Shown piece by piece: positions 1 to 64,000 of a DNA stretch of 64,000 bases. The stretch covers positions 38,245,001 to 38,309,000 of the forward strand of contig JBANSL010000001.1 in assembly GCA_037127255.1 (NCBI GenBank). Direction: 5' to 3'. The stretch is from Persicaria tinctoria. Taxonomy: Eukaryota > Streptophyta > Magnoliopsida > Caryophyllales > Polygonaceae. How positions within the stretch are numbered: the stretch's first letter is position 1; the number at the start of each line of letters is the position of its first letter. The position numbers and the translations under genes were made by a program. The notes beneath the pieces are model-generated. The model was not told where the DNA came from. It was given only the letters and a program-made list of their open reading frames with translations, and made no database searches.

Positions 1-814
1 TGCAAGAGAACGGCCGTTATCTGTGATAGTCCTAGAGTCTTTGCTAGGGTCATAGGGTAGCCCAGCCTCATCGGGTACCCTGGGTCAATCGAGTCTATAT
101 GAGCATGATATGATAGCCCAACACCATCGGGCAAGCGATGATATGATATGATATGATATGATGATGCCGTGGGTTGTGCACCACCACGAGGAATTTGCTA
201 TGCTATAGCACCGAACTGGCCAGTGTCCGCCCTATCGGAAGGGGGGTGGAGGTACGAGAGGGACATGCCACTTGGCATTCTGTGTGGATCCATTTATCGC
301 TTTCTGCATTATATTAAACTGTCAATATATATACGTGATTTAATTTACGCATGGCATTACGCATTTCATCTTAAGAGTAGGATGCTTATTATATGCCTCT
401 CAGAGTGTGTTTACATACGCGCATGAGTGACCTGATGATTGACCCAGATCCCCCTCATTTTTTTTAGATTCAGGTAATCACTAGCCGTTATCGTTGCTTA
501 TGTGGATGCTTGGCGGGTTCAGACTTTTGGCGTTAGATCGAGAGGTTGAGAGACCACCACACTTCCTCTCTTTTAATACTCCCTTTCGGATGGTATTTAA
601 ACTCAACCTTATTTTTGCTTTCGCTCGATTTCACGATTAGACTAAGGCAGGTATTTGATCTCCAATGGATCCGCGATCTTTAAGGGTTCGAAATCCCTTC
701 TTTTAGTACAAATATTTTGTTTTAAAACTCAACCCGTACCTGAATTGCAAGATCCGAACAAGGGGTTTTATCCCTTGAAACGTAACCCGGAAATCATAAT
801 TCCGGGCCGTTACA
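1..814 (+). repeat. 3' part of the left LTR of LARD-1
   Basis: This repeats 8280-9093 without a visible substitution or indel. It ends ...CCGTTACA immediately before the primer-binding site. It contains a short GATAT-type microsatellite near 129-160. The small open frames here are identical in both LTR copies and look incidental. Confidence 0.9.
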
Positions 815-818
815 AAGA

Positions 819-834
819 TGGTATCAGAGCCAGG
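819..834 (+). promoter_or_regulatory. Primer-binding site, initiator tRNA-Met
   Basis: TGGTATCAGAGCCAGG starts four bases after the LTR end. It is the exact complement of the 3' end of plant initiator tRNA-Met as I know it (CCTGGCTCTGATACCA), so minus-strand cDNA synthesis would start here. Confidence 0.9.
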
Positions 835-3800
835 TTGTGCAATTCGGGTACACAAGGGTCGAGTGTGTGTTTTGAAAACCGCCCACGAGTTTCAAGGACT
901 TTTTGAAAAGGATTTAGAGGGGCAAAATGAATTTAATGTGCTTAACTAAAATTGGACTAAGTAATGAACTCGAGTTGTAATAAAAAAGGAGAATCGACAA
1001 AACGGGGACACGATTGGGTAGTAAAGGCGCTAGACCCCCCCTATTGGGTGTAGTTGGGAACGGTAGGCAAAATACTAGCTTGCTCTTTACATAGGGTCCG
1101 GAAGACTCCAAGGAGATTGCACCAAGGTGGTTGGAGTGTCGAGTTAGGTAGGATCGCGAGGTTTTTGCCCCTCCGGTCAGTCGCTCCTCGAAGAGCGATA
1201 TTAGATAGTTTGATCTGCTTTATATATTGAGACTGAGTACGATCTCCCTCGAAGGAGGTCATTATAATTGTCATTGGCTGATTCTATGCTGAGTGCTTGA
1301 TATGCTAACAATTAAATGTGTATCGACTGATCTGTGCAAACGGGATAGTGGGAGTACCCTTAATTCTGTGTGGTCAACCCAACTTGTGTGAAACGGCCCC
1401 TTCCACTATGTTTGTTAACCCTTTGACGGTTCTATTGAGTCTTTTTCCCATATGTCAGTATCTTTCATGGGAATCGGGTTGGTAAACACATTGCATCAGA
1501 AACTCATGTATGTATATGAAGGTTGTCTGAGTGAGTATTGGAAGGTAGTTCTTGATGTCATTTTGAGTCAAAAGTAAGGTGTTTCCGGGGTTGTCTTCCT
1601 TGATTCTTATGATGATCAACCGAGGTTTTCTTGCCACAAAGAGTCGTACATACCAAGGTCCCATGAGAAATAGGGGTGATGAGTCAGTTGGGGAAGGTCA
1701 ATGGTTGCCCTTAGGGATCTCTCTCCGGTTGTAATGGTGACTCTCTCTGAATTGCATGACATGATTTTGTAACCTCCTGCGTGTACCTTGCAAATGCTTA
1801 TTTGTAAAATGTTGCTCATGTTATTACATCTGTGATTAGTTTCATTGATCAAGTTTTGTGTTATGCCTCACTCTCTATCGTGATTGCGTTGTCATAGCAT
1901 GCCTACTTGACTTATTGTATTAATTGTACTAATAATTGATTTGAAGCATATAAACCACATGATATGAACCTACATGATAATTGTTTTCTCCTAGGTTAGG
2001 CCATGATAGCGTGATAAACTCTTCTTCGTGTGAATGCCTGTAAATGATCTCTTTAGCATACTAGCTGATGACACCTTGATGCTTATTACTCGTTTTATGA
2101 CAAGAATCTACAACATGCTCATCTATTCTGTATTCATCAGGTGGTTGTTTTGCACTTTATATTGTTGTGTGATTAGTGCGTTGGATGAGGAGTATGTGGT
2201 ATAATTGAGTCTTGATGAATGCATGCTTTAATGTTTATGACTTCATGATGGTCATTGTATGAGTTCAAGTTACACATCTTACGTCTCTATCATCCCAGCA
2301 TACCTTACTCAGTATGTTGCATCGTCATACTAGTGCATTAATGTAAATGTCATGTGTTGGAAAACAGCATGATTAATGTTCTCCCTATAAATAGGTTCAT
2401 GATAGTGTGATCGTTCAGTTCTTGTATCATGATAGAGTGAGTTCCTTACTTGATGGATATGTGTTACAACTTGATGTCAACATGCCTTATATGATATGTA
2501 ATTTCCAGTACATGTTAAGATGATGAGTCTTAATGTAAATTCGTGGTTGTATGACATTCTGTACCCATGCTTTCCCCATTGCTTAGGTCCCGTGTTGCAC
2601 CTTGCTTCCTGTCCTGATTATATGTCGCCTTCGCATGTCTAATTGACCTGTTGTATTGGTCGTACTAACGACTTATTTGAAGCATGAATTGCATGATAGG
2701 TGTCTGTATATAGTTATTGTCTTCCCCTAGATTAGTGTGCTACACTTCCCTTGTATGAATGTCGCAAGATGATTTTCCCTGCATGATTAGTCGATGTTAC
2801 CCGTGGTTTGTTGACTAAATTAGTAGTTCAATTGTGATCATGCTATTTGACGTGATGTCTTGGTAAATGCATACCTTATTCAAATGGTTGTTGAGTTGAA
2901 ATACATACCTTGTATGCTAGTCATAGTCTGTTGCATAGTCTTGCATTATGCATTGCTATATTCCTCCCATGCTTCTATATCGACGAGCTATGTTAATATG
3001 ATTTCTTACACATCGATGTGTTCGCCATTCAAGCACATGTATGTATCGAATGTCATATTGAGTTGTTAGCATCATGTAGGGTCATTGGTTGTGACTTGTG
3101 CGAATTTATAACTTGCTTGCATTATTGCCGATTCCCTCTTGAGCAAGGTCCCTCATAGTGTGATCCTTCCCTCCTTCTATCACCTCGAAATATCTTACTC
3201 ATACAAATTAGATTGATGTTGAATTCGGTGATTAATTGCCTTGTGTGATGGTTTATCCTGGCATGATTACATGTTATCACTTGGTAGTGTTTCCCCTATT
3301 ACCTTATAAATTCCTGTAGTGTTGGCATAGATGTATGACTTGGCACCTCGCATGATTACACACCACGTTATATCATTTCGCATATGCATGACGCATGGAT
3401 GTTAAAATGAATTTAGTTGAGTTACCTTGATTGTGGTCATGATTCGATATGTGCTAGTAGTATCCTGTATGGCTTATGATTTCCAATATGACTCGCTAAA
3501 TGATTACATGTTGTACATATTCTATGATGTGATAACTATTGTACCTTTATATGTGTCCTATGATGATTCGTTCCTAGCATGATTATAATCTATTGCCCAT
3601 GATGTCCTTCTTGTTACTTTTGATGATGCCTCATGTTTCGTGAACACCCTATTGAACCCCTTTTAATGACTCTTGACTATGCTTGTATCACATTATGTGT
3701 CCCTAGTATCATGTAGGACATGTGCTTTCTAAATGTATCTCATCGTATGATTACGTGCCATGCTTGACCTATTATATGACCAGTGTGTTCGGATGAGATA

Positions 3801-6238
3801 GTTACTAGGTTGCTCCTATATGTTCTCGTATGACGCTTAATCTAGTTGTTATGTTACACCTTGCCATGCCATATTTGACCTCACCTATTGATGTGTACAC
3901 CATGCTTGTGCATTCGTTCATATACACCATACTCGTCATCGTTGTTAAATCCCACATGACCTCGAATCCTGCATGCTCATTCTTGATTCCGCATAGCTTG
4001 CTAGGCATATCTGCTTTCATGGAATAATAGACTACTATCTTGTCTCGCATGCATCAGTATAGGAATCAATCGTGTCGTTGGAAATGAATACAAATGTTGC
4101 TCCCCTGAGATAGGTACATGTTAGCGTGGATTAGTGTGATTGATATGCTCCATGATGAATTCGTGTTTTCTTATCGCAATTATAACTTAATAGACTTCCA
4201 TAAGGGCATCGTTGCTATTCTCAGGCCGGAGTTTCGTCTCTAGTTGTCATCCTTAGGGTTGGTGTGTGTTTGTTCCGAAAGGAACATTAGGTTGTCCGCT
4301 CTTGTCCCTCCCCTATCTTCACTAACTTGGACTTCTACGCGACACGTTGAACGAGCGGCCGCATGAAAGAGGAAATGGGAAGTCGGATAGTGATAGAGCA
4401 ACGCCGCGAAGGCTTGAGCCCATAACCCACGGGCCTCAAGATCAACGATTTCGGCAGGACAAGCACGTTTTGATGATGACGATTACTGAGTACGATATGA
4501 CTTGCGAGCGGGAGTGTCCTCCGTTCTAACTCTTAATCCTTCTAAATTAGTTGATGGCGATATTGCACTGACCTGACGATGAAATTTACGTGTTGATGTG
4601 CTAACTTGGTAATGAATGTTTCCTGAGGATCCATTGATTATGATTATATGATTCAATGCCTTGCAGTTCTTATATACCATGATGTCTTGATGTGTTGCTA
4701 ATGTGAGTTGTTAAGCATGATCTAAATTCCTTTGTCTATAAAAGTATGAACTGCGAATGCTAAGGAACTTGAATTGGTATCTGATAAGGTTATGATGAAA
4801 GTTGCTAGCTTGAATTGACTATGTTCATATATGATGTTTTGCAATAATTTTGAGCATACTAGCAAATTGAGACTTGTTGACGTACTGATGATAATTTGGG
4901 AATTTTCTTGCTTACATGACTTGTAAATATGTACTGGCATGATGTTAGATAGCGACCATGAGGAACTTGGTATGGAACAATACTACATGTTGATATGCAA
5001 TATTGAAATCTAGTGAAAGTGACAAATGCTATCATGATATATTGATGATTTGCTAACCTGTTATGTTGTTGTAGAAGCATGTTAGGATGTGTTGCGACAT
5101 GATATATGAGATAATGATGTGTTATTATATGAAAGCATGATGATGTATTATATAGTTAAACATTATTATTGATACGTCAAATGATGAACATGACTCAATG
5201 GTGCCTGGTTACTAAATGATCGTCATTCGATATTGTGATGAGTTGAGGTGATGTCTTTTAGGGCATGCTGACATGTTGGTGAATTATATACTACTTGAAC
5301 GTCCTTTTCTGAATCTTAATAGGCATGGCCTTGATGTGTTGATATGTTGACATGATAAATCTGCTATGACTGGTTCTACTTGTAGTGCGATGTTATGCGA
5401 TTTTGAGAATTGATGTGTACTGACATACTAACCCTGTGACACCTAGCCCATTGATCTCTTGACATGTGTGCTTGCATGATAACTTATGAGAATTCGATCA
5501 TGGACTTGTGATTCCTTCAGTATGATGTAAATATGCCTTATGGCTCGTGGTATGATGTTGAGATGTTGTTATTGCTTTTGACATGTTCTGAATGGATGGT
5601 ATGATTTATGTTATGGGTAAAAATGTTATGTGGTTGAGATTATCATGATTGATGTTGAGATTTTCCACATGAGAGGTGGCTGATGATGTTATGAGTTGAT
5701 GAGTTGGTTTACTTTTGTTCATGCTGAGTTGAGAATGATGATTGATTTGATTCGTAAACTAGGAAGAGAATATGAGATTAGTCTTTAGAGGTGGATGATT
5801 CCACCTCTCATGATGTGAAATTGCTTGACTAACGTCGAATTTGAAGATTTTGAACGGATTTGAAAAATACTAACTTGGATTTTAAAAGAATAAATCCTAT
5901 CAAGAATTTTAACGATTTCGAGGTCAATCTTTCCATTTGCAAAACTCTTTTGAATCATTCGGGACTGGATTTACATTATGACGCCTCACGAAGTGGATAA
6001 TAATATTTGAGTTATGATATGGCCAAAGAGTCGGAGTAAGGATGTGATAGGGGCCCATATTACATTCTTACTACGGTCTATTGGGGATATTATGATCACG
6101 GCAACGGTACTGTGAGGATCTCATAGGGGCACTTATGAGGTGTTCACGGGATCAATGACATGATCCTTGGACTCACCAATTTCAAACTTCATCCCCTGTT
6201 TTAAGATTATTTTAGTCTCGGGGACGAGACTTGTTTTT
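835..6238 (+). other. LARD-1 internal region, no coding potential found
   Basis: About 5.4 kb with only short unrelated open frames and no retrotransposon protein motif in any frame. The sense strand is rich in T and G and poor in C; in the line at 5641-5700 I count 17 G and 5 C. Parts of the region (about 4080 to 6250) are alignable with the opposite-strand copy at 57099-60506, so the sequence is shared between copies despite not coding. Confidence 0.75.
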
Positions 6239-6250
6239 AGAGGTGGATGA
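6239..6250 (+). promoter_or_regulatory. Polypurine tract of LARD-1
   Basis: AGAGGTGGATGA lies directly before the LTR start TGTAAAGG. The same tract, as AGAGGTGGATTA on the minus strand, precedes the LTR of LARD-2 at 57087-57098. It would prime plus-strand DNA. Confidence 0.85.
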
Positions 6251-9093
6251 TGTAAAGGCTCGGATTTTCAAATCCTAATTTTCTGGAATAAGAGAATTAA
6301 AAATGAAATTAAGTCGGTTTTAAAACTTGTTTAGCGGATTCCGACCGGAGTATAAATTTAACGAACAATTTCCGTTCTTTTACCTCAAAAATTCAAAATA
6401 ATTATCGTGGTGTGTTATCCTTTTCGATTTTATAAATCTAATTAATCGAGAAAACGAGATTCAAAGAAACTAACTATCACGAACTAATTTCGGGATTCAA
6501 AATTCGCGTATTCGAGATTTAATTCCGGGTAATTGTTTACCCATTTCCACACTCTATCCTCACCCACTCCCATCATCTCACCATGCCTACAAATGGAACC
6601 ATCCCCTTCACCATTCCCTCACCATCACCATCACTCATCGTCACCATCACCTCCTCACCATCACTCCCGCTCTCTCTTATTGTTCAAGCAACACACACCT
6701 TCATCTTCAACATCACCTAAAACCATCACCGTCACCTTCCCGTTTCTCTTCTCCGATCACCACCATCAATCCCTTTTCATCTTCGACCCCTCCTCGGAGC
6801 CACCAGAGCAGCCACAGCATTCCTTGGGGCCACCAGAAGCAACGAAGCCACCACCGGAGCCGCCACGAGAGCCACCGCAGCCCCACTCCCTTCTAAACCA
6901 TGTTCGATCGCGAGCTAAGTTCCGGTAAGCGATTCTTTTCCGTCTTCGATCGAAACCACTCTCGAGCCCTACCATCACGGTCACCCATGTCCCACGCAGG
7001 TCCGACGAGTCTTCGCAAGCCACCGACAACGCCCAGAACTCCGATCGAGACCTCCGATGTCGCGAACATCCTCGGTGAGCTATCGAACCTCCTCCTTTTT
7101 CCTTGGTTTGTTTTGGTTCCTTCTTGTCCTTGAGTGGTCGAGAGAGAGAAAGTTGGGGATGGGTAACAGAGGAGAGCTCCGGCGAGCTCGAGAGCTCCGA
7201 CGAGCTCGAGGGCGGCGAGATCGAGCGCGGGAGCCATGGGAGCGACGGTTGTGAGTTGAATTCGAGCGGGCAGGCGGGAGCGTGGGAGCAGGGGAGTGTG
7301 AGCGTGGTCGGGAGGGGCGAGTCCTTGGGATCTGGGCTGGCTGAGCGGCTTGGCCGAGCTGGGCGGGCGCCATGGCGTCGAGCAGTGAAGGCGGCGGGAT
7401 TCTCCTTTCGAATTGAGGGAGGAAGAACAAGACTCCCTGGGGCCCCTGTCCAGTCAGCTCAATGGGGCCCACACCTTCATTTTTTGTTTGTTTGTTTGAT
7501 GAACCGGGTTGGTTTGAGGTTTAGCGGGTTCGGTTCGGTTTGGGTTAAAAGCGTTGGTTCGGTTCGGGTTATTCGTTATATATTTATTTATTTAATTTAT
7601 TAATTAATTGTTTAACCGATTTCCGATAATTGATTGTTCAGAAATTGATTTGTGTGTCGGTATTTAAAAAGGGGTCGGTTTTAAAGTATATAAATTGAAT
7701 TATTTTGTAACGGTTGAAAGTTACTTAAATCCCTAGAATGGTGATTTTAATTAAAGTAAAGTATGTCGGGATTATTTAAATGGATTTTTTTTGAAAGTAT
7801 TTTTAAAGATTAAATATTTTATAAATTAGAAATGGCTAAGTATAAACTTGAAGTAATTGTTTTGGCTAACAACTGGACTAGCGAGTGAGATTTTATGGAT
7901 TGAAGTATGATTGAGTCAGTTATGGAAATGACAATGGAATAAGATGATATAAGATGTTGCCATAAGTTGAGATAAAGAATGTTGATGATGCTATGATTAA
8001 TGGATTGGTGGGCATGTTATGTAGTGGTAAATGGATCCCGTTTTGTGCAGTTTACTTATGCATATTTATTAATAATTGCTAGGTGATCTGTAACCTGCTT
8101 GCTTATATCTTGCTGCTTTTCATCTTGCTGATCTGCTACTCCAGGTAAGTTCTTTGAACTTACTCATGATGGGCGCTCTATGCACTGGGTGTTATATAGT
8201 AGGCTAGTGTCCATGCACCATACGACTTAGAATCATGCTTAGGAGCTAAAATGAAAATCATATGATTGCTATATGTCCTTGCAAGAGAACGGCCGTTATC
8301 TGTGATAGTCCTAGAGTCTTTGCTAGGGTCATAGGGTAGCCCAGCCTCATCGGGTACCCTGGGTCAATCGAGTCTATATGAGCATGATATGATAGCCCAA
8401 CACCATCGGGCAAGCGATGATATGATATGATATGATATGATGATGCCGTGGGTTGTGCACCACCACGAGGAATTTGCTATGCTATAGCACCGAACTGGCC
8501 AGTGTCCGCCCTATCGGAAGGGGGGTGGAGGTACGAGAGGGACATGCCACTTGGCATTCTGTGTGGATCCATTTATCGCTTTCTGCATTATATTAAACTG
8601 TCAATATATATACGTGATTTAATTTACGCATGGCATTACGCATTTCATCTTAAGAGTAGGATGCTTATTATATGCCTCTCAGAGTGTGTTTACATACGCG
8701 CATGAGTGACCTGATGATTGACCCAGATCCCCCTCATTTTTTTTAGATTCAGGTAATCACTAGCCGTTATCGTTGCTTATGTGGATGCTTGGCGGGTTCA
8801 GACTTTTGGCGTTAGATCGAGAGGTTGAGAGACCACCACACTTCCTCTCTTTTAATACTCCCTTTCGGATGGTATTTAAACTCAACCTTATTTTTGCTTT
8901 CGCTCGATTTCACGATTAGACTAAGGCAGGTATTTGATCTCCAATGGATCCGCGATCTTTAAGGGTTCGAAATCCCTTCTTTTAGTACAAATATTTTGTT
9001 TTAAAACTCAACCCGTACCTGAATTGCAAGATCCGAACAAGGGGTTTTATCCCTTGAAACGTAACCCGGAAATCATAATTCCGGGCCGTTACA
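6251..9093 (+). repeat. Right LTR of LARD-1 (2843 bp)
   Basis: It starts TGTAAAGG and ends CCGTTACA. Positions 6590-7470 include CAT/CAC-rich and GC-rich segments that give Pro/His-rich open frames (for example 6533-6928). The counterpart in LARD-2 is similarly rich but in different frames, so I do not call a gene. Confidence 0.9.
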
Positions 9094-10873
9094 GGTTTGA
9101 TCCGCCACCCCCATTTACATAGAGAGCTTATTGATCTTCAACATCTTCTAAATCTTGATTTTGTGAGTTTCTGAATCTTCCCCTTTTACTTTGATTTTTC
9201 TTTTGACATTGGGGACACAATTTATTTTTAAGTATGGGGTAGGGGATTCAGAAACCTTATTTGTGTCCGCTTTATGTGTTTTGGATTATGTTTATGTTTA
9301 TGTGTTGCATTTTACTTTATTTGAATTATGTTATGCATTCATGTTTAAGTTTTTTTTTGCAAGAGAGTCTTTAGTCATGTTTTAGTCACTTTACTCTTGC
9401 TTTTAGTTTCATAAAACAAACAAAAATACAAAAAAAAATTTGAAAAAATGTCCGAAAAAAGAAAAAGAAAAACATATAATGCATATTTATTTTATGAGTT
9501 TATACCCTAACTTAGATGTCCTATGATGATAAATAATGACTAACTTGATCATGTAAATCCTATGGCATGTTTGGAAGGTTTAGCCTAAGTCTTGAAAATG
9601 TTTTTTTTGTGGATTGTGAACTTGTGATGAAATTGAGCACATATGATCCTAGGCTAAAGGTTGAAATCCAACAAAATTTGTCCTAGTGAGAATTTTGGCA
9701 TTATAGGGAGAACATAAAAAAATCCCTCTGCTTTCTTGAGTGTATTTACTCTTCCTATGCATCTCTAAATATTGTGATAGTTATTCAAAGCCAATACATT
9801 TTTATGTTTATGTGAATGAGAATTAAATGATGGAGGCATTTTTTAAGCCAATTTTATCCTCTCTTTACCTACCCGGCATTATCTCTGCTTGAAGCCAGAA
9901 CATTAGCCTGAGACCTTTATTTATAAGCTCCATAAAATTATCCCTAGCCGAATTGAGACTGACCCTCATTTGGGAATTAAGACTTAGAGTTGGTTGGAAT
10001 GATGATTTGTGGAAGGAATGAGCTTGTGTTTCATTTCAAGTGAGAAGGATTCTCGAATTTATTGAGATATGGGTTGGTTTTATATTTTTATCTTACTATG
10101 CATATTATGTAAAAGGATTTTTGGCTCACCCTATAAATGCACTATTTTTTTATTATGTTATTTTTCATTTAAAAAAAAAAAATTAAATTCAGAAAAAGAA
10201 AACAAAATCGAAAAAAAAGAGAAGGAAAGTTTGTGTTTATATGTTTGTGAATAAATTGCATGAGCCAAATTTACCTTATTTCCTTTATTTTTGCAAGATT
10301 CATATTGTTGAGAGGTTTATTGAGTTTGAGAGGTTATGTTCTTCATTGAGATGAGCTAGAGAGTTTGGTTGATTCATATGATTGAGAGTTATGGTTTGGT
10401 TGAGTTGTGTTGGAGATTTAGGAGTCTTGATTCCAGGATTTTTTTTAAGCACCACATAGCCAAATAATTCTATGCCCTCTATTTCTTACCAAACCCCATT
10501 ACAACCCCGCCGAATGGAGTCTTCTTTGAAGTCTTCCATTGAGCGAAGTCCTCCTGATGGTTCTTGTTTGCATTTACATAATTGGTTGCGAAGTGGATTT
10601 ACATTATAAATTGCAATGTTTATGAGTTTGTATATGTAATTGAGTTGAGAGTTGATCGTCATAGCCTAAACACATTGAGAGTTGAGTGTAAACACATTAT
10701 CCTTGTGAGGTTGGATTTATATTGCCTATGACTATGGATCTTTCATATATGTGTGATGACATTAAATTCACTTGTTTTGCTTTGCTACAACTTTATGATG
10801 TTGCTTTTGACAAGGGCGAAAACTTGAAGGATGTGTTGTAGGTATTGGTTATTGCTTAAGGACAAGCAAGTCT
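9094..10873 (+). other. 3' non-coding tail of an older Athila-like element (F)
   Basis: It begins abruptly where LARD-1 ends. It corresponds on the opposite strand to 44562-46180 of element B: the same order of motifs between an internal purine tract (AAGTATGGGGT at 9230-9240) and the LTR-adjacent purine tract. No gene is visible. It includes A-rich homopurine stretches near 9420-9480 and 10170-10230. LARD-1 most likely inserted into this tail; the 5' remainder of F would lie left of the window. Confidence 0.75.
9230..9246 (+). promoter_or_regulatory. Internal purine tract of element F
   Basis: AAGTATGGGGTAGGGGA is a second copy of the LTR-adjacent polypurine tract placed about 1.6 kb upstream. 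The equivalents in A, B and C are preceded by a hairpin ACAGTG-N4-CACTGT. In F that hairpin is degenerate (near 9206-9222). Confidence 0.6.
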
Positions 10874-10888
10874 AAGTATGGGGTATTT
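10874..10888 (+). promoter_or_regulatory. Polypurine tract of element F
   Basis: AAGTATGGGGTATTT lies directly before the LTR start TGATGTGCATGG, as in elements A and B. Confidence 0.75.
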
Positions 10889-11200
10889 TGATGTGCATGG
10901 CTTTTAGTCATATTTTTCCATATGTTTTATCATTAATTTAAGTCATTTTCATAGAGTTTTGCATTGGGTTTAGTGTCTTTTGCATGTGTTTTCATATTTC
11001 AAGAGAAATAGATGTCTTCACTAGTTTTTATGTGTTTTACAGAATTTTGGGAGCTGTTTTTGAAGAAACTTTCAACATTGAAAAGAAGCGGAAGAGAATT
11101 TAGAGCGCATAGGAATAAGAACGAAAGCAATCGGAGTTATAACGAAGGAGATACGGGCGTTTCCCTAAGTCCGAGATGGATTACCATCATACCGACCCCA

Positions 11201-11224
11201 TACCGACCCTAAGGGGGGTCGGTA
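11201..11224. repeat. Perfect inverted repeat in the F LTR
   Basis: The arms TACCGACCC and GGGTCGGTA are separated by six bases. A second near-perfect copy is at 11274-11297. Extra half-copies of the arm occur at 11191-11198 and near 11296 and 11312. All lie upstream of the TATA box. Confidence 0.9.
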
Positions 11225-11435
11225 CGGAGGCTCAATCTGGAAGTGCGAAGCAAGAAAAAGCAACAGTGTGTCATACTGACCCTAAGGGGTGTCGGTACCG
11301 AGGTCACCCGCTTCGGTATGGTTCCCAGCGTACTTTATTTACCCGGATTTGATTATTTTTACCCTTTTTCTTAGATAGACTATAGATAAAATTGATATAT
11401 TTATTATTTCCTAATTTAGTTTATGGCTTATTAAG

Positions 11436-11444
11436 TATAAATAG
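11436..11444 (+). promoter_or_regulatory. TATA box of the F LTR
   Basis: TATAAATAG is followed about 25-30 bases later by a pyrimidine-rich TCTCTCTCTTCCC stretch, as expected for an LTR transcription start. The equivalent box in element C is at 61276-61284. Confidence 0.6.
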
Positions 11445-12278
11445 GATTTTTAGGGTTTGGAAGAGTCTCTCTCTTCCCACCTTTTTTTCAGCACACTTTT
11501 AGAATTCTCAGCACACGTTTAGAGAGCGTTTGTGAGCGGATTTGAGAGCTTTTTGAAGCGATTTCTTCGGCGAAAGTTGGAGAACGTTTTGTGAGGCTTT
11601 TCGTGACGCTTTGTTGACGTTATTCTCAGGTTTTTATGCAATATAATTTTCTGATTTTTATTTATTTCATGATTTTTGCAATATCTACCATGTTTATGTG
11701 TGAGTAGTCGCCTTTTCTAGGGTTGGGGTGATCCCAACGATAGTTATGCTGACAATTTTGCTATGAATTGATGAATTGATTGGTTTTATCTATTTTATGT
11801 GCTTAAGTACTCAATAAAAATTGGGCAAATTCCTTTTTGCAATCAAATTGAAAGATTGAATTGTGAATTGGATAGTAATTAGGATTTTGAAAAGAAAGTT
11901 TGATAACCTAATTAAGATTGTTAATAATGTTTATTAATTTGTGAAAATAAATTGATTGCTTTGCTAGGGTTTATGCAAGTTGACCTATTTAATAGATAAA
12001 AACATGATTTTTACTTCATTCATTGCGATGCTTTTATGATTATCGTTGTGCTGATCCCTATACTCTAGACTTTTATTATTATTGAATTTTCATAAAAATT
12101 CCAGCAGCCCACAAACCCCCAAAATTCTATAATTTTCCATCTCTTCTTGTTATTGCTTACTCTTTGGTAACTAGAATTGAGTCACTAACTTTCTCCCTAC
12201 GGACGAACTTGACCCTACTATACTATAGCGTGGTTTCGATCTTATAAATTTATTTGTTTGAAAATAAACCCTTTATTG

Positions 12279-12628
12279 GTTCTTCATTAACGTTGATCAC
12301 CATTCATCCACCAATTCAAATTTAATTTCAATTTTTGCAATTTGTGGTCAAGTCGTCATTTTGACTCACCAAAGGCCATTTAATCCTTGCTACGTACGTG
12401 TTCGAAGTCCATTTGTGGGCCGAACAATTGAATCGGTTGTATTAGTTGCAAGTTCAATCGGTTACGATTCGACTCCAATCGTTAATTAGTTAACAATCGT
12501 TAATTAATTAGCGATTCATGGAGTCTAGTCGTTACAAATTCGGCATCAATTCACGGAAATCAAGGAGCATACGTAAGATCGGCGTTTTCTTTTAGCAATT
12601 GGCTCGCCTAGCCAATTGCTACGTATCA
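12279..12628 (+). repeat. Left LTR remnant of chromovirus-like element G
   Basis: These 350 bp match 26977-27329 closely (same order, few substitutions) and end ...ACGTATCA, like the right LTR ...ATGTATCA. Only the 3' part of the LTR is present; the 5' part is missing at the junction with F. A degenerate tRNA-Met primer site (TAGTATCAGAGTCAAGG, 12631-12647) follows. Confidence 0.8.
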
Positions 12629-13406
12629 ACTAGTATCAGAGTCAAGGTTTGTGCGTGCTTTCTTTGATTTTGATATGGTGGTCCTACTGATTTGATGACT
12701 TGGGAGATATGGGGAGATGGGGATGATGATCCCGCACTCTTGAGGTATTGGCAGCGACAAAGGGAGGCTCAAAGGCATCGCCTTTGGCTTCAACGGCAAG
12801 CGGAGATCGATGAGGAAAGGAGACGTCAAAATAAACTTCGACGTCGCTAACATATTTGGCTTCTACAACAACGAGAGGCTGAGGAAGCACGACGACGAGA
12901 GGATGAGGCATGGCTTCAAGCCGGGCTTGATTCCATTGCAGCCAAGACGAAGGAGGAATTCGTTGTCCAAAAAACAGCCCTGCACGACAATTTTGTTTTG
13001 CAGATTCCCGTTGATTCCGACCTCAGAATCGCCTCATCTCAGATTCCCTGCGTAGATAACTTAGAGATCTTTCCAATGAAGGGTCATACGCTATCATAAT
13101 CTCAAGGGAGGGTCTCCGCAAAGCAATTTTGCGCAGAATTTGTTGAACGTGTCTGGAGATGTTCGTGAGGTTCTCTTCGCTGACGTTGAGCCAAAAGTGA
13201 AGGTCGTTGATGAGTAGATCGGTGTGACCAAGGAGCCAATTCAGATCGTTGATGTTGATTGCTCCAAGGCCATCATTGACGCTATTGTTTTTGAGGTTTC
13301 TCGACCTCGAAATCTCCCGGTAGTTGTCCGTTATAGTTCTCTTTTTGTTCAAGGCCAGGCTACTGCTCCCCTAGTGCCCTACAATGAGTTGATTTGAGGA
13401 CGAATC
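12629..13406 (+). pseudogene. Remnant coding DNA of element G, unrecognised
   Basis: Frames around 12745-13090 encode an Arg/Gln/Glu-rich charged segment and then a segment beginning TKEEFVVQKTALHDNF. Another frame from about 13130 to 13397 reads through with a single stop (for example NLLNVSGDVREVLFADVEP). This looks like decayed coding sequence with at least one frameshift, but I cannot assign a family. The very end (13390-13406 joined to 26426-26444 across the K insertion) resembles the end of a chromovirus polyprotein followed by a polypurine tract. No reverse transcriptase or integrase remains, so G is internally deleted. Confidence 0.45.
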
Positions 13407-13946
13407 TGAAGAGTCTATAAGGTGATGAATAATACTCTAGAAGGGGGGGGGGGGGATGAATAGAGTATGGACGATTTTCGCAACAATAGCAATTTAGTGC
13501 AACTTGTCAAGACCTTGATATAGGCTATCAGAACTTGACAAAGTAAAATCGAATGTGATAAAGTAAATGCGGAATATAAAAGATGAACACACGAATTGTT
13601 AACGAGGTTCGGCACCAACTTGCCTACGTCCCCGCCTAGGATTGTCCAATCCGTAGGATTCAAACACTTCTTATTTCACTTCTTTTGAGCCTAGAACTTC
13701 CTAGAGAAACTTCCCTTTCTCTATACAAAGCCTCACCGCTTCTATTCTAGCTCTCAACCTTACAAGTGAAATAAAAGCTCACACCACACACCAAGTGTGT
13801 TTTGATCGAGTATGAAAACTCTAAGTGTAAAATGAATGACTTGTACAATAAGTGCTAGTGTTACTTACCACTTGTTCAAGGTCTTGAGTCTGTGATCCTT
13901 CGTGTTCAGCCATAAGACAGAGATTAGCCTGTTCTTTTTCGGTGTC

Positions 13947-14975
13947 TTAGTCACATGATGAATTTGAGTCACTCCAGGTTGCAAGCATAGCCTTTTTCTT
14001 TTGTTCATATTTCTTGAACTTATTTCTTTTCTTCATAAGGCACTCCTTTACGAGATGATCTGTCTCGCCACACTCAAAACATGTTAGCACTTTTGGCTTC
14101 TTTGACATGTTGGGAGACTTGCTTTTGAATCTAGATGAATCAGCATTTTCACGGTTGGAAAATTGTTTTTTCATCTTCAGAATTCGAGCTAATCCCCGTG
14201 TGATGAGAGCAAAGGGATCATCTTCGTCGTCTGATTCATCACTCTCAGATTGTGAGTGATCTTTCTTTGCTTTGAGAGCAAGGTTCTTTGTTGTTGAAGG
14301 TACTTCTCCATCTTCCTCGTTTAATATCATCTCATGAGTGATAAGTTTTCCGAGAAGATCATCTAATGGTAGTGTAGAGAGATCTTGAGCTTCCTCAATT
14401 GCAGTAACCTTGGGACCCCACTTGGTTTTTGGAAGGCTCCTTAGAACCTTTCGAACCTTTTCTGGGTTGGAGAAGGTTTTCCCAAGTGAGTCGAGGTTGT
14501 TAACAATTTGAGTGAATCTCGTGAACATCTCCTTTACTGTCTCATCAGGATTCATCTTGAAAAGTTCATATTGCCTGAGAAAGATATTAATCTTACTCTC
14601 TTTGACTTGACTTGTGCCCTCATAAGTAACTATAAGTTTGTCCCAAATTTCCTTGGCACTTTTGCAAGCTGAGACACGATTAAATTCATTAGCATCGAGA
14701 GCGCAATATAATAGATTCATAGCTTTGTAGTTCTTAGCAATGTTCTCAAGATCAGTCTGATCGTAATCAGACTCAGTTTTATCAACTTGCTTTCCATCGA
14801 CAGTCTTTTTAGGAACGTGTGGTCCATTCTTGACCAGGCCCCATAGCTCAAGGTCTTGATCAATGATGAACATTTGCATCAATGATCTCCAGTGGACAAA
14901 GTTATTGCCACAGAAAAGTGGATGTCTATTGGTTGACATTCCTTGAGCAAAACCTCCATCACCTATGGTAGACAT
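13947..14975 (-). CDS. gag: gag copy 3, inside the 3' composite LTR
   Basis: An intact 342-residue Gag of the copia type. It assembles virus-like particles and packages RNA. An N-terminal segment with PLFCGNNFVHWRSLMQMF (about residues 19-36) is typical of the copia Gag/UBN2 family. A C-terminal zinc knuckle CFECGETDHLVKEC fits CX2CX4HX4C. An acidic stretch, SESDESDDEDD, precedes the knuckle. It shares with gag1, against gag2, the residues EGT, an extra RK, EED, KKD, ECL, MLAT and SDSN. It has no pol downstream in its own transcription unit, because the LTR tail follows. The start follows the leader ATG shared by all three copies. Confidence 0.85.
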   Translation of the reverse strand: MSTIGDGGFAQGMSTNRHPLFCGNNFVHWRSLMQMFIIDQDLELWGLVKNGPHVPKKTVDGKQVDKTESDYDQTDLENIAKNYKAMNLLYCALDANEFNRVSACKSAKEIWDKLIVTYEGTSQVKESKINIFLRQYELFKMNPDETVKEMFTRFTQIVNNLDSLGKTFSNPEKVRKVLRSLPKTKWGPKVTAIEEAQDLSTLPLDDLLGKLITHEMILNEEDGEVPSTTKNLALKAKKDHSQSESDESDDEDDPFALITRGLARILKMKKQFSNRENADSSRFKSKSPNMSKKPKVLTCFECGETDHLVKECLMKKRNKFKKYEQKKKAMLATWSDSNSSCD

Positions 14976-15017
14976 GCTGAAAACTCACAAGATTGTTAAA
15001 TCAAAACAGTGAGCCAA

Positions 15018-15029
15018 GCTCTAATACCA
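15018..15029 (-). promoter_or_regulatory. PBS1 inside the 3' composite LTR
   Basis: On the minus strand this reads TGGTATTAGAGC, one mismatch from the initiator tRNA-Met site, two bases from the LTR end. It is identical to the copy at 25313-25324 and differs from PBS2 at 23694-23705. Confidence 0.8.
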
Positions 15030-15626
15030 ATTGAAGAGTCTATAAGGCGATGAATAATACTCAAGAAGGGGGGGGGGGGGATGAATAGAATATGGACGAT
15101 TTTCGCAACAATAGCAATTTAGTGCAACTTGTCAAGACCTTGATATAGGCTATCAGAACTTGACAAAGTAAAATCGAATGTGATAAAGTAAATGCGGAAT
15201 ATAAAAGATGAACACACGAATTGTTAACGAGGTTCGGCACCAACTTGCCTACGTCCCCGCCTAGGATTGTCCAATCTGTAGGATTCAAACACTTCTTATT
15301 TCACTTCTTTTGAGCCTAGAACTTCCTAGAGAAACTTCCCTTTCTCTATACAAAGCCTCACCGCTTCTATTCTAGCTCTCAACCTTACAAGTGAAATAAA
15401 AGCTCACACCACACACCAAGTGTGTTTTGATCGAGTATGAAAACTCTAAGTGTAAAATGAATGACTTGTACAATAAGTGCTAGTGTTTCTTTCAACTCTT
15501 AAGCAATGATTACCAACTAGGATTTAGGAGAATGTAAGAGAAACTTGACGAATGCTTTAGGATGCTATGAATGCTTGCGTTGTTGCTTAGATGCTTAGTT
15601 AGTTCCCATCCTTCTTAGCCTTCGTC

Positions 15627-15633
15627 TTTTTAT
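15627..15633 (-). promoter_or_regulatory. Putative TATA box, K 3' LTR
   Basis: Minus-strand TATAAAA. The same box is in the 5' LTR at 25927-25933. The duplicated LTR tail (last 450-456 bp in sense) lies entirely downstream of this position, so each composite LTR would have one promoter. Confidence 0.55.
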
Positions 15634-16148
15634 AGTCGGAACACTTTGTAGAGCTTCTTAGAGGGAGACCGTTTGAAATTCAAATCCTTTCCAAAGTATT
15701 TGAATTCTTTCCAAAAGAAGATCCTTTGTGTGCCTTCCAAGAGTTCTTCCAACTTTCTTCATGATCAAGTATGATCAATTGGAGATTGGTTCTTCATGAT
15801 CAACTTTCTTCATGATCAACTTTCTTCATGATCAAGTGAAAACAAGAAAGAATATGCATAATGTATCTAGTACATAAAATGGGTTAGATGAGAAACTCAT
15901 ATAAAAATCGATAAAGCCCAAGTCTCATCACATAGCCCAATATAGAGCCCATTATAATTTAAGCCCAAAAGGATTGGCTTCGAATTCTTTCATGTAAAAG
16001 AATAAGTTGAACTAGATAAATGCATAAGTGATCAAAACATTTTAGTCTGGGCTTCAAGACCTTGAAACCCAGCCTTTTTATCTTTCATCATCCTTTAGAT
16101 CACCTGCACGTTAGTTCTCAAGATCTTACAATCAAGGTGGAGTCTTCA

Positions 16149-16161
16149 ATCTCCCCCTTGA
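16149..16161 (-). promoter_or_regulatory. Polypurine tract of element K
   Basis: The minus strand reads CATCAAGGGGGAGAT directly before the 3' LTR start TGAAGACTCCACC. This tract marks 16148 as the true start of the 3' LTR. Confidence 0.85.
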
Positions 16162-16465
16162 TGGAAGACAAAACATGTGTCATTATTCATAACATATTTC
16201 CAGTAATCATAAGAGGAAATAAGCATATTATAATATAAGCATAAAATGTTTGGATCATCGAAGTTTTAAAACATCAAGCCCTTAATCAACCAGTACCAAA
16301 ACGCAGGGCAACCAAAACATTCTCCCCCTTTTTGTCTTCCAACAAAAGGGCAGAGAGGTGAAAATGTCTGAAACACCAACCAAAAAACAACCAACGGACC
16401 AGAAGTTTTAAAAGACGAGTATCAAAAGATGAGTTTTTAGAGAGTAGAGAAAAGAGAGTGGGAGA

Positions 16466-18176
16466 TCAAGACCTTGAGTCAGAATCCCCATCTGCAGCCT
16501 TCTTCTTCTTGATCTTTAGAGCCTTCTTGCCTTTCTTAGCAGAGGATGGCCCAGCAGCAGAGGATGTACCAGTGGCTCCAGGAGCATTAGGATCTTCAGG
16601 AGGGGCAATGCCAGCTCCTTCCTCAACCCATTCGCCAAAGGCGGGGTACTGCTTGTTGGGTGGAAGGTATTTCCTTCTAACCTCATCTCTGCACCTCTTC
16701 CTCCACCTTGCACGGGTGTCTCTGGTGACCTTGTCTTGTTCCATCTCTGCAAGCTGTCTTTGACGCTCCACATCCCTGTATTTCTTGATCACACCATATT
16801 GCTCGACCGTGAGAATGGTGGGTTCATGATGAGTGGGGCGCAGGATAGGACGTTTCTTCACTTGATTTTCACAGTTGAGGATGACGTTCCCAATCTTCTC
16901 ACGCACATGATCAAAGGTTTCTTGCTCCATTGGCATGATAGAGCCTGTAGCAGTGTAGGTGAGAGCGTTGAGGAGCATCATTTGGTCGAGCTTGCAGTTG
17001 ACCATGGAGAGGAGCTCATGAGTCTGGTCCTGGCGAATCACCACGTCCGACCACATCCTACTCAGATCAAACCTAAGGTCTTGAATCTCAGTCTCCACAA
17101 CAGCCAATCTATCCTCACTCAAATTAGGTTCAACAACCTGTTTTCCCTTTGAGTCCTTCCTCAGAAACCATTGCCCCCTCAGATTTTTGGCAATGCCCAA
17201 TCTATCTAGGCAACCATCATCAACAATCCCACTATAGGTTTGCTTTTCTTCTCCTGATGTGTCGATCTCAAAGGCTTCAAAGATTTTGGGCAAAAGATTT
17301 GCATAGGGTAAACTGTAAAGGCATAGGCTGAGAGGAGGTGGAGACATGGGTCATGTAGTCGAGGATGAGTTTGGGTAAATCAGGCTCGTATCCGTTCATG
17401 ATTAGGAAAAGGATCTCGAGAAGATTCTCGGTCACCAATTCCCTGGAATGGATGCGTGGGAAGATACAACGAGCCAAAATAGTGAAGATGAGCTTGGCTT
17501 GAAGGTTTAGGGCAATGTGAGTGGGTTTGAGGGTGGATGAAGATCCAGGGCCTTGAGATTTTAGGAAGAATTCATCTCGTGCTCGTGAGAGACATTCAAA
17601 TCAGCTTGGGAATTCTTTTGTGGGAATCTCAGTTGGAAGATCAAGGATGAGAGCAAGGCTCTCGGGAGAGAGACGAATTCGAGTGTTCTTGACCTTAGAA
17701 ACTAGGGTTAGGGTTCCATTTACCCGATGAACAGTGAGATTGGCATAAAAGAGTCGGGTAAGTTGGGGATAGGCAAAGTTGCCAGGGTTAAGCAAGGTCC
17801 AGAAGCAGGTAGATTTGAGGAGGGAAATGCAAGGCAAGGGCATGGATTGGAGGAGGTTGAAATCGACAGCATCACAGAAGCATAAGCGACGGTTGCAAAA
17901 GTCCTGTTTCCAGGACTCCTCAACCTCTTTGTTGCAAAACCAATTGGGGGAAATGCTAGAGGGTACCTGAGGAGGACGAGCAGTAGCTGTAGATGCTGGA
18001 GCTTTGCCTTTGGATTTCCTGATCAGAGGTGGTGGCGATAGTGATCTCTCGCTTGAATCCTCGGAGTGTTCTTCAGATTCCTCCATGATTTTCTTCCCCT
18101 TGTTGGCCGACATCTTATATCTCTTAGCAGAAGGTGCTGGAGATGGAGATGCTGAGGAACGCTTTAATCCCACCAT
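16466..18176 (-). pseudogene. Extra 3' ORF of element K, putative plant transposon-protein domain
   Basis: It lies between pol and the 3' LTR. It reads as three segments separated by frameshifts: 18176-17601 (191 aa, Ser/Pro/Lys-rich start), 17477-17277, and 17347-16466 (the last 293-residue frame). The middle has the Leu-rich style of the 'putative plant transposon protein' domain found with copia and other elements. The last segment has a likely coiled coil (VVETEIQDLRFDLSRMWSD) and ends in a strongly basic tail, KKGKKALKIKKKKAADG. A coiled coil with a lysine tail suggests a nuclear nucleic-acid-binding role, but that is inference. No transmembrane segment or signal peptide suggests an envelope protein. 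Function unknown. Confidence 0.6.
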
Positions 18177-18666
18177 TTGGTTACAAAAACAGAGAGGGTT
18201 TTTGGAATTTGACGAGAGAGAGAGAGAGAGTTTCAGAGAGTGTGAAAATGGAATGGATGAGACAGAGGGAGAGAGGGGATTAAAAAGCTAAAAAACTGGA
18301 AACTGAATGGTTTCACTCTTTGATCAAAAGGTAAGTACAGATTCATTAATTCAAGTGAACAGAAAGTAATGATGTTCTTAAAATTCTAAACCCAAAGTGT
18401 CACATCCACTTGCACAAAATAGAGAGATTTTTAAAAAAATAAAAACGGAAACCAAGATATGTGAGTACCAATATTTGAAAGGGGTAAATGATATCAAGAT
18501 AAACTCAGAAACATTAAAAGATACTCTTGTTGAATATCCATAAGATATTAACCAGAGTTTGATCCAAAATAATTTTATTCGGATGAACATCCAGAAACCT
18601 TATGAAGTCAAGGTCTTGAGATTTCATTTGAATTCATGACTTTCATATAGGGAGCAATTGCTCCCC
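18177..18666 (-). other. Non-coding spacer between pol and the 3' ORF of K
   Basis: About 490 bp without a gene. It holds one exact TCAAGGTCTTGA motif (18608-18619) and a GA microsatellite at 18214-18230 that may lie in the 5' leader of the 3' ORF. Confidence 0.6.
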
Positions 18667-20145
18667 CTAAGAAAGTGCTTCCCTATTAAGCATACCCAAC
18701 TCCAATCTAATAAAATTGAAACGATCTTCAGGAAGTGGTTTAGTAAAAATGTCAGCTAACTGAAAGTCAGTGGATATGAAGGATATTGATACATCACCTT
18801 TCTCCACATGATCTCTTATAAAATGGTGTCTCACATCAATGTGCTTGGTTCTCGAATGCTGCACTGGATTTTTAGTGATTGAAATAGCACTAGTATTATC
18901 ACACAAGATAGGAATACCTTTAAGATCAATTCCAAGGTCTCTGAGTTGTTGTGCTATCCAAAGAATCTGAGAGCAACATGCACCAGCAATAATGTACTCG
19001 GCTTCTGCAGTTGATAAGGCTACTGAATTCTGTTTCTTAGAGTGCCAACTTATCAAGGAGGATCCTAGGAGTTGGCAATAGCCAGAAGTGCTTTTTCTAT
19101 CAACTTTGTATCCTGCAAAATCTGCATCTGAGTAGCCTTTTAAATGAAAGTTACTTTGTTTAGGATACCATAGCCCAAGGTCTTGAGATCCATTTAGGTA
19201 TCTGAAGATCATTTTTACAGCAATAAGATGATACTCTTTGGGGTCACTTTGGAATTGAGCACACATACAGACACTGAACATTATGTCAGGTCTACTAGCA
19301 GTAAGGTATAGGAGTGAACCAATCATACCTCTGTACTCTTTTTGGTTCACATTCTTACCATTCTTATCTTGATCAAGGGAGAGAGTGGAGCTCATAGGGG
19401 TCTTTGCTACCTTTGATTGTTCCATTTTGTATTTCTTTAGTAGATCCCTGGTATATTTCCCTTGATTAAAAAAGATACCCTTACTAGTTTGAAGAACTTG
19501 TAAGCCAAGGAAGAAGTTTAATTCTCCCATGAGACTCATTTCGAATTCTCTGCACATAATTTCAGAAAACTCCTTGAAGAGGGAATTATTAGTAGCACCA
19601 AATAATATATCATCTACATATATTTGAACAATCAAAAGATCATTTCCACGAGTCTTGATGAAGGGAGTTTTATCAATCAATCCTCTTTGAAAACCATTTT
19701 CAAGAAGGTATTTGGACAATCTTTCATACCAAGCTCTTGGGGCTTGTTTGAGACCATAGAGAGCTTTGTCCAATTTATACACATGATTAGGAAATTCTTC
19801 ACTTTCAAATCCTGGTGGTTGAGCAACATAAACCTCTTCTTCTAAGAACCCATTTAGGAATGCACATTTGACATCCATTTGAAATAGCTTGATACCCATG
19901 AAAGATGCAAAAGCAAGTAATATTCGTATAGCTTCTAACCTTGCTACGGGAGCAAATGTCTCCTCGTAGTCTATACCTTCTTCTTGATTGTATCCTTGAG
20001 CAACAAGTCTTGCTTTGTTTCGAATGATCTTGCCTGCTTCATCCAGTTTATTTCGAAACACCCATCTAGTTCCTATGACTGATTGGTGTTGTGGCCTGGG
20101 TTGAAGAGTCCATACCTTGTTCCTTTCAAACTCATTTAGCTCATT
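18667..20145 (-). CDS. pol: Copia reverse transcriptase and RNase H segment of pol
   Basis: An open frame covering the whole RT-RNase H part. RT copies element RNA into DNA and RNase H removes the RNA. Visible motifs: NKARLVAQGYNQEEGIDYEE, then VKCAFLNGFLEEEVY, the catalytic box YVDDILFG, SLLYLTASRPDIMFS, then the RNase H landmarks DADFAGYKVDRKSTSGYC, ALSTAEAEY, SRTKHIDVRHHFIRDHV and ADIFTKPLP. It follows in frame after a TAA stop at about 20145, where a Gln codon (CAA) is expected, so translation from upstream pol would be cut. Otherwise it looks undamaged, in keeping with a fairly recent insertion. Confidence 0.9.
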   Translation of the reverse strand, partial: NELNEFERNKVWTLQPRPQHQSVIGTRWVFRNKLDEAGKIIRNKARLVAQGYNQEEGIDYEETFAPVARLEAIRILLAFASFMGIKLFQMDVKCAFLNGFLEEEVYVAQPPGFESEEFPNHVYKLDKALYGLKQAPRAWYERLSKYLLENGFQRGLIDKTPFIKTRGNDLLIVQIYVDDILFGATNNSLFKEFSEIMCREFEMSLMGELNFFLGLQVLQTSKGIFFNQGKYTRDLLKKYKMEQSKVAKTPMSSTLSLDQDKNGKNVNQKEYRGMIGSLLYLTASRPDIMFSVCMCAQFQSDPKEYHLIAVKMIFRYLNGSQDLGLWYPKQSNFHLKGYSDADFAGYKVDRKSTSGYCQLLGSSLISWHSKKQNSVALSTAEAEYIIAGACCSQILWIAQQLRDLGIDLKGIPILCDNTSAISITKNPVQHSRTKHIDVRHHFIRDHVEKGDVSISFISTDFQLADIFTKPLPEDRFNFIRLELGMLNREALS

Positions 20146-20760
20146 TTACATGGCAGTGATCCAATCTGAGTCCTTGAGTGCTTCAGCTGGGGTCTTTGGT
20201 TCTATAAGAGAAACAAAAGCATAGAAGACACAAAGATTCTTTAATCTAGATCGAGTTTGTACCCCAGATGATGGATCTGATAAGATATCTTGAGCTGAGT
20301 GTGAAGAGGCATGTTTGAATTTTCGTAGCTTTGGACCCTGATTGTTTGAACTAGTAGCATGTCTCTCTTCAAGGTCTTGAGAGATAATTTGAGTGTTGGA
20401 TTCTTCAATGACCGAATCCTGATTCTGTAGTCCCTTCTCAAGGTCTTTAGATAGCTCGTTGGTATCTTGGATTTGTTCTTGCATGTTTCTTTCTTGGTCC
20501 TGCTTATTTTCAGCCTTGTCCTCTTCTTCTCCATCCGAATCATGATGATTTAGATTGAGATCTGCAAAACCTTCACTCAACGCACCATTGTTGCTTTCGT
20601 CGAATACCACATGGATACTCTCCTCAACAATTTTGGTGCGCTTGTTATAAACTCTATAGGCTTTTCTAGTAGTAGAATAACCAAGGAAGATACCTTCATC
20701 ACTACGTGCGTCAAATTTTCCAAGATTATCTTTGCCATTGTTATGAAAAAGCAAGTGCAT
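20146..20760 (-). pseudogene. pol: pol segment between integrase and reverse transcriptase
   Basis: 204 residues. It begins within the integrase C-terminal region (ARSDEGIFLGYSTTRKAYRV) and continues through a low-complexity acidic/Gln-rich linker to the start of RT. It is one frame off the preceding protease-integrase frame, so a frameshift lies near 20760. It ends at the TAA described for the RT segment. The landmark GIFLGYS is typical of copia pol. Confidence 0.8.
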
Positions 20761-21881
20761 CCAAAAGGTTTGAAGTAGGAAATGCTAGGCTTTCTTCCTT
20801 TGAAAAGTTCATAAGGAGTCTTTTTCAAAATGGGACGAATTAAGCATCGATTCAAAATGTAGTTGGCTGTATTAACAGCCTCAGCCCAGTAGATTTTTGG
20901 CAAACCATTTTCCAAAAGCATTGTTCTAGACATGTCCTCCAAAGTGCGGTTATTTCGTTCCACAACTCCGTTTTGTTGAGGAGTTCTAGGTGCTGAAAAG
21001 TTGTTTGAAATTCCATATTTAGCACAAAATAAATCAAACTTTAGTTGATCAAATTCTCTACCATGATCACTCCTAATGGAGACAATAGGTATGCTTTTCA
21101 AGGTCTGCAACTCTTTGCAAAGTTCAGAAAACTCGAGAAAAGCCTCTGATTTTTCTCTTAAAAAGGAGATCCATGTAAAACGAGAGAAATCATCAATAAT
21201 AACCAGGATGTATTGTTTACCCTTTGGATATTTGACTCGCATAGGTCCACACAAGTCCATATGTAACAACTCAAGAGGGCGAGAGGAACTTACAACCTTT
21301 TTAGCCTTGAAGGAACTGCGTGTCTGTTTGCCTCTTGTGCATGCATTGCATAGATCTTCTTTCTTGAAGTTTAGATCAGGCAATCCTCTCACAAGATCTC
21401 TTGTTTTGAGCTTATTGAGGGTGTGCATGCTTACATGACCTAGTCTTTTATGCCATAGGCTGGGGTCTTCTGTCAAGACCTTGAGGCACTTGAGTTTTGT
21501 ACCTGTAGTATGATTAGCATTTACAGCATAAGTGTTGTTGTGCCTGTGAGCAGTGAGGATTAGATCATCAGTCTCTTCATTCCTGACTTCACACTTGTGT
21601 CTGTCAAAGCCAACTTTGTTTCCTTTGTCACACAACTGAGAGAGACTTAAGAGGTTATACTTTAATCCATCAACAAGATAAACATCCTTAATGCAACTTT
21701 CTGAATTACCAATACCAATAATGTTGCACTTCCCTTTATCACCAACAGTAATTGTTCCAGTGGTTTGTTCCTTAAGATCTTGAAATAGAGATTTCTTTCC
21801 ACTCATGTGTCGTGAGCATCCACTGTCCATTATCCATTTTGGCTCTTTGCTCTTGATGATATCCTGCAATACCAACATCAA
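20761..21881 (-). pseudogene. pol: Copia protease and integrase segment of pol
   Basis: Protease active-site region WIMDSGCSRHMSG near the start. Next is the GAG-pre-integrase zinc finger LWHKRLGHVSMHTLNKL...CNAC (HHCC), then the integrase catalytic core with LLHMDLCGPM (first Asp), IRSDHGREFD (second Asp) and TPQQNGVVERNNRT (Glu). This part cleaves Gag-Pol and inserts cDNA. The catalytic residues are all present, but the frame shifts near 20760, before the end of the integrase. The sequence style (TRGKQTRSSFKAKKV, SRPLELLHMDL) is SIRE/Maximus-like. Confidence 0.88.
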
Positions 21882-22631
21882 CCTTTCCGGCTACACCAAT
21901 ACATAGTTTTAGATTCATAATGAGGATAGACCATGTTGGGTAGTCTTGTCCCTTTAGGAACCCAAACTTGTTTTATCTGTTCATTAAGTCGAACTTGAAA
22001 TGTATTTCTAATGATGTAGGGATCCTTTCTCCTATATGGACAGGTTTCTCTAACATGCCCTTTCTTACAACAATGGAAGCAAGTAGGTGAACGCCAATAG
22101 CCTTTAGCCTTAACGAAAGTGGTACTAGGTTTCTTTGGAAAATTCTTGTTGTATCCAATACCACTTCTATTAATAGAGAGTTGTTGTTCACCCAACATCT
22201 TATCAAGATTAGCTTTAGATCTGGTGAATTGAATGAGTGAAGTCTGCTGGTCTTGACACTTATCGGTTAGCTTCGCCTTCTCTTTCTCTAAATCCTCATT
22301 ACGATTCTTTAGAGAGGAGAGGCTTTGCCTGAGATCAGAATTCTCTGAGCTCAAGGTCTTGACTTTAACGTCAAGGGCCGACCGAGATGTTTCAAGATTT
22401 TTCATTTCCAGCGACATATCACTACTATTTTTGTTGATCTATCAGCTTTTCTTTCAAGGTGTTGATTTCACTGTTGTAAGCATCTTCATTAGAAATCATA
22501 TTTCTTAGGACTTCAGAAAGAACATCAGGAGGACTAGACATTAGATTTCTTACCACTTGTTCAAGGTCTTGAGTCTGTGATCCTTCGTGTTCAGCCATAA
22601 GACAGAGATTAGCCTGTTCTTTTTTGGTGTC
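21878..22631 (-). pseudogene. gag: Gag-tail: coiled coil and second zinc knuckle
   Basis: Directly after the gag2 TAA the same frame stays open, from 22631 (DTKKEQANLCLMAEHEGSQ) to stops near 22440. After a one-base shift it continues as the 179-aa frame 22417-21878. That frame has heptad-like Leu/Lys/Glu repeats (SLEMKNLETSRSALDVKVK onward), a zinc knuckle CFHCCKKGHVRETC, and a link to the protease frame with a 4-base overlap. In SIRE-type elements this region joins gag to pol. Only the copy behind gag2 is complete; gag1 and gag3 are cut off about 85 bp after their stop codon by the LTR tail. Confidence 0.7.
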
Positions 22632-23651
22632 TTAGTCACATGATGAATCTGAGTCACTCCAGGTTGAGAGCATAGCCTTTTTCTTTTGTTCATATTTCTT
22701 GAACTTATTTCTTTTCTTCATAGGGCACTCCTTTACGAGATGATCTGTCTCGCCACACTCAAAACATGTTAGCACTTTTGGCTTCTTTGACATGTTGGGA
22801 GACTTGCTTTTGAATCTAGATGAATCAGCATTTTCACGGTTGGAAAATTGTTTTTTCATCTTCAGAATTCGAGCTAATCCCCGTGTGATGAGAGCAAAGG
22901 GATCATCTTCGTCGTCTGATTCATCACTCTCAGATTGTGAGTGATATTTCTTTGCTTTGAGAGCAAGGTTCTTTGTTGTTGAAGGTACTTCTCCATATTC
23001 CTCGTTTAATATCATCTCATGAGTGATAAGTTTTCCGAGAAGATCATCTAATGGTAGTGTAGAGAGATCTTGAGCTTCCTCAATTGCAGTAACCTTGGGA
23101 CCCCACTTGGTTTTTGGAAGGCTCCTTAGAACCTTTTCTGGGTTGGAGAAGGTTTTCCCAAGTGAGTCGAGGTTGTTAACAATTTGAGTGAATCTCGTGA
23201 ACATCTCCTTTACTGTCTCATCAGGATTCATCTTGAAAAGTTCGTATTGCCTGAGAAAGATATTAATCTTACTCTCTTTGACTTGACTTGAGCCCTCATA
23301 AGTAACTATAAGTTTGTCCCAAATTTCCTTGGCACTTTTGCAAGCTGAGACGCGATTAAACTCATTAGCATCGAGAGCGCAATATAATAGATTCATAGCT
23401 TTGTAGTTCTTAGCAATGTTCTCAAGATCAGTCTGATCGTAATCAGACTCAGTTTTATCAACTTGCTTTCCATCGACAGTCTTTTTAGGAACGTGTGGTC
23501 CATTCTTGACCAGGCCCCATAGCTCAAGGTCTTGATCAATGATGAACATTTGCATCAATGATCTCCAGTGGACAAAGTTATTGCCACAGAAAAGTGGAGG
23601 TCTATTGGTTGACCTTCCTTGAGCAAAACCTCCATCACCTATGGTAGACAT
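22632..23651 (-). CDS. gag: gag copy 2, internal gag linked to pol
   Basis: An intact 339-residue copia Gag next to PBS2 and continuous with the downstream pol region, so this is the canonical gag of the element. It has the same domain order as gag3, with the knuckle CFECGETDHLVKEC followed by PMKK. It differs from gag1 and gag3 at several shared sites: EGS for EGT, lack of RK (a 9-bp indel near 23131), EEY for EED, KKY for KKD, ECP for ECL, MLST for MLAT and SDSD for SDSN. It ends in TAA in the same place as the other copies. Confidence 0.9.
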   Translation of the reverse strand: MSTIGDGGFAQGRSTNRPPLFCGNNFVHWRSLMQMFIIDQDLELWGLVKNGPHVPKKTVDGKQVDKTESDYDQTDLENIAKNYKAMNLLYCALDANEFNRVSACKSAKEIWDKLIVTYEGSSQVKESKINIFLRQYELFKMNPDETVKEMFTRFTQIVNNLDSLGKTFSNPEKVLRSLPKTKWGPKVTAIEEAQDLSTLPLDDLLGKLITHEMILNEEYGEVPSTTKNLALKAKKYHSQSESDESDDEDDPFALITRGLARILKMKKQFSNRENADSSRFKSKSPNMSKKPKVLTCFECGETDHLVKECPMKKRNKFKKYEQKKKAMLSTWSDSDSSCD

Positions 23652-23693
23652 GCTGAAAAGTCACAAGATTGTTAAATCAAAACAGTGAGCCAA

Positions 23694-23705
23694 GCTCTGA
23701 TGCCA
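23694..23705 (-). promoter_or_regulatory. PBS2, internal primer-binding site of K
   Basis: On the minus strand this reads TGGCATCAGAGC, one mismatch from the initiator tRNA-Met site. It lies two bases after the end of the 5' composite LTR. In a composite-LTR model this site must be used to copy the full terminal repeat. Confidence 0.8.
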
Positions 23706-24244
23706 ATTGAAGAGTCTATAAGGCGATGAATAATACTCTAGAGGGGGGGGGGGATGAATAGAGTATGGATGATTTTCGCAACAATAGCAATTTAGTGCAA
23801 CTTGTCAAGACCTTGATATAGGCTATCAGAACTTGACAAAGTAAAATCGAATGTGATAAAGCAAATGCGAAATATAAAAGATGAACACACGAATTGTTAA
23901 CGAGGTTCGACACCAACTTGCCTACGTCCCCGCCTAGGATTGTCCAATCCGTAGGATTCAAACACTTCTTATTTCACTTCTTTTGAGCCTAGAACTTCCT
24001 AGAGAAACTTCCCTTTCTCTATACAAAGCCTCACCGCTTCTATTCTAGCTCTCAACCTTACAAGTGAAATAAAAGCTCACACCACACACCAAGTGTGTTT
24101 TGATCGAGTATGAAAACTCTAAGTGTAAAATGAATGACTTGTACAATAAGTGCTAGTGTTACTTACCACTTGTTCAAGGTCTTGAGTCTGTGATCCTTCA
24201 TGTTCAGCCATAAGACAGAGATTAGCCTGTTCTTTTTCGGTGTC

Positions 24245-25270
24245 TTAGTCACATGATGAATTTGAGTCACTCCAGGTTGCAAGCATAGCCTTTTTCTTTT
24301 GTTCATATTTCTTGAACTTATTTCTTTTCTTCATAAGGCACTCCTTTACGAGATGATCTGTCTCGCCACACTCAAAACATGTTAGCACTTTTGGCTTCTT
24401 TGACATGTTGGGAGACTTGCTTTTGAATCTAGATGAATCAGCATTTTCACGGTTGGAAAATTGTTTTTTCATCTTCAGAATTCGAGCTAATCCCCGTGTG
24501 ATGAGAGCAAAGGGATCATCTTCGTCGTCTGATTCATCACTCTCGGATTGTGAGTGATCTTTCTTTGCTTTGAGAGCAAGGTTCTTTGTTGTTGAAGGTA
24601 CTTCTCCATCTTCCTCGTTTAATATCATCTCATGAGTGATAAGTTTTCCGAGAAGATCATCTAATGGTAGTGTAGAGAGATCTTGAGCTTCCTCAATTGC
24701 AGTAACCTTGGGACCCCACTTGGTTTTTGGAAGGCTCCTTAGAACCTTTCGAACCTTTTCTGGGTTGGAGAAGGTTTTCCCAAGTGAGTCGAGGTTGATA
24801 ACAATTTGAGTGAATCTCGTGAACATCTCCTTTACTATCTCATCAGGATTCATCTTGAAAAGTTCATATTGCCTGAGAAAGATATTAATCTTACTCTCTT
24901 TGACTTGACTTGTGCCCTCATAAGTAACTATAAGTTTGTCCCAAATTTCCTTGGCACTTTTGCAAGCTGAGACACGATTAAATTCATTAGCATCGAGAGC
25001 GCAATATAATAGATTCATAGCTTTGTAGTTCTTAGCAATGTTCTCAAGATCAGTCTGATCGTAATCAGACTCAGTTTTATCAACTTGCTTTCCATCGACA
25101 GTCTTTTTAGGAACGTGTGGTCCATTCTTGACCAGGCCCCATAGCTCAAGGTCTTGATCAATGATGAACATTTGCATCAATTTCTAGTGGACAAAGTTAT
25201 TGCCACAGAAAAGTGGAGGTCTATTGGTTGACCTTCATTGAGCAAAACCTTCATCACCTATGGTAGACAT
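24245..25270 (-). pseudogene. gag: gag copy 1, inside the 5' composite LTR
   Basis: Copia Gag equivalent to gag3, with the expected start at 25268-25270. Near 25184-25192 a 3-bp deletion together with a Trp codon changed to TAG interrupts it, leaving an open frame of 311 residues from 25180. Shared with gag3 against gag2: EGT, RKV, EED, KKD, ECLMKK, MLATWSDSN. Private changes include EIVKEM and VINLD. In a transcript starting in the 5' LTR it would be the first gag. Confidence 0.85.
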
Positions 25271-25312
25271 GCTGAAAAGTCACAAGATTGTTAAATCAAA
25301 ACAGTGAGCCAA

Positions 25313-25324
25313 GCTCTAATACCA
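25313..25324 (-). promoter_or_regulatory. PBS1 inside the 5' composite LTR
   Basis: The minus strand reads TGGTATTAGAGC two bases after the LTR end, the same variant as at 15018-15029. Confidence 0.8.
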
Positions 25325-25926
25325 ATTGAAGAGTCTATAAGGCGATGAATAATACTCTAGAAGGGGGGGGGGGGGGGGGATGAATAGAGTATGGATGATT
25401 TTCGCAACAATAGCAATTTAGTGCAACTTGTCAAGACCTTGATATAGGCTATCAGAACTTGACAAAGTAAAATCGAATGTGATAAAGTAAATGCGGAATA
25501 TAAAAGATGAACACACGAATTGTTAACGAGGTTCGGCACCAACTTGCCTACGTCCCCGCCTAGGATTGTCCAATCCGTAGGATTCAAACACTTCTTATTT
25601 CACTTCTTTTGAGCCTAGAACTTCCTAGAGAAACTTCCCTTTCTCTATACAAAGCCTCACCGCTTCTATTCTAGCTCTCAACCTTACAAGTGAAATAAAA
25701 GCTCACACCACACACCAAGTGTGTTTTGATCGAGTATGAAAACTCTAAGTGTAATATGAATGACTTGTACAATAAGTGCTAGTGTTTCTCTCAACTCTTA
25801 AGCAATGATCACCAACTAGGATTTAGGAGAATGTAAGAGAAACTTGACGAATGCTTTAGGATGCTATGAATGCTTGCGTTGTTGCTTAGATGCTTAGTTA
25901 GTTCCCATCCTTCTTAGCCTTCGTCT

Positions 25927-25933
25927 TTTTATA
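25927..25933 (-). promoter_or_regulatory. Putative TATA box, K 5' LTR
   Basis: TATAAAA on the minus strand, at the same place as in the 3' LTR. Transcription would run leftwards through the rest of the LTR, PBS1, gag1, the LTR tail, PBS2, gag2 and pol. Confidence 0.55.
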
Positions 25934-26430
25934 GTTGAAACACTTTGTAGAGCTTCTTGGAGGGAGACCGTTTGAAATTCAAATCCTTTCCAAAGTATTT
26001 GAATTCTTTCCAAAAGAAGATCCTTTGTGTGCCTTCCAAGAGTTCTTCCAACTTTCTTCATGATCAAGTATGATCAATTGGAGATCGGTTCTTTCCTTGT
26101 ATGAAAAGTGAAAACAATAAATAATATGCATAATGTATCTAGTACATAAAATGGGTTAGATGAGAAACTCATATAAAAATCGATAAAGCCCAAGTCTCAT
26201 CACATAGCCCAATATAGAGCCCATTATAATTTAAGCCCAAAAGGATTGGCTTCGAATTCTTTCCTGTAAAAGAATAAGTTGAACTAGATAAATGCATAAG
26301 TGATCAAAACATTTTAGTCTGGGTTTCAAGACCTTGAAACCCAGCCTTTTTGTCTTTCATCATCCTTTAGATCACCTGCACGTTAGTTCTCAAGATCTTA
26401 CAATCAAGGTGGAGTCTTCAGAATCGAAGA

Positions 26431-26444
26431 TAAGTGGGGGAGAA
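26431..26444 (+). promoter_or_regulatory. Polypurine tract of element G
   Basis: TAAGTGGGGGAGAA directly precedes the G LTR start TGATGCC. A GGGGGAGAATGATGCC-type end is common in plant chromoviruses. Confidence 0.75.
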
Positions 26445-27329
26445 TGATGCCATCAAGATTGACCCTCTGTGGTCCAAGGCGGTTCGAGGACCCGATCACC
26501 CGAGAAAGAAGAAGGCGCCACCATGGATTCAAACTTGTTGAAGGGTGACGTCGAGGGTCCTGGGTCGGCGCCGAGGGTTCTCTAGGGCTAGCTGGTTCCT
26601 CTTGAAGAATTTATTATATATATTTATCTATTTTTATTTATTAGTTAGATAAATAAAAGTGAGGGAATTATTTAGATAAATAAAAGTGAGGGAATTATCT
26701 ATTTCCTTACTTATGAAGAAAAGAATATTTTTATATATCTTTAGTCATTTTTTAGATTAATAGAATTATTAGTATTTATTTAGGATTTTTAGTTGTTTAC
26801 TTTTAATTGTGAGATAGTGAGGGTTTCTTTTGCATAGAAGCCAATATCACTTAACATTTTTCCTATTTAAGTTGTAATTTGGTTTAGAATTAATCAGGGT
26901 GAAATTAAAAGAGAAGCAATTGGCTAAGTGCTTTCTCTTCGTCAACCCTAACTATTCACATTTTTTTCCATCTTGCTCGTTCTTCATTCACGTTGATCAC
27001 CATTCATCCGCCAATTCAAATTTAATTTCAATTTTTGCAATTTGTGGTCAAACCGTCATTTTTGACTCACCAAAGGCCATTCAATCCTTTCTACGTACGC
27101 GTTCGAAGTCCATTTGTGGGCGGAACAATTGAATCGGCTGTATTAGTTGCATGTTCAATCGGTTACGAGTTGACTCCAATCGTTAATTAGTTAACAATCG
27201 TTAATTAATTAGCGATTCATGGAGTCTACTCGTTACAAATTCGGCATCCATTCACGGAAATCAAGGAGCATACGTAAGATCGGCGTTTTCTTTTAGCAAT
27301 TGGCTCGCCTAGCCAATTCTTATGTATCA
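26445..27329 (+). repeat. Right LTR of element G (885 bp)
   Basis: It starts TGATGCCATC and ends TATGTATCA. The last 350 bp match 12279-12628. AT-rich direct duplications (a TTAGATAAATAAAAGTGAGGGAATTAT-type unit) occur at 26643-26700. Confidence 0.85.
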
Positions 27330-27406
27330 GTTGAAGCTATTCTTCTTCAAAATTCAACAAAAATCGAAGAACAGGCTGGACACAAATTATCGGCGCTCAC
27401 CACCCT
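27330..27406. other. Short unassigned spacer
   Basis: 77 bp between the end of the G LTR and the start of J. A GGCGC near 27393 could be the residue of a tRNA-Asp primer site on the minus strand, but it is too degenerate to call. Confidence 0.4.
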
Positions 27407-28143
27407 TGTTAGAAGGAAATCGAGTCGAATAAATATGAAATATAAATCAAACCATTCTCCCGTCCGCGCAAATAAATTACAAGACTTCCTCCTACTGTAG
27501 TGGTATGGAGTCAGGATCGATCCACGAGGAAGCACATCAACGGATCCAAAGCACCCAAATTCATGTTCTATATCGGCTCAGGAGACACTCGATATCGACT
27601 GTGTTTAGTCGATGTCGAGTCAAAAGCTGTCGATCTTGAGTAAGTTCCTGCAGAGACAAAAAAAACAATCGATATCGAGTGGAAGACTCGATGTTGAGTG
27701 ATCAGTTGCTAAATATCGACTGACTATAAAAAATTGCCAGTCAATCCAATTGCACTCGATATCGACTGAGGTCAGTCAATGTCGAGTGAAATAACAGTAA
27801 CCTGTGGGTGTTGGCAAATATGGTCGAAGAATAAAAAGATGGTAAGGAAAGATGGTCAGAAATAACAAGGGATGTTGAGTTTTTCGAGGACTCAACGAAC
27901 GGCAATAGAAACGATGTAAACAAATATAAAAGAAATCTTCCAAAACCAGGGTTTACCACAAAGACAACCATTCAAGTGAAATCAACGAATTGCAAAAGAC
28001 AAGAACTTTATCGATAAAGGAAAAGGCTTTCACCAAATCCGGCAAATAGGAATACAAACCTTTCGATAAATAACCCTAATTGCGTCTATCCTTTTCATAA
28101 ATAGAGTTTATAAACTTCCGAATAGAAACCCTAATTACTACCC
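27407..28143 (-). repeat. Athila-like LTR remnant J, first part
   Basis: It starts TGTTAGAAGGAAATCGAG, like B's TGTTGATAGGAGGAAATCGAG. Blocks shared with A and B are ACAAGACTTCCTCC, GGATCGATCCACGAGGAAGC and AACCCTAATT. Palindromes TCGATATCGA and TCGATGTCGA recur at 27587-27790. It breaks off where chromovirus-like element I begins; a likely continuation is at 32426-32518. Confidence 0.65.
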
Positions 28144-28148
28144 AAGTT

Positions 28149-28376
28149 TTGAAACATGAGTTCCTTAACCTATCTGATGCGGGACCATCTTCTACAGCTC
28201 CAGACACACCCATCATTCTTGGAGAAGGACCAATGACTCGAGCTCGTGCTAAGATGCTTCAGAGAGACTCATTCAACTTTGTGAGTCATGCTTTGTTCTC
28301 GAGCAAGGTTCAACTCCCCGAGCCTATATTGAAGACCTATATGTGCATAGGGATTCAAGATGAAGAGCCGCCTTAG
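28149..28376 (+). pseudogene. pol: C-terminal end of a chromovirus-like polyprotein (element I)
   Basis: 75 residues that include EGPMTRARAKMLQ, a signature seen at the C-terminus of many plant Ty3/gypsy polyproteins, and a normal stop. No upstream pol is present. It is followed by an LTR (about 28380-29253), so this is the 3' end of one element copy placed before the LTR and 5' region of another. Confidence 0.65.
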
Positions 28377-28379
28377 GCT

Positions 28380-29253
28380 ACATGGCTGCCGACTATCCTA
28401 AGTATTTGGGGCTCCCCCTTATTTCCATTTTTAGTAACTTTTATACTTAAGTTATTTTAGGAAACTTTAGAGGTTATTTTTATTTAATTCCTTAAATCAG
28501 TTTTTAATCTTTTTATCTCTTTACTTAAGAGAATTTCGGCCCAAACTCAGATCTAAAGGCCTATATATTTCGTTACATACATTGTAGATCAGTTGGAACT
28601 TATTGAATGAAACTTCTTCTCACAAAGGACGTGTGTTTACACTAGAGAGAGTTGTTGGCCGAATTGAGCAGTGCTCTCCAGGTCATCGAATTGATATCAT
28701 CTTAGCTTGGTTTGCTTTGCCGTTCATCAACTTTACAAGACTTGGTGAATCTAGTATCCACAAGCCCCCTCCTTGTGCCTTCAAGTTGTCCGCTTGATTG
28801 TGTAAGGTTGCAGAGGCGGGTTGTGTAGTCATTGATATTGGTTCCTACCTTCTACGGAAGCCTGGGGTCTCTATCTTGTTCTATACAGATCGACTCAGTC
28901 CATATTAGGTCGTGTCTTTCCCTTCTTTCTATTAAATTTCGAGTCTTTACTACTGATTTGTCGAGTCCTTAATTTGTTTCTTGTTCTGTCGAGTTGAGTC
29001 TTGCCTTGTTCTTGGTCGATCTTGGCTGAGTTCTTGCATTCATAAGTGTTGTCGAGTCTGTTCTTGAAGCCCTTGTTGAATCTTGCATCAATCTTGCATC
29101 TTTCTTGCGTTTCTTGAAGCTGTTCTTGCTGCGTCAGATTTGTGTCTTGAAGTCTTGCTGCGTTTCTTGCCTTCTTGATCGAGTCTTGTTTGTTTCTTTG
29201 AGTTTCTTGCTTGTTGTCGAAGATCGGATCAACCTACGGCTAACCCCGTATCA
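28380..29253 (+). repeat. LTR of chromovirus-like element I
   Basis: It ends ...CCCCGTATCA just before a tRNA-Met primer site. The last 265 bp are repeated at 32161-32425. It is rich in TCTTG and GTCGAGT words. The exact start is not certain because no clear TG/purine-tract border is visible. Confidence 0.65.
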
Positions 29254-29256
29254 AAT

Positions 29257-29268
29257 TGGTATCAGAGC
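29257..29268 (+). promoter_or_regulatory. Primer-binding site of element I, tRNA-Met
   Basis: TGGTATCAGAGC, a perfect 12-base complement of the initiator tRNA-Met 3' end, three bases after the LTR. Confidence 0.85.
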
Positions 29269-30548
29269 TTTGGTTTCCGACATCAAGATTGAGTCTTTTC
29301 TTTTTCTAAACACAAAAACATAAAAATAGAGTCAGTTCTTGTTTTGGTCTTTTACTTCTTGTTCTTTATTTGATTATTTCACTAATCTTGTTTGTTTGTG
29401 ATTGTTGTGGTTTCTTAGCCCAAACACAAAGCCTAGCTGAGACCGTGGAGTTGACCCTCGTGTACACAGCCCTTGTGAATACACATAGCCGACGACAATT
29501 TCCTTTGTCCCCATAGTCACAAGCTGGTCGACATTCACATAACACAAGAAAACCCTAGTTTGTTTCATCTTTTCTATCTTTGGTTTATCTATTCTATCTT
29601 GAGATATTTTTGTTTATCTATTTAATTGCCTTTAATTAAATCTGATTTGTGGTAGAATAAATTCCCTTTCATCTATCATATATCTCATAAAGGCTTAGAT
29701 AGATATACTTACCTATTTTATCTCTAGTGTGTCTATTTATTTATCTTAGGGCTGAATTTTATTATCCTTTCACCATTACCTTATGAATTTCGAGTCCTTC
29801 ATACATATTAGAGTCCTTTCTTGCATTAGTTTCATAAGTTTAAAAAAAAAATTCAGCGTCGAAAAATTAAAAAAAAAAGACATACATACTTGGACCTAGG
29901 AGGATAAAATTCACCAGGGGCAAAAGTAAGTCAAAAAAAAAAAGAGAAGGAAAGAGTTTGTTGATCTAGTGCAAGAAAGCTCCCAAGGACAATTGGTGAA
30001 CCCTTTTATCAGCCCTAGTCGACACACCCTATCCTAAAAACACATACCTCCACAAAATTGAAACCCTACCCTGCAACTACAACGTCCTAACTTAAAGGTT
30101 TTCAATCAAAGAGGTAAATTTCCAAGTTTTCTTTTGTTTTTCTTATTTTCTATTTGTGTCAAGCACTGATTTTCTTGTTCAAAGTGCTTTTGTGTGTGTC
30201 GAGTACTCTTCTCACCTTGATCGAGTACTTTGAGTGTCCTATTGCTACTGTCGAGCACCTCTTTGCCATTATCGAGTGTTCTGCAGCCTTGTCGAGTACC
30301 TCTTATTGCTTTGTCGAGTGCTTGAATCTCCTGTCGAGTAATCTTTGTTGGTGATTTTGTTCATTCTCTTGAATTCATATACTTTGATTGCTTTGTTCTT
30401 TTCTTGGTAGTTGATTTGCCCAAAGCGGATTGCCCTAGCAAGCGTGATATATCAATCAGAGAGGGAGTGTGAGCGAAACACAATTGTGAGGTGTTTATAT
30501 TTTTACTAACCCTTAACCTAGTTCTTTGTTTCTTTTCTCTTTGTTATA
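29269..30548 (+). other. 5' leader of element I, with a TCGAG repeat cluster
   Basis: 1.28 kb without a gene. Near 30198-30345 the core TCGAG(T/C) recurs seven times at spacings of roughly 20-35 bases (for example TCGAGTACTCTT, TCGAGCACCTCTT, TCGAGTGCTT). Confidence 0.6.
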
Positions 30549-32160
30549 ATGTCTAATAACCAGGTTAACAATGAGAACAACCCCAACAATGGGGGTAGCT
30601 CGAGTGCAACCATGACACCTGAGCAATTCAACAACCTTACCAACACCTTGACAGCCATTCTAGACCGCTTGACAGCCTTAGAAGCAAGGTCGAGTGGCTC
30701 TACCACAGCAGCTGATGGTCAAGGTAATCCTAGGCGTGAAGAGATGCCGCAAGATGAAAGAGAGGTCGTTAATCCTAACCATATTCCTAATCCTAATCTC
30801 AATCTCAATAATCCTATTTTTGAAGAAAACAACTCTCCACGAGGTGGGAGAAATAATAGGAATAATGAGTTTGTTAATGTGCAAGGTCAAGGACAAGGAA
30901 GGGGAAGAGGCCGAGGCTACCAGGAGAGAATCTATTACTCGGAGCAAGACGATGACTTCCAAGAAGAGGAGTATTGGGAGCATCGCCCGAGGCAGAATCA
31001 AAGAGGAAATCAGAACCGACCACCTAGGTACAATGATGACGACGGCATAGGTAAGGTTAAGGTAAAGATTCCTCCTTTTGATGGTAAGACTGATCCAGAT
31101 GCTTATATTGATTGGGAGATTAAAATGGAGCAAATCTGGAATTGTCACAATTTCTCAGAGGCTAAGAAAGTACAACTAGCTTCCCTAGAGTTTCAAGGTT
31201 TTGCATTAATCTGGTGGGATAATCTTGTTAAGGAAAGACGAAGATCCCTTGATACACCTATTGCTTCTTGGGAACAATTAAAAGTATTCATGAGAAATAG
31301 GTTTGTACCTCAACATTATGATTGAGAGCTATTGAACAGATTAGAAAACCTTAAACAAGGTAGTAAAACTGTTGAGGAAACATTTAATGTTATGCAAGAA
31401 GCCATGGCTCGAGCTAATGTAGTAGAATCTCATGAGAAAACTAATGTTAGATACCTTAGAATCTTACATCCTGCTTTAGCTCATGAAATTGATTACTTTC
31501 CCTATACTACTCCTACTGATTTATTACATCTAGCTATGAAAGTAGAAAAGGGACAACGCTACAAGAGCCAAGGAAACAAGATGTCGAGTGGCAACCAGCA
31601 AGGATGGCGCCAATCTCGGCCCCAACAGCCCCAAGGGCGCTCGGAAATGGACTTTAGAGAGCGAGCTCAGCAGCCCCAAGGGAGGAGTGATGGCCGACAG
31701 CCCCAGCAGCCCCTCGACAAAGGAAAAGGTCCATGGAATGGATGAGAATCGTTTGGGACATCTACTGGTCCCAAAGGGAGTAATCCTAACTCTTCTACCC
31801 TTAGATCTAGAGATATTGTATGCTTTAAATGCCAAGGTAGAGGACATTATATGAAGGATTGCCCTAATAAGAAAACTCTCATGGTTAATCACTTAGGCGA
31901 ATATGAATCTGAAAATTCTTGTGATGAACATGATGAGCATGCTAATGAAGATAATGGTCAAAATCTCAACCTTATGTGCTATGATGATGATGATGAGGTC
32001 GAATATGAGCATGGTGAATCTTTGATTGTTAGGAGAGTTTTAAGTGTTGTTCCTGCACCTTGTGATGATAATCAAAGAGAAAACTTGTTTCATACTCGTT
32101 GTCTAGTTAAAGGAAAGGTTGTAAATGTGATCATTGATGGAGGTAGTTGCTGTAATTCTG
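30549..32160 (+). pseudogene. gag: Chromovirus-like Gag and start of protease (element I)
   Basis: One frame runs from the ATG at 30549 to 32160 with two internal TGA codons (31326-31328 and 31743-31745). At both the context suggests a former Arg CGA. Order: Asn-rich N-terminus, Gly/Arg stretch GQGQGRGRGRGYQ, a retrotransposon Gag core with ALIWWDNLVKERRRSLDTP and RNRFVPQHYD, and a Gln/Arg-rich region. The zinc knuckle CFKCQGRGHYMKDC is encoded at 31821-31862. An acidic stretch follows, then the protease entry VNVIIDGGSCCNSA. There the sequence jumps to LTR DNA, with a shared TTCTG at the junction, so the rest of protease and all of RT, RNase H and integrase are deleted. Confidence 0.85.
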
Positions 32161-32425
32161 CCGAGTTGAGTCTTGCCTTGTTCTTGGTCGATCTTGGCTG
32201 AGTTCTTGCATTCATACGTGGTGTCGAGTCTGTTATTGAAGCTCTTGTTGAATCTTGCATCAATCTTGCATCTTTCTTGCATTTCTTGAAGCTGTTCTTG
32301 CTGCGTCAGATTTGTGTCTTGAAGTCTTGCTGCGTTTCTTGCCTTCTTGATCGAGTCTTGTTTGTTTCTTTGAGTTTCTTGCTTGTTGTCGAAGATCGGA
32401 CCAACCTACGGCTAACCCCGTATCA
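32161..32425 (+). repeat. 3' fragment of the element I LTR
   Basis: It matches 28989-29253 with few changes and ends CCCCGTATCA. The 5' part of this LTR was lost in the same deletion that removed pol. Confidence 0.85.
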
Positions 32426-32518
32426 CTATCGATTAAAGATGAAGCACAAGATAGAGCGAGATAAAATACCTCTCTTTCGCGACTCACCAATCCACCGACA
32501 TGGCTATCGTCGGGTGAC
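32426..32518 (-). repeat. Probable continuation of Athila-like LTR J
   Basis: Contains CATGGCTATCGTCGGG, which corresponds to the same-strand block in A and B (near 43467 and 50418). Position and orientation fit the part of J missing after 28143, which makes element I an insertion in J. Confidence 0.4.
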
Positions 32519-34052
32519 GAGAGGGTTTCTCGACCAAATAAATTTATAGTCAAGACCCCGCTATAGGATAGTGGAGTCAAGTTCGTCCTCAGGAGAGAAG
32601 TCAGTGGTTCTAGGTTTAGTTGGTTTCGGGGTCCGAGATAGCAGGAAACAGTGGCGAGGGTTGTTGTCGATGTCGGCTAAGACTGGGTCGATGTCGAGAG
32701 ATGGAGTGGAAATGGTGGTTGGTGTCGAGTGGATGCGTAGAAACTATAAAATAACAAAAATAGAATAATAAAAGAGCAAACTTCCAAGGTTAGGGATTAC
32801 CGCAACAACAAACATATGTGTAGATTATAAATCACATAAAGGCTTTATATCAAATAACTTTCGTTATTAACAAATAGAAATATAGAGGCTTTTGCATAAA
32901 CCCTAAGTGTTACTACCTTTTCTTAATTAGGATTAGTTGGCTTTCGCAAATAAACCCTAATTACTATCCAAATTCATAATAAGATCGCTTTCACTTCAAT
33001 ATCACAAATAAGGAATTATCCTTGACTGTCGCAAAGGATTAAGCACATATGTAGATGATAATAAAGACATACAAAATCATAATTCATAAATCAAACACAC
33101 ATATCTATGTTCGGATCACCCCAATCCTAGAAGAAAGAAGTTACAAAGAAATCATAATAAAAGAAACTAACTTTAACATAAAATAAAATTCTAAACTTAC
33201 AACCATGCAATCGTCTCTTTCCTCTCTCCTTGGGCCCGAAGACGACTTAGCTTGAATGAATGAAAAAAAACACCAGCCCCTAGGGCTTTATTTATAGTGC
33301 TCCATCTAGCTAATCTAGGATAGGAACAACTATATCTTCTATCTAATTCTATCTATCTATTTCCTAAGATAAAACTTTGATAAATAAATAAAATAAAACA
33401 ATTAGAAATCCCCTTAGGTAAATTAGGGAATTACTAATGTGGAAAAAGTCTTCCATAACGATAGATCTTCTCGTGCCTTGGTGTGGAAGTAACATCTCCC
33501 TCGAATTCCTACTCGATCTCGGCTCGGATTTGCTTCTGGGATGTACTCGACATCGACCAAAGTGGCCGACGTTGACTAAGTCTCGTGACTTGTCTCCATC
33601 TTCTGCTCGATCTCTAGTGTCATGGTCGATTTCTAGTGAAAGGTAGTCGACGTCGAGTAGATTCTGTTAGCTCTCCTCTGTCTTGAAACACACTTTCCCG
33701 AGTCGTAGTTCATCCGATTGATGCATATGAATATGCGTTGGAAAGCTCTTTTTGAGGGCTACAACTCTCATGAATACATCAAAACTTGATTCAGAATGAT
33801 GAATGGTGAAAAGTGGCATTTTCTCCAGTTGCACCATCTTGTCCTCTTCCTTAGCTTCTCCAATGTCTTCATGACTTTCCTTTAAGCTCCCAAGTGTGTC
33901 CGCAAAATTAAACAGAAACTTGTGTAGACCTCCACATATTGCAAATAAACATAAACTACACAAATTCTGTATTATTCTAACCAAAAATATAAAATTTAGA
34001 CAGAAATCGATATGAATGTAAGCGAAAATCATGGTTATTTGAGCGCACATCA
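32519..34052 (-). repeat. Athila-like LTR H
   Basis: The minus-strand start is TGATGTGCGC at 34052, like F's TGATGTGCATGG. It follows the same block order as A, B and F (the ACTTCCAAGGTTAGGG block, the CATAAACCCTAA block, GGATCACCCCAATCCTAGAA) and has TCGA-type palindromes near 32667-32700 and 33548-33660. No polypurine tract or internal region follows, so it is probably a solo or truncated LTR. The left border is approximate. Confidence 0.6.
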
Positions 34053-35117
34053 GTTACCCGACATAATTTCTAAAACCACTCATTTGCCTCAAAGGCCTTT
34101 CCAAAAAGCCCATTTAGAAAGTATCCCACGGGTTGGGCTTTGCTAGCAAATGTCCAATATTTTTCCATAATCCCAGTTTTGCCCTTGTCTATCTTTTTCC
34201 ACGCTCCCAGATATGTTGTTCCCTCCCAGTGCTACGACGACCTCCATTTTTTTCATATATGAGAATTGCAAAGTTACCATGGTGCCTCCGTTCTCCCTCT
34301 CGAGCTGTCGAAATCCACTCTAGAGCAAAGCCATCTCTTGAGCTCTTCGAATCCGTTCTGCAAATATGATGTTCTCTTCCTCCATCCCTTCTGAGCTCTC
34401 TCCCATGGCTAAGGATCCTTCTTCTCGATTCAGATCTGCAACCAAGCCTCTTCCATCTAGTTTCGAAGCACACCGTAGTCATCTGCACAATTGATTGAGT
34501 TAGCTTGTTTGTTCTTGGAAGCTCCGAGACGATTCGAAAAATTAAAAATCGATTGCAAGTCGCCATTAATGGGGTATACATGAAGATCCGTCGATGGAGG
34601 TGCCGTAGTGCCCGATTTGCCTTTGAAAAGTCGACTTCGAACCTGCCTTGGAGAAATCGATTGATAGTGATTGAATTTTAATTTGTTCTTCTCAAAGGCT
34701 TACTCTTTTATGTGCTTGATTGCCGTGAAAAGTGGCATAATTGACAGGGATTCAATTTGTGCAAGGGAAGGAGGAAGAAGAGCTTTTTAGAGATGAGGTA
34801 ATAGCTTTTTTGACGTCAGAGTCTCCAACAAGCATCACTTTGAAGATGTAATCGCAGTAGTCGGCGGCGGCGTTGAAGTTTCTCTGTCTATGGCTTTTCT
34901 CCGATCCTCTCCCCCTTTCTCTGTATTTTAAAAGGGTAAGTTGTTTTGAAAAGGTAACAATTAATTACCCCTTTGATATCTTAAAGAAATATACTAAAAG
35001 AAATTTGAATGAAGTACAAATGTATGGGCCAAGTCGTCAAACATGTCATTGCACGTTGATTTCTTCTTGTTTATATGTTATATGCTTTCAAATTATATAT
35101 AAAATCAAGGGTAAATT
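34053..35117. other. Low-copy-looking DNA with no complete gene
   Basis: It shows no match to any other part of the window and lacks LTR motifs. The plus-strand base usage (CT-rich near 34190-34480) resembles a plant gene 5' region. Apart from the Rab-like fragment below I see no exon I can name. This may be the oldest, pre-transposon DNA in the window. Confidence 0.4.
34803..34879 (-). pseudogene. Rab-type small GTPase N-terminal fragment
   Basis: On the minus strand one frame reads FNAAADYCDYIFKVMLVGDS followed by DVKK. This matches the conserved first beta strand and P-loop entry of Rab GTPases (D-Y-x-F-K-V-x-L-x-G-D-S-G-V-G-K-S). The P-loop itself is damaged: GDSDVKK replaces GDSGVGKS, so nucleotide binding would fail. 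No start Met precedes it in frame and no downstream Rab motif (WDTAGQE) follows. It could be a decayed first exon or a fragment carried by a transposon. The match is short. Confidence 0.45.
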
Positions 35118-35449
35118 CACTAGTAGAAAAATTATTATTTTTTTATCCCGGTGACAACATTTATGTCACTGTTTTCATTTTGGTTATAATGTCTATGACC
35201 CTATTTTTATTTTGGTTACAGGTTCTATGACCCTCTTACACCTTCCTATATATTAGATGAGAACTGTCACCAAATGTATTTTGGCTTCTCAGTAGCCCAT
35301 TTAGGGTTTGTGCTTCCCTAGTCATAGGGTTTTCCTTCGGTGACATCATTTATGTCATTTTTTTCATTTTGGTTACAGTGTTTATGACCATGTTTTTATA
35401 GCGGTGATAGTGTATTAATCCTGTTTTAACAGTGATGACAGTGTCTATG
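35118..35449 (+). mobile_element. CACTA DNA transposon end with subterminal repeats, left part
   Basis: It begins CACTAGTAGAAAAA, the typical CACTA terminus. A subterminal word of the type TTTTGGTTA(C/T)A-(G/T)N-TCTATGACC recurs several times. A longer unit, starting TCTATGACCCTCTTA at 35225, begins again near 35445 and continues after element A at 52731. The opposite terminus is not visible. Three bases before the end (ATT) would be the target duplication. Confidence 0.65.
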
Positions 35450-37331
35450 TGTTGTAGGAGGAAACCGAGATTGCAAATGAAATAATATAAATCAAAGAAA
35501 ACCAGATTCTGCCCTTTGCAAATGATTACAAGACTTCCTCCCGATGCAGTAGTGGGAAGTTAGGATCGATACACGAGGAAGCGTGTCAGCGGATCCTAGG
35601 CAGCAGATGAAATCTCACGAACAGAAGTCGACCACAGATGCTCGATCTCGACTAGGGTTAGTCGACAGAAGATCGGACAAGTCAAACCAAGTAGCAGCAG
35701 TCACTGGATGTTGGTCGATATCGAGGAGAGTTTACTCGATATCGAGTAAAGCCTTCGTCGATCTCGGGTACCTGCACACCAGAAGCTACATCGATCTAGG
35801 CGATCGAATGTCAGAAGTCGATATCGACCAGTTTTGGTCGATATCGAGTAGAACGGAAACTAAAACAGATGCAAAACCTTGAATCAGAATTAACTCAATA
35901 AACTAAAAGACTTCCAAGATCAGGGTATCAACACCACAACGATACCTATGCAAAGTAACACATAAAGGTATAAAAGATCATGCTTTTCATCAAATAACTT
36001 TCGTTATTAACAAATAGGCACAGGAGAGGCCTTCGCATAAACCCTAATTGTTACTAACCCTTTTTACATAACTAACCCAAGTTGTATTAAGATCACTTTC
36101 GCTTCAATAACAGAAACAAGGATCACCTTCAACTTTGGAAAAAGAATCATGCTCATAGGGATAGAAGACGAATTGCATAAAAAGATCAAACCTTTACCGC
36201 ATCACCTCACATGGCCACCGTCGGGCTCACCCCGACTCTAGAAGTGGGTGGACTATTCGCTCTTCATTGCAATCGCAGACATCTTTGATGAAAAAGAACT
36301 AACTTGCATTAATAAACTTAACCAAACTTACAATCTCTTCTCCTTCCCTCTTTATGTGACTAATTGTCTCTGAAATTGAATGACTAAAATCCAGCCCCTA
36401 GGGCTTTATTTATAGGCTTCCAACCCTTGCTAATCAAGGTAAGAAAGTCTATCTATATCTATATCTATTTATCTATTTACTTAAAGATTAAATAATGGAA
36501 TAAAAGAATTAAATCCCAAAAGGAAATATATCTAAAGTAGGTAAATCCTCCATGGAGTTGATAGATGTGGATAGAATCGGACAACTTTGTATCCAAGCAA
36601 GCCTAACTCGACTCGGACAGCCCACAGTGTAACGCGGCCCAGGAGAGTTTTCCTCGATATCGAATAATCTACTCGATATCTAGTAACTTCGTCGTCGACT
36701 TCAGCTTTACGGGTCTTCTCGAGCAACTTCTCTTCGACACTGGCTCGGACATGCTAGGCTGGTTTACTCGACATCGAGTAAATTCCTCGATATCGAGTAC
36801 ATGGTGCTCGGTATGTCCTCTCTTCGGCTTCTCGATCCGGTGTTGCTTCCTCGAGCACAGGTGCGGCTTCTGATCTTGGTCGATATCGAGTAAACTACTC
36901 GATATCGAGTAAACTACTCGATATCGAGTAAACTACTCGATATCGAGTAAAGTTCTGCACTAGAGTTGTCTTGTCCGCTCAGCTTCGTCGATCTCGGCTT
37001 CATAGGTAAAAGTCGTCTTGGGTTGTCCTCGATATCGAGTAAAAGTCCCTGATATCGAGTAACATCTTCAGCTTTCCTTGCTCGATTCTGGTTTTGCTGC
37101 TCCTTGGCCTTTGGACATCTGTAGTTGACTTCGAGCTTTTCTTCCTTTCTTAGAATTGCTGTAAATTGCTTCGATTTCTACGAATTTAAACAGAAACTGG
37201 TGTAGATTCCATAATTTGGCAAATAAACATAAACTGCATATATTCTGTACTATTCTAGCCCAAATGCATGAAATGTATGTAGAAAATGATATAAAAGTAA
37301 CTATAAAACATGGCAGATTCAGCTCACAACA
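35450..37331 (-). repeat. 3' LTR of element A (1882 bp)
   Basis: Contains 11 exact copies of the 10-bp palindrome TCGATATCGA. Four of these are in tandem at a 19-bp period (starting 36880, 36899, 36918 and 36937), where the sister LTR has two (52317, 52336). A minus-strand TATA box is at 36405-36414. Confidence 0.9.
36405..36414 (-). promoter_or_regulatory. TATA box, A LTR
   Basis: The minus strand reads TATAAATAAA, in the same setting as in C (61276) and B (43716-43725). Confidence 0.65.
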
Positions 37332-37347
37332 AACACCCCATACTTAA
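37332..37347 (-). promoter_or_regulatory. Polypurine tract of element A
   Basis: The minus strand reads TTAAGTATGGGGTGTT, directly before the LTR start TGTTGTGAGC. Confidence 0.85.
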
Positions 37348-38954
37348 GTTTGCTTGTCCTCAAGCAATACTTTTATTTGTCATTCGGGGAAATAAATCAA
37401 AACTCTCAACATCTTAGATTCATTCTCATATAACCCTGCAATCAATTACCATCCTTGAAAAGGTACTAGTGTCACAAATCCATACATGTGCAAATAAAAA
37501 GCAACATCTACTCATAAAAGGAGGGTTATGGAAAACAATTCATAAGTGACAAAGCATTAATAATTAAGAGGACTTTAATTTAAGCTCAATAAGGAGTAGA
37601 TTGGTAAAAGGCTAAAGGTGGGCAATTTTTGGAAATGTTGTGCTAATAATCCGGGGAAATGGAGTATTTCCAAAATTTCTTAACCACATCCCTTTTTCAT
37701 AAGATTCATCATATTCCATAATGCTTTTATCAATAATAATGCTTTTACCTCTCTGACCTCAGCACTGCCTTCTCGCGAGTCGCAAACATGGGTGTCATGA
37801 ATGGCCCCGGATACTTAGTGCTTTGGACTCCTCACCTGTGTGTCCCATCTCACTGAACTATTATCTCATTAAGCAGGGTCAACCTACCTTTATCTCCTGA
37901 GGTGATCAGATTTTCTTTAACTCGTTAAATTTTCCATAAATTTCAAACAATAATGATAACAATACAAACACCACATAATATCTCCATAATGTAACATCAT
38001 TCTCAACATAATCCCCGGATAGGAAATAAGGTAAAGAATGGAAAATATTTAGAACATGTGGAGCAATATACTACCTCCGTCCAAAAATACATGGACTTTA
38101 CTATAATAAGTTTGTAATTATTAAAAAAAATTAATAAAAAAGTTAATATTTTATATAGTTTTTAGCTCCTAAAAAAGCGTGCATGAATAGTAAAAGTCCA
38201 TGCACTTTTGGACGGAGGGAGTATGAAATAAGGCATAATATGGCTTTTGTGATGCATAAGCATAGGTATGGCTAGGAAATATAAACATATGAGCATTATA
38301 TGGAAATATAAAGCCCTCCATTCTCTTATCATGTAACATGTCAAAAGCAACTTCAAATTTTACCTCCTTTCATGGTTTTCAAGAAAATATCCACTTCATT
38401 GTGACTTCCCTTTACTAGGAAATTTAATGCTATATCTCTAATGAATCCAATTTTGCATCGTTGAGTTAAATAAAACTTCCATGACATTAATTCAAAATTT
38501 CAAAATTTCAATGGGGGTCATTATTCAAACTTTTGGAAAACATGCATATAAGCCCATAAATCGTTAATGAATTCCAAAATAGCCATGTGTAAGCAATTCA
38601 AGAAATAAACTAAAAAATATGCACATATATATCAAATATGCATAACGTAAGCCCTTCTCCCACCCCATACTTAAACATTACAGTGTCCTCACTGTATAAA
38701 AAAATAGGGGTAAAGAAAGAAACTCACTAGACAGGTGTGCAGAGCTTCATAATATTAAGTGAAAATGTCTGGGCCGAGTCCGATTTAGCTTTCTTCTATC
38801 CCCATGAACCTGAAAAATGTAGAAGAGAAATACCCACAATAGAAAAACTAAAAGTTCAAAACCAAAAACAAAAGCAACAATGTCCAAAAATCCCAAAAAT
38901 AAATGTCTATTTACAAGCTCTAGATTTTATAGTCGCTAGGCCGACTTTCTCCAT
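37348..38954 (-). other. 3' non-coding tail of element A
   Basis: About 1.6 kb without a gene, homologous in layout to 44578-46200 (B) and 9247-10873 (F). It contains the MITE at 38071-38221. It also holds a second purine tract (minus-strand TAAGTATGGGGTGGGAGAAGG, 38651-38673) preceded in sense by the hairpin ACAGTGAGGACACTGT (38680-38695). Confidence 0.75.
38071..38221. mobile_element. Stowaway-like MITE
   Basis: A 151-bp AT-rich element with terminal inverted repeats CTACCTCCGTCCAAAA and, reading inward from the other end, CTCCCTCCGTCCAAAA, flanked on both sides by TA. The inner ends (ATGGACTTTA near the left, TAAAAGTCCAT near the right) extend the inverted repeat. This is the standard signature of Stowaway (Tc1/mariner-derived) MITEs. 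It is nested in the tail of element A. Confidence 0.9.
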
Positions 38955-39421
38955 TAAGCTCAAGGTGGCATTTGTCGGGCCCATGTATCTTGGGCTTCGA
39001 ATAGAACTTCATTCTTGTCCATCAGCTGCAGTCCTCCAGAATGGATCTTCTTCACTACGAAGGGCCCCATCTTCTTTTTGTTGAATTTGTTAGGAAACCA
39101 ATGACCTTTTGATTTGGAAACCTAGAGTTTGTCTCCAACTTCATACTCCTTAGGCTCATCATTGGAAATCCTACATAAGCGCACATACCAAGGCAAACCT
39201 CTCCTATGTATAGATAAATCATTACTGGAAATGGGAGAAGAAAGATCCATACCTTGGCTTACCTTCGCAGAATCGGATTCGGGGACTTCTGATGTTGGTC
39301 GATTTCGAGTAAGTGTACTCGATATCGAGGATTTTTCTGCTTCTGATGGGCTGCTGCTCGAGGAAGGTGAAGTCGAGGGAGCAAGATCTTGGTCGATATT
39401 GACCAATTTGGTCGATATCAA
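38955..39421 (-). pseudogene. Residual integrase C-terminus of element A
   Basis: Two pieces in one frame: 39421-39122, with LPWYVRLCRI and EYEVGDKL then TAG, followed by VSKSKGHWFPNKFNKKKMGP and FVVKKIHSGG, ending TGA near 38955. The pattern of a basic stretch, MGPF(V)VKKI and then a hydrophobic strand is typical of the C-terminal domain of Ty3/gypsy integrases. The integrase catalytic core and RT are missing. This shows that A derives from an autonomous ancestor by internal deletion. The N-terminal 60 residues hold acidic/Ser repeats encoded by the TCGA palindromes. Confidence 0.6.
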
Positions 39422-39435
39422 GGAGTTGTCAGCTG

Positions 39436-39819
39436 CTAGTGGTGTGCTGCTCGAGGAAGGCGAAGTCGAGGGAGGCAGTACTTGGTCGATATCGAGGAGT
39501 CCTTCACTGCCAGAGGATTGATCGTCGCGGGAGGAGAATTCGAGGACGAAGATTTTTGCTCGATGTCGACCAATTTGGTCGATGTCGAGGAGTTCCCGGC
39601 TTCTGGTTGGCTGATCGACGAGGGAGCTGCTGGTGGAGGGTTCTGATTTTGGTCGATGTCGACCAAATTACTCGATGTCGAGGAATTTTGGTCGACTTCG
39701 ACCCCATACTTGCATCCTGTCAAGGCATCCGAAAAATAGTTAGTCGACGTCGACTTACCTTTGTCGATGTCGAGCAGATCCTCTGTGTCGTCGTTTAGGA
39801 TGGCCATGATCTTCTCCAC
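39436..39819 (-). pseudogene. Repeat-rich linker after the protease of element A
   Basis: 127 residues in which Ser/Thr-rich blocks alternate with LVDI(D/E)Q (for example SSTSTKLVDIEQ). The DNA beneath is a series of TCGATGTCGA/TCGATATCGA/TCGACGTCGA palindromes at irregular spacing. No catalytic motif is seen. The coding frame appears to tolerate insertion of the palindromes as a low-complexity spacer. Confidence 0.55.
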
Positions 39820-40434
39820 CTAGGCCTCCATATCCCTCTTTTCCAGCTCTTCAGGAGTCATATTTCTTACCTTAGGCTCCCCGCATGTAATGTAACCAGC
39901 TGATATAGATTTTACCTCTTCCATGGGACCTGTGTGCCTTCCAGTTTTATTAAAAGAATACTCAATTACCTCATCGCTGATGTTGAAAGTGAGTACTCCC
40001 TTCCTTACGCTTATGTTGGCATCCACCGTCGCCAAGAAGGGCCTTCCTAGAATAATTGGACAAGCAGGGTCCTCCGCCATATCAATAACTAGAAAATCAG
40101 CAGGGACAAAGAACTTACCTACTTGCACTGGCACATTGTCCACCATGCCTGTTGGGATGACCACCGTGTTGTTTGCCATATAAAGCTTGGCATCCACAGG
40201 CTCTAGGGCACCTATCTTAATCTTGGACCATATTGTTAAAGGCATTATACTCACACTAGCTCCAAGATCACATAATGCATTAAATTTATAGTGACCAAAT
40301 CCAATGGTTATAGCAAACTTACCTGGATTTTGCCTTTTCTCAAGTATGTCCATATGGCTGCACTCCTCTGTAATCTCAGCCATTGACCGCTTCTTTCTTA
40401 GAATCTCCTTGAGGAATTTGACGTACGATGGCAT
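39820..40434 (-). pseudogene. Retropepsin-like protease of element A
   Basis: 204 residues. The active-site segment ALCDLGASVSIMPLTIW lies near residues 55-70, DLGAS standing in for D(T/S)GAS, as is usual in Athila/Tat elements. The flap-side and second-strand motifs FLVIDM and IILGRPFLATVDANI follow at about residues 135-160. This protease would process Gag. It is in the sense order behind Gag and before the integrase residue. Upstream linkage to Gag is broken by stops near 40531. Confidence 0.8.
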
Positions 40435-40530
40435 TTCATTAAGGGCTTATATGAAGGGTATGGTGACATTGAGCCTCTGAAGCATCTTGATGAAGCGCTG
40501 AAACGTCTTCTCTGTTGGGTCCTTTGGAGA

Positions 40531-42287
40531 TTATGTTGGGAAAAGCTGCTTCTTTTTCTGGTTCGGAGCCAAAATAGATGTCGGAGGTGTTGCGGCTTTC
40601 TCGACGTCGACTTGATTCTCCTCGACATCGACAAGATTCTTCTCGATATCGACCAGATTCCTCGATGTCGAGTTGCTGTGCTGTGCAGATGAGTTGTGGC
40701 CAGGTATCTCCTCGACATCGACATCCTTTTCCTCGATATCGAGTTGCCTCTCCTCAACATCGACCAAGGTTTGGTTGATATCGACTTGTTGTTCAGCTCT
40801 TTCGTCCTGCTGCTTTCCGACCTCTGGCTCGCGTAGTTGGTGGCCGCTCCTGAGTTTTATAGCTGCGATGTGTCCGGTCTTCCCCTTGGGATTTGGTTCT
40901 GAAGATCCAGGGAGCGAACCTGACTGTCTGGGGATGCCTGCTGCTAGCTGGTCAATCTAGGTCTCCATTGATTTCCGCCATATATCAATCTCCCCAAGCC
41001 TAGAGTTGACATCTTATATCTGAGTGTAGACTGAGTTGAATGACTGCTTGGTGTCTGAATGGTTCCTCCGCATTTCCTCTAGGATGGTCTGTAGGTCATT
41101 CCTCTTCTGGTCCCTTTTCGGATGTCCTAGAGCTCTGTATGGTGGGGGATTCCTAGGGGCACCTTGGTTCCATTGCGGTTGTTGAAACCTTTGGTCCCCC
41201 ATGTAGCAATTGGGACCCTCTGCGTAAGCTACCTCTTCGCGGTGTTCTGCCAGCCTAACTTGCTTTGTGTGTGGGCACTCAGTAGTGGTGTGCCGCTGTG
41301 ATCCACATTCAGTGCAAGGCTAGTTGACAGATAGATACTTTACTTGCTTGAGGAGCTTGCGATTCTGATCTCTGTAGTATTGCTCCTTGACATCTCGATC
41401 AATTTCCTTAGAGGGTTCATAGAGAGGCATGGATGGGGCTGGCCTGGCATAAGAGCTCTCATCATAATTTGTAGTAGCCTCATACTTATTATCGTAGTTG
41501 GTGAGCTTGTTGAGTACACCCCATGCGTTAGTTGGTGGCATTGTCAGATATTCATATTGAGTATACTGATTGATCCTATCCTTAGTGGTCTGGTCAAGAG
41601 AATTGAAGAAGATCTCCTGAATGACATAGGGTGGCTATCCATGAGTAAGGCAAGACCGCAGTAGTTCCTTATATCTTTCCCATGCTTTTGCCAGCGGCTC
41701 CCCATGCTTCTGTTTGAAAGCTGTTATCTTCTGGCGGAGGAGTGCTGTCTTGGCAGGAGGAAAGAATTTGTTAAGAAATTCATGTTCTACTTGAGCCCAT
41801 GTCGTGAGGGATCGTGGTTTCAGCCCTTCTAGCCACTTCAATGCGGGACCAGCGAGAGACCATCGGAAAGCCTTCATCTTGATATATTCCAGAGTAGTAC
41901 CTTCAGTAAGAGTACGGCACATGTCAGAAAAATTGGTAATATGTTCAAGAGGGCATTCATTAAATCTCGCATGAAAAGCATTATTTTTAAGTTCAATAAG
42001 GAAGTGAGTGCAAATTCCATAATTATTTTCAGGGGTTAGAATGGCCGATTCAGGCACGACAAGAGTCGGGTGGATGTAATCCTCTGCAGTGGTAGGGTAT
42101 TGGGCAAGCTCAGTTTCCAATTGCCTCCTTCGCTCAGCTTCTTGTTCCTTGCCTTCTCTCTCAGTGGCGAGAGCAGCATTGTTGGCGGCTATTTCCCTTC
42201 GAAGCCTCTCAATCAGGTGTTCTTGTGTTTATGCGGCTGCCATGGCTCTTTTTAGCTTAGCGTGGACGTGTAGAAGGCGTTCCGGAT
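40531..42287 (-). pseudogene. gag: Gag of element A with several nonsense codons
   Basis: Gag core at 42120-41635, with FNECPLEHITNFSDMCRTL and MKAFRWSLAGPALKWLEGL. Next come YARPAPSMPLYEPSKEIDRD (41541-41320), a zinc knuckle equivalent to B's, and the QWNQGAPRNPPPYRA stretch. The Athila-like segment SEPNPKGKTGHIAAIKLRSG is near 40830-40890, followed by a VDVEE/LDIEE repeat linker. Stops at about 41635, 41322, 41013 and 40959 mostly fall where B or the family has Gln, consistent with CAG/CAA to TAG/TAA. The first about 15 codons and the primer site are deleted at 42288. Confidence 0.8.
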
Positions 42288-42830
42288 TCCGTCCCTTGCA
42301 AATGATTACAAGACTTCATCCCGATGCAGCAGTGGGAAGTCAGGATCGATCCACGAGGAAGCGTGTCAGTGGATCCTAGGCAGCAAATGAAATCTCACGA
42401 ACAGAAGTCGACCACAGATGTTCGATCTCGACTAGGGTTAGTCGATAGAAGATCGGACAAGTCGAAGCAAGTAGTAGCAGTCACTGGATGTTGGTCGATA
42501 TCGAGTAAAGCCTTCGTTGATCTCGGGTACTTGCACACCAGAAGCTACATCAATCTAGGCGATCGAATGTAAGAAGTCGATGTCGATCAGTTTTGGTCGA
42601 TATCGAGTAGAACAGAAACTAAAAAAGATGCAAAACCTTGAATAGGAATTAACTCAATAAACTAAAAGGCTTCCAAGATCATGGTATCAACACCACAACG
42701 ATAACCATGCAAAGTAACACATAAAGGCATAAAAGATCATGCTTTTCATCAAATAACTTTCGTTATTAACCAATAGGAATATAGAGGCCTTCACATAAAC
42801 CCTAATTGTTACTAACCTTTTTCATATAAT
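42288..42830 (-). repeat. 5' LTR of element A, first part (truncated)
   Basis: It resumes at TTCCGTCCCTTGCAAATG, equivalent to about 35510 in the 3' LTR. The first 60 bp of the LTR and the primer site are missing. ATTC is shared at the breakpoint. It is interrupted at ATAAT by element B and continues at 51505. Confidence 0.85.
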
Positions 42831-44561
42831 TGTTGATAGGAGGGAATCGAGACTTGCAATAATAAAATAGAAATAAATCACAGCAAACCATATTCCGTCC
42901 CTTGCAAATAATTACAAGACCTCCTCCTGATGCAGCAGCGGGAAGTCAGGATCGATCCACGAGGAAGCGTGTCAGCGGATCCTAGGCAGCAGATGAAATC
43001 TCATGAACAAAAGTCAACCACAGATGCTCGATCTCGACTAGGTTAGTCGACAGAAGATCGAACAGTCGAACACAGCGCAACAACAAGTACAGGGGCTCGT
43101 CGATATCAACCAGAGGGTACTCGATATCGAGTAGGCTTCGTCGACGTCGAGTCGAGCTTTGTCGAGTACCTGCACACAGAAGCTACAACGATGCTAGATC
43201 GAAGATCAGTAACTCGAGGTCGACCAGGCTTGGTCGAGATCGAGTAAGGGCAGAAAACTAAATCGAAACAAAAGTAAAAACAAATGCTTTGGGACTCTCG
43301 AAATAAACTGTATGTAAAAGACTTCCAAGATTGGGGTTTGCAACAACGATAACCAAGCATGCATAAGGCATAGATAAAACAGATAATCATGTGAATTGCA
43401 TCAAAGGACAAGCTTTCGCCTTTTCCAACAATTAGACAACATCATAAAGGTCAGATCTTTACCTCAAACGCGCATGACTATCGTCGGGCTCGCCCCAACC
43501 CTAGAAGTGGGTGGACTACTCGCGCTTCATCGCAAACTCAGACATCATCGATTGAAAGAAAACTAATTGCATTAAAATAAACCAAAGTTTACAACCGCTT
43601 GAAGCCAATTCCGCTCTCGCTTCACAACTCCAATCAGCCGCTCACTCTCCCTCTCTCTACTTCTCCTACTTACTTCTCTCCCAAATTGAATGAATGTAAA
43701 ATCAGCCCCATGGGCTTTATTTATAGCCTTCTAATCCTTGCTACTCAAGGATAGAAACATCTATCCATATCTAAAATTATATCTAAAAGGCTTAATGATA
43801 AATAAAAGCAACAAAGGAATTAAATCCAAAATAGGGAAATATATCTAAAAGTCTTAAAGTGGATAGATCTTCTCCTTCATGATGTATCTTGATAATTTCG
43901 AATAGAATCGGCAATCTTCGGGCCCAAGCAATCCCAAACCGAGTAGGATTCGTAAAACCGCGTAACGCGTCTCTGGAAGTCTCCTCGATCTCGACAAAGG
44001 TCTACTCGATCTCGAGTAGGATTGTCGGTCGACTAGTGTGGCTCGGCGTCTCGGCTAGCTGGTGCTCGACAGACTCGGACTTGGCTCACAGGTGTACTCG
44101 ATCTCGAGGACAGTCTTGTCGACATCGAGTAGGAATAGGTCATCGACTTGACCTCCTGGGGTTGTGGAGCAGCTCCCATCGACATGCTCGGACATGATGC
44201 TCAACTTCTCGTCGACATCGAGGAAGGTCACTCGATCTCGAGTAAGGTGTGGAGTCGGGTTCTTCGTCTTCAGCTTCTCGACATAAGCTTCTCGATCTTG
44301 GTAGGTGCCTAGGCATGTCTAGTCGAGATCGACTAGGGTTAGTCGATGTCGAGTAGCTTTGAGCTCTGGTTCTCACTTCTTGGTTTTCTCCCGAAATGGT
44401 TCCATATTCTGCAATATTAAACAGAAACTTATGTAGATCTCCATTTCTGACAAATAAGCATATACTACATAAATCCGACATATTCCCAACCCGAAATATG
44501 CAAAATGTAAAGAATATGGAACTAAAATATGCATAAAGACATGGCTACTTTGGAGACATCA
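42831..44561 (-). repeat. 3' LTR of element B (1731 bp)
   Basis: It differs from the sister LTR by a deletion of about 114 bp near 43432-43446 (between TTAGACAAC and GTCAGATCTTTACC) and a limited number of substitutions. It carries at least twelve TCGA-NN-TCGA palindromes, with centres TA, CG, GG, GA, TC, CA and TG. A minus-strand TATA box is at 43716-43725. Confidence 0.92.
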
Positions 44562-44577
44562 AATCACCCCATACTTA
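44562..44577 (-). promoter_or_regulatory. Polypurine tract of element B
   Basis: The minus strand reads TAAGTATGGGGTGATT, directly before the LTR start TGATGTCTCC. Confidence 0.85.
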
Positions 44578-46660
44578 GACTTGCTTGTCCTCAAGCAATA
44601 ACCAAACAATAACCAAGACCTACAACACATCCTTCAAGTCTTCGCCTTTGTCAAAAGCAACATCTCAAGTAGTAGAAATGTAAGACAAGTGAATTTAACG
44701 TCATTACACATATATGAGCGATCCATAGGCATAGGCAATATAAATCCAACCTCACAGGGATAATGTGTTTAAACTCAACTCTCAATGTGTTTAGGCTATG
44801 TAGATCAACTCTCAACTCAATTCCATACACAATCTCATAAACATTGCAATTTAAACATGTATCCACTTCGCAACCAATTATGAAAATGCAACAAGAATTA
44901 TCAGGAGGACTTCGCTCAATAGAAGTCTTCAAAGAAGATTCCATTCGGCGGGATTGTAATGGGGCTTGGTAAGAAATAGTAAGGAATGGAATTATCTGGC
45001 CATGCGGTGCTAAATAAAATTCGGGAATCAAGACTCCTAAATCTCTAACACAACCAAACCATAACTTCTTAATCATATGCATCCACCAAACTCCCCAATG
45101 AAGTATGTAACCTTTCAAACTTTTTCAACCTCTCCAAAGTATGTATCTTGCAAATAATGAAAGAAATAAGGTAAATTTGGCTTATGCACTTTATTCACAA
45201 ACATATGTACTTTTTCTTTCTTTTTTTTCTTTTTCTTTTTTTTTTCCGAAAGTAAAAACCAAATAACATTAACTGTGCATTTATAATGTGAGTCAAAAAT
45301 CTTTTTACATAATATGCATAGCAAGATAAATTTTTTAAAACCATCCCATATCTCAATAATTTCAACAATCCTTCCTTCTTGAAATGCAACATAAGCTCAT
45401 TCTTTCCACAAATCATCATTCCTACCAACTATAAGTCTTAATTCCCAAATGGGGGTCAGGCTCAATTCGGCTAAGGAAAATTTTGTGGAGTTTACAATAA
45501 AAGTCTCAGGCTAATGTTCTCGCTTCAAGCAAGGATAATGCAGGGTAGGTAAAGAGAGGATAAAATTGGCTTACAAGGTGCCTCCATCATTTAATTCTCA
45601 TCAACATAAACATATAAATGTATTGACTTTGAATAACTATCACAACATTTAGAGATGCATAGGAAGAGTAAATACACTCAAGAAAGCAGAGGGATTTTTA
45701 ATGCTCTCCCTATAAGGCCAAAATTTTCACTAGGACAATTTTTGTTGGATTTTAACCTTTAGCTTAGGATCATATGTCCTCAATTTCATCACAAGTTCAC
45801 AATCCACATAAAAATCATTTTCAAGGACTTAGGCTAAACCTTCGAAACATGCCATAGGATTTACATGATCAAGTCAATTATTATTTATCATCATAGGACG
45901 TCTAAGTTAGGGTATAAAAACTAAACCAATGCAAAAATTTAAACATGCATATTTTTTATTTTTTTTGACATTTTCTATTTTTTTTAATTTTTTTTCTATG
46001 CAACTAAAAATAAGAATAAAGTATGGCAAAAGACTCCAATGCATAAAATTTAAACATGAATGCATAAAAATTTAAATTTCTCCATGTAAAACGAAAAGCA
46101 AGACTAACACATATTATAATGATGATGAGCCCTTCCCCCACCCCATACTTAAAATTTTACAGTGTCCCCACTGTATAAAATCAAATAAAAATAGGAGTAA
46201 AGGAAGGAACTCACAGGATAATACATCGAGGAGGGTAGATCAGTGCAGGTCGAGTAGACAAGCTTGTCGATCTCGAGTACATGTTACTCGATCTCGAGTA
46301 GCTTTTCTGCGTCTAGTGGAATCTGAAGTCGAGGAGCTTCTAGTGGCTTGTCGATGTCGAGTAAGTCTACTCGAGGTCGAGTAACTTCTGGGCTTCTCCT
46401 TCTTGTCGTCGTCGACTTGGCCTTCGTCGATTCTGACTGTTTTCAGGGACTTCTTTATTCCACTTTTCGCGATCCTTATATGCTTGCCGACCTAAAAGTG
46501 TTAAATTGCACAAGAAACAAGACTATCCACATGAAATATTCTAAAAGACATAAAACCAAAACCAAAAACAAAAACAAAAAAGTTCAAAAAGTCCCAAAAA
46601 TCATAAAGTTCTATATACATGCTCTAGATTTTAGAGTCGCTAGGCCGACTTCTCCGTTTG
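44578..46660 (-). other. 3' non-coding tail of element B
   Basis: About 2.1 kb with no gene. It holds homopyrimidine runs (45219-45247, 45950-46000), a second purine tract (46129-46151) and the hairpin ACAGTGGGGACACTGT in sense (46159-46174). From 46233 to 46440 the TCGA palindromes reappear. Confidence 0.75.
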
Positions 46661-46663
46661 CGC

Positions 46664-48224
46664 TTAAGGACCATTGGTCTGGGGCCCTCTCATGCTTGGC
46701 CCTTCTCCTGGATCATCTAGGTCCTGATGGTAGTATGCAAGCTCAGCTGACAGGTGGTTGCTTGCATCATCTCCTTTCTCTTTCTTCTTCTTCCTTCCAG
46801 CTCTTAGTTTTCGCAGATTCTCTCGCCATTGTGTCCTATCTCCCCCTAAATCATTGATAATTTTCTTTATGGACTGAAGGGGAGTAGAATTCATACCTGA
46901 ACTTACCTTTTCGGACCCAAAACAGAAATCTTTGGGCTTGGGGCTAGTCGAGATCGAGTACTGCTGGTCGACCTCGTGTACAGGGACCCCATACTTAGTC
47001 TCTTGGTAAGTCAGTGGCTTAGCAGAGATAGTCGACATCGACAAGTCTTGGTCGAGGTCGAGTAGCACCTTTTTCGAGGTCGAGTAGCACCTTTGTCGAG
47101 ATCGAGGAGTTCTTGTCGACCTCGAGTACAGTGCTGGCGCTTTCCTCCGTTGTTTGCCTGGTCCCGTGGTTGCTGATGCTTTTCACCTCCATCCAGGAAA
47201 TTTCCTCTTTTGTAGGGCCAAAAGAGAAATCCAAAACCTCATCGCCTATGGTGAAGGTGAGCGATCTATTCTTGACACTTATTTTGGCATCTGCAATAGC
47301 TAAGAATGGTCTACCAAGAATACTAGGGCTAGTAGGATCTTCAGCACAGTCAATGATAAGGAAATCTGTTGGAACAAAGAATTTACCAACCTGGACAGGG
47401 ACGTTCTCAACTATACCTATAGGGATGACTATTGTATTATTCGTCATGTATAGTTTGCCATCCACAGGTTCTATGCATCCTATCTTTACCTTCCGCCAGA
47501 TTGATAAAGGCATGATGCTCACACTTGCTCCTAAATCGCACAGAGAATCATATTTATATTGTCCAAAACCCACAGTAACAGAGAACTTACCAGGGTCAGG
47601 TCTCTTTTCAGGGAAGTGGAGTACTTTGCATTCGCCTGCGATCTCTGAAATGGATCACTTCTTGCTCAGAATTTCCTTCAGAAATTTGACATATCCAGGC
47701 ATCTCTTGCAGGGCTTCTGTAAAAGGAATAGAAACATTCAGTTCTTGCATCATATTAACAAATCTGGTAAACCTACCTGAAGTGGGATCTTTCTGTGTTT
47801 TTGAAGGGAAATGCAGTGGCTTTTTCTGTTTCGGAGCCAGATCAACTGTCGGAGATGCTGCAGAGTCATCGACGTCGGACAGATGCTGCTCCTCGATCTC
47901 GACCAGGGGCTTGTTGATCTCGACTTGGGTTGTCGACCTCGAGTTGCTGGGCTTCGCAGTGGAGTCCGAGCTCAGCTTCTGCTCTGTGTCGAGTAGGGTC
48001 TTGTCGATATCGAGTACACCCTCCTCGAGATCGAGTTGGTTTCGCTCTGTCTCGAGTTGCTGCTCTCCCTTGCTTTGCTGTTTCCCGACCTCTGGCTCGT
48101 GTAATTGATGCCCACTCCTGAGTTTGATAGCTGCGACGTGTCCGGTCTTCCCGTTAGGATTTGGTTCTGTTTGCCCAGGGAGCTGTCCAGACGGTCGTGG
48201 GATCTGTGCAGCGATTTGACCCAT
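46664..48224 (-). pseudogene. Linker, retropepsin-like protease and C-terminal tail of element B
   Basis: 48224-47655 is a linker with PSGQLPGQTEPNPNGKTGHV and an IKLRSG segment typical of Athila Gag ends. LDLEEGVLDIDK-type repeats follow. A TGA at about 47655 replaces the Arg codon found in A. The protease frame then continues: LCDLGASVSIMPLSIW, FLIIDC, SILGRPFLAIADAKI (within 47573-47019). The tail to 46664 ends in a basic segment RAGRKKKKEKGDD and a Pro/Gly-rich end. One frame change lies near 47040. The protease active site DLGAS is intact. Confidence 0.8.
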
Positions 48225-49576
48225 CTGCGTCTCTATTCCTCTTTTCCAGATGTCCAGTTCTCCAAATTTTGTAGTGATGTTCTGGAATTGGTTGTTGATG
48301 GTGCCTTAATTCCGACGCATCTCCTCAAGGATCAGCTGCAGATCATCCTTCTTTTGATCCCTTTCTGGATGTCCTGGAGCTCTGTAGGGTGGGGGATTCC
48401 TAGGAGGGCCTTGGTTCCACTGTGGTTGATAGAACCTTTGATCTCCCATATAGCGATTGGGACCCCCTGCGTAAGCTGCCTCCTCATGTGTGTCTGCCAT
48501 TCTGACTTGCTCTGTGTGTGGGCACTCAGTAGTGGTGTGCCTCTGTGACCCGCATTCGATGCAAGGCTGATTGACAGATAGATATTTGACTTGCTTGAGG
48601 AGCTTGCGATTCTGGTCTCTGTAGAACTGCTCTCTGACATCTGGGTCAATCTCCTTTGCTGGCTCATACAGTGGCATAGATGGTGCTGGCCTGGCGTAGG
48701 AGTTCTCCTCATAGTTTGCAGTAGAACCATATTTGTTTTCATAATTGGTAAGCTTGTCCAGCACACCCCAGGCGTCAATTGACGGCATCGTCAGATACTC
48801 GTAGCGAGTATAATGGTTGATTCTGTCCTTAGTGACTTGATCAAGAGAGTTGAAGAAGATCTCTTGAATGACGTAGGGTGCCTGTCCATGGGTAGGGCAA
48901 GATCGCAACAGTTCTTTGTAGCGTTCCCATGCCTTTGCCAGTGGTTCCCCCGCTTCTGTTTGAAGGCGGTGATTTTCTGGGGGAGAAGTGCTGTTTTGGC
49001 GGGTGGGAAGAATTTGCTCAGAAATTCTTGCTCTACTTGGGCCCATGTTGTGAGTGATCTTGATTTCAGCCCTTCAAGCCACTTCAGTGCAGGCCCAGCG
49101 AGAGACCAGCGAAAAGCTTTCATCTTGACATATTCCAGCGTTGTACCTTCAGCAAGAGTACGACACATGTCAGAAAAATTGGTAATATGTTCAAGAGGAC
49201 ACTCATTAAATTTTCCATAAAAAGCATTATTTTTAAGCTCTATAAGAAATTGAGTGCGAATTTCAAAAGAGTTATCAGGGATTAGAATCGCCGATTCAAG
49301 CACGACGAGAGTTGGATGCATATAATCCTCAGCAGTAGTTGGATATTGGGCAAGCTCAGCTTCTGCTTGCCTTGCCCACTCAGCTTCTTGTTCCCTCGCC
49401 GCCCTTTCATTGGCGATAGTGGTATCTTTTGCGGCTAGCTCCCTTGTAAGCCTTGCAATAAGCTATTCTTGTGTTTCAGCGGCCGCCATTATCCTTTTGA
49501 GTTTAGAGTGGATGTGTAGGTAACGCTCTGGTTCGTCTAAGCTTTCAAACTCAGGTGGTAGACTAGAACGGCGCAT
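48225..49576 (-). pseudogene. gag: Gag of element B
   Basis: The start codon at 49574-49576 matches element C (MRRS...PEFE/D). A TAG near 49466 replaces a Lys codon present in C. The core, FNECPLEHITNFSDMCRTLA and FRWSLAGPALKWLEGL, is read until about 48950. There one base is missing relative to A, and the frame continues as EPLAKAWERYKELLRSCPTH to NRKLLKQVKYLSVNQ. The zinc knuckle is CIECGSQRHTTTEC (CX2CX4HX4C), followed by a Gln/Pro-rich RNA-binding-like region. TAA at 48306 is followed by an open continuation into the linker. Gag would form particles. With three to four lesions this copy is unlikely to work. Confidence 0.85.
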
Positions 49577-49639
49577 ACACCTGTATAGTAACTCAAAGTA
49601 GATGTGAGATTTAACTACCTAAGGCGCGAATGATAGCCA

Positions 49640-49656
49640 CCCCAGCAACGGCGCCA
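49640..49656 (-). promoter_or_regulatory. Primer-binding site of element B, tRNA-Asp
   Basis: The minus strand reads TGGCGCCGTTGCTGGGG, three bases from the LTR end. It matches 16 of 17 bases of the complement of the plant tRNA-Asp 3' end (CCCCGGCAACGGCGCCA). Element C has the perfect version. tRNA-Asp priming is usual for Athila. Confidence 0.9.
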
Positions 49657-49659
49657 ATT

Positions 49660-51504
49660 TGTTGATAGGAGGAAATCGAGACTTGCAATAATAAAATAGA
49701 AATAAATCACAGCAAACCATATTCCGTCCCTTGCAAATAATTACAAGACCTCCTCCTGATGCAGCAGCGGGAAGTCAGGATCGATCCACGAGGAAGCGTG
49801 TCAGCGGATCCTAGGCAGCAGATGAAATCTCATGAACAGAAGTCAACCACAGATGCTCGATCTCGACTAGGTTAGTCGACAGAAGATCGGACAGTCGAAC
49901 ACAGCGCAGCAGCAAGTACAGGGGCTCGTCGATATCGACCAGAGGGTACTCGATATCGAGTAGGCTTCGTCGACGTCAAGTCGGGATTTGTCGAGTATCT
50001 GCACACAGAAGCTACAACGATGCTAGGTCGAAGATCAGTAACTCGAGGTCGACCAGGCTTGGTCGAGATCGAGTAAGGGCAGAAAACTAAATCGAAACAA
50101 AAGTAAAAACAAATGCTTTGGGACTCTCGAAATAAACTGTATGTAAAAGACTTCCAAGATTGGGGTTTGCAACAACGATAACCAAGCATGCATAAGGCAT
50201 AGATAAAACAGATAATCATGTGAATTGCATCAAAGGACAAGCTTTCGCCTTTTCCAACAATTAGACAACTCTTTCAAGAAACCCTAATTGTCTTACTAAT
50301 TTTATATTTACAATCCAAGTTATTAACATGGATCTCCATTAGATGGGTAATAAACACATAAACAAGTAGTAGATGCTCAAAACATGATAAATGTCAGATC
50401 TTTACCTCAAACACGCATGGCTATCGTCGGGCTCGCCCCAACCCTAGAAGTGGGTGGACTACTCGCGCTTCATCGCAAACTCAGACATCATCGATTGAAA
50501 GAAAACTAATTGCATTAAAATAAACCAAAGTTTACAACCGCTTGAAGCCAATTCCGCTCTCGCTTCACAACTCCAATCGGCCGCTCACTCTCTCTCTCTC
50601 TACTTCTCCTACTTACTTCTCTCCCAAATTGAATGAATGTAAAATCAGCCCCATGGGCTTTATTTATAGCCTTCTAATCCTTGCTACTCAAGGATAGAAA
50701 CATCTATCCATATCTAAAATTATATCTAAAAGGCTTAATGATAAATAAAAGCAACAAAGGAATTAAATCCAAAATAGGGAAATATATCTAAAAGTCTTAA
50801 AGTGGATAGATCTTCTCCTTCATGATGTATCTTGATAATTTCGGATAGAATCGGCAATCTTCGGGCCCAAGCAATCCCAAACCGAGTAGGATTCGTCAAA
50901 CCGCGTAACGCGTCTCTGGAAGTCTCCTCGATCTCGACAAAGGTCTACTCGATCTCGAGTAGGATTGTCGGTCGACTAGTGTGGCTCGGCGTCTCGGCTA
51001 GCTGGTGCTCGACAGACTCGGACTTGGCTCACAGGTGTACTCGATCTCGAGGACAGTCTTGTTGACATCGAGTAGGAATGGGTCATCGACTTGATCTCCT
51101 GGGGTTGTCGAGCAGCTCCCCTCGACATGCTCAGACATGATGCTCAGCTTCTCGTCGACATCGAGGAAGGTCACTCGATCTCAAGTAAGGTGTGGAGTCG
51201 GGTTCTTCGTCTTCAGCTTCTCGACATAAGCTCCTCGATCTTGGTAGGTGCCTAGGCATGTCTTGTCGAGATCGACTAGGGTTAGTCGATGTCGAGTAGC
51301 TTTGAGCTCTGGTTCTCGCTTCTTGGTTTTCTCCCAAAATGGTTCCATATTCTGCAATGTTAAACAGAAACTTATGTATATCTCCATTTCTGACAAATAA
51401 GCATATACTACATAAATCCGACATATTCCCAACCCGAAATATGCAAAATGTAAAGAATATGGAACTAAAATATGCATAAAGACATGGCTACTTTGGAGAC
51501 ATCA
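49660..51504 (-). repeat. 5' LTR of element B (1845 bp)
   Basis: This is the longer sister of 42831-44561 and retains the 114-bp block lost there. Both ends are intact, and ATAAT follows at 51505. Confidence 0.92.
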
Positions 51505-52730
51505 ATAATTAACTCAAGTTGTATTAAGATCACTTTCGCTTCAACAACACAAACAAGAATCACCTTCAACTTTGGCAAAAGAATCATGCTTATAGGGATA
51601 GAAGACGAATTGCATAAAAAGATCAAACCCTTACCGCATCACCTCACATGGCCACCGTCGGGCTCACCCCGACCCTAGAAGTGGGTGAACTACTCGCTCT
51701 TCGTTGCAATTGCAGACATCTTTGATGAAAAAGAACTAACTTGCATTAACAAACTTAACCAAACTTACAATCACTTCTCCTTCCCTCTTTATGTGACTAA
51801 TTGTCTCTGAAATTGAATGACTAAAATCCAGCCCATAGGGCTTTATTTATAGGCTTCCAACCCTTGCTAATCAAGGTAAGAAAGTCTATCTATATCTATA
51901 TCTATTTATCTACTTACTTAAAGATTAAATAATGGAATAAAAGAATTAAATCCAAAAAGGAAATATATCTAAAGTAGGTAAATCCTCCATGGAGTTGATA
52001 GATCTTGATAAGTCTTGATAGATATGGATAGAATCGGACAACTTTGTATCCAAGCAAGCCTAACTTGACTCGGACAACCCACAGCGTAACGCGGCACAGG
52101 AGAGTTTTCCCGATATCGAGTAAATTCGTCGTCCACTTCAGTTTTACTGGTCTTCTCGAGCAACTTCTCTTCGACACTGGCTCGGACATGCTAGGCTGGT
52201 TTACTCGACATCGAGTAAATTCATCGATATCGAGTACATGGTGCTCGGTATGTCCTCTCTTCGACTTCTCGATCCGGTGTTGCTTCCTCGAGCACAGGTG
52301 CGGCTTCTGATCTTGGTCGATATCGAGTAAACTACTCGATATCGAGTAAAGTTCTGCACTCGAGCTGTCTTGTCCGCTCAGTATCGTCGATCTCGGCTTC
52401 AGAGGTAAAAGTCGTCTTGGGTTGTCCTCGATATCGAGTAAAAGTCCCTGATATCGAGTAACATCTTCAGCTTTCCTTGCTCGATTCTGGTTCTGCTGCT
52501 CCTTGGCCTTTGGACTTATGTAGTTGACTTCGATTTTTTCTTCCTTTCTTAGAATTGCTATAAATTGCTTCGATTTCTGCTAATTTAAACAGAAACTGGT
52601 GTAGATTTCATAATTTGGCAAATAAACATAAACTACATATATTCTGTACTATTCTAGCCCAAATGCATGAAATGTATGCAGAAAACGATATAAAAGTAAC
52701 TATAAAACATGACAGATTCAGCTCACAACA
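51505..52730 (-). repeat. 5' LTR of element A, second part
   Basis: It continues 42830 after the duplicated ATAAT. It matches 36067-37331 and ends GCTCACAACA. Here the TCGATATCGA 19-bp array has two units, against four in the 3' LTR. Confidence 0.9.
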
Positions 52731-52918
52731 ATATGCCCCTCTTACCCATTCAAATAATGGAGGAGAACTGTCCACCTCATATCTTTTGGCTTCTCATCAG
52801 CCCCTTTAGGGTTTGTGCTTCCCTTGTCGTAGGATTTTCCTTTGATTACAGTGTCTTTGACTCTGTTTTTATAGTGGTGAGAGTTTCTAAGACCCTATTT
52901 CATTATACTTGGCTATTT
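52731..52918 (+). mobile_element. CACTA subterminal repeat, right part
   Basis: It starts with the duplicated target (ATATG) and then follows the same unit as 35230-35400: GAGAACTGTC, TTTTGGCTTCTCA, TTTAGGGTTTGTGCTTCCC, GGATTTTCCTT and TTACAGTGTCT. It fades near 52905, where caulimovirid-like DNA begins. Confidence 0.6.
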
Positions 52919-54365
52919 ACAGACTAGACTTACCAAAACTTTACCAAGACTATCATCTCTTAAGGCTATAAAAACAGGAGTAGCAATTCCTTTTCTAGCT
53001 AACTGAGAATCCAGACGGAAAAGTACTTCTCAAATTTGGTTTCAGTAGAAGTTATTCAACTTTACCAAGACTAAGAAACAATTTATCTCATAGATCTTCT
53101 TTTTCAGACTCCTTCTACACCGCTAGAAATACTAATTACAGTAGAAGAAATAAGAGTATAGATTTAGGAAGAAAAGACACAGAAGTAATCCTAGACTTCA
53201 ATAGTCCTCTACCTGATCAAATTATTGACCCTATAGACCAAACACCATCCTCTCCTACAGATAGTGAAATGAATAGATATTCTTCAATAAATGTTATTAC
53301 GAACTCCACATTCACGATAAATAAAGAATATCTTAGAACTGACTTTAATTCAAGAAAAAACAAAGATAAAAGAAATTGGTTCCTAAGTTTTGAAGAAAGC
53401 CATAGAAATAAAATTAGAGAAATTTGGTATTCTGAAATGGAGAAAACTCAAAGTAATATTCTTTTCTTCAATTGGTTCAAATATTATCTTAAGAAAAATG
53501 GAATAGAACACCCTTTTAATCATAAGTCCATAGAAGTACAGACTAGACTTACCAAAACTTGGAACATTTTACGAGAGGGAATTGTTCATTCTATCCACCC
53601 TCCTCTCAAAGGAATAAAAATTAAAACTGAAAAAGGAGAAATAACAGGAGAACCCTTTAAAAATGATAGGATGAATACCTCAGATAATAGAACTTCTACA
53701 TTAGAAGACGTTAAAAAGGTTTATCAACAAAATAATTATTCTAATCAACTTCTTCATACTATAGCCTCTCAAGTAGAACTTGTTCACGAAAAGATAGCAA
53801 TTGAAGATCCTAAGTTTCCTAGAAGTATTTCTAGACCTCATTTTCAAATTCAAGGAATTCCAAAAGACACTTTAAAAAATGTTTCACTAAGTTCACCTTT
53901 AACTCTAATCGACAGAATAAACCTAAAATTAGATAAAGAAAAACAAATACAATGTATAAACGAACAAAATAGTGAATCCTCCTCCAACTATCCTACTACT
54001 GAAGAATCTACAGACAATTCAGAAGATTCAGATAATGAGAAAATAATTTATAATATTGAAGCTAATTTTAAAGATGACCCTTCAGAAATAAATAAAATGA
54101 GAAGAAATAAAAAGGGATTTCAAAGGCATAGAGGAATTAATAGAAATATGGACACCAGAAACTTTTATTCTAGACCCACTCCTCCAGAAATTCAATATGA
54201 AGAAAGATCTAAATTTAAATCAACAGATTATAACGGACAAAGCATCTATGAATGGAACATAGATGGGAAATCAGAAGGAGAAATCCTAAATACTCTACAA
54301 GAAATGGGAATGGCTAATATAGCCTATAAATGTTCAGATAAAAATCAAGCAGTGTATCGGGTACC
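52919..54365 (+). pseudogene. Endogenous caulimovirid (plant pararetrovirus) polyprotein remnant
   Basis: One frame is open from 52999 to 54504, with the first Met at 53269. A short upstream piece (52919-52998) is in another frame. The protein is Lys/Asn/Glu-rich and very AT-rich in codon use, unlike the neighbouring elements. Near residues 325-350 of the Met-initiated frame the segment YEWNIDG, followed by LQEMGMANIAYK, resembles the conserved region near the virion/Gag-like domain of endogenous plant caulimovirids. The upstream part (WFLSFEESHR, FNWFKYYLKK) fits the region after the movement protein. No RT or protease follows: similarity stops near 54365, where the frame runs into unrelated DNA. 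Assignment is by motif recollection and needs a search. Confidence 0.55.
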
Positions 54366-54534
54366 TGAAACTATACCACCAAGTCAGACCAAGAGTCCGC
54401 CCGCGGGTCCTCTGACCGCGCTGAGGACATATAATACGCCTATACCTAGAATAAAGATGCCTTCATGCAGTATTGGAATATTAACCACACTATCATGTTC
54501 CTAACTCATATGTGCGGAATATTAAGTAAGGCCT
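54366..54534. other. Unassigned junction sequence
   Basis: 170 bp between the caulimovirid remnant and recognisable LARD-2 LTR. It contains a short GC-rich hairpin-like stretch (CCGCCCGCGGG near 54399). It may be a diverged 3' end of the LARD-2 LTR. Confidence 0.4.
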
Positions 54535-57086
54535 TAACAAAGAATACCAAGCGGTATATCCCTCTTCTACCACCACCCCTCTTCCGGACAAGGTGGAGAC
54601 TGGCCAGTTCGATGCTATAATCATATCAAATCTCATCATCATATGATATCTCATCATCATATGATATCTCATGCCCATTCGTATCTCGTGATATATATAA
54701 ATGACTCGAGGAGGACAACACCCGATGAAGCTGGGCTGCTCTATGACCCTAGCAAGGACTCTAGGACTCACATATAACGGCCGTTCTGTATTCAAACGCA
54801 TACGGAGTAAGGATGCTCATTCGTAAATGCAATTCCTAAGCATGATACTACATGACGTGCTCTTATGCATATGCAACACCTACAAACTATATGACACATC
54901 AGGTAGGAGGCACTGGTTACTGAGTAAGCCCCGGAGGTACTTACCTGGCTAGCAGATCGGCAACAGAACAATCCATCACACAGTATTCACAATCACAGAG
55001 TATCACCTAATACATAATGGAATATATATACATAAGTCTACATCCAAATATTAAGCACTCAAGCACACCTCAATCAATAGAACAAGTAACATATTATGAA
55101 AGTCATTTCATCGCATCATCCGCTCCTCAAGACCACATCATTAATCAACCAATTCCGCATGTTCATATACATCATTTCCGCATATACCTCAACGGTTCAT
55201 CAAAATCCTAAGACATAATTTGTGTGATAAAAAATCCTACTAGATCGTCATAATTATCCAAGTCATGCTATTAGTCATACATATCATACTGTTAGTCAAA
55301 CGATCATATTATCATGCTAGTTAGTCATCAAATAAGTCTTATTCCCAAGTTAGTTTCAAAACCGTTTCAAATCCCAGTTAAATAGTTAAGTATTCCGACC
55401 CTTGAAAATACTCCTCGCCAAATCCCCTTTTGAATTTATTTATTAGATTACTTTCCAACCTTGAAATTCTTTTCCAAATTCTTTATAAATCTTTAAGTCC
55501 CAATAATATATTTTAAATCTCAAATAGTATTTCATGATATTTTACATACCATTTATTTAACACTTTTATAAATTATTTTCAGATCCCCTAAAATACCGAA
55601 CATTTTTATTTAATAAATCAACCCTTATAATTCTCCCAAAATATAATAATTTAAATACCGCTAATTAGTTAAATAATAAACAGATAACCCAAACCGAACC
55701 GAACCGACCGAACCCGTTAAATTAGTCCAAAAACCGATTTAAATAAGTAACAACTAACAAATGTTTATAAGTTAGGACTTAGGGTCCACAAGGCCACGCT
55801 GGCCATCTTCCTCAAATTTTAAAAGAGAACGCAATGGATGCTCGTCTCATATTCTCTTCCTCAAATTTTATAAGTTAGGACTTAGGGTCCACAAGGCCTC
55901 GGCCTCGCTCTCGCCGGCGATTGAAGCTCTTCCTTCGGGCCTCCGTCTCCGGTGACGTCCTGTGCCGAGCTCTGCCTCGCCTCGGCCTCCTGCTCACAGC
56001 TCACTCGCTGCTCTCACCCCAGCTCACACGTGCTCTGCTCAGCACGCTCTCTCGCCCGTCGATGCTCGTCTCGCACTCTCGACCGCGCTCTCGAGCTTGC
56101 CGGAGCTCTCCAACTTCACCCGACACCCCACACTCAGCTCACGCACACTCGACACTTGCCCACAGCCCAACCCAAGTCAGAAACGAATCGAAACAGAGGA
56201 AGGAAAAGATTGGACTCACCGAGGGAGTTCGCAACTTCGGAGCTCTCGATCAGAGGTATGAGCGTCGTCGGAGGCTCGTGATGGCTCGTCGGATCTGCGT
56301 TGGACATGTGTGAGCATGATGGTGAAGTCCGAGAGTGGTTTTGATTGAAGACGGAATAGAAATGCTTACCCGAACATGGCTCGCGATCGAACAGGGTAAA
56401 GAAGGGAGTGGGGTTGCGGTGGCTCTCGTGGCGGCTCTGGTGGTGGCTCCTCTGCGGTTGGTGGATCCGAGGGATGTTGCGGCTGCTGCTGGTGGCTTCG
56501 AGGAGGGGTCGAAGGTGCTGCCGTGGTTTCTGCGCTCTCGAGGAAGGAGGAGGACGACGGAGTGAAGAAGGATCGCGGTGGTGTTGTGTGAAGAGAGGCG
56601 GGAGGTGACGGTGATAGTGGTGATGAGGTATGTTGAAATGGTTATGGAGAGTGTGAATGTGATAGAGATGATATAAAGAGGGCGGAGTGGTGATGGTGAT
56701 GGAGCGATGGCGTACAACAAAAGAGGAACAAAGTAGCTGGTTGTGGGTTGCAGAGGAGTAGGGGAGGGGCTGAACTGGCGGAGGATTTGACTGGTCTTAA
56801 TTAAGACATCAGTCAAATTGAATGCCCGGTAATAAATCCCGAAATTAGTTTCTGAATGTTAGTTTCCCAGAATCCCGCTTTCTCGATCAATGAGATTTTA
56901 AAAATTGACATGGATATCGCCATCTGATAATTATTTTCAATTTTCGAGGTAAAAGGACGGAAATCGTTCTTCAAATTTTATATTACAGTCGGAATCCGCT
57001 AAACAAGCTTTTAAATCGATTTAAATTCATTTTTAATTTCCTTTTTTTTTCCGAAAAATTAGGATTGGAAAATCCGAGCCTTTACA
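54535..57086 (-). repeat. LTR of LARD-2 (3' end truncated or diverged)
   Basis: The minus strand starts TGTAAAGGCTCGG at 57086, and blocks match the LARD-1 LTR in order (for example ACTGGCCAGT near 54599, GGGTCATAGAGCAGCCCAGC near 54728). It is clearly diverged from LARD-1, and similarity is lost left of 54535. The terminal TTACA is not visible. Confidence 0.75.
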
Positions 57087-60000
57087 TAATCCACCTCTAA
57101 AAACAAGTCTCGTCCCCGAGACTAAAATCATTTTAAATCAGGGGATGAAGTTTAAAATTGGTGAGTCCAAAGATCATATCATTGAGCCCGTAAGTATCTC
57201 ATAAGTGCCCCTATGAGATCCTCATAGTACCGTTGCCGTGATCATAATATCCCCAATAGACCGTAGCAAGAATGTGATATGGGCCCCTACCACATCCTTA
57301 CTCCGACTCCTCGGTCATATCATAACTCAAAACATCACAACGTCCTCTTTAAAACACCGTTCAAAACTTCAAGTTCGGCATTAGTCAAAAGGATTCCTAA
57401 CCTCTTCATTCATCCTACCATCAACTTCTAAAGGCTAATCTCATATTCTCTTCCTAGGTTCTAAGACATAACATAATCAAGGTTCAACAGTTCAATTTCT
57501 ATCATTTCCATCATTAAGCATCATGTATATATATCGAATAACAATAGCACCTCACGTCTAATAGCATAACATAATCACCTCAAGAATAGCCACATAGCAT
57601 AGCATATCTAGTATCGTATCATATATGGTAGAATTTATCACATCATCTCACGGAAGTTACACACCATATCAATCATATTAGCACGTTATATCAATCAGAT
57701 AAGTACATCATACTCATTCTAACTACCAAGCGTCATCGCATTAGAGGCAAACAACTGCTTCCGTACAGTAGCATTCCATCGAGTTCAGGGATAACTATGT
57801 TAGTACTACAGTTCCCTATTGTCAACGACAACACATCAGAGAATCAACATCGCTTGTAGCATATAATTCGCACAACATTCGGCCCCAAGTAAAGTATACA
57901 CTAGATCACTATCCCAGGAGAATCTGCCTTACACTACCAATCATGACGAGACACGACCACTACTCACCATCCCTTGCACTAAGATCAACTTCATTGTGGT
58001 CTACCAATTCAATTCACTACCAGTTCTAGGCACCATTGTATTCCGCTCACATACAACCTTTCTAGCCTCATAACTATTCGCAATCAAGGCCGACTACCCA
58101 AACCAACTACTAGGTATCCCAAATCCTATGTCATCAAGCCATCTAAGGGCCAATCCAATTCGACATCCCAATCCCAATTCTCACCTTCCACTCGACCATC
58201 TAAACTATTTTTCGGAGTTCTCAATCACACGGTTTCCTGATTCGACAAGCTTAACAACTCGACCAACTACCAAGATTCCATATATAACACGTCCTTGTCC
58301 TAGGGTCCTTTATCAGTCCCATCTTTACCCTCTAATAGAAAATTCCGAGTCCTACACTGAACCGCTCTCACGATTGATCTAGACACTTCTTAAAAATCTC
58401 GCTTACTCTTCCTAGACTCTCAAGACTCCGCCTGACCATCTTCTCCTAAAAAGACATCTCGAATCACCTTGCTAACCTGATCATATTTCCCACGCCACTA
58501 ACCACTCTCACTAACCATCCACCTCTAAGGACCCAACTCATGCTGACCATCTCACACCTGACACTCCCGTCCAATTCTAACGCAGAACCCAACTAGTGGT
58601 ACTCCCAACCATGAATCACCATGACCCTAAAGCCGACCCCCACTCTAGATCCTCTTCCCAACATACTCTACTTGGACTAGTTCCCTCAACTCCGCATGTT
58701 TCCCCAAATTGCCTCAAATAACGCTTCCTCAAACTTCGAAATCTCTACCGCTTAAACCCTAATGTACCGATCATCATTTTCACCGAATTCGTATGACATG
58801 CTCGTCCGAATTTCCTAAGCACCGTAACTTCACCAACCTTCAAAAATCTCTTATCCTCTAGCGTCCTCAATACCTTTTGTTTTGCCTGGTTCCCAAATCT
58901 ATGCTCATAATCTCCCTATCTCAACCTTAAGCCCATAGTCTTACTAGGAATGTCAACTACATCCTTGCCTAGCTACCAACCTTTCCTCGAAGATTCATCT
59001 CACATCCTCAATTACCTCAATAGCCACAATGATCTCCACACATAAATCTCGATTCATTCCCTATCCCAAAATCCTCCAACAATGTATCTAGAGATCCTTC
59101 ACTCATAAATTCCCCAAGCATTACCAATCCTATCTGTACAACCCTCAAATACCCATCACACGAACAACCCTAATATGAACAATCTAATATCCCCGATCGA
59201 TAATTTCCAAGCGACCTCATACTACTCTTCCTTGGCAATTCCTCAACCTCATCCCTTATCAAAATCTCTTCCACTCACAGCACACATCACCTAGTCCCAA
59301 ATTCTACGATTTCTCAGACGTTCCTTAATCGATCATCCTCGACATCGCCCACGATCCGCTCATAGACTATCTAGACACCTTCCTTAGTACACCAATCCGT
59401 CTCACAAAACCTCCCCTCAAGAATCCCCCGATCAACTCCTAGCTCGCTCATCCACCTCTAGAACTACGCCAACTGCCTATACTCACACCCACTCGTAAGG
59501 TCACTCTCATGCAACTAGTCTAGACCTCAACCACCGCGCACCCACTACTTACCGACACTCCTAGCTAGGACATCTCCCACAAAATCTCAACATACTAGCC
59601 CCACTCCCCACCTAAGACCTACCTCGAAGCTCATCTATATTCACGAACCACTATCTTCGACACATCCCAACTCACTCGGCTCTACTCAAGATGACGCATC
59701 ATTCATGCACCCCGTCTCATACGACCAATGACCCAATCCGAAGACCTTAATCCACCTGCCACTTTCCAACCCGTCTCACTGAAGAATCTCACGACTCAAG
59801 CTCAAGAAGAAAGCACTCACATACATATAACCCATAACCTACTCACTAGCAAGTCAGTATACCAAGCACCAAGGCACATCGTCATAGAAACAAGTTAGTC
59901 AGGCAATCATTGCTACCAATATATTCAGCACATCTGTCATCACACATTCAATTATGTCAGTTCTAGGCCTATCACAAAACATCAATTCCGATTAGTATAT

Positions 60001-60506
60001 AAGAGTCCACGATTTGAATTAAGAACGTCCTTCCTTGAGTCATCTAAGAGAATCACGTACGCGGCTACCATATTTCAAATGTGTTCGTCCTTTGTATACT
60101 TTTGGCGACGTCAGTCCTGTGGTTTATGGGTCATGGACCCATCACACTTCCGCTGCGCTGCTATGGTGCCACTTGGTCGTCGGTCCTTTCTTACCTGTCG
60201 GCGCTCATCGAAGGATCGCAAGGGTTAGAAATTACGGAGATAGGGGAGAGACAAGGGCAGACGACACAACTTCCTTAAGAGTTCAGACATGGACCTGGAC
60301 TAGGGACGACGAGACCAAGGAGAAGATCCTAACATGATGCCCTTAGGGTATTCCATGAAGTTATAATTGTGGTACGTAGACACTTATCAGTCACGAATAT
60401 CATCACATCATTACACACTAACATGCACCTATCTCAAGGAGTAGCGATCTATGCATTCATAACATGTTCATCTCATCCACTTTACACGTTCACAGAAGAA
60501 GCTAGT
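57087..60506 (-). mobile_element. LARD-2 internal region (interrupted by element C)
   Basis: It starts with the polypurine tract (minus-strand AGAGGTGGATTA, 57087-57098), followed by a block matching 6060-6238 (ATAGGGGCACTTATGAG-type sequence). The region near 60190-60430 corresponds to about 4090-4310 of LARD-1. The interval is about 1.2 kb longer than in LARD-1. It has no coding potential. The plus strand here is A/C-rich and G-poor (in line 58561-58620 I count 23 C and 7 G), so the T/G skew of the sense strand is the same as in LARD-1. Element C interrupts it at 60507. Confidence 0.7.
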
Positions 60507-62334
60507 TGTTGTGAGCCTAATTAGCCATGTTTTACATTATCATTTATATCGATTTCTGCATGCATTTTCATGCATTTGGGCTTGAATGATACAAAATATG
60601 TGTAGTTTATGCTTAGTTGTTATATATGGAGGTCTACACAAGTTTTTTTCATATTTCGCAGAAATCGGACGCATTTTGGAGCTTAATGGAAAGTCATGGA
60701 GAAGCCAAGAATGGTGCAGCTGGAGAGAAGGCCAATTTCCGGTTTACATCGTTCTGAATCAGGCTGTGATGTCTTCATGAGAGTTGTAGCCCTCGGAAAG
60801 AGCTTTCCAACGCATGGTCATATGCGTCAAACCGACAACCGAGGCAGCGGGAAAGTGCGTTTTACGAACAGAGCTGGAAGCTGAGAAAAGAACTCGACGT
60901 CGACAAGAGTTGTCGACATCGACAAGTATCCAAAACTCGACATGAGCACTGGAAGACGAAGTCGAGTTGACTGAACTCAAGACCAAAATGTTGTCGATGT
61001 CGAGGAAAGTTGTCGACATCGAGAAGACATGTCGAGCACTCCAGAAGCCGAGATCGAGGAGAAGTCCGAAGAGAAAGGAGATTACTTGCAAGCCAAGATT
61101 CGACGAATTCTATCCGAATCTATCAAGACCAAAGAAGATGTCCACACATTAGATATAATCCTAGTCTATCTATTTTATTTAATTACACTATGTTATTTAT
61201 TTATCATTAAGTTTTAGATATAGTTTTAGATAAAGATAGATATCTTCTATCCTTGATTAGCAAGGATTAGAAGCCTATAAATAAGGCCCTAGGGGCTGAC
61301 TTTTCATGGATTCCAAGTTACACACAATTCCATTCAAGTAGAGTAGTTTAGGAGTTTAAGGTTTTTAGGGTTTTGGCTTTTTGCGAAAGTTGATTGCCAA
61401 GATTGTAAAGGCTTTGAATTTAGTTTTAATGCAAGTTTCTTCTTTTACATCAATGTCTGCGATTGCGATGAGGCGTGAGTAGTCCACCCACTTCTGGGGC
61501 TGGGGTGAGCCCGACGGTGGCCATGTGAGGCGATGCAATAAAGGTCAGATCTTTTTGTGCAATTCATCTTCTTTCCCTATGAGCATGATTCTTTTGCGAG
61601 AGTTGAAGGTGATCCTTGTTTGTATTATTGAAGCAAAAGTGATCTTAATGCAACTTGGATTAATTATGTGAAAAAGGGTTAGTAACAATTAGGGTTTATG
61701 CGAGAGCCTCTATATTCCTATTTGTTAATAACGAAGGTTATTTAGATGGAAAGCATGATCTTTTATGCCTTTATGTGTTACTTTGCATGGTTATCGTTGC
61801 GGTGTCGAAACCCTAGCCTTGGAAGTCTTTAGTTTATTGATTTATTTCATCAAAAATCGTTTCCGTGTTCGAAAGCATTTGCACTTTTAAATTTCTGTTT
61901 TCATCGATTTCGAAGAGCCTTGTCGAGGTCGAACACTGTTGTCGACGTCGAGAAGATTAATCGAGATCGAGTTCTTTCTGTGTTGTCGATCTGTGTCTTG
62001 TCGAGAACATCTTGTCGATTTGCCCTCTGTGTCGAGTACTTCTCGATATCGAGGACTTCTGTGTCGACAAGATTCGGTCGATTAGCTTCTGTCGAGTTGC
62101 TTTGTCTTTGCTTTTGTTTGCTTTGCTTTTTTTCTGTCTTTTCCGTGCTATTCTGTCTTGTTTGTGAGAATTTGATAGCTACCTGAGAACTGCTGACGTG
62201 CTTCCTCGTGGATCGATCCTGACAACCTTCTACTACAATGGGAGGAAGTCTTGTATTTATTTCCTGAGACAGGGAAGTCAGTCTGAACTTTATTTTACAT
62301 TTATTTCATACTTGACCATCCTCCTGCAACAACA
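60507..62334 (+). repeat. 5' LTR of element C (1828 bp)
   Basis: It ends CTGCAACAACA. TCGA-NN-TCGA palindromes cluster at 60895-61045 and 61920-62060. A TATA box (TATAAATAA) is at 61276-61284, followed by AAGGCCCTAGGGGCTGAC, a short palindrome that A also has next to its TATA box. Confidence 0.88.
61276..61284 (+). promoter_or_regulatory. TATA box of the C LTR
   Basis: TATAAATAA, conserved in place with the A, B and F LTRs. Confidence 0.65.
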
Positions 62335-62337
62335 AAT

Positions 62338-62354
62338 TGGCGCCGTTGCCGGGG
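62338..62354 (+). promoter_or_regulatory. Primer-binding site of element C, tRNA-Asp
   Basis: TGGCGCCGTTGCCGGGG lies three bases after the LTR. It is a perfect 17-base complement of the plant tRNA-Asp 3' end. Confidence 0.92.
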
Positions 62355-62417
62355 AATCAATCAATCGCGCCTTAGGTAGTCAGTTCTCACTGTTTCTTTG
62401 AGTTAGTTTGCAGGTGT

Positions 62418-63041
62418 ATGCGTCGTTCTGGTCAAACACCTGAGTTTGACGCCTTAGACGAACCAGAGCGCCTTCTACACATCAGAAATAGACTTCAAAG
62501 AGCCATGGAGGACGCTGAAACACAGGAGAAGCTGATCGCTAGGCTTACCAGGGATCTAGCCGCCAGGGATGCTGCTCTCGCCGCTGAGAAAGCAGCAAGG
62601 GAGCAAGCAGAAGCTGAGCTTGCCCAATTTCCGACCACTCCTGAGGATTATATGCATCCCACGCTCGTCGTGCCTGAATCGGCGATTCTTATCCCTGGCA
62701 ACTCTTTTGAAATTCGCACTCAATTTCTTATAGAGCTTAAAAATAATGCCTTTTATGGCAGATTTAATGAGTGCCCTCTTGAGCATATTACCAACTTTTC
62801 TGACATGTGCCGTACTCTTGCTGAAGGTACCACGCTGGAATATGTCAAGATGAAAGCTTTTCGCTGGTCTCTCGCTGGTCCTGCACTGAAATGGCTGGAA
62901 GGGCTGAAAGCAAGATCACTGACAACCTGGGCCCAAGTAGAGCAAGAATTTCTGAATAAATTCTTCCCACCCGCCAAAACAGCATATCTCCGCCAGAAAA
63001 TCACCGCCAGAAGCCCCAGTCCTGCTAGAAGGAGAATCTGA
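62418..63041 (+). pseudogene. gag: Gag N-terminal half of element C
   Basis: It starts MRRSGQTPEFDALDEPE, then a coiled-coil-like, Ala/Glu/Arg-rich segment (AARDAALAAEKAAREQAEAE). Next is the Gag core shared with A and B (FNECPLEHITNFSDMCRTLA, FRWSLAGPALKWLEGL, EFLNKFFPPAKTA). At about 63005 the sequence leaves Gag and joins the post-protease linker, so the zinc knuckle and protease are deleted. The last 12 or so residues are out of the family frame. Up to the junction there is no stop, so this is the best-preserved Gag start in the window. Confidence 0.85.
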
Positions 63042-63645
63042 ACCTGAGGTCGACCTTGACCAACACCTAGTCAACGTCGACCCATCTCCAATCGATATCG
63101 ATCTATCTCTAGTCGATACCCAGGTATGTCCTTCCGCTATCTCAATTCCAACTTTGCCCCCTGTCTTTGAAAAACCATTTGAAGAACCTCTAGAGAAAGA
63201 AGAGCCAGAAAAGAAGAAGTTGGACGTCGTTGCCCATGTTGTTTCAAAGTCACTTTTGCCTTATAAGGTGAAGGCTATCCCCGACGATTTTGAGCAACCG
63301 ATGTTCATATTCAAGTATGGGGTCCTCGCAAAGTGGTATGAAGCTCCGCACGATGAGGTGGAAATATCTCTTCCCACTCCACCATTTTGCTGTGGTGGAG
63401 ACGCGCAAACAAATCAACCAATGGAGCGGAAGAGGTATGATTATGAGGTATGCAAATTTCCTTTATATATTCCTTTATGCATGCCAGCTGGAGCCCAGGA
63501 AGATGGATGGAAGGAGCCATGGAGCATCCACTCGGGGAGGTTCAAGCTTCTTCACACGATGCCTCCGGATGACATCCCACGCTTCCCACCACCGGAGGAA
63601 CCACCAGACCCACCTATACCTCCGGACAAAGATGAGCCAGGCTAA
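63006..63645 (+). pseudogene. Post-protease C-terminal region of element C
   Basis: A frame open from the deletion junction to a stop at 63645. It begins with acidic repeats (EVDLDQHLVNVDPSPIDIDL, encoded by TCGA palindromes) and passes through a Glu/Lys-rich stretch. A distinct part with MFIFKYGVLAKWYEAPHDEV and EISLPTPPFCCGG follows, and it ends in a Pro-rich tail. KYGV occurs at the same place in the A and B tails. I do not recognise a domain. It is followed by the GTCGGCCTAGCGACTATAAA block that also follows the coding region in A and B. Confidence 0.5.
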
Positions 63646-64000
63646 AGCTAAATGGAGAAAGTCGGCCTAGCGACTATAAAATCTAGAGCATGTACATAAA
63701 CTTTTTAGGACATTTGAGACTTTGTTTTTTGTTTTTGGTTTTGAACACTTTTAGTTTTGCTATTGTGGGTATATGTCTTCTACTTTTCAGGTCCATGGAT
63801 GGAACCAAGCTACATTAAAACTCAGCCTAGGAGGTGCTCCATTCGAAATTTTGGAATCTGCACATCTGTCTTGTAAGTTTCTTTCTTTACTCTTACCTTG
63901 TTTTTATACAGTGAGGACACTGTAATATTTAAGTATGGGGTGGGGGAAGGGCTTACTTTATGCATATTTCATTTATTTGACATTTTTGTGCATATTTAGA
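63646..64000 (+). other. Start of the 3' non-coding tail of element C
   Basis: No gene. It contains the hairpin ACAGTGAGGACACTGT at 63908-63923 and the purine tract AAGTATGGGGTGGGGGAAGGG at 63931-63951, as in A and B. Confidence 0.75.

Follow-up and report, generated by a model that had tools for sequence, protein, structure and literature searches.

The window (the whole 64,000-nucleotide stretch of DNA that was analyzed) carries on its minus strand, at positions 13407-26420, a Ty1/copia (Sirevirus-like) retrotransposon of about 13 kb (Table 1). Two features place it in Ty1/copia: the 5-bp target-site duplication (TSD) GAATC on either side, which had been predicted and was found to enclose the unit as a whole, and matches to PF14223, PF00665 and PF07727, in this order, on the minus strand. 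The domain order is of the copia type, with gag followed by integrase and then by an RT_2-type reverse transcriptase. The Gag region continues in another frame in the ORF at 21878-22417, which, as judged by eye, is similar to the C-terminal part of one relative (P0008). Downstream of pol, the ORF at 17601-18176 gave a weak match to PF20167, under the cut-off of that family, and the ORF at 16466-17347 gave no Pfam match at E 0.001.

Both terminal repeats are 2.7 kb long and are built in the order LTR–PBS1–gag–U5 tail; the coordinates originally given for these parts, including the tails of 453-456 bp, held at each end. The second primer-binding site (PBS2) is located 2 bp from the 5' composite LTR and the PPT octamer AGGGGGAG 2 bp from the 3' composite LTR. 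Because both adjoin the borders at this distance, the 2.7-kb units stand in the positions of true LTRs. From the TATAAA it is about 147 nt downstream to the start of the tail, which thus lies inside the stretch copied by a strong-stop strand.

Table 1. Features of the element (positions in the window)
Feature	Position	Strand	Basis or remark
Left TSD, GAATC	13402..13406	.	Sequence comparison
3' composite LTR (canonical LTR + PBS1 + gag1 part + U5 tail)	13407..16148	-	
U5 tail ending the 3' composite LTR, 456 bp	13407..13862	-	
gag1 ORF to the common TAA, 342 aa, open	13947..14975	-	PF14223
PBS1, 3' copy	15014..15029	-	
Canonical LTR inside the 3' composite, 1117 bp	15032..16148	-	TATAAA at 15634
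PPT octamer AGGGGGAG	16151..16158	-	Begins 10 bp upstream of the 3' composite LTR
Two extra ORFs 3' of pol	16466..18176	-	ORF list and Pfam
Reverse transcriptase, with putative RNase H part	18667..20061	-	PF07727
Retroviral polymerase SH3-like domain	20146..20760	-	Pfam domain
Pol_BBD / GAG-pre-integrase / integrase core	20577..21881	-	Pfam domains
Continuation of the Gag region, other frame	21878..22417	-	Coiled coil and second CCHC knuckle
gag2, internal, 9-bp in-frame deletion, TAA end	22632..23651	-	PF14223 and zf-CCHC
PBS2, TGGCATCAGAGC...	23690..23705	-	One mismatch vs TGGTATCAGAGC; adjoins the 5' composite LTR
5' composite LTR (canonical LTR + PBS1 + gag3 part + U5 tail)	23708..26420	-	
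U5 tail ending the 5' composite LTR, 453 bp	23708..24160	-	
gag3 part, ATG to junction	24162..25270	-	
PBS1, 5' copy, TGGTATTAGAGC...	25309..25324	-	One mismatch vs TGGTATCAGAGC
Canonical LTR inside the 5' composite, 1094 bp	25327..26420	-	TGAAGACTCC...GACTCTTCA
Right TSD, GAATC	26421..26425	.	Sequence comparison

Comparison of the repeated parts

The same primer-binding site variant, PBS1, is present in both composite LTRs (GCTCTAATACCA, on the plus strand at 15018 and 25313). As the original prediction had stated, it differs from PBS2 (GCTCTGATGCCA, on the plus strand at 23694); two substitution columns separate them. The seven peptide differences listed there as common to gag1 and gag3 against gag2 (EGT, RK, EED, KKD, ECL, MLAT and SDSN) were all recovered. 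In an alignment of PBS plus gag, gag1 and gag3 agreed against gag2 at 14 substitution columns (two of them in the PBS, and one being the junction base) and at the 9-bp indel; gag1 and gag2 agreed against gag3 at eight columns, and gag2 and gag3 against gag1 at three. Accordingly, gag1 was closer to gag3 (K2P distance 0.0095) than to gag2 (0.0148), as expected from the proposed origin; the gag2-gag3 distance was 0.0193. Each of the three gags and each of the four tails also has private differences, those of gag2 being indistinguishable from changes ancestral to the split.

The claim that the LTR contains a whole gag gene did not survive. Gag is cut after 370 codons, the junction interrupting the reading frame 27 codons past a TAA that is common to all three copies. 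Eleven of 13 aligned relatives read through beyond the cut point, several of them to the second zinc knuckle, which in the present element (ORF 21878-22417) lies outside the LTR. The gag-side sequence of gag1 extends beyond the TAA to 13864, and gag3 has two early in-frame stops in addition to the common TAA.

The tail/gag junction is the same at both ends, as proposed, the tails ending at 13862 and 24160. After the tail, both ends have a single A (T in the sense orientation), absent from both source sequences, and then the gag-side sequence. A 23-mer across the junction occurred twice in the window, at the two composite junctions, and nowhere else in the window with up to three mismatches allowed (mean of 100 shuffles, 0.00 occurrences). 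The 23-mer had 0 matches in a viral contig collection, as expected for a plant element. The source sequences have AGAAA in common at the breakpoint.

Alignment of the composite LTRs (13407-16148 against 23708-26420) gave 97.4% identity, gaps included, with 40 substitutions in 2709 aligned bases. The divergence of the PBS1-gag block (11 differences between the ends in 1167) was similar to that of the LTR parts (21 in 1518; Fisher P = 0.37), which fits a block that was present at insertion. Most of gag was less diverged than the remainder (4/1020 against 28/1665; Fisher P = 0.003 for a window chosen post hoc, and permutation P = 0.025 for any window so sparse), and later gene conversion in that part is thus possible. 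U3 was more diverged, not significantly (11 of about 620, P = 0.14), in a count made by eye on the alignment that omits one non-alignable replaced block (8 more mismatches and a gap). The first 145 nt of the PBS1–gag insert hold seven of its 11 differences, and a 3-bp deletion follows directly.

In the tail alignment, no column set the terminal pair of tails apart from the pair in the full LTRs (edge columns were left uncounted, T4 being seven bases short and T3 running one base further). Little time is thus needed between duplication of the tail and insertion. Column 389 groups the tails by end (T1 = T2, T3 = T4), which is awkward for a single insertion; it was read as a probable repeated, independent CpG change (CG vs TG on the plus strand).

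Origin of the composite LTRs

The sequence organization fits a composite cDNA that would already have been formed when it was inserted. The part of the original prediction by which priming at PBS2 copied the enlarged U5 to both ends, with integration of the product, fits the spacing of PBS2 and PPT, the one TSD and the identical junctions. The separate earlier template switch that it also invoked is unnecessary, since a single jump between two co-packaged RNAs would yield the same product. We give about an even chance to the reading in which reverse transcription from the inner PBS2 placed the enlarged U5 at both ends in a single cycle, by a jump between two RNAs. Two related RNAs, A and B, would have been packaged together. 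Minus-strand strong-stop DNA would start at PBS2 of RNA A, copy about 455 nt of U5 and leave RNA A short of its 5' end, via the short AGAAA match, landing on RNA B just 3' of the gag stop. RNA B would then serve as template for gag, PBS1, U5 and R, after which first strand transfer would proceed normally. The enlarged strong-stop strand, in the order tail–gag–PBS1–U5–R, would thereby enter both LTRs within the same cycle. A second RNA is expected because a jump within one RNA would probably fail, RNase H having removed the U5 template; with two RNAs, PBS1 and gag1/gag3 would differ from PBS2 and gag2. Against this reading counts the one altered base that the shared AGAAA has at the junction, and it is mildly unexpected that two RNAs differing in gag were not set apart by any fixed site in the roughly 455 bp of U5.

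In the two-step route of the original prediction, a parent element first gained a second U5 tail–PBS–gag block in tandem at its 5' end, by DNA duplication or by an earlier template switch, and was later transcribed and reverse transcribed, PBS2 priming spreading the enlarged U5 to each end. A tail duplicated inside one element is expected to show no fixed difference, and the final anatomy would be identical (the TSD, the same junction at either end, and composite LTRs bordered by PBS2 and PPT). The parent, however, must have persisted while PBS1/gag and PBS2/gag2 diverged and two 455-bp tails did not, and we regard this route as rather unlikely. Tail identity was dropped as a discriminator between one step and two, both predicting about equal numbers of differences.

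A duplication arising after insertion, in which U5 tail, PBS and gag were duplicated in tandem at the DNA level at the 5' end and gene conversion carried the enlarged LTR onto the 3' LTR, without PBS2 priming, is less likely than the two preceding routes and was considered improbable. In plants, the two LTRs of an element frequently undergo conversion according to the excerpted text of PMC7251063, in which 25% of LTR pairs have regions that are potentially converted, and the higher divergence of U3 and lower divergence of most of gag are in its favor. The tract would have to span the entire PBS1–gag insert, yet the differences cluster at the start of that insert, whose overall divergence is close to that of the LTR parts. 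Converted lengths in the same excerpts are mostly 100-1000 bp, less than the 1.6-kb insert, and two independent rare events would be required at one locus. An assembly error, in which misjoined repeat-rich reads would have doubled pieces of gag and LTR, is very improbable: the region is made of near-identical repeats of the kind mishandled by assemblers, but the private differences in gags and tails, the borders at the correct LTR ends and the intact TSD speak against it. DNA recombination between neighboring elements was rejected, as it would give unlike outer LTRs and no matching TSD (argument of PMC1950507), and so was nested insertion, the inner tail being a fragment without a TSD of its own.

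If a single jump between two RNAs is the right reading, one insertion marks the points at which a strong-stop strand departed from one RNA and continued on another, and supplies anatomical evidence that a plant retrotransposon particle had packaged two RNAs together. An LTR could then more than double in one step, gaining a primer site and coding sequence, a possible route for gene gain by LTRs. LTR-finding programs are expected to call a 2.7-kb LTR or to misread the ends, so comparable cases may be missed. The composite element itself is probably a dead-end byproduct. In any later replication, PBS2 priming would keep the composite LTR and PBS1 priming would restore an ordinary one. It is doubtful that the two primer sites serve as alternatives, the terminal repeats changing size at each replication (gag-bearing from PBS2, ordinary from PBS1). 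Were this so, a promoter, a primer site and an open 342-codon gag would come with every composite LTR, solo ones included, and such an LTR could provide Gag in trans or poison it.

Comparison with known elements

TR-GAG elements have gag between two ordinary LTRs and are without pol. They resemble the present element in the close association of LTR, PBS and gag; here, however, gag1 and gag3 lie inside the LTR units and pol domains are present.

The resemblance to Sireviruses is judged against excerpts of PMC2829016 and PMC6317226. The Sirevirus octamer AGGGGGAG, which begins 10 bp upstream of the 3' LTR, was found here at that distance (octamer at 16151-16158, LTR from 16148), as was a C-run close to the LTR 3' end. 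Measured against the published description of the poly-C integrase signal, C runs of 11-17 were found in four of four tails, extending up to about 35 nt before the end. Sirevirus linkers hold several identical PPTs, four on average (PMC2829016, excerpt); the element has three octamers, at 16151, 16322 and 18661, which all lie on the coding strand, and none on the other strand, with about 0.08 expected by chance per strand. The octamer at 18661 overlaps the end of the reverse transcriptase ORF. An extra ORF after pol, on the same strand, is given for 74% of SIRE elements (PMC6317226, excerpt), and here the predicted ORFs at 17601-18176 and 16466-17347 are so placed. The Sirevirus PBS ninemer, TATCAGAGC in the excerpted descriptions, is absent; PBS1 (TATTAGAGC) and PBS2 (CATCAGAGC) are each one base off, and the element is therefore called Sirevirus-like. 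It also differs from Sireviruses in its enlarged LTR. No element with an LTR holding gag or a second PBS was found among the matches listed in the open-licence PubMed Central literature, as far as the excerpts extend.

Recombinant Onsen copies form during transposition bursts (PMC5668417, excerpt). Recombinant complexes that share a third LTR, ascribed to DNA recombination, also have extra LTR sequence within one unit; they are not flanked by TSDs, and their outer LTRs are unlike each other (PMC1950507), in contrast to the TSD and matching ends found here. Template-switch complexes with TSDs are known in plants from two Angela, one Squiq and one Opie elements (Sabot & Schulman 2007, PMC1950507). 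These share with the present element a 5-bp TSD around the unit and near-identical outer LTRs, and their origin was likewise ascribed to abnormal template switching between co-packaged RNAs. Each of them has two complete cores and three LTRs, all whole, whereas here there is no whole internal LTR: the inner piece is just an LTR's final 453-456 bp, the duplication covers only part of gag, and both LTRs have incorporated the duplicated block.

Structure of the element

The element is bordered by two composite units of 2.7 kb (canonical LTR, primer site PBS1, part of gag and a U5 tail), which were alignable over their full length at 97.4% identity (40 substitutions in 2709 aligned bases; K2P 0.015). 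The inner primer site, PBS2, begins 2 bp past the 5' composite, and the 3' composite is preceded by AGGGGGAG plus 2 bp. PBS2 and the polypurine tract mark the borders at which any LTR has to end and start, and the composite units are therefore the LTRs of the element in the structural sense. The pol region is broken into several ORFs, and the present copy is therefore unlikely to move autonomously. One of the two ORFs 3' of pol gave a weak match, below the cut-off, to Transposase_32 (PF20167); in P0209 from Vitis, PF20167 and RVT_2 are joined in one predicted protein.

Features of the composite element and of neighbouring repeats (window positions)
Feature	Position	Strand	Remark
Whole element	13407-26420	minus	TSD-bounded
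TSD GAATC	13402-13406 and 26421-26425		flanks element
5' composite, canonical LTR	25327-26420	minus	then PBS1, gag3 part
5' composite, U5 tail	23708-24160	minus	453 bp
Internal part		minus	5'->3': PBS2, gag2, pol domains, two extra ORFs, polypurine tract
3' composite, canonical LTR	15032-16148	minus	then PBS1, gag1 part
3' composite, U5 tail	13407-13862	minus	456 bp
gag1, gag2, gag3, to common TAA	13947-14975, 22632-23651, 24245-25270		after SSCD
ORF with second CCHC knuckle	21878-22417		outside LTR
Two ORFs 3' of pol	16466-18176	coding
Unlike U3 block	about 15790-15845 vs 26087-26113
351-bp direct repeat	12279-12628 and 26979-27329		94.9% identical
814-bp direct repeat	1-814 and 8280-9093		100% identical; starts at window edge
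Direct-order repeats, within 42830-44562 and 49659-51505	43438-44562 with 50381-51505; 42830-43440 with 49659-50269		98%

Gag content of the LTRs

A whole gag gene had been proposed to lie in the LTR. The frames of gag1 (3' composite), gag2 (internal) and gag3 (5' composite) share one terminal TAA, and the join to the U5 tail falls 27 codons beyond it and 370 codons from the ATG. Among the 13 relatives aligned (the top of a list of 120, out of 652 gag matches), 11 stay open beyond the join point and 2 stop before or at it; the second CCHC knuckle is reached by P0001, P0005, P0006, P0007 and P0008. Since the element's own second knuckle lies in an ORF outside the LTR, what the LTR holds is the capsid region, the first CCHC knuckle (identified by residues) and little beyond, rather than the whole gene. 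Only gag2 passed Pfam zf-CCHC at E 0.001. gag1 is open as far as the TAA (342 aa); gag3 is interrupted by two early stops and has lost 3 bp. As all three have the same TAA, it was probably already in the parent lineage; the family may have moved in trans.

Over PBS and gag, gag1 and gag3 agreed against gag2 in 14 columns with substitutions and at one 9-bp indel, with 8 private substitutions in gag3 and 3 in gag1. When compared by eye with the aligned relatives, gag2 appears derived at the 9-bp deletion, EGS, EEY and KKY, and gag1/gag3 at ECL and SDSN. PBS1 and PBS2 each depart once, at different bases, from TGGTATCAGAGC, given as the conserved PBS in a paper on Cassandra elements (PMC7215508). 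At least three changes on the gag1/gag3 side (PBS1 T, ECL, SDSN) look shared and derived, and part of the gag2-only changes may be later than insertion.

Relatives and neighbouring repeats

Among the matches listed, named relatives of gag and RT are nearly all from plants, the nearest named gag being from Chenopodium quinoa (60%). Four Sirevirus marks are present and one, the exact PBS ninemer, was missed; for this reason, and because placement was by sequence marks rather than an RT tree, the element is termed Sirevirus-like. P0173, an RT match on a 1.5-kb contig recorded as Solirubrobacter (a bacterium), is 68% identical to the element's plant copia RT and probably reflects plant DNA contaminating a bacterial assembly.

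The 351-bp repeats lie on either side of the insertion, about 0.55 and 0.8 kb away, and the left copy is followed by a PBS-like TAGTATCAGAGTC; a small, older candidate LTR element (TSD not established) thus seems to enclose the composite. The 814-bp repeat represents either a pair of very young LTRs or a duplication made in assembly.

Origin of the composite LTR

Between the ends, 11/1167 positions differed in the PBS1 and gag block, 5/451 in the terminal tails, 5/447 in the tails within the full LTRs and 11 of about 620 in U3 (counted by eye on the alignment, one replaced block left out), giving P=0.37 for block against LTR parts and P=0.14 for U3 against the rest. Seven of the 11 block differences fall in its first 145 nt and 4 in the other ~1020 (permutation P=0.025 for any equally sparse window); this sparseness over most of the block makes some later gene conversion within gag possible. 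The block as a whole diverges like the LTR parts and its edge looks as old as the LTRs, which makes insertion as a ready composite more probable than later copying of the block from LTR to LTR. One U3 block is wholly unlike between LTRs that should match at insertion, with three TTCATGATCAA repeats in one, where the other has a shorter stretch of different sequence.

During reverse transcription, the stretch from the cap to the primer site used ends up in both LTRs; priming at PBS2 would thus copy R–U5–PBS1–gag–tail. The junction of gag-side sequence and tail, the same in both composites, reads GTGGTAAGTAACACTAGC in sense orientation, the same place being GTGGTAAGAAATC in gag2, GAAAGAAACACTAGC in one full LTR and GAGAGAAACACTAGC in the other; the gag and LTR sources have AGAAA in common, with one base altered at the join. 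The tail starts ~147 nt downstream of TATAAA. A strong-stop strand from PBS2 would have copied ~455 nt and stood roughly 120 nt before the RNA 5' end, assuming a transcription start ~30 nt past the TATA, and a jump to a second RNA at that point would give the whole structure in one go. The original prediction placed the junction in a parent element, with PBS2 priming as a later step, and this would leave the same trace; the single jump is the version we prefer, as an inferred route.

In an RNA transcribed from the 5' composite, the LTR gag would come first and gag2-pol only ~1.6 kb further, so that Pol would probably be made poorly. The element is therefore most likely a byproduct helped by relatives, rather than a successful new design, and any case for more hinges on further copies.

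Comparison with known systems

In the titles and abstract starts listed for open-licence papers, no LTR holding gag or a second primer site was found. Sabot & Schulman (PMC1950507) described four TSD-flanked complexes whose outer LTRs match, and attributed them to switching between co-packaged RNAs. For Onsen, recombination between family members is reported (PMC5668417); the junctions lay in R and in coding parts, and in one case in U3.
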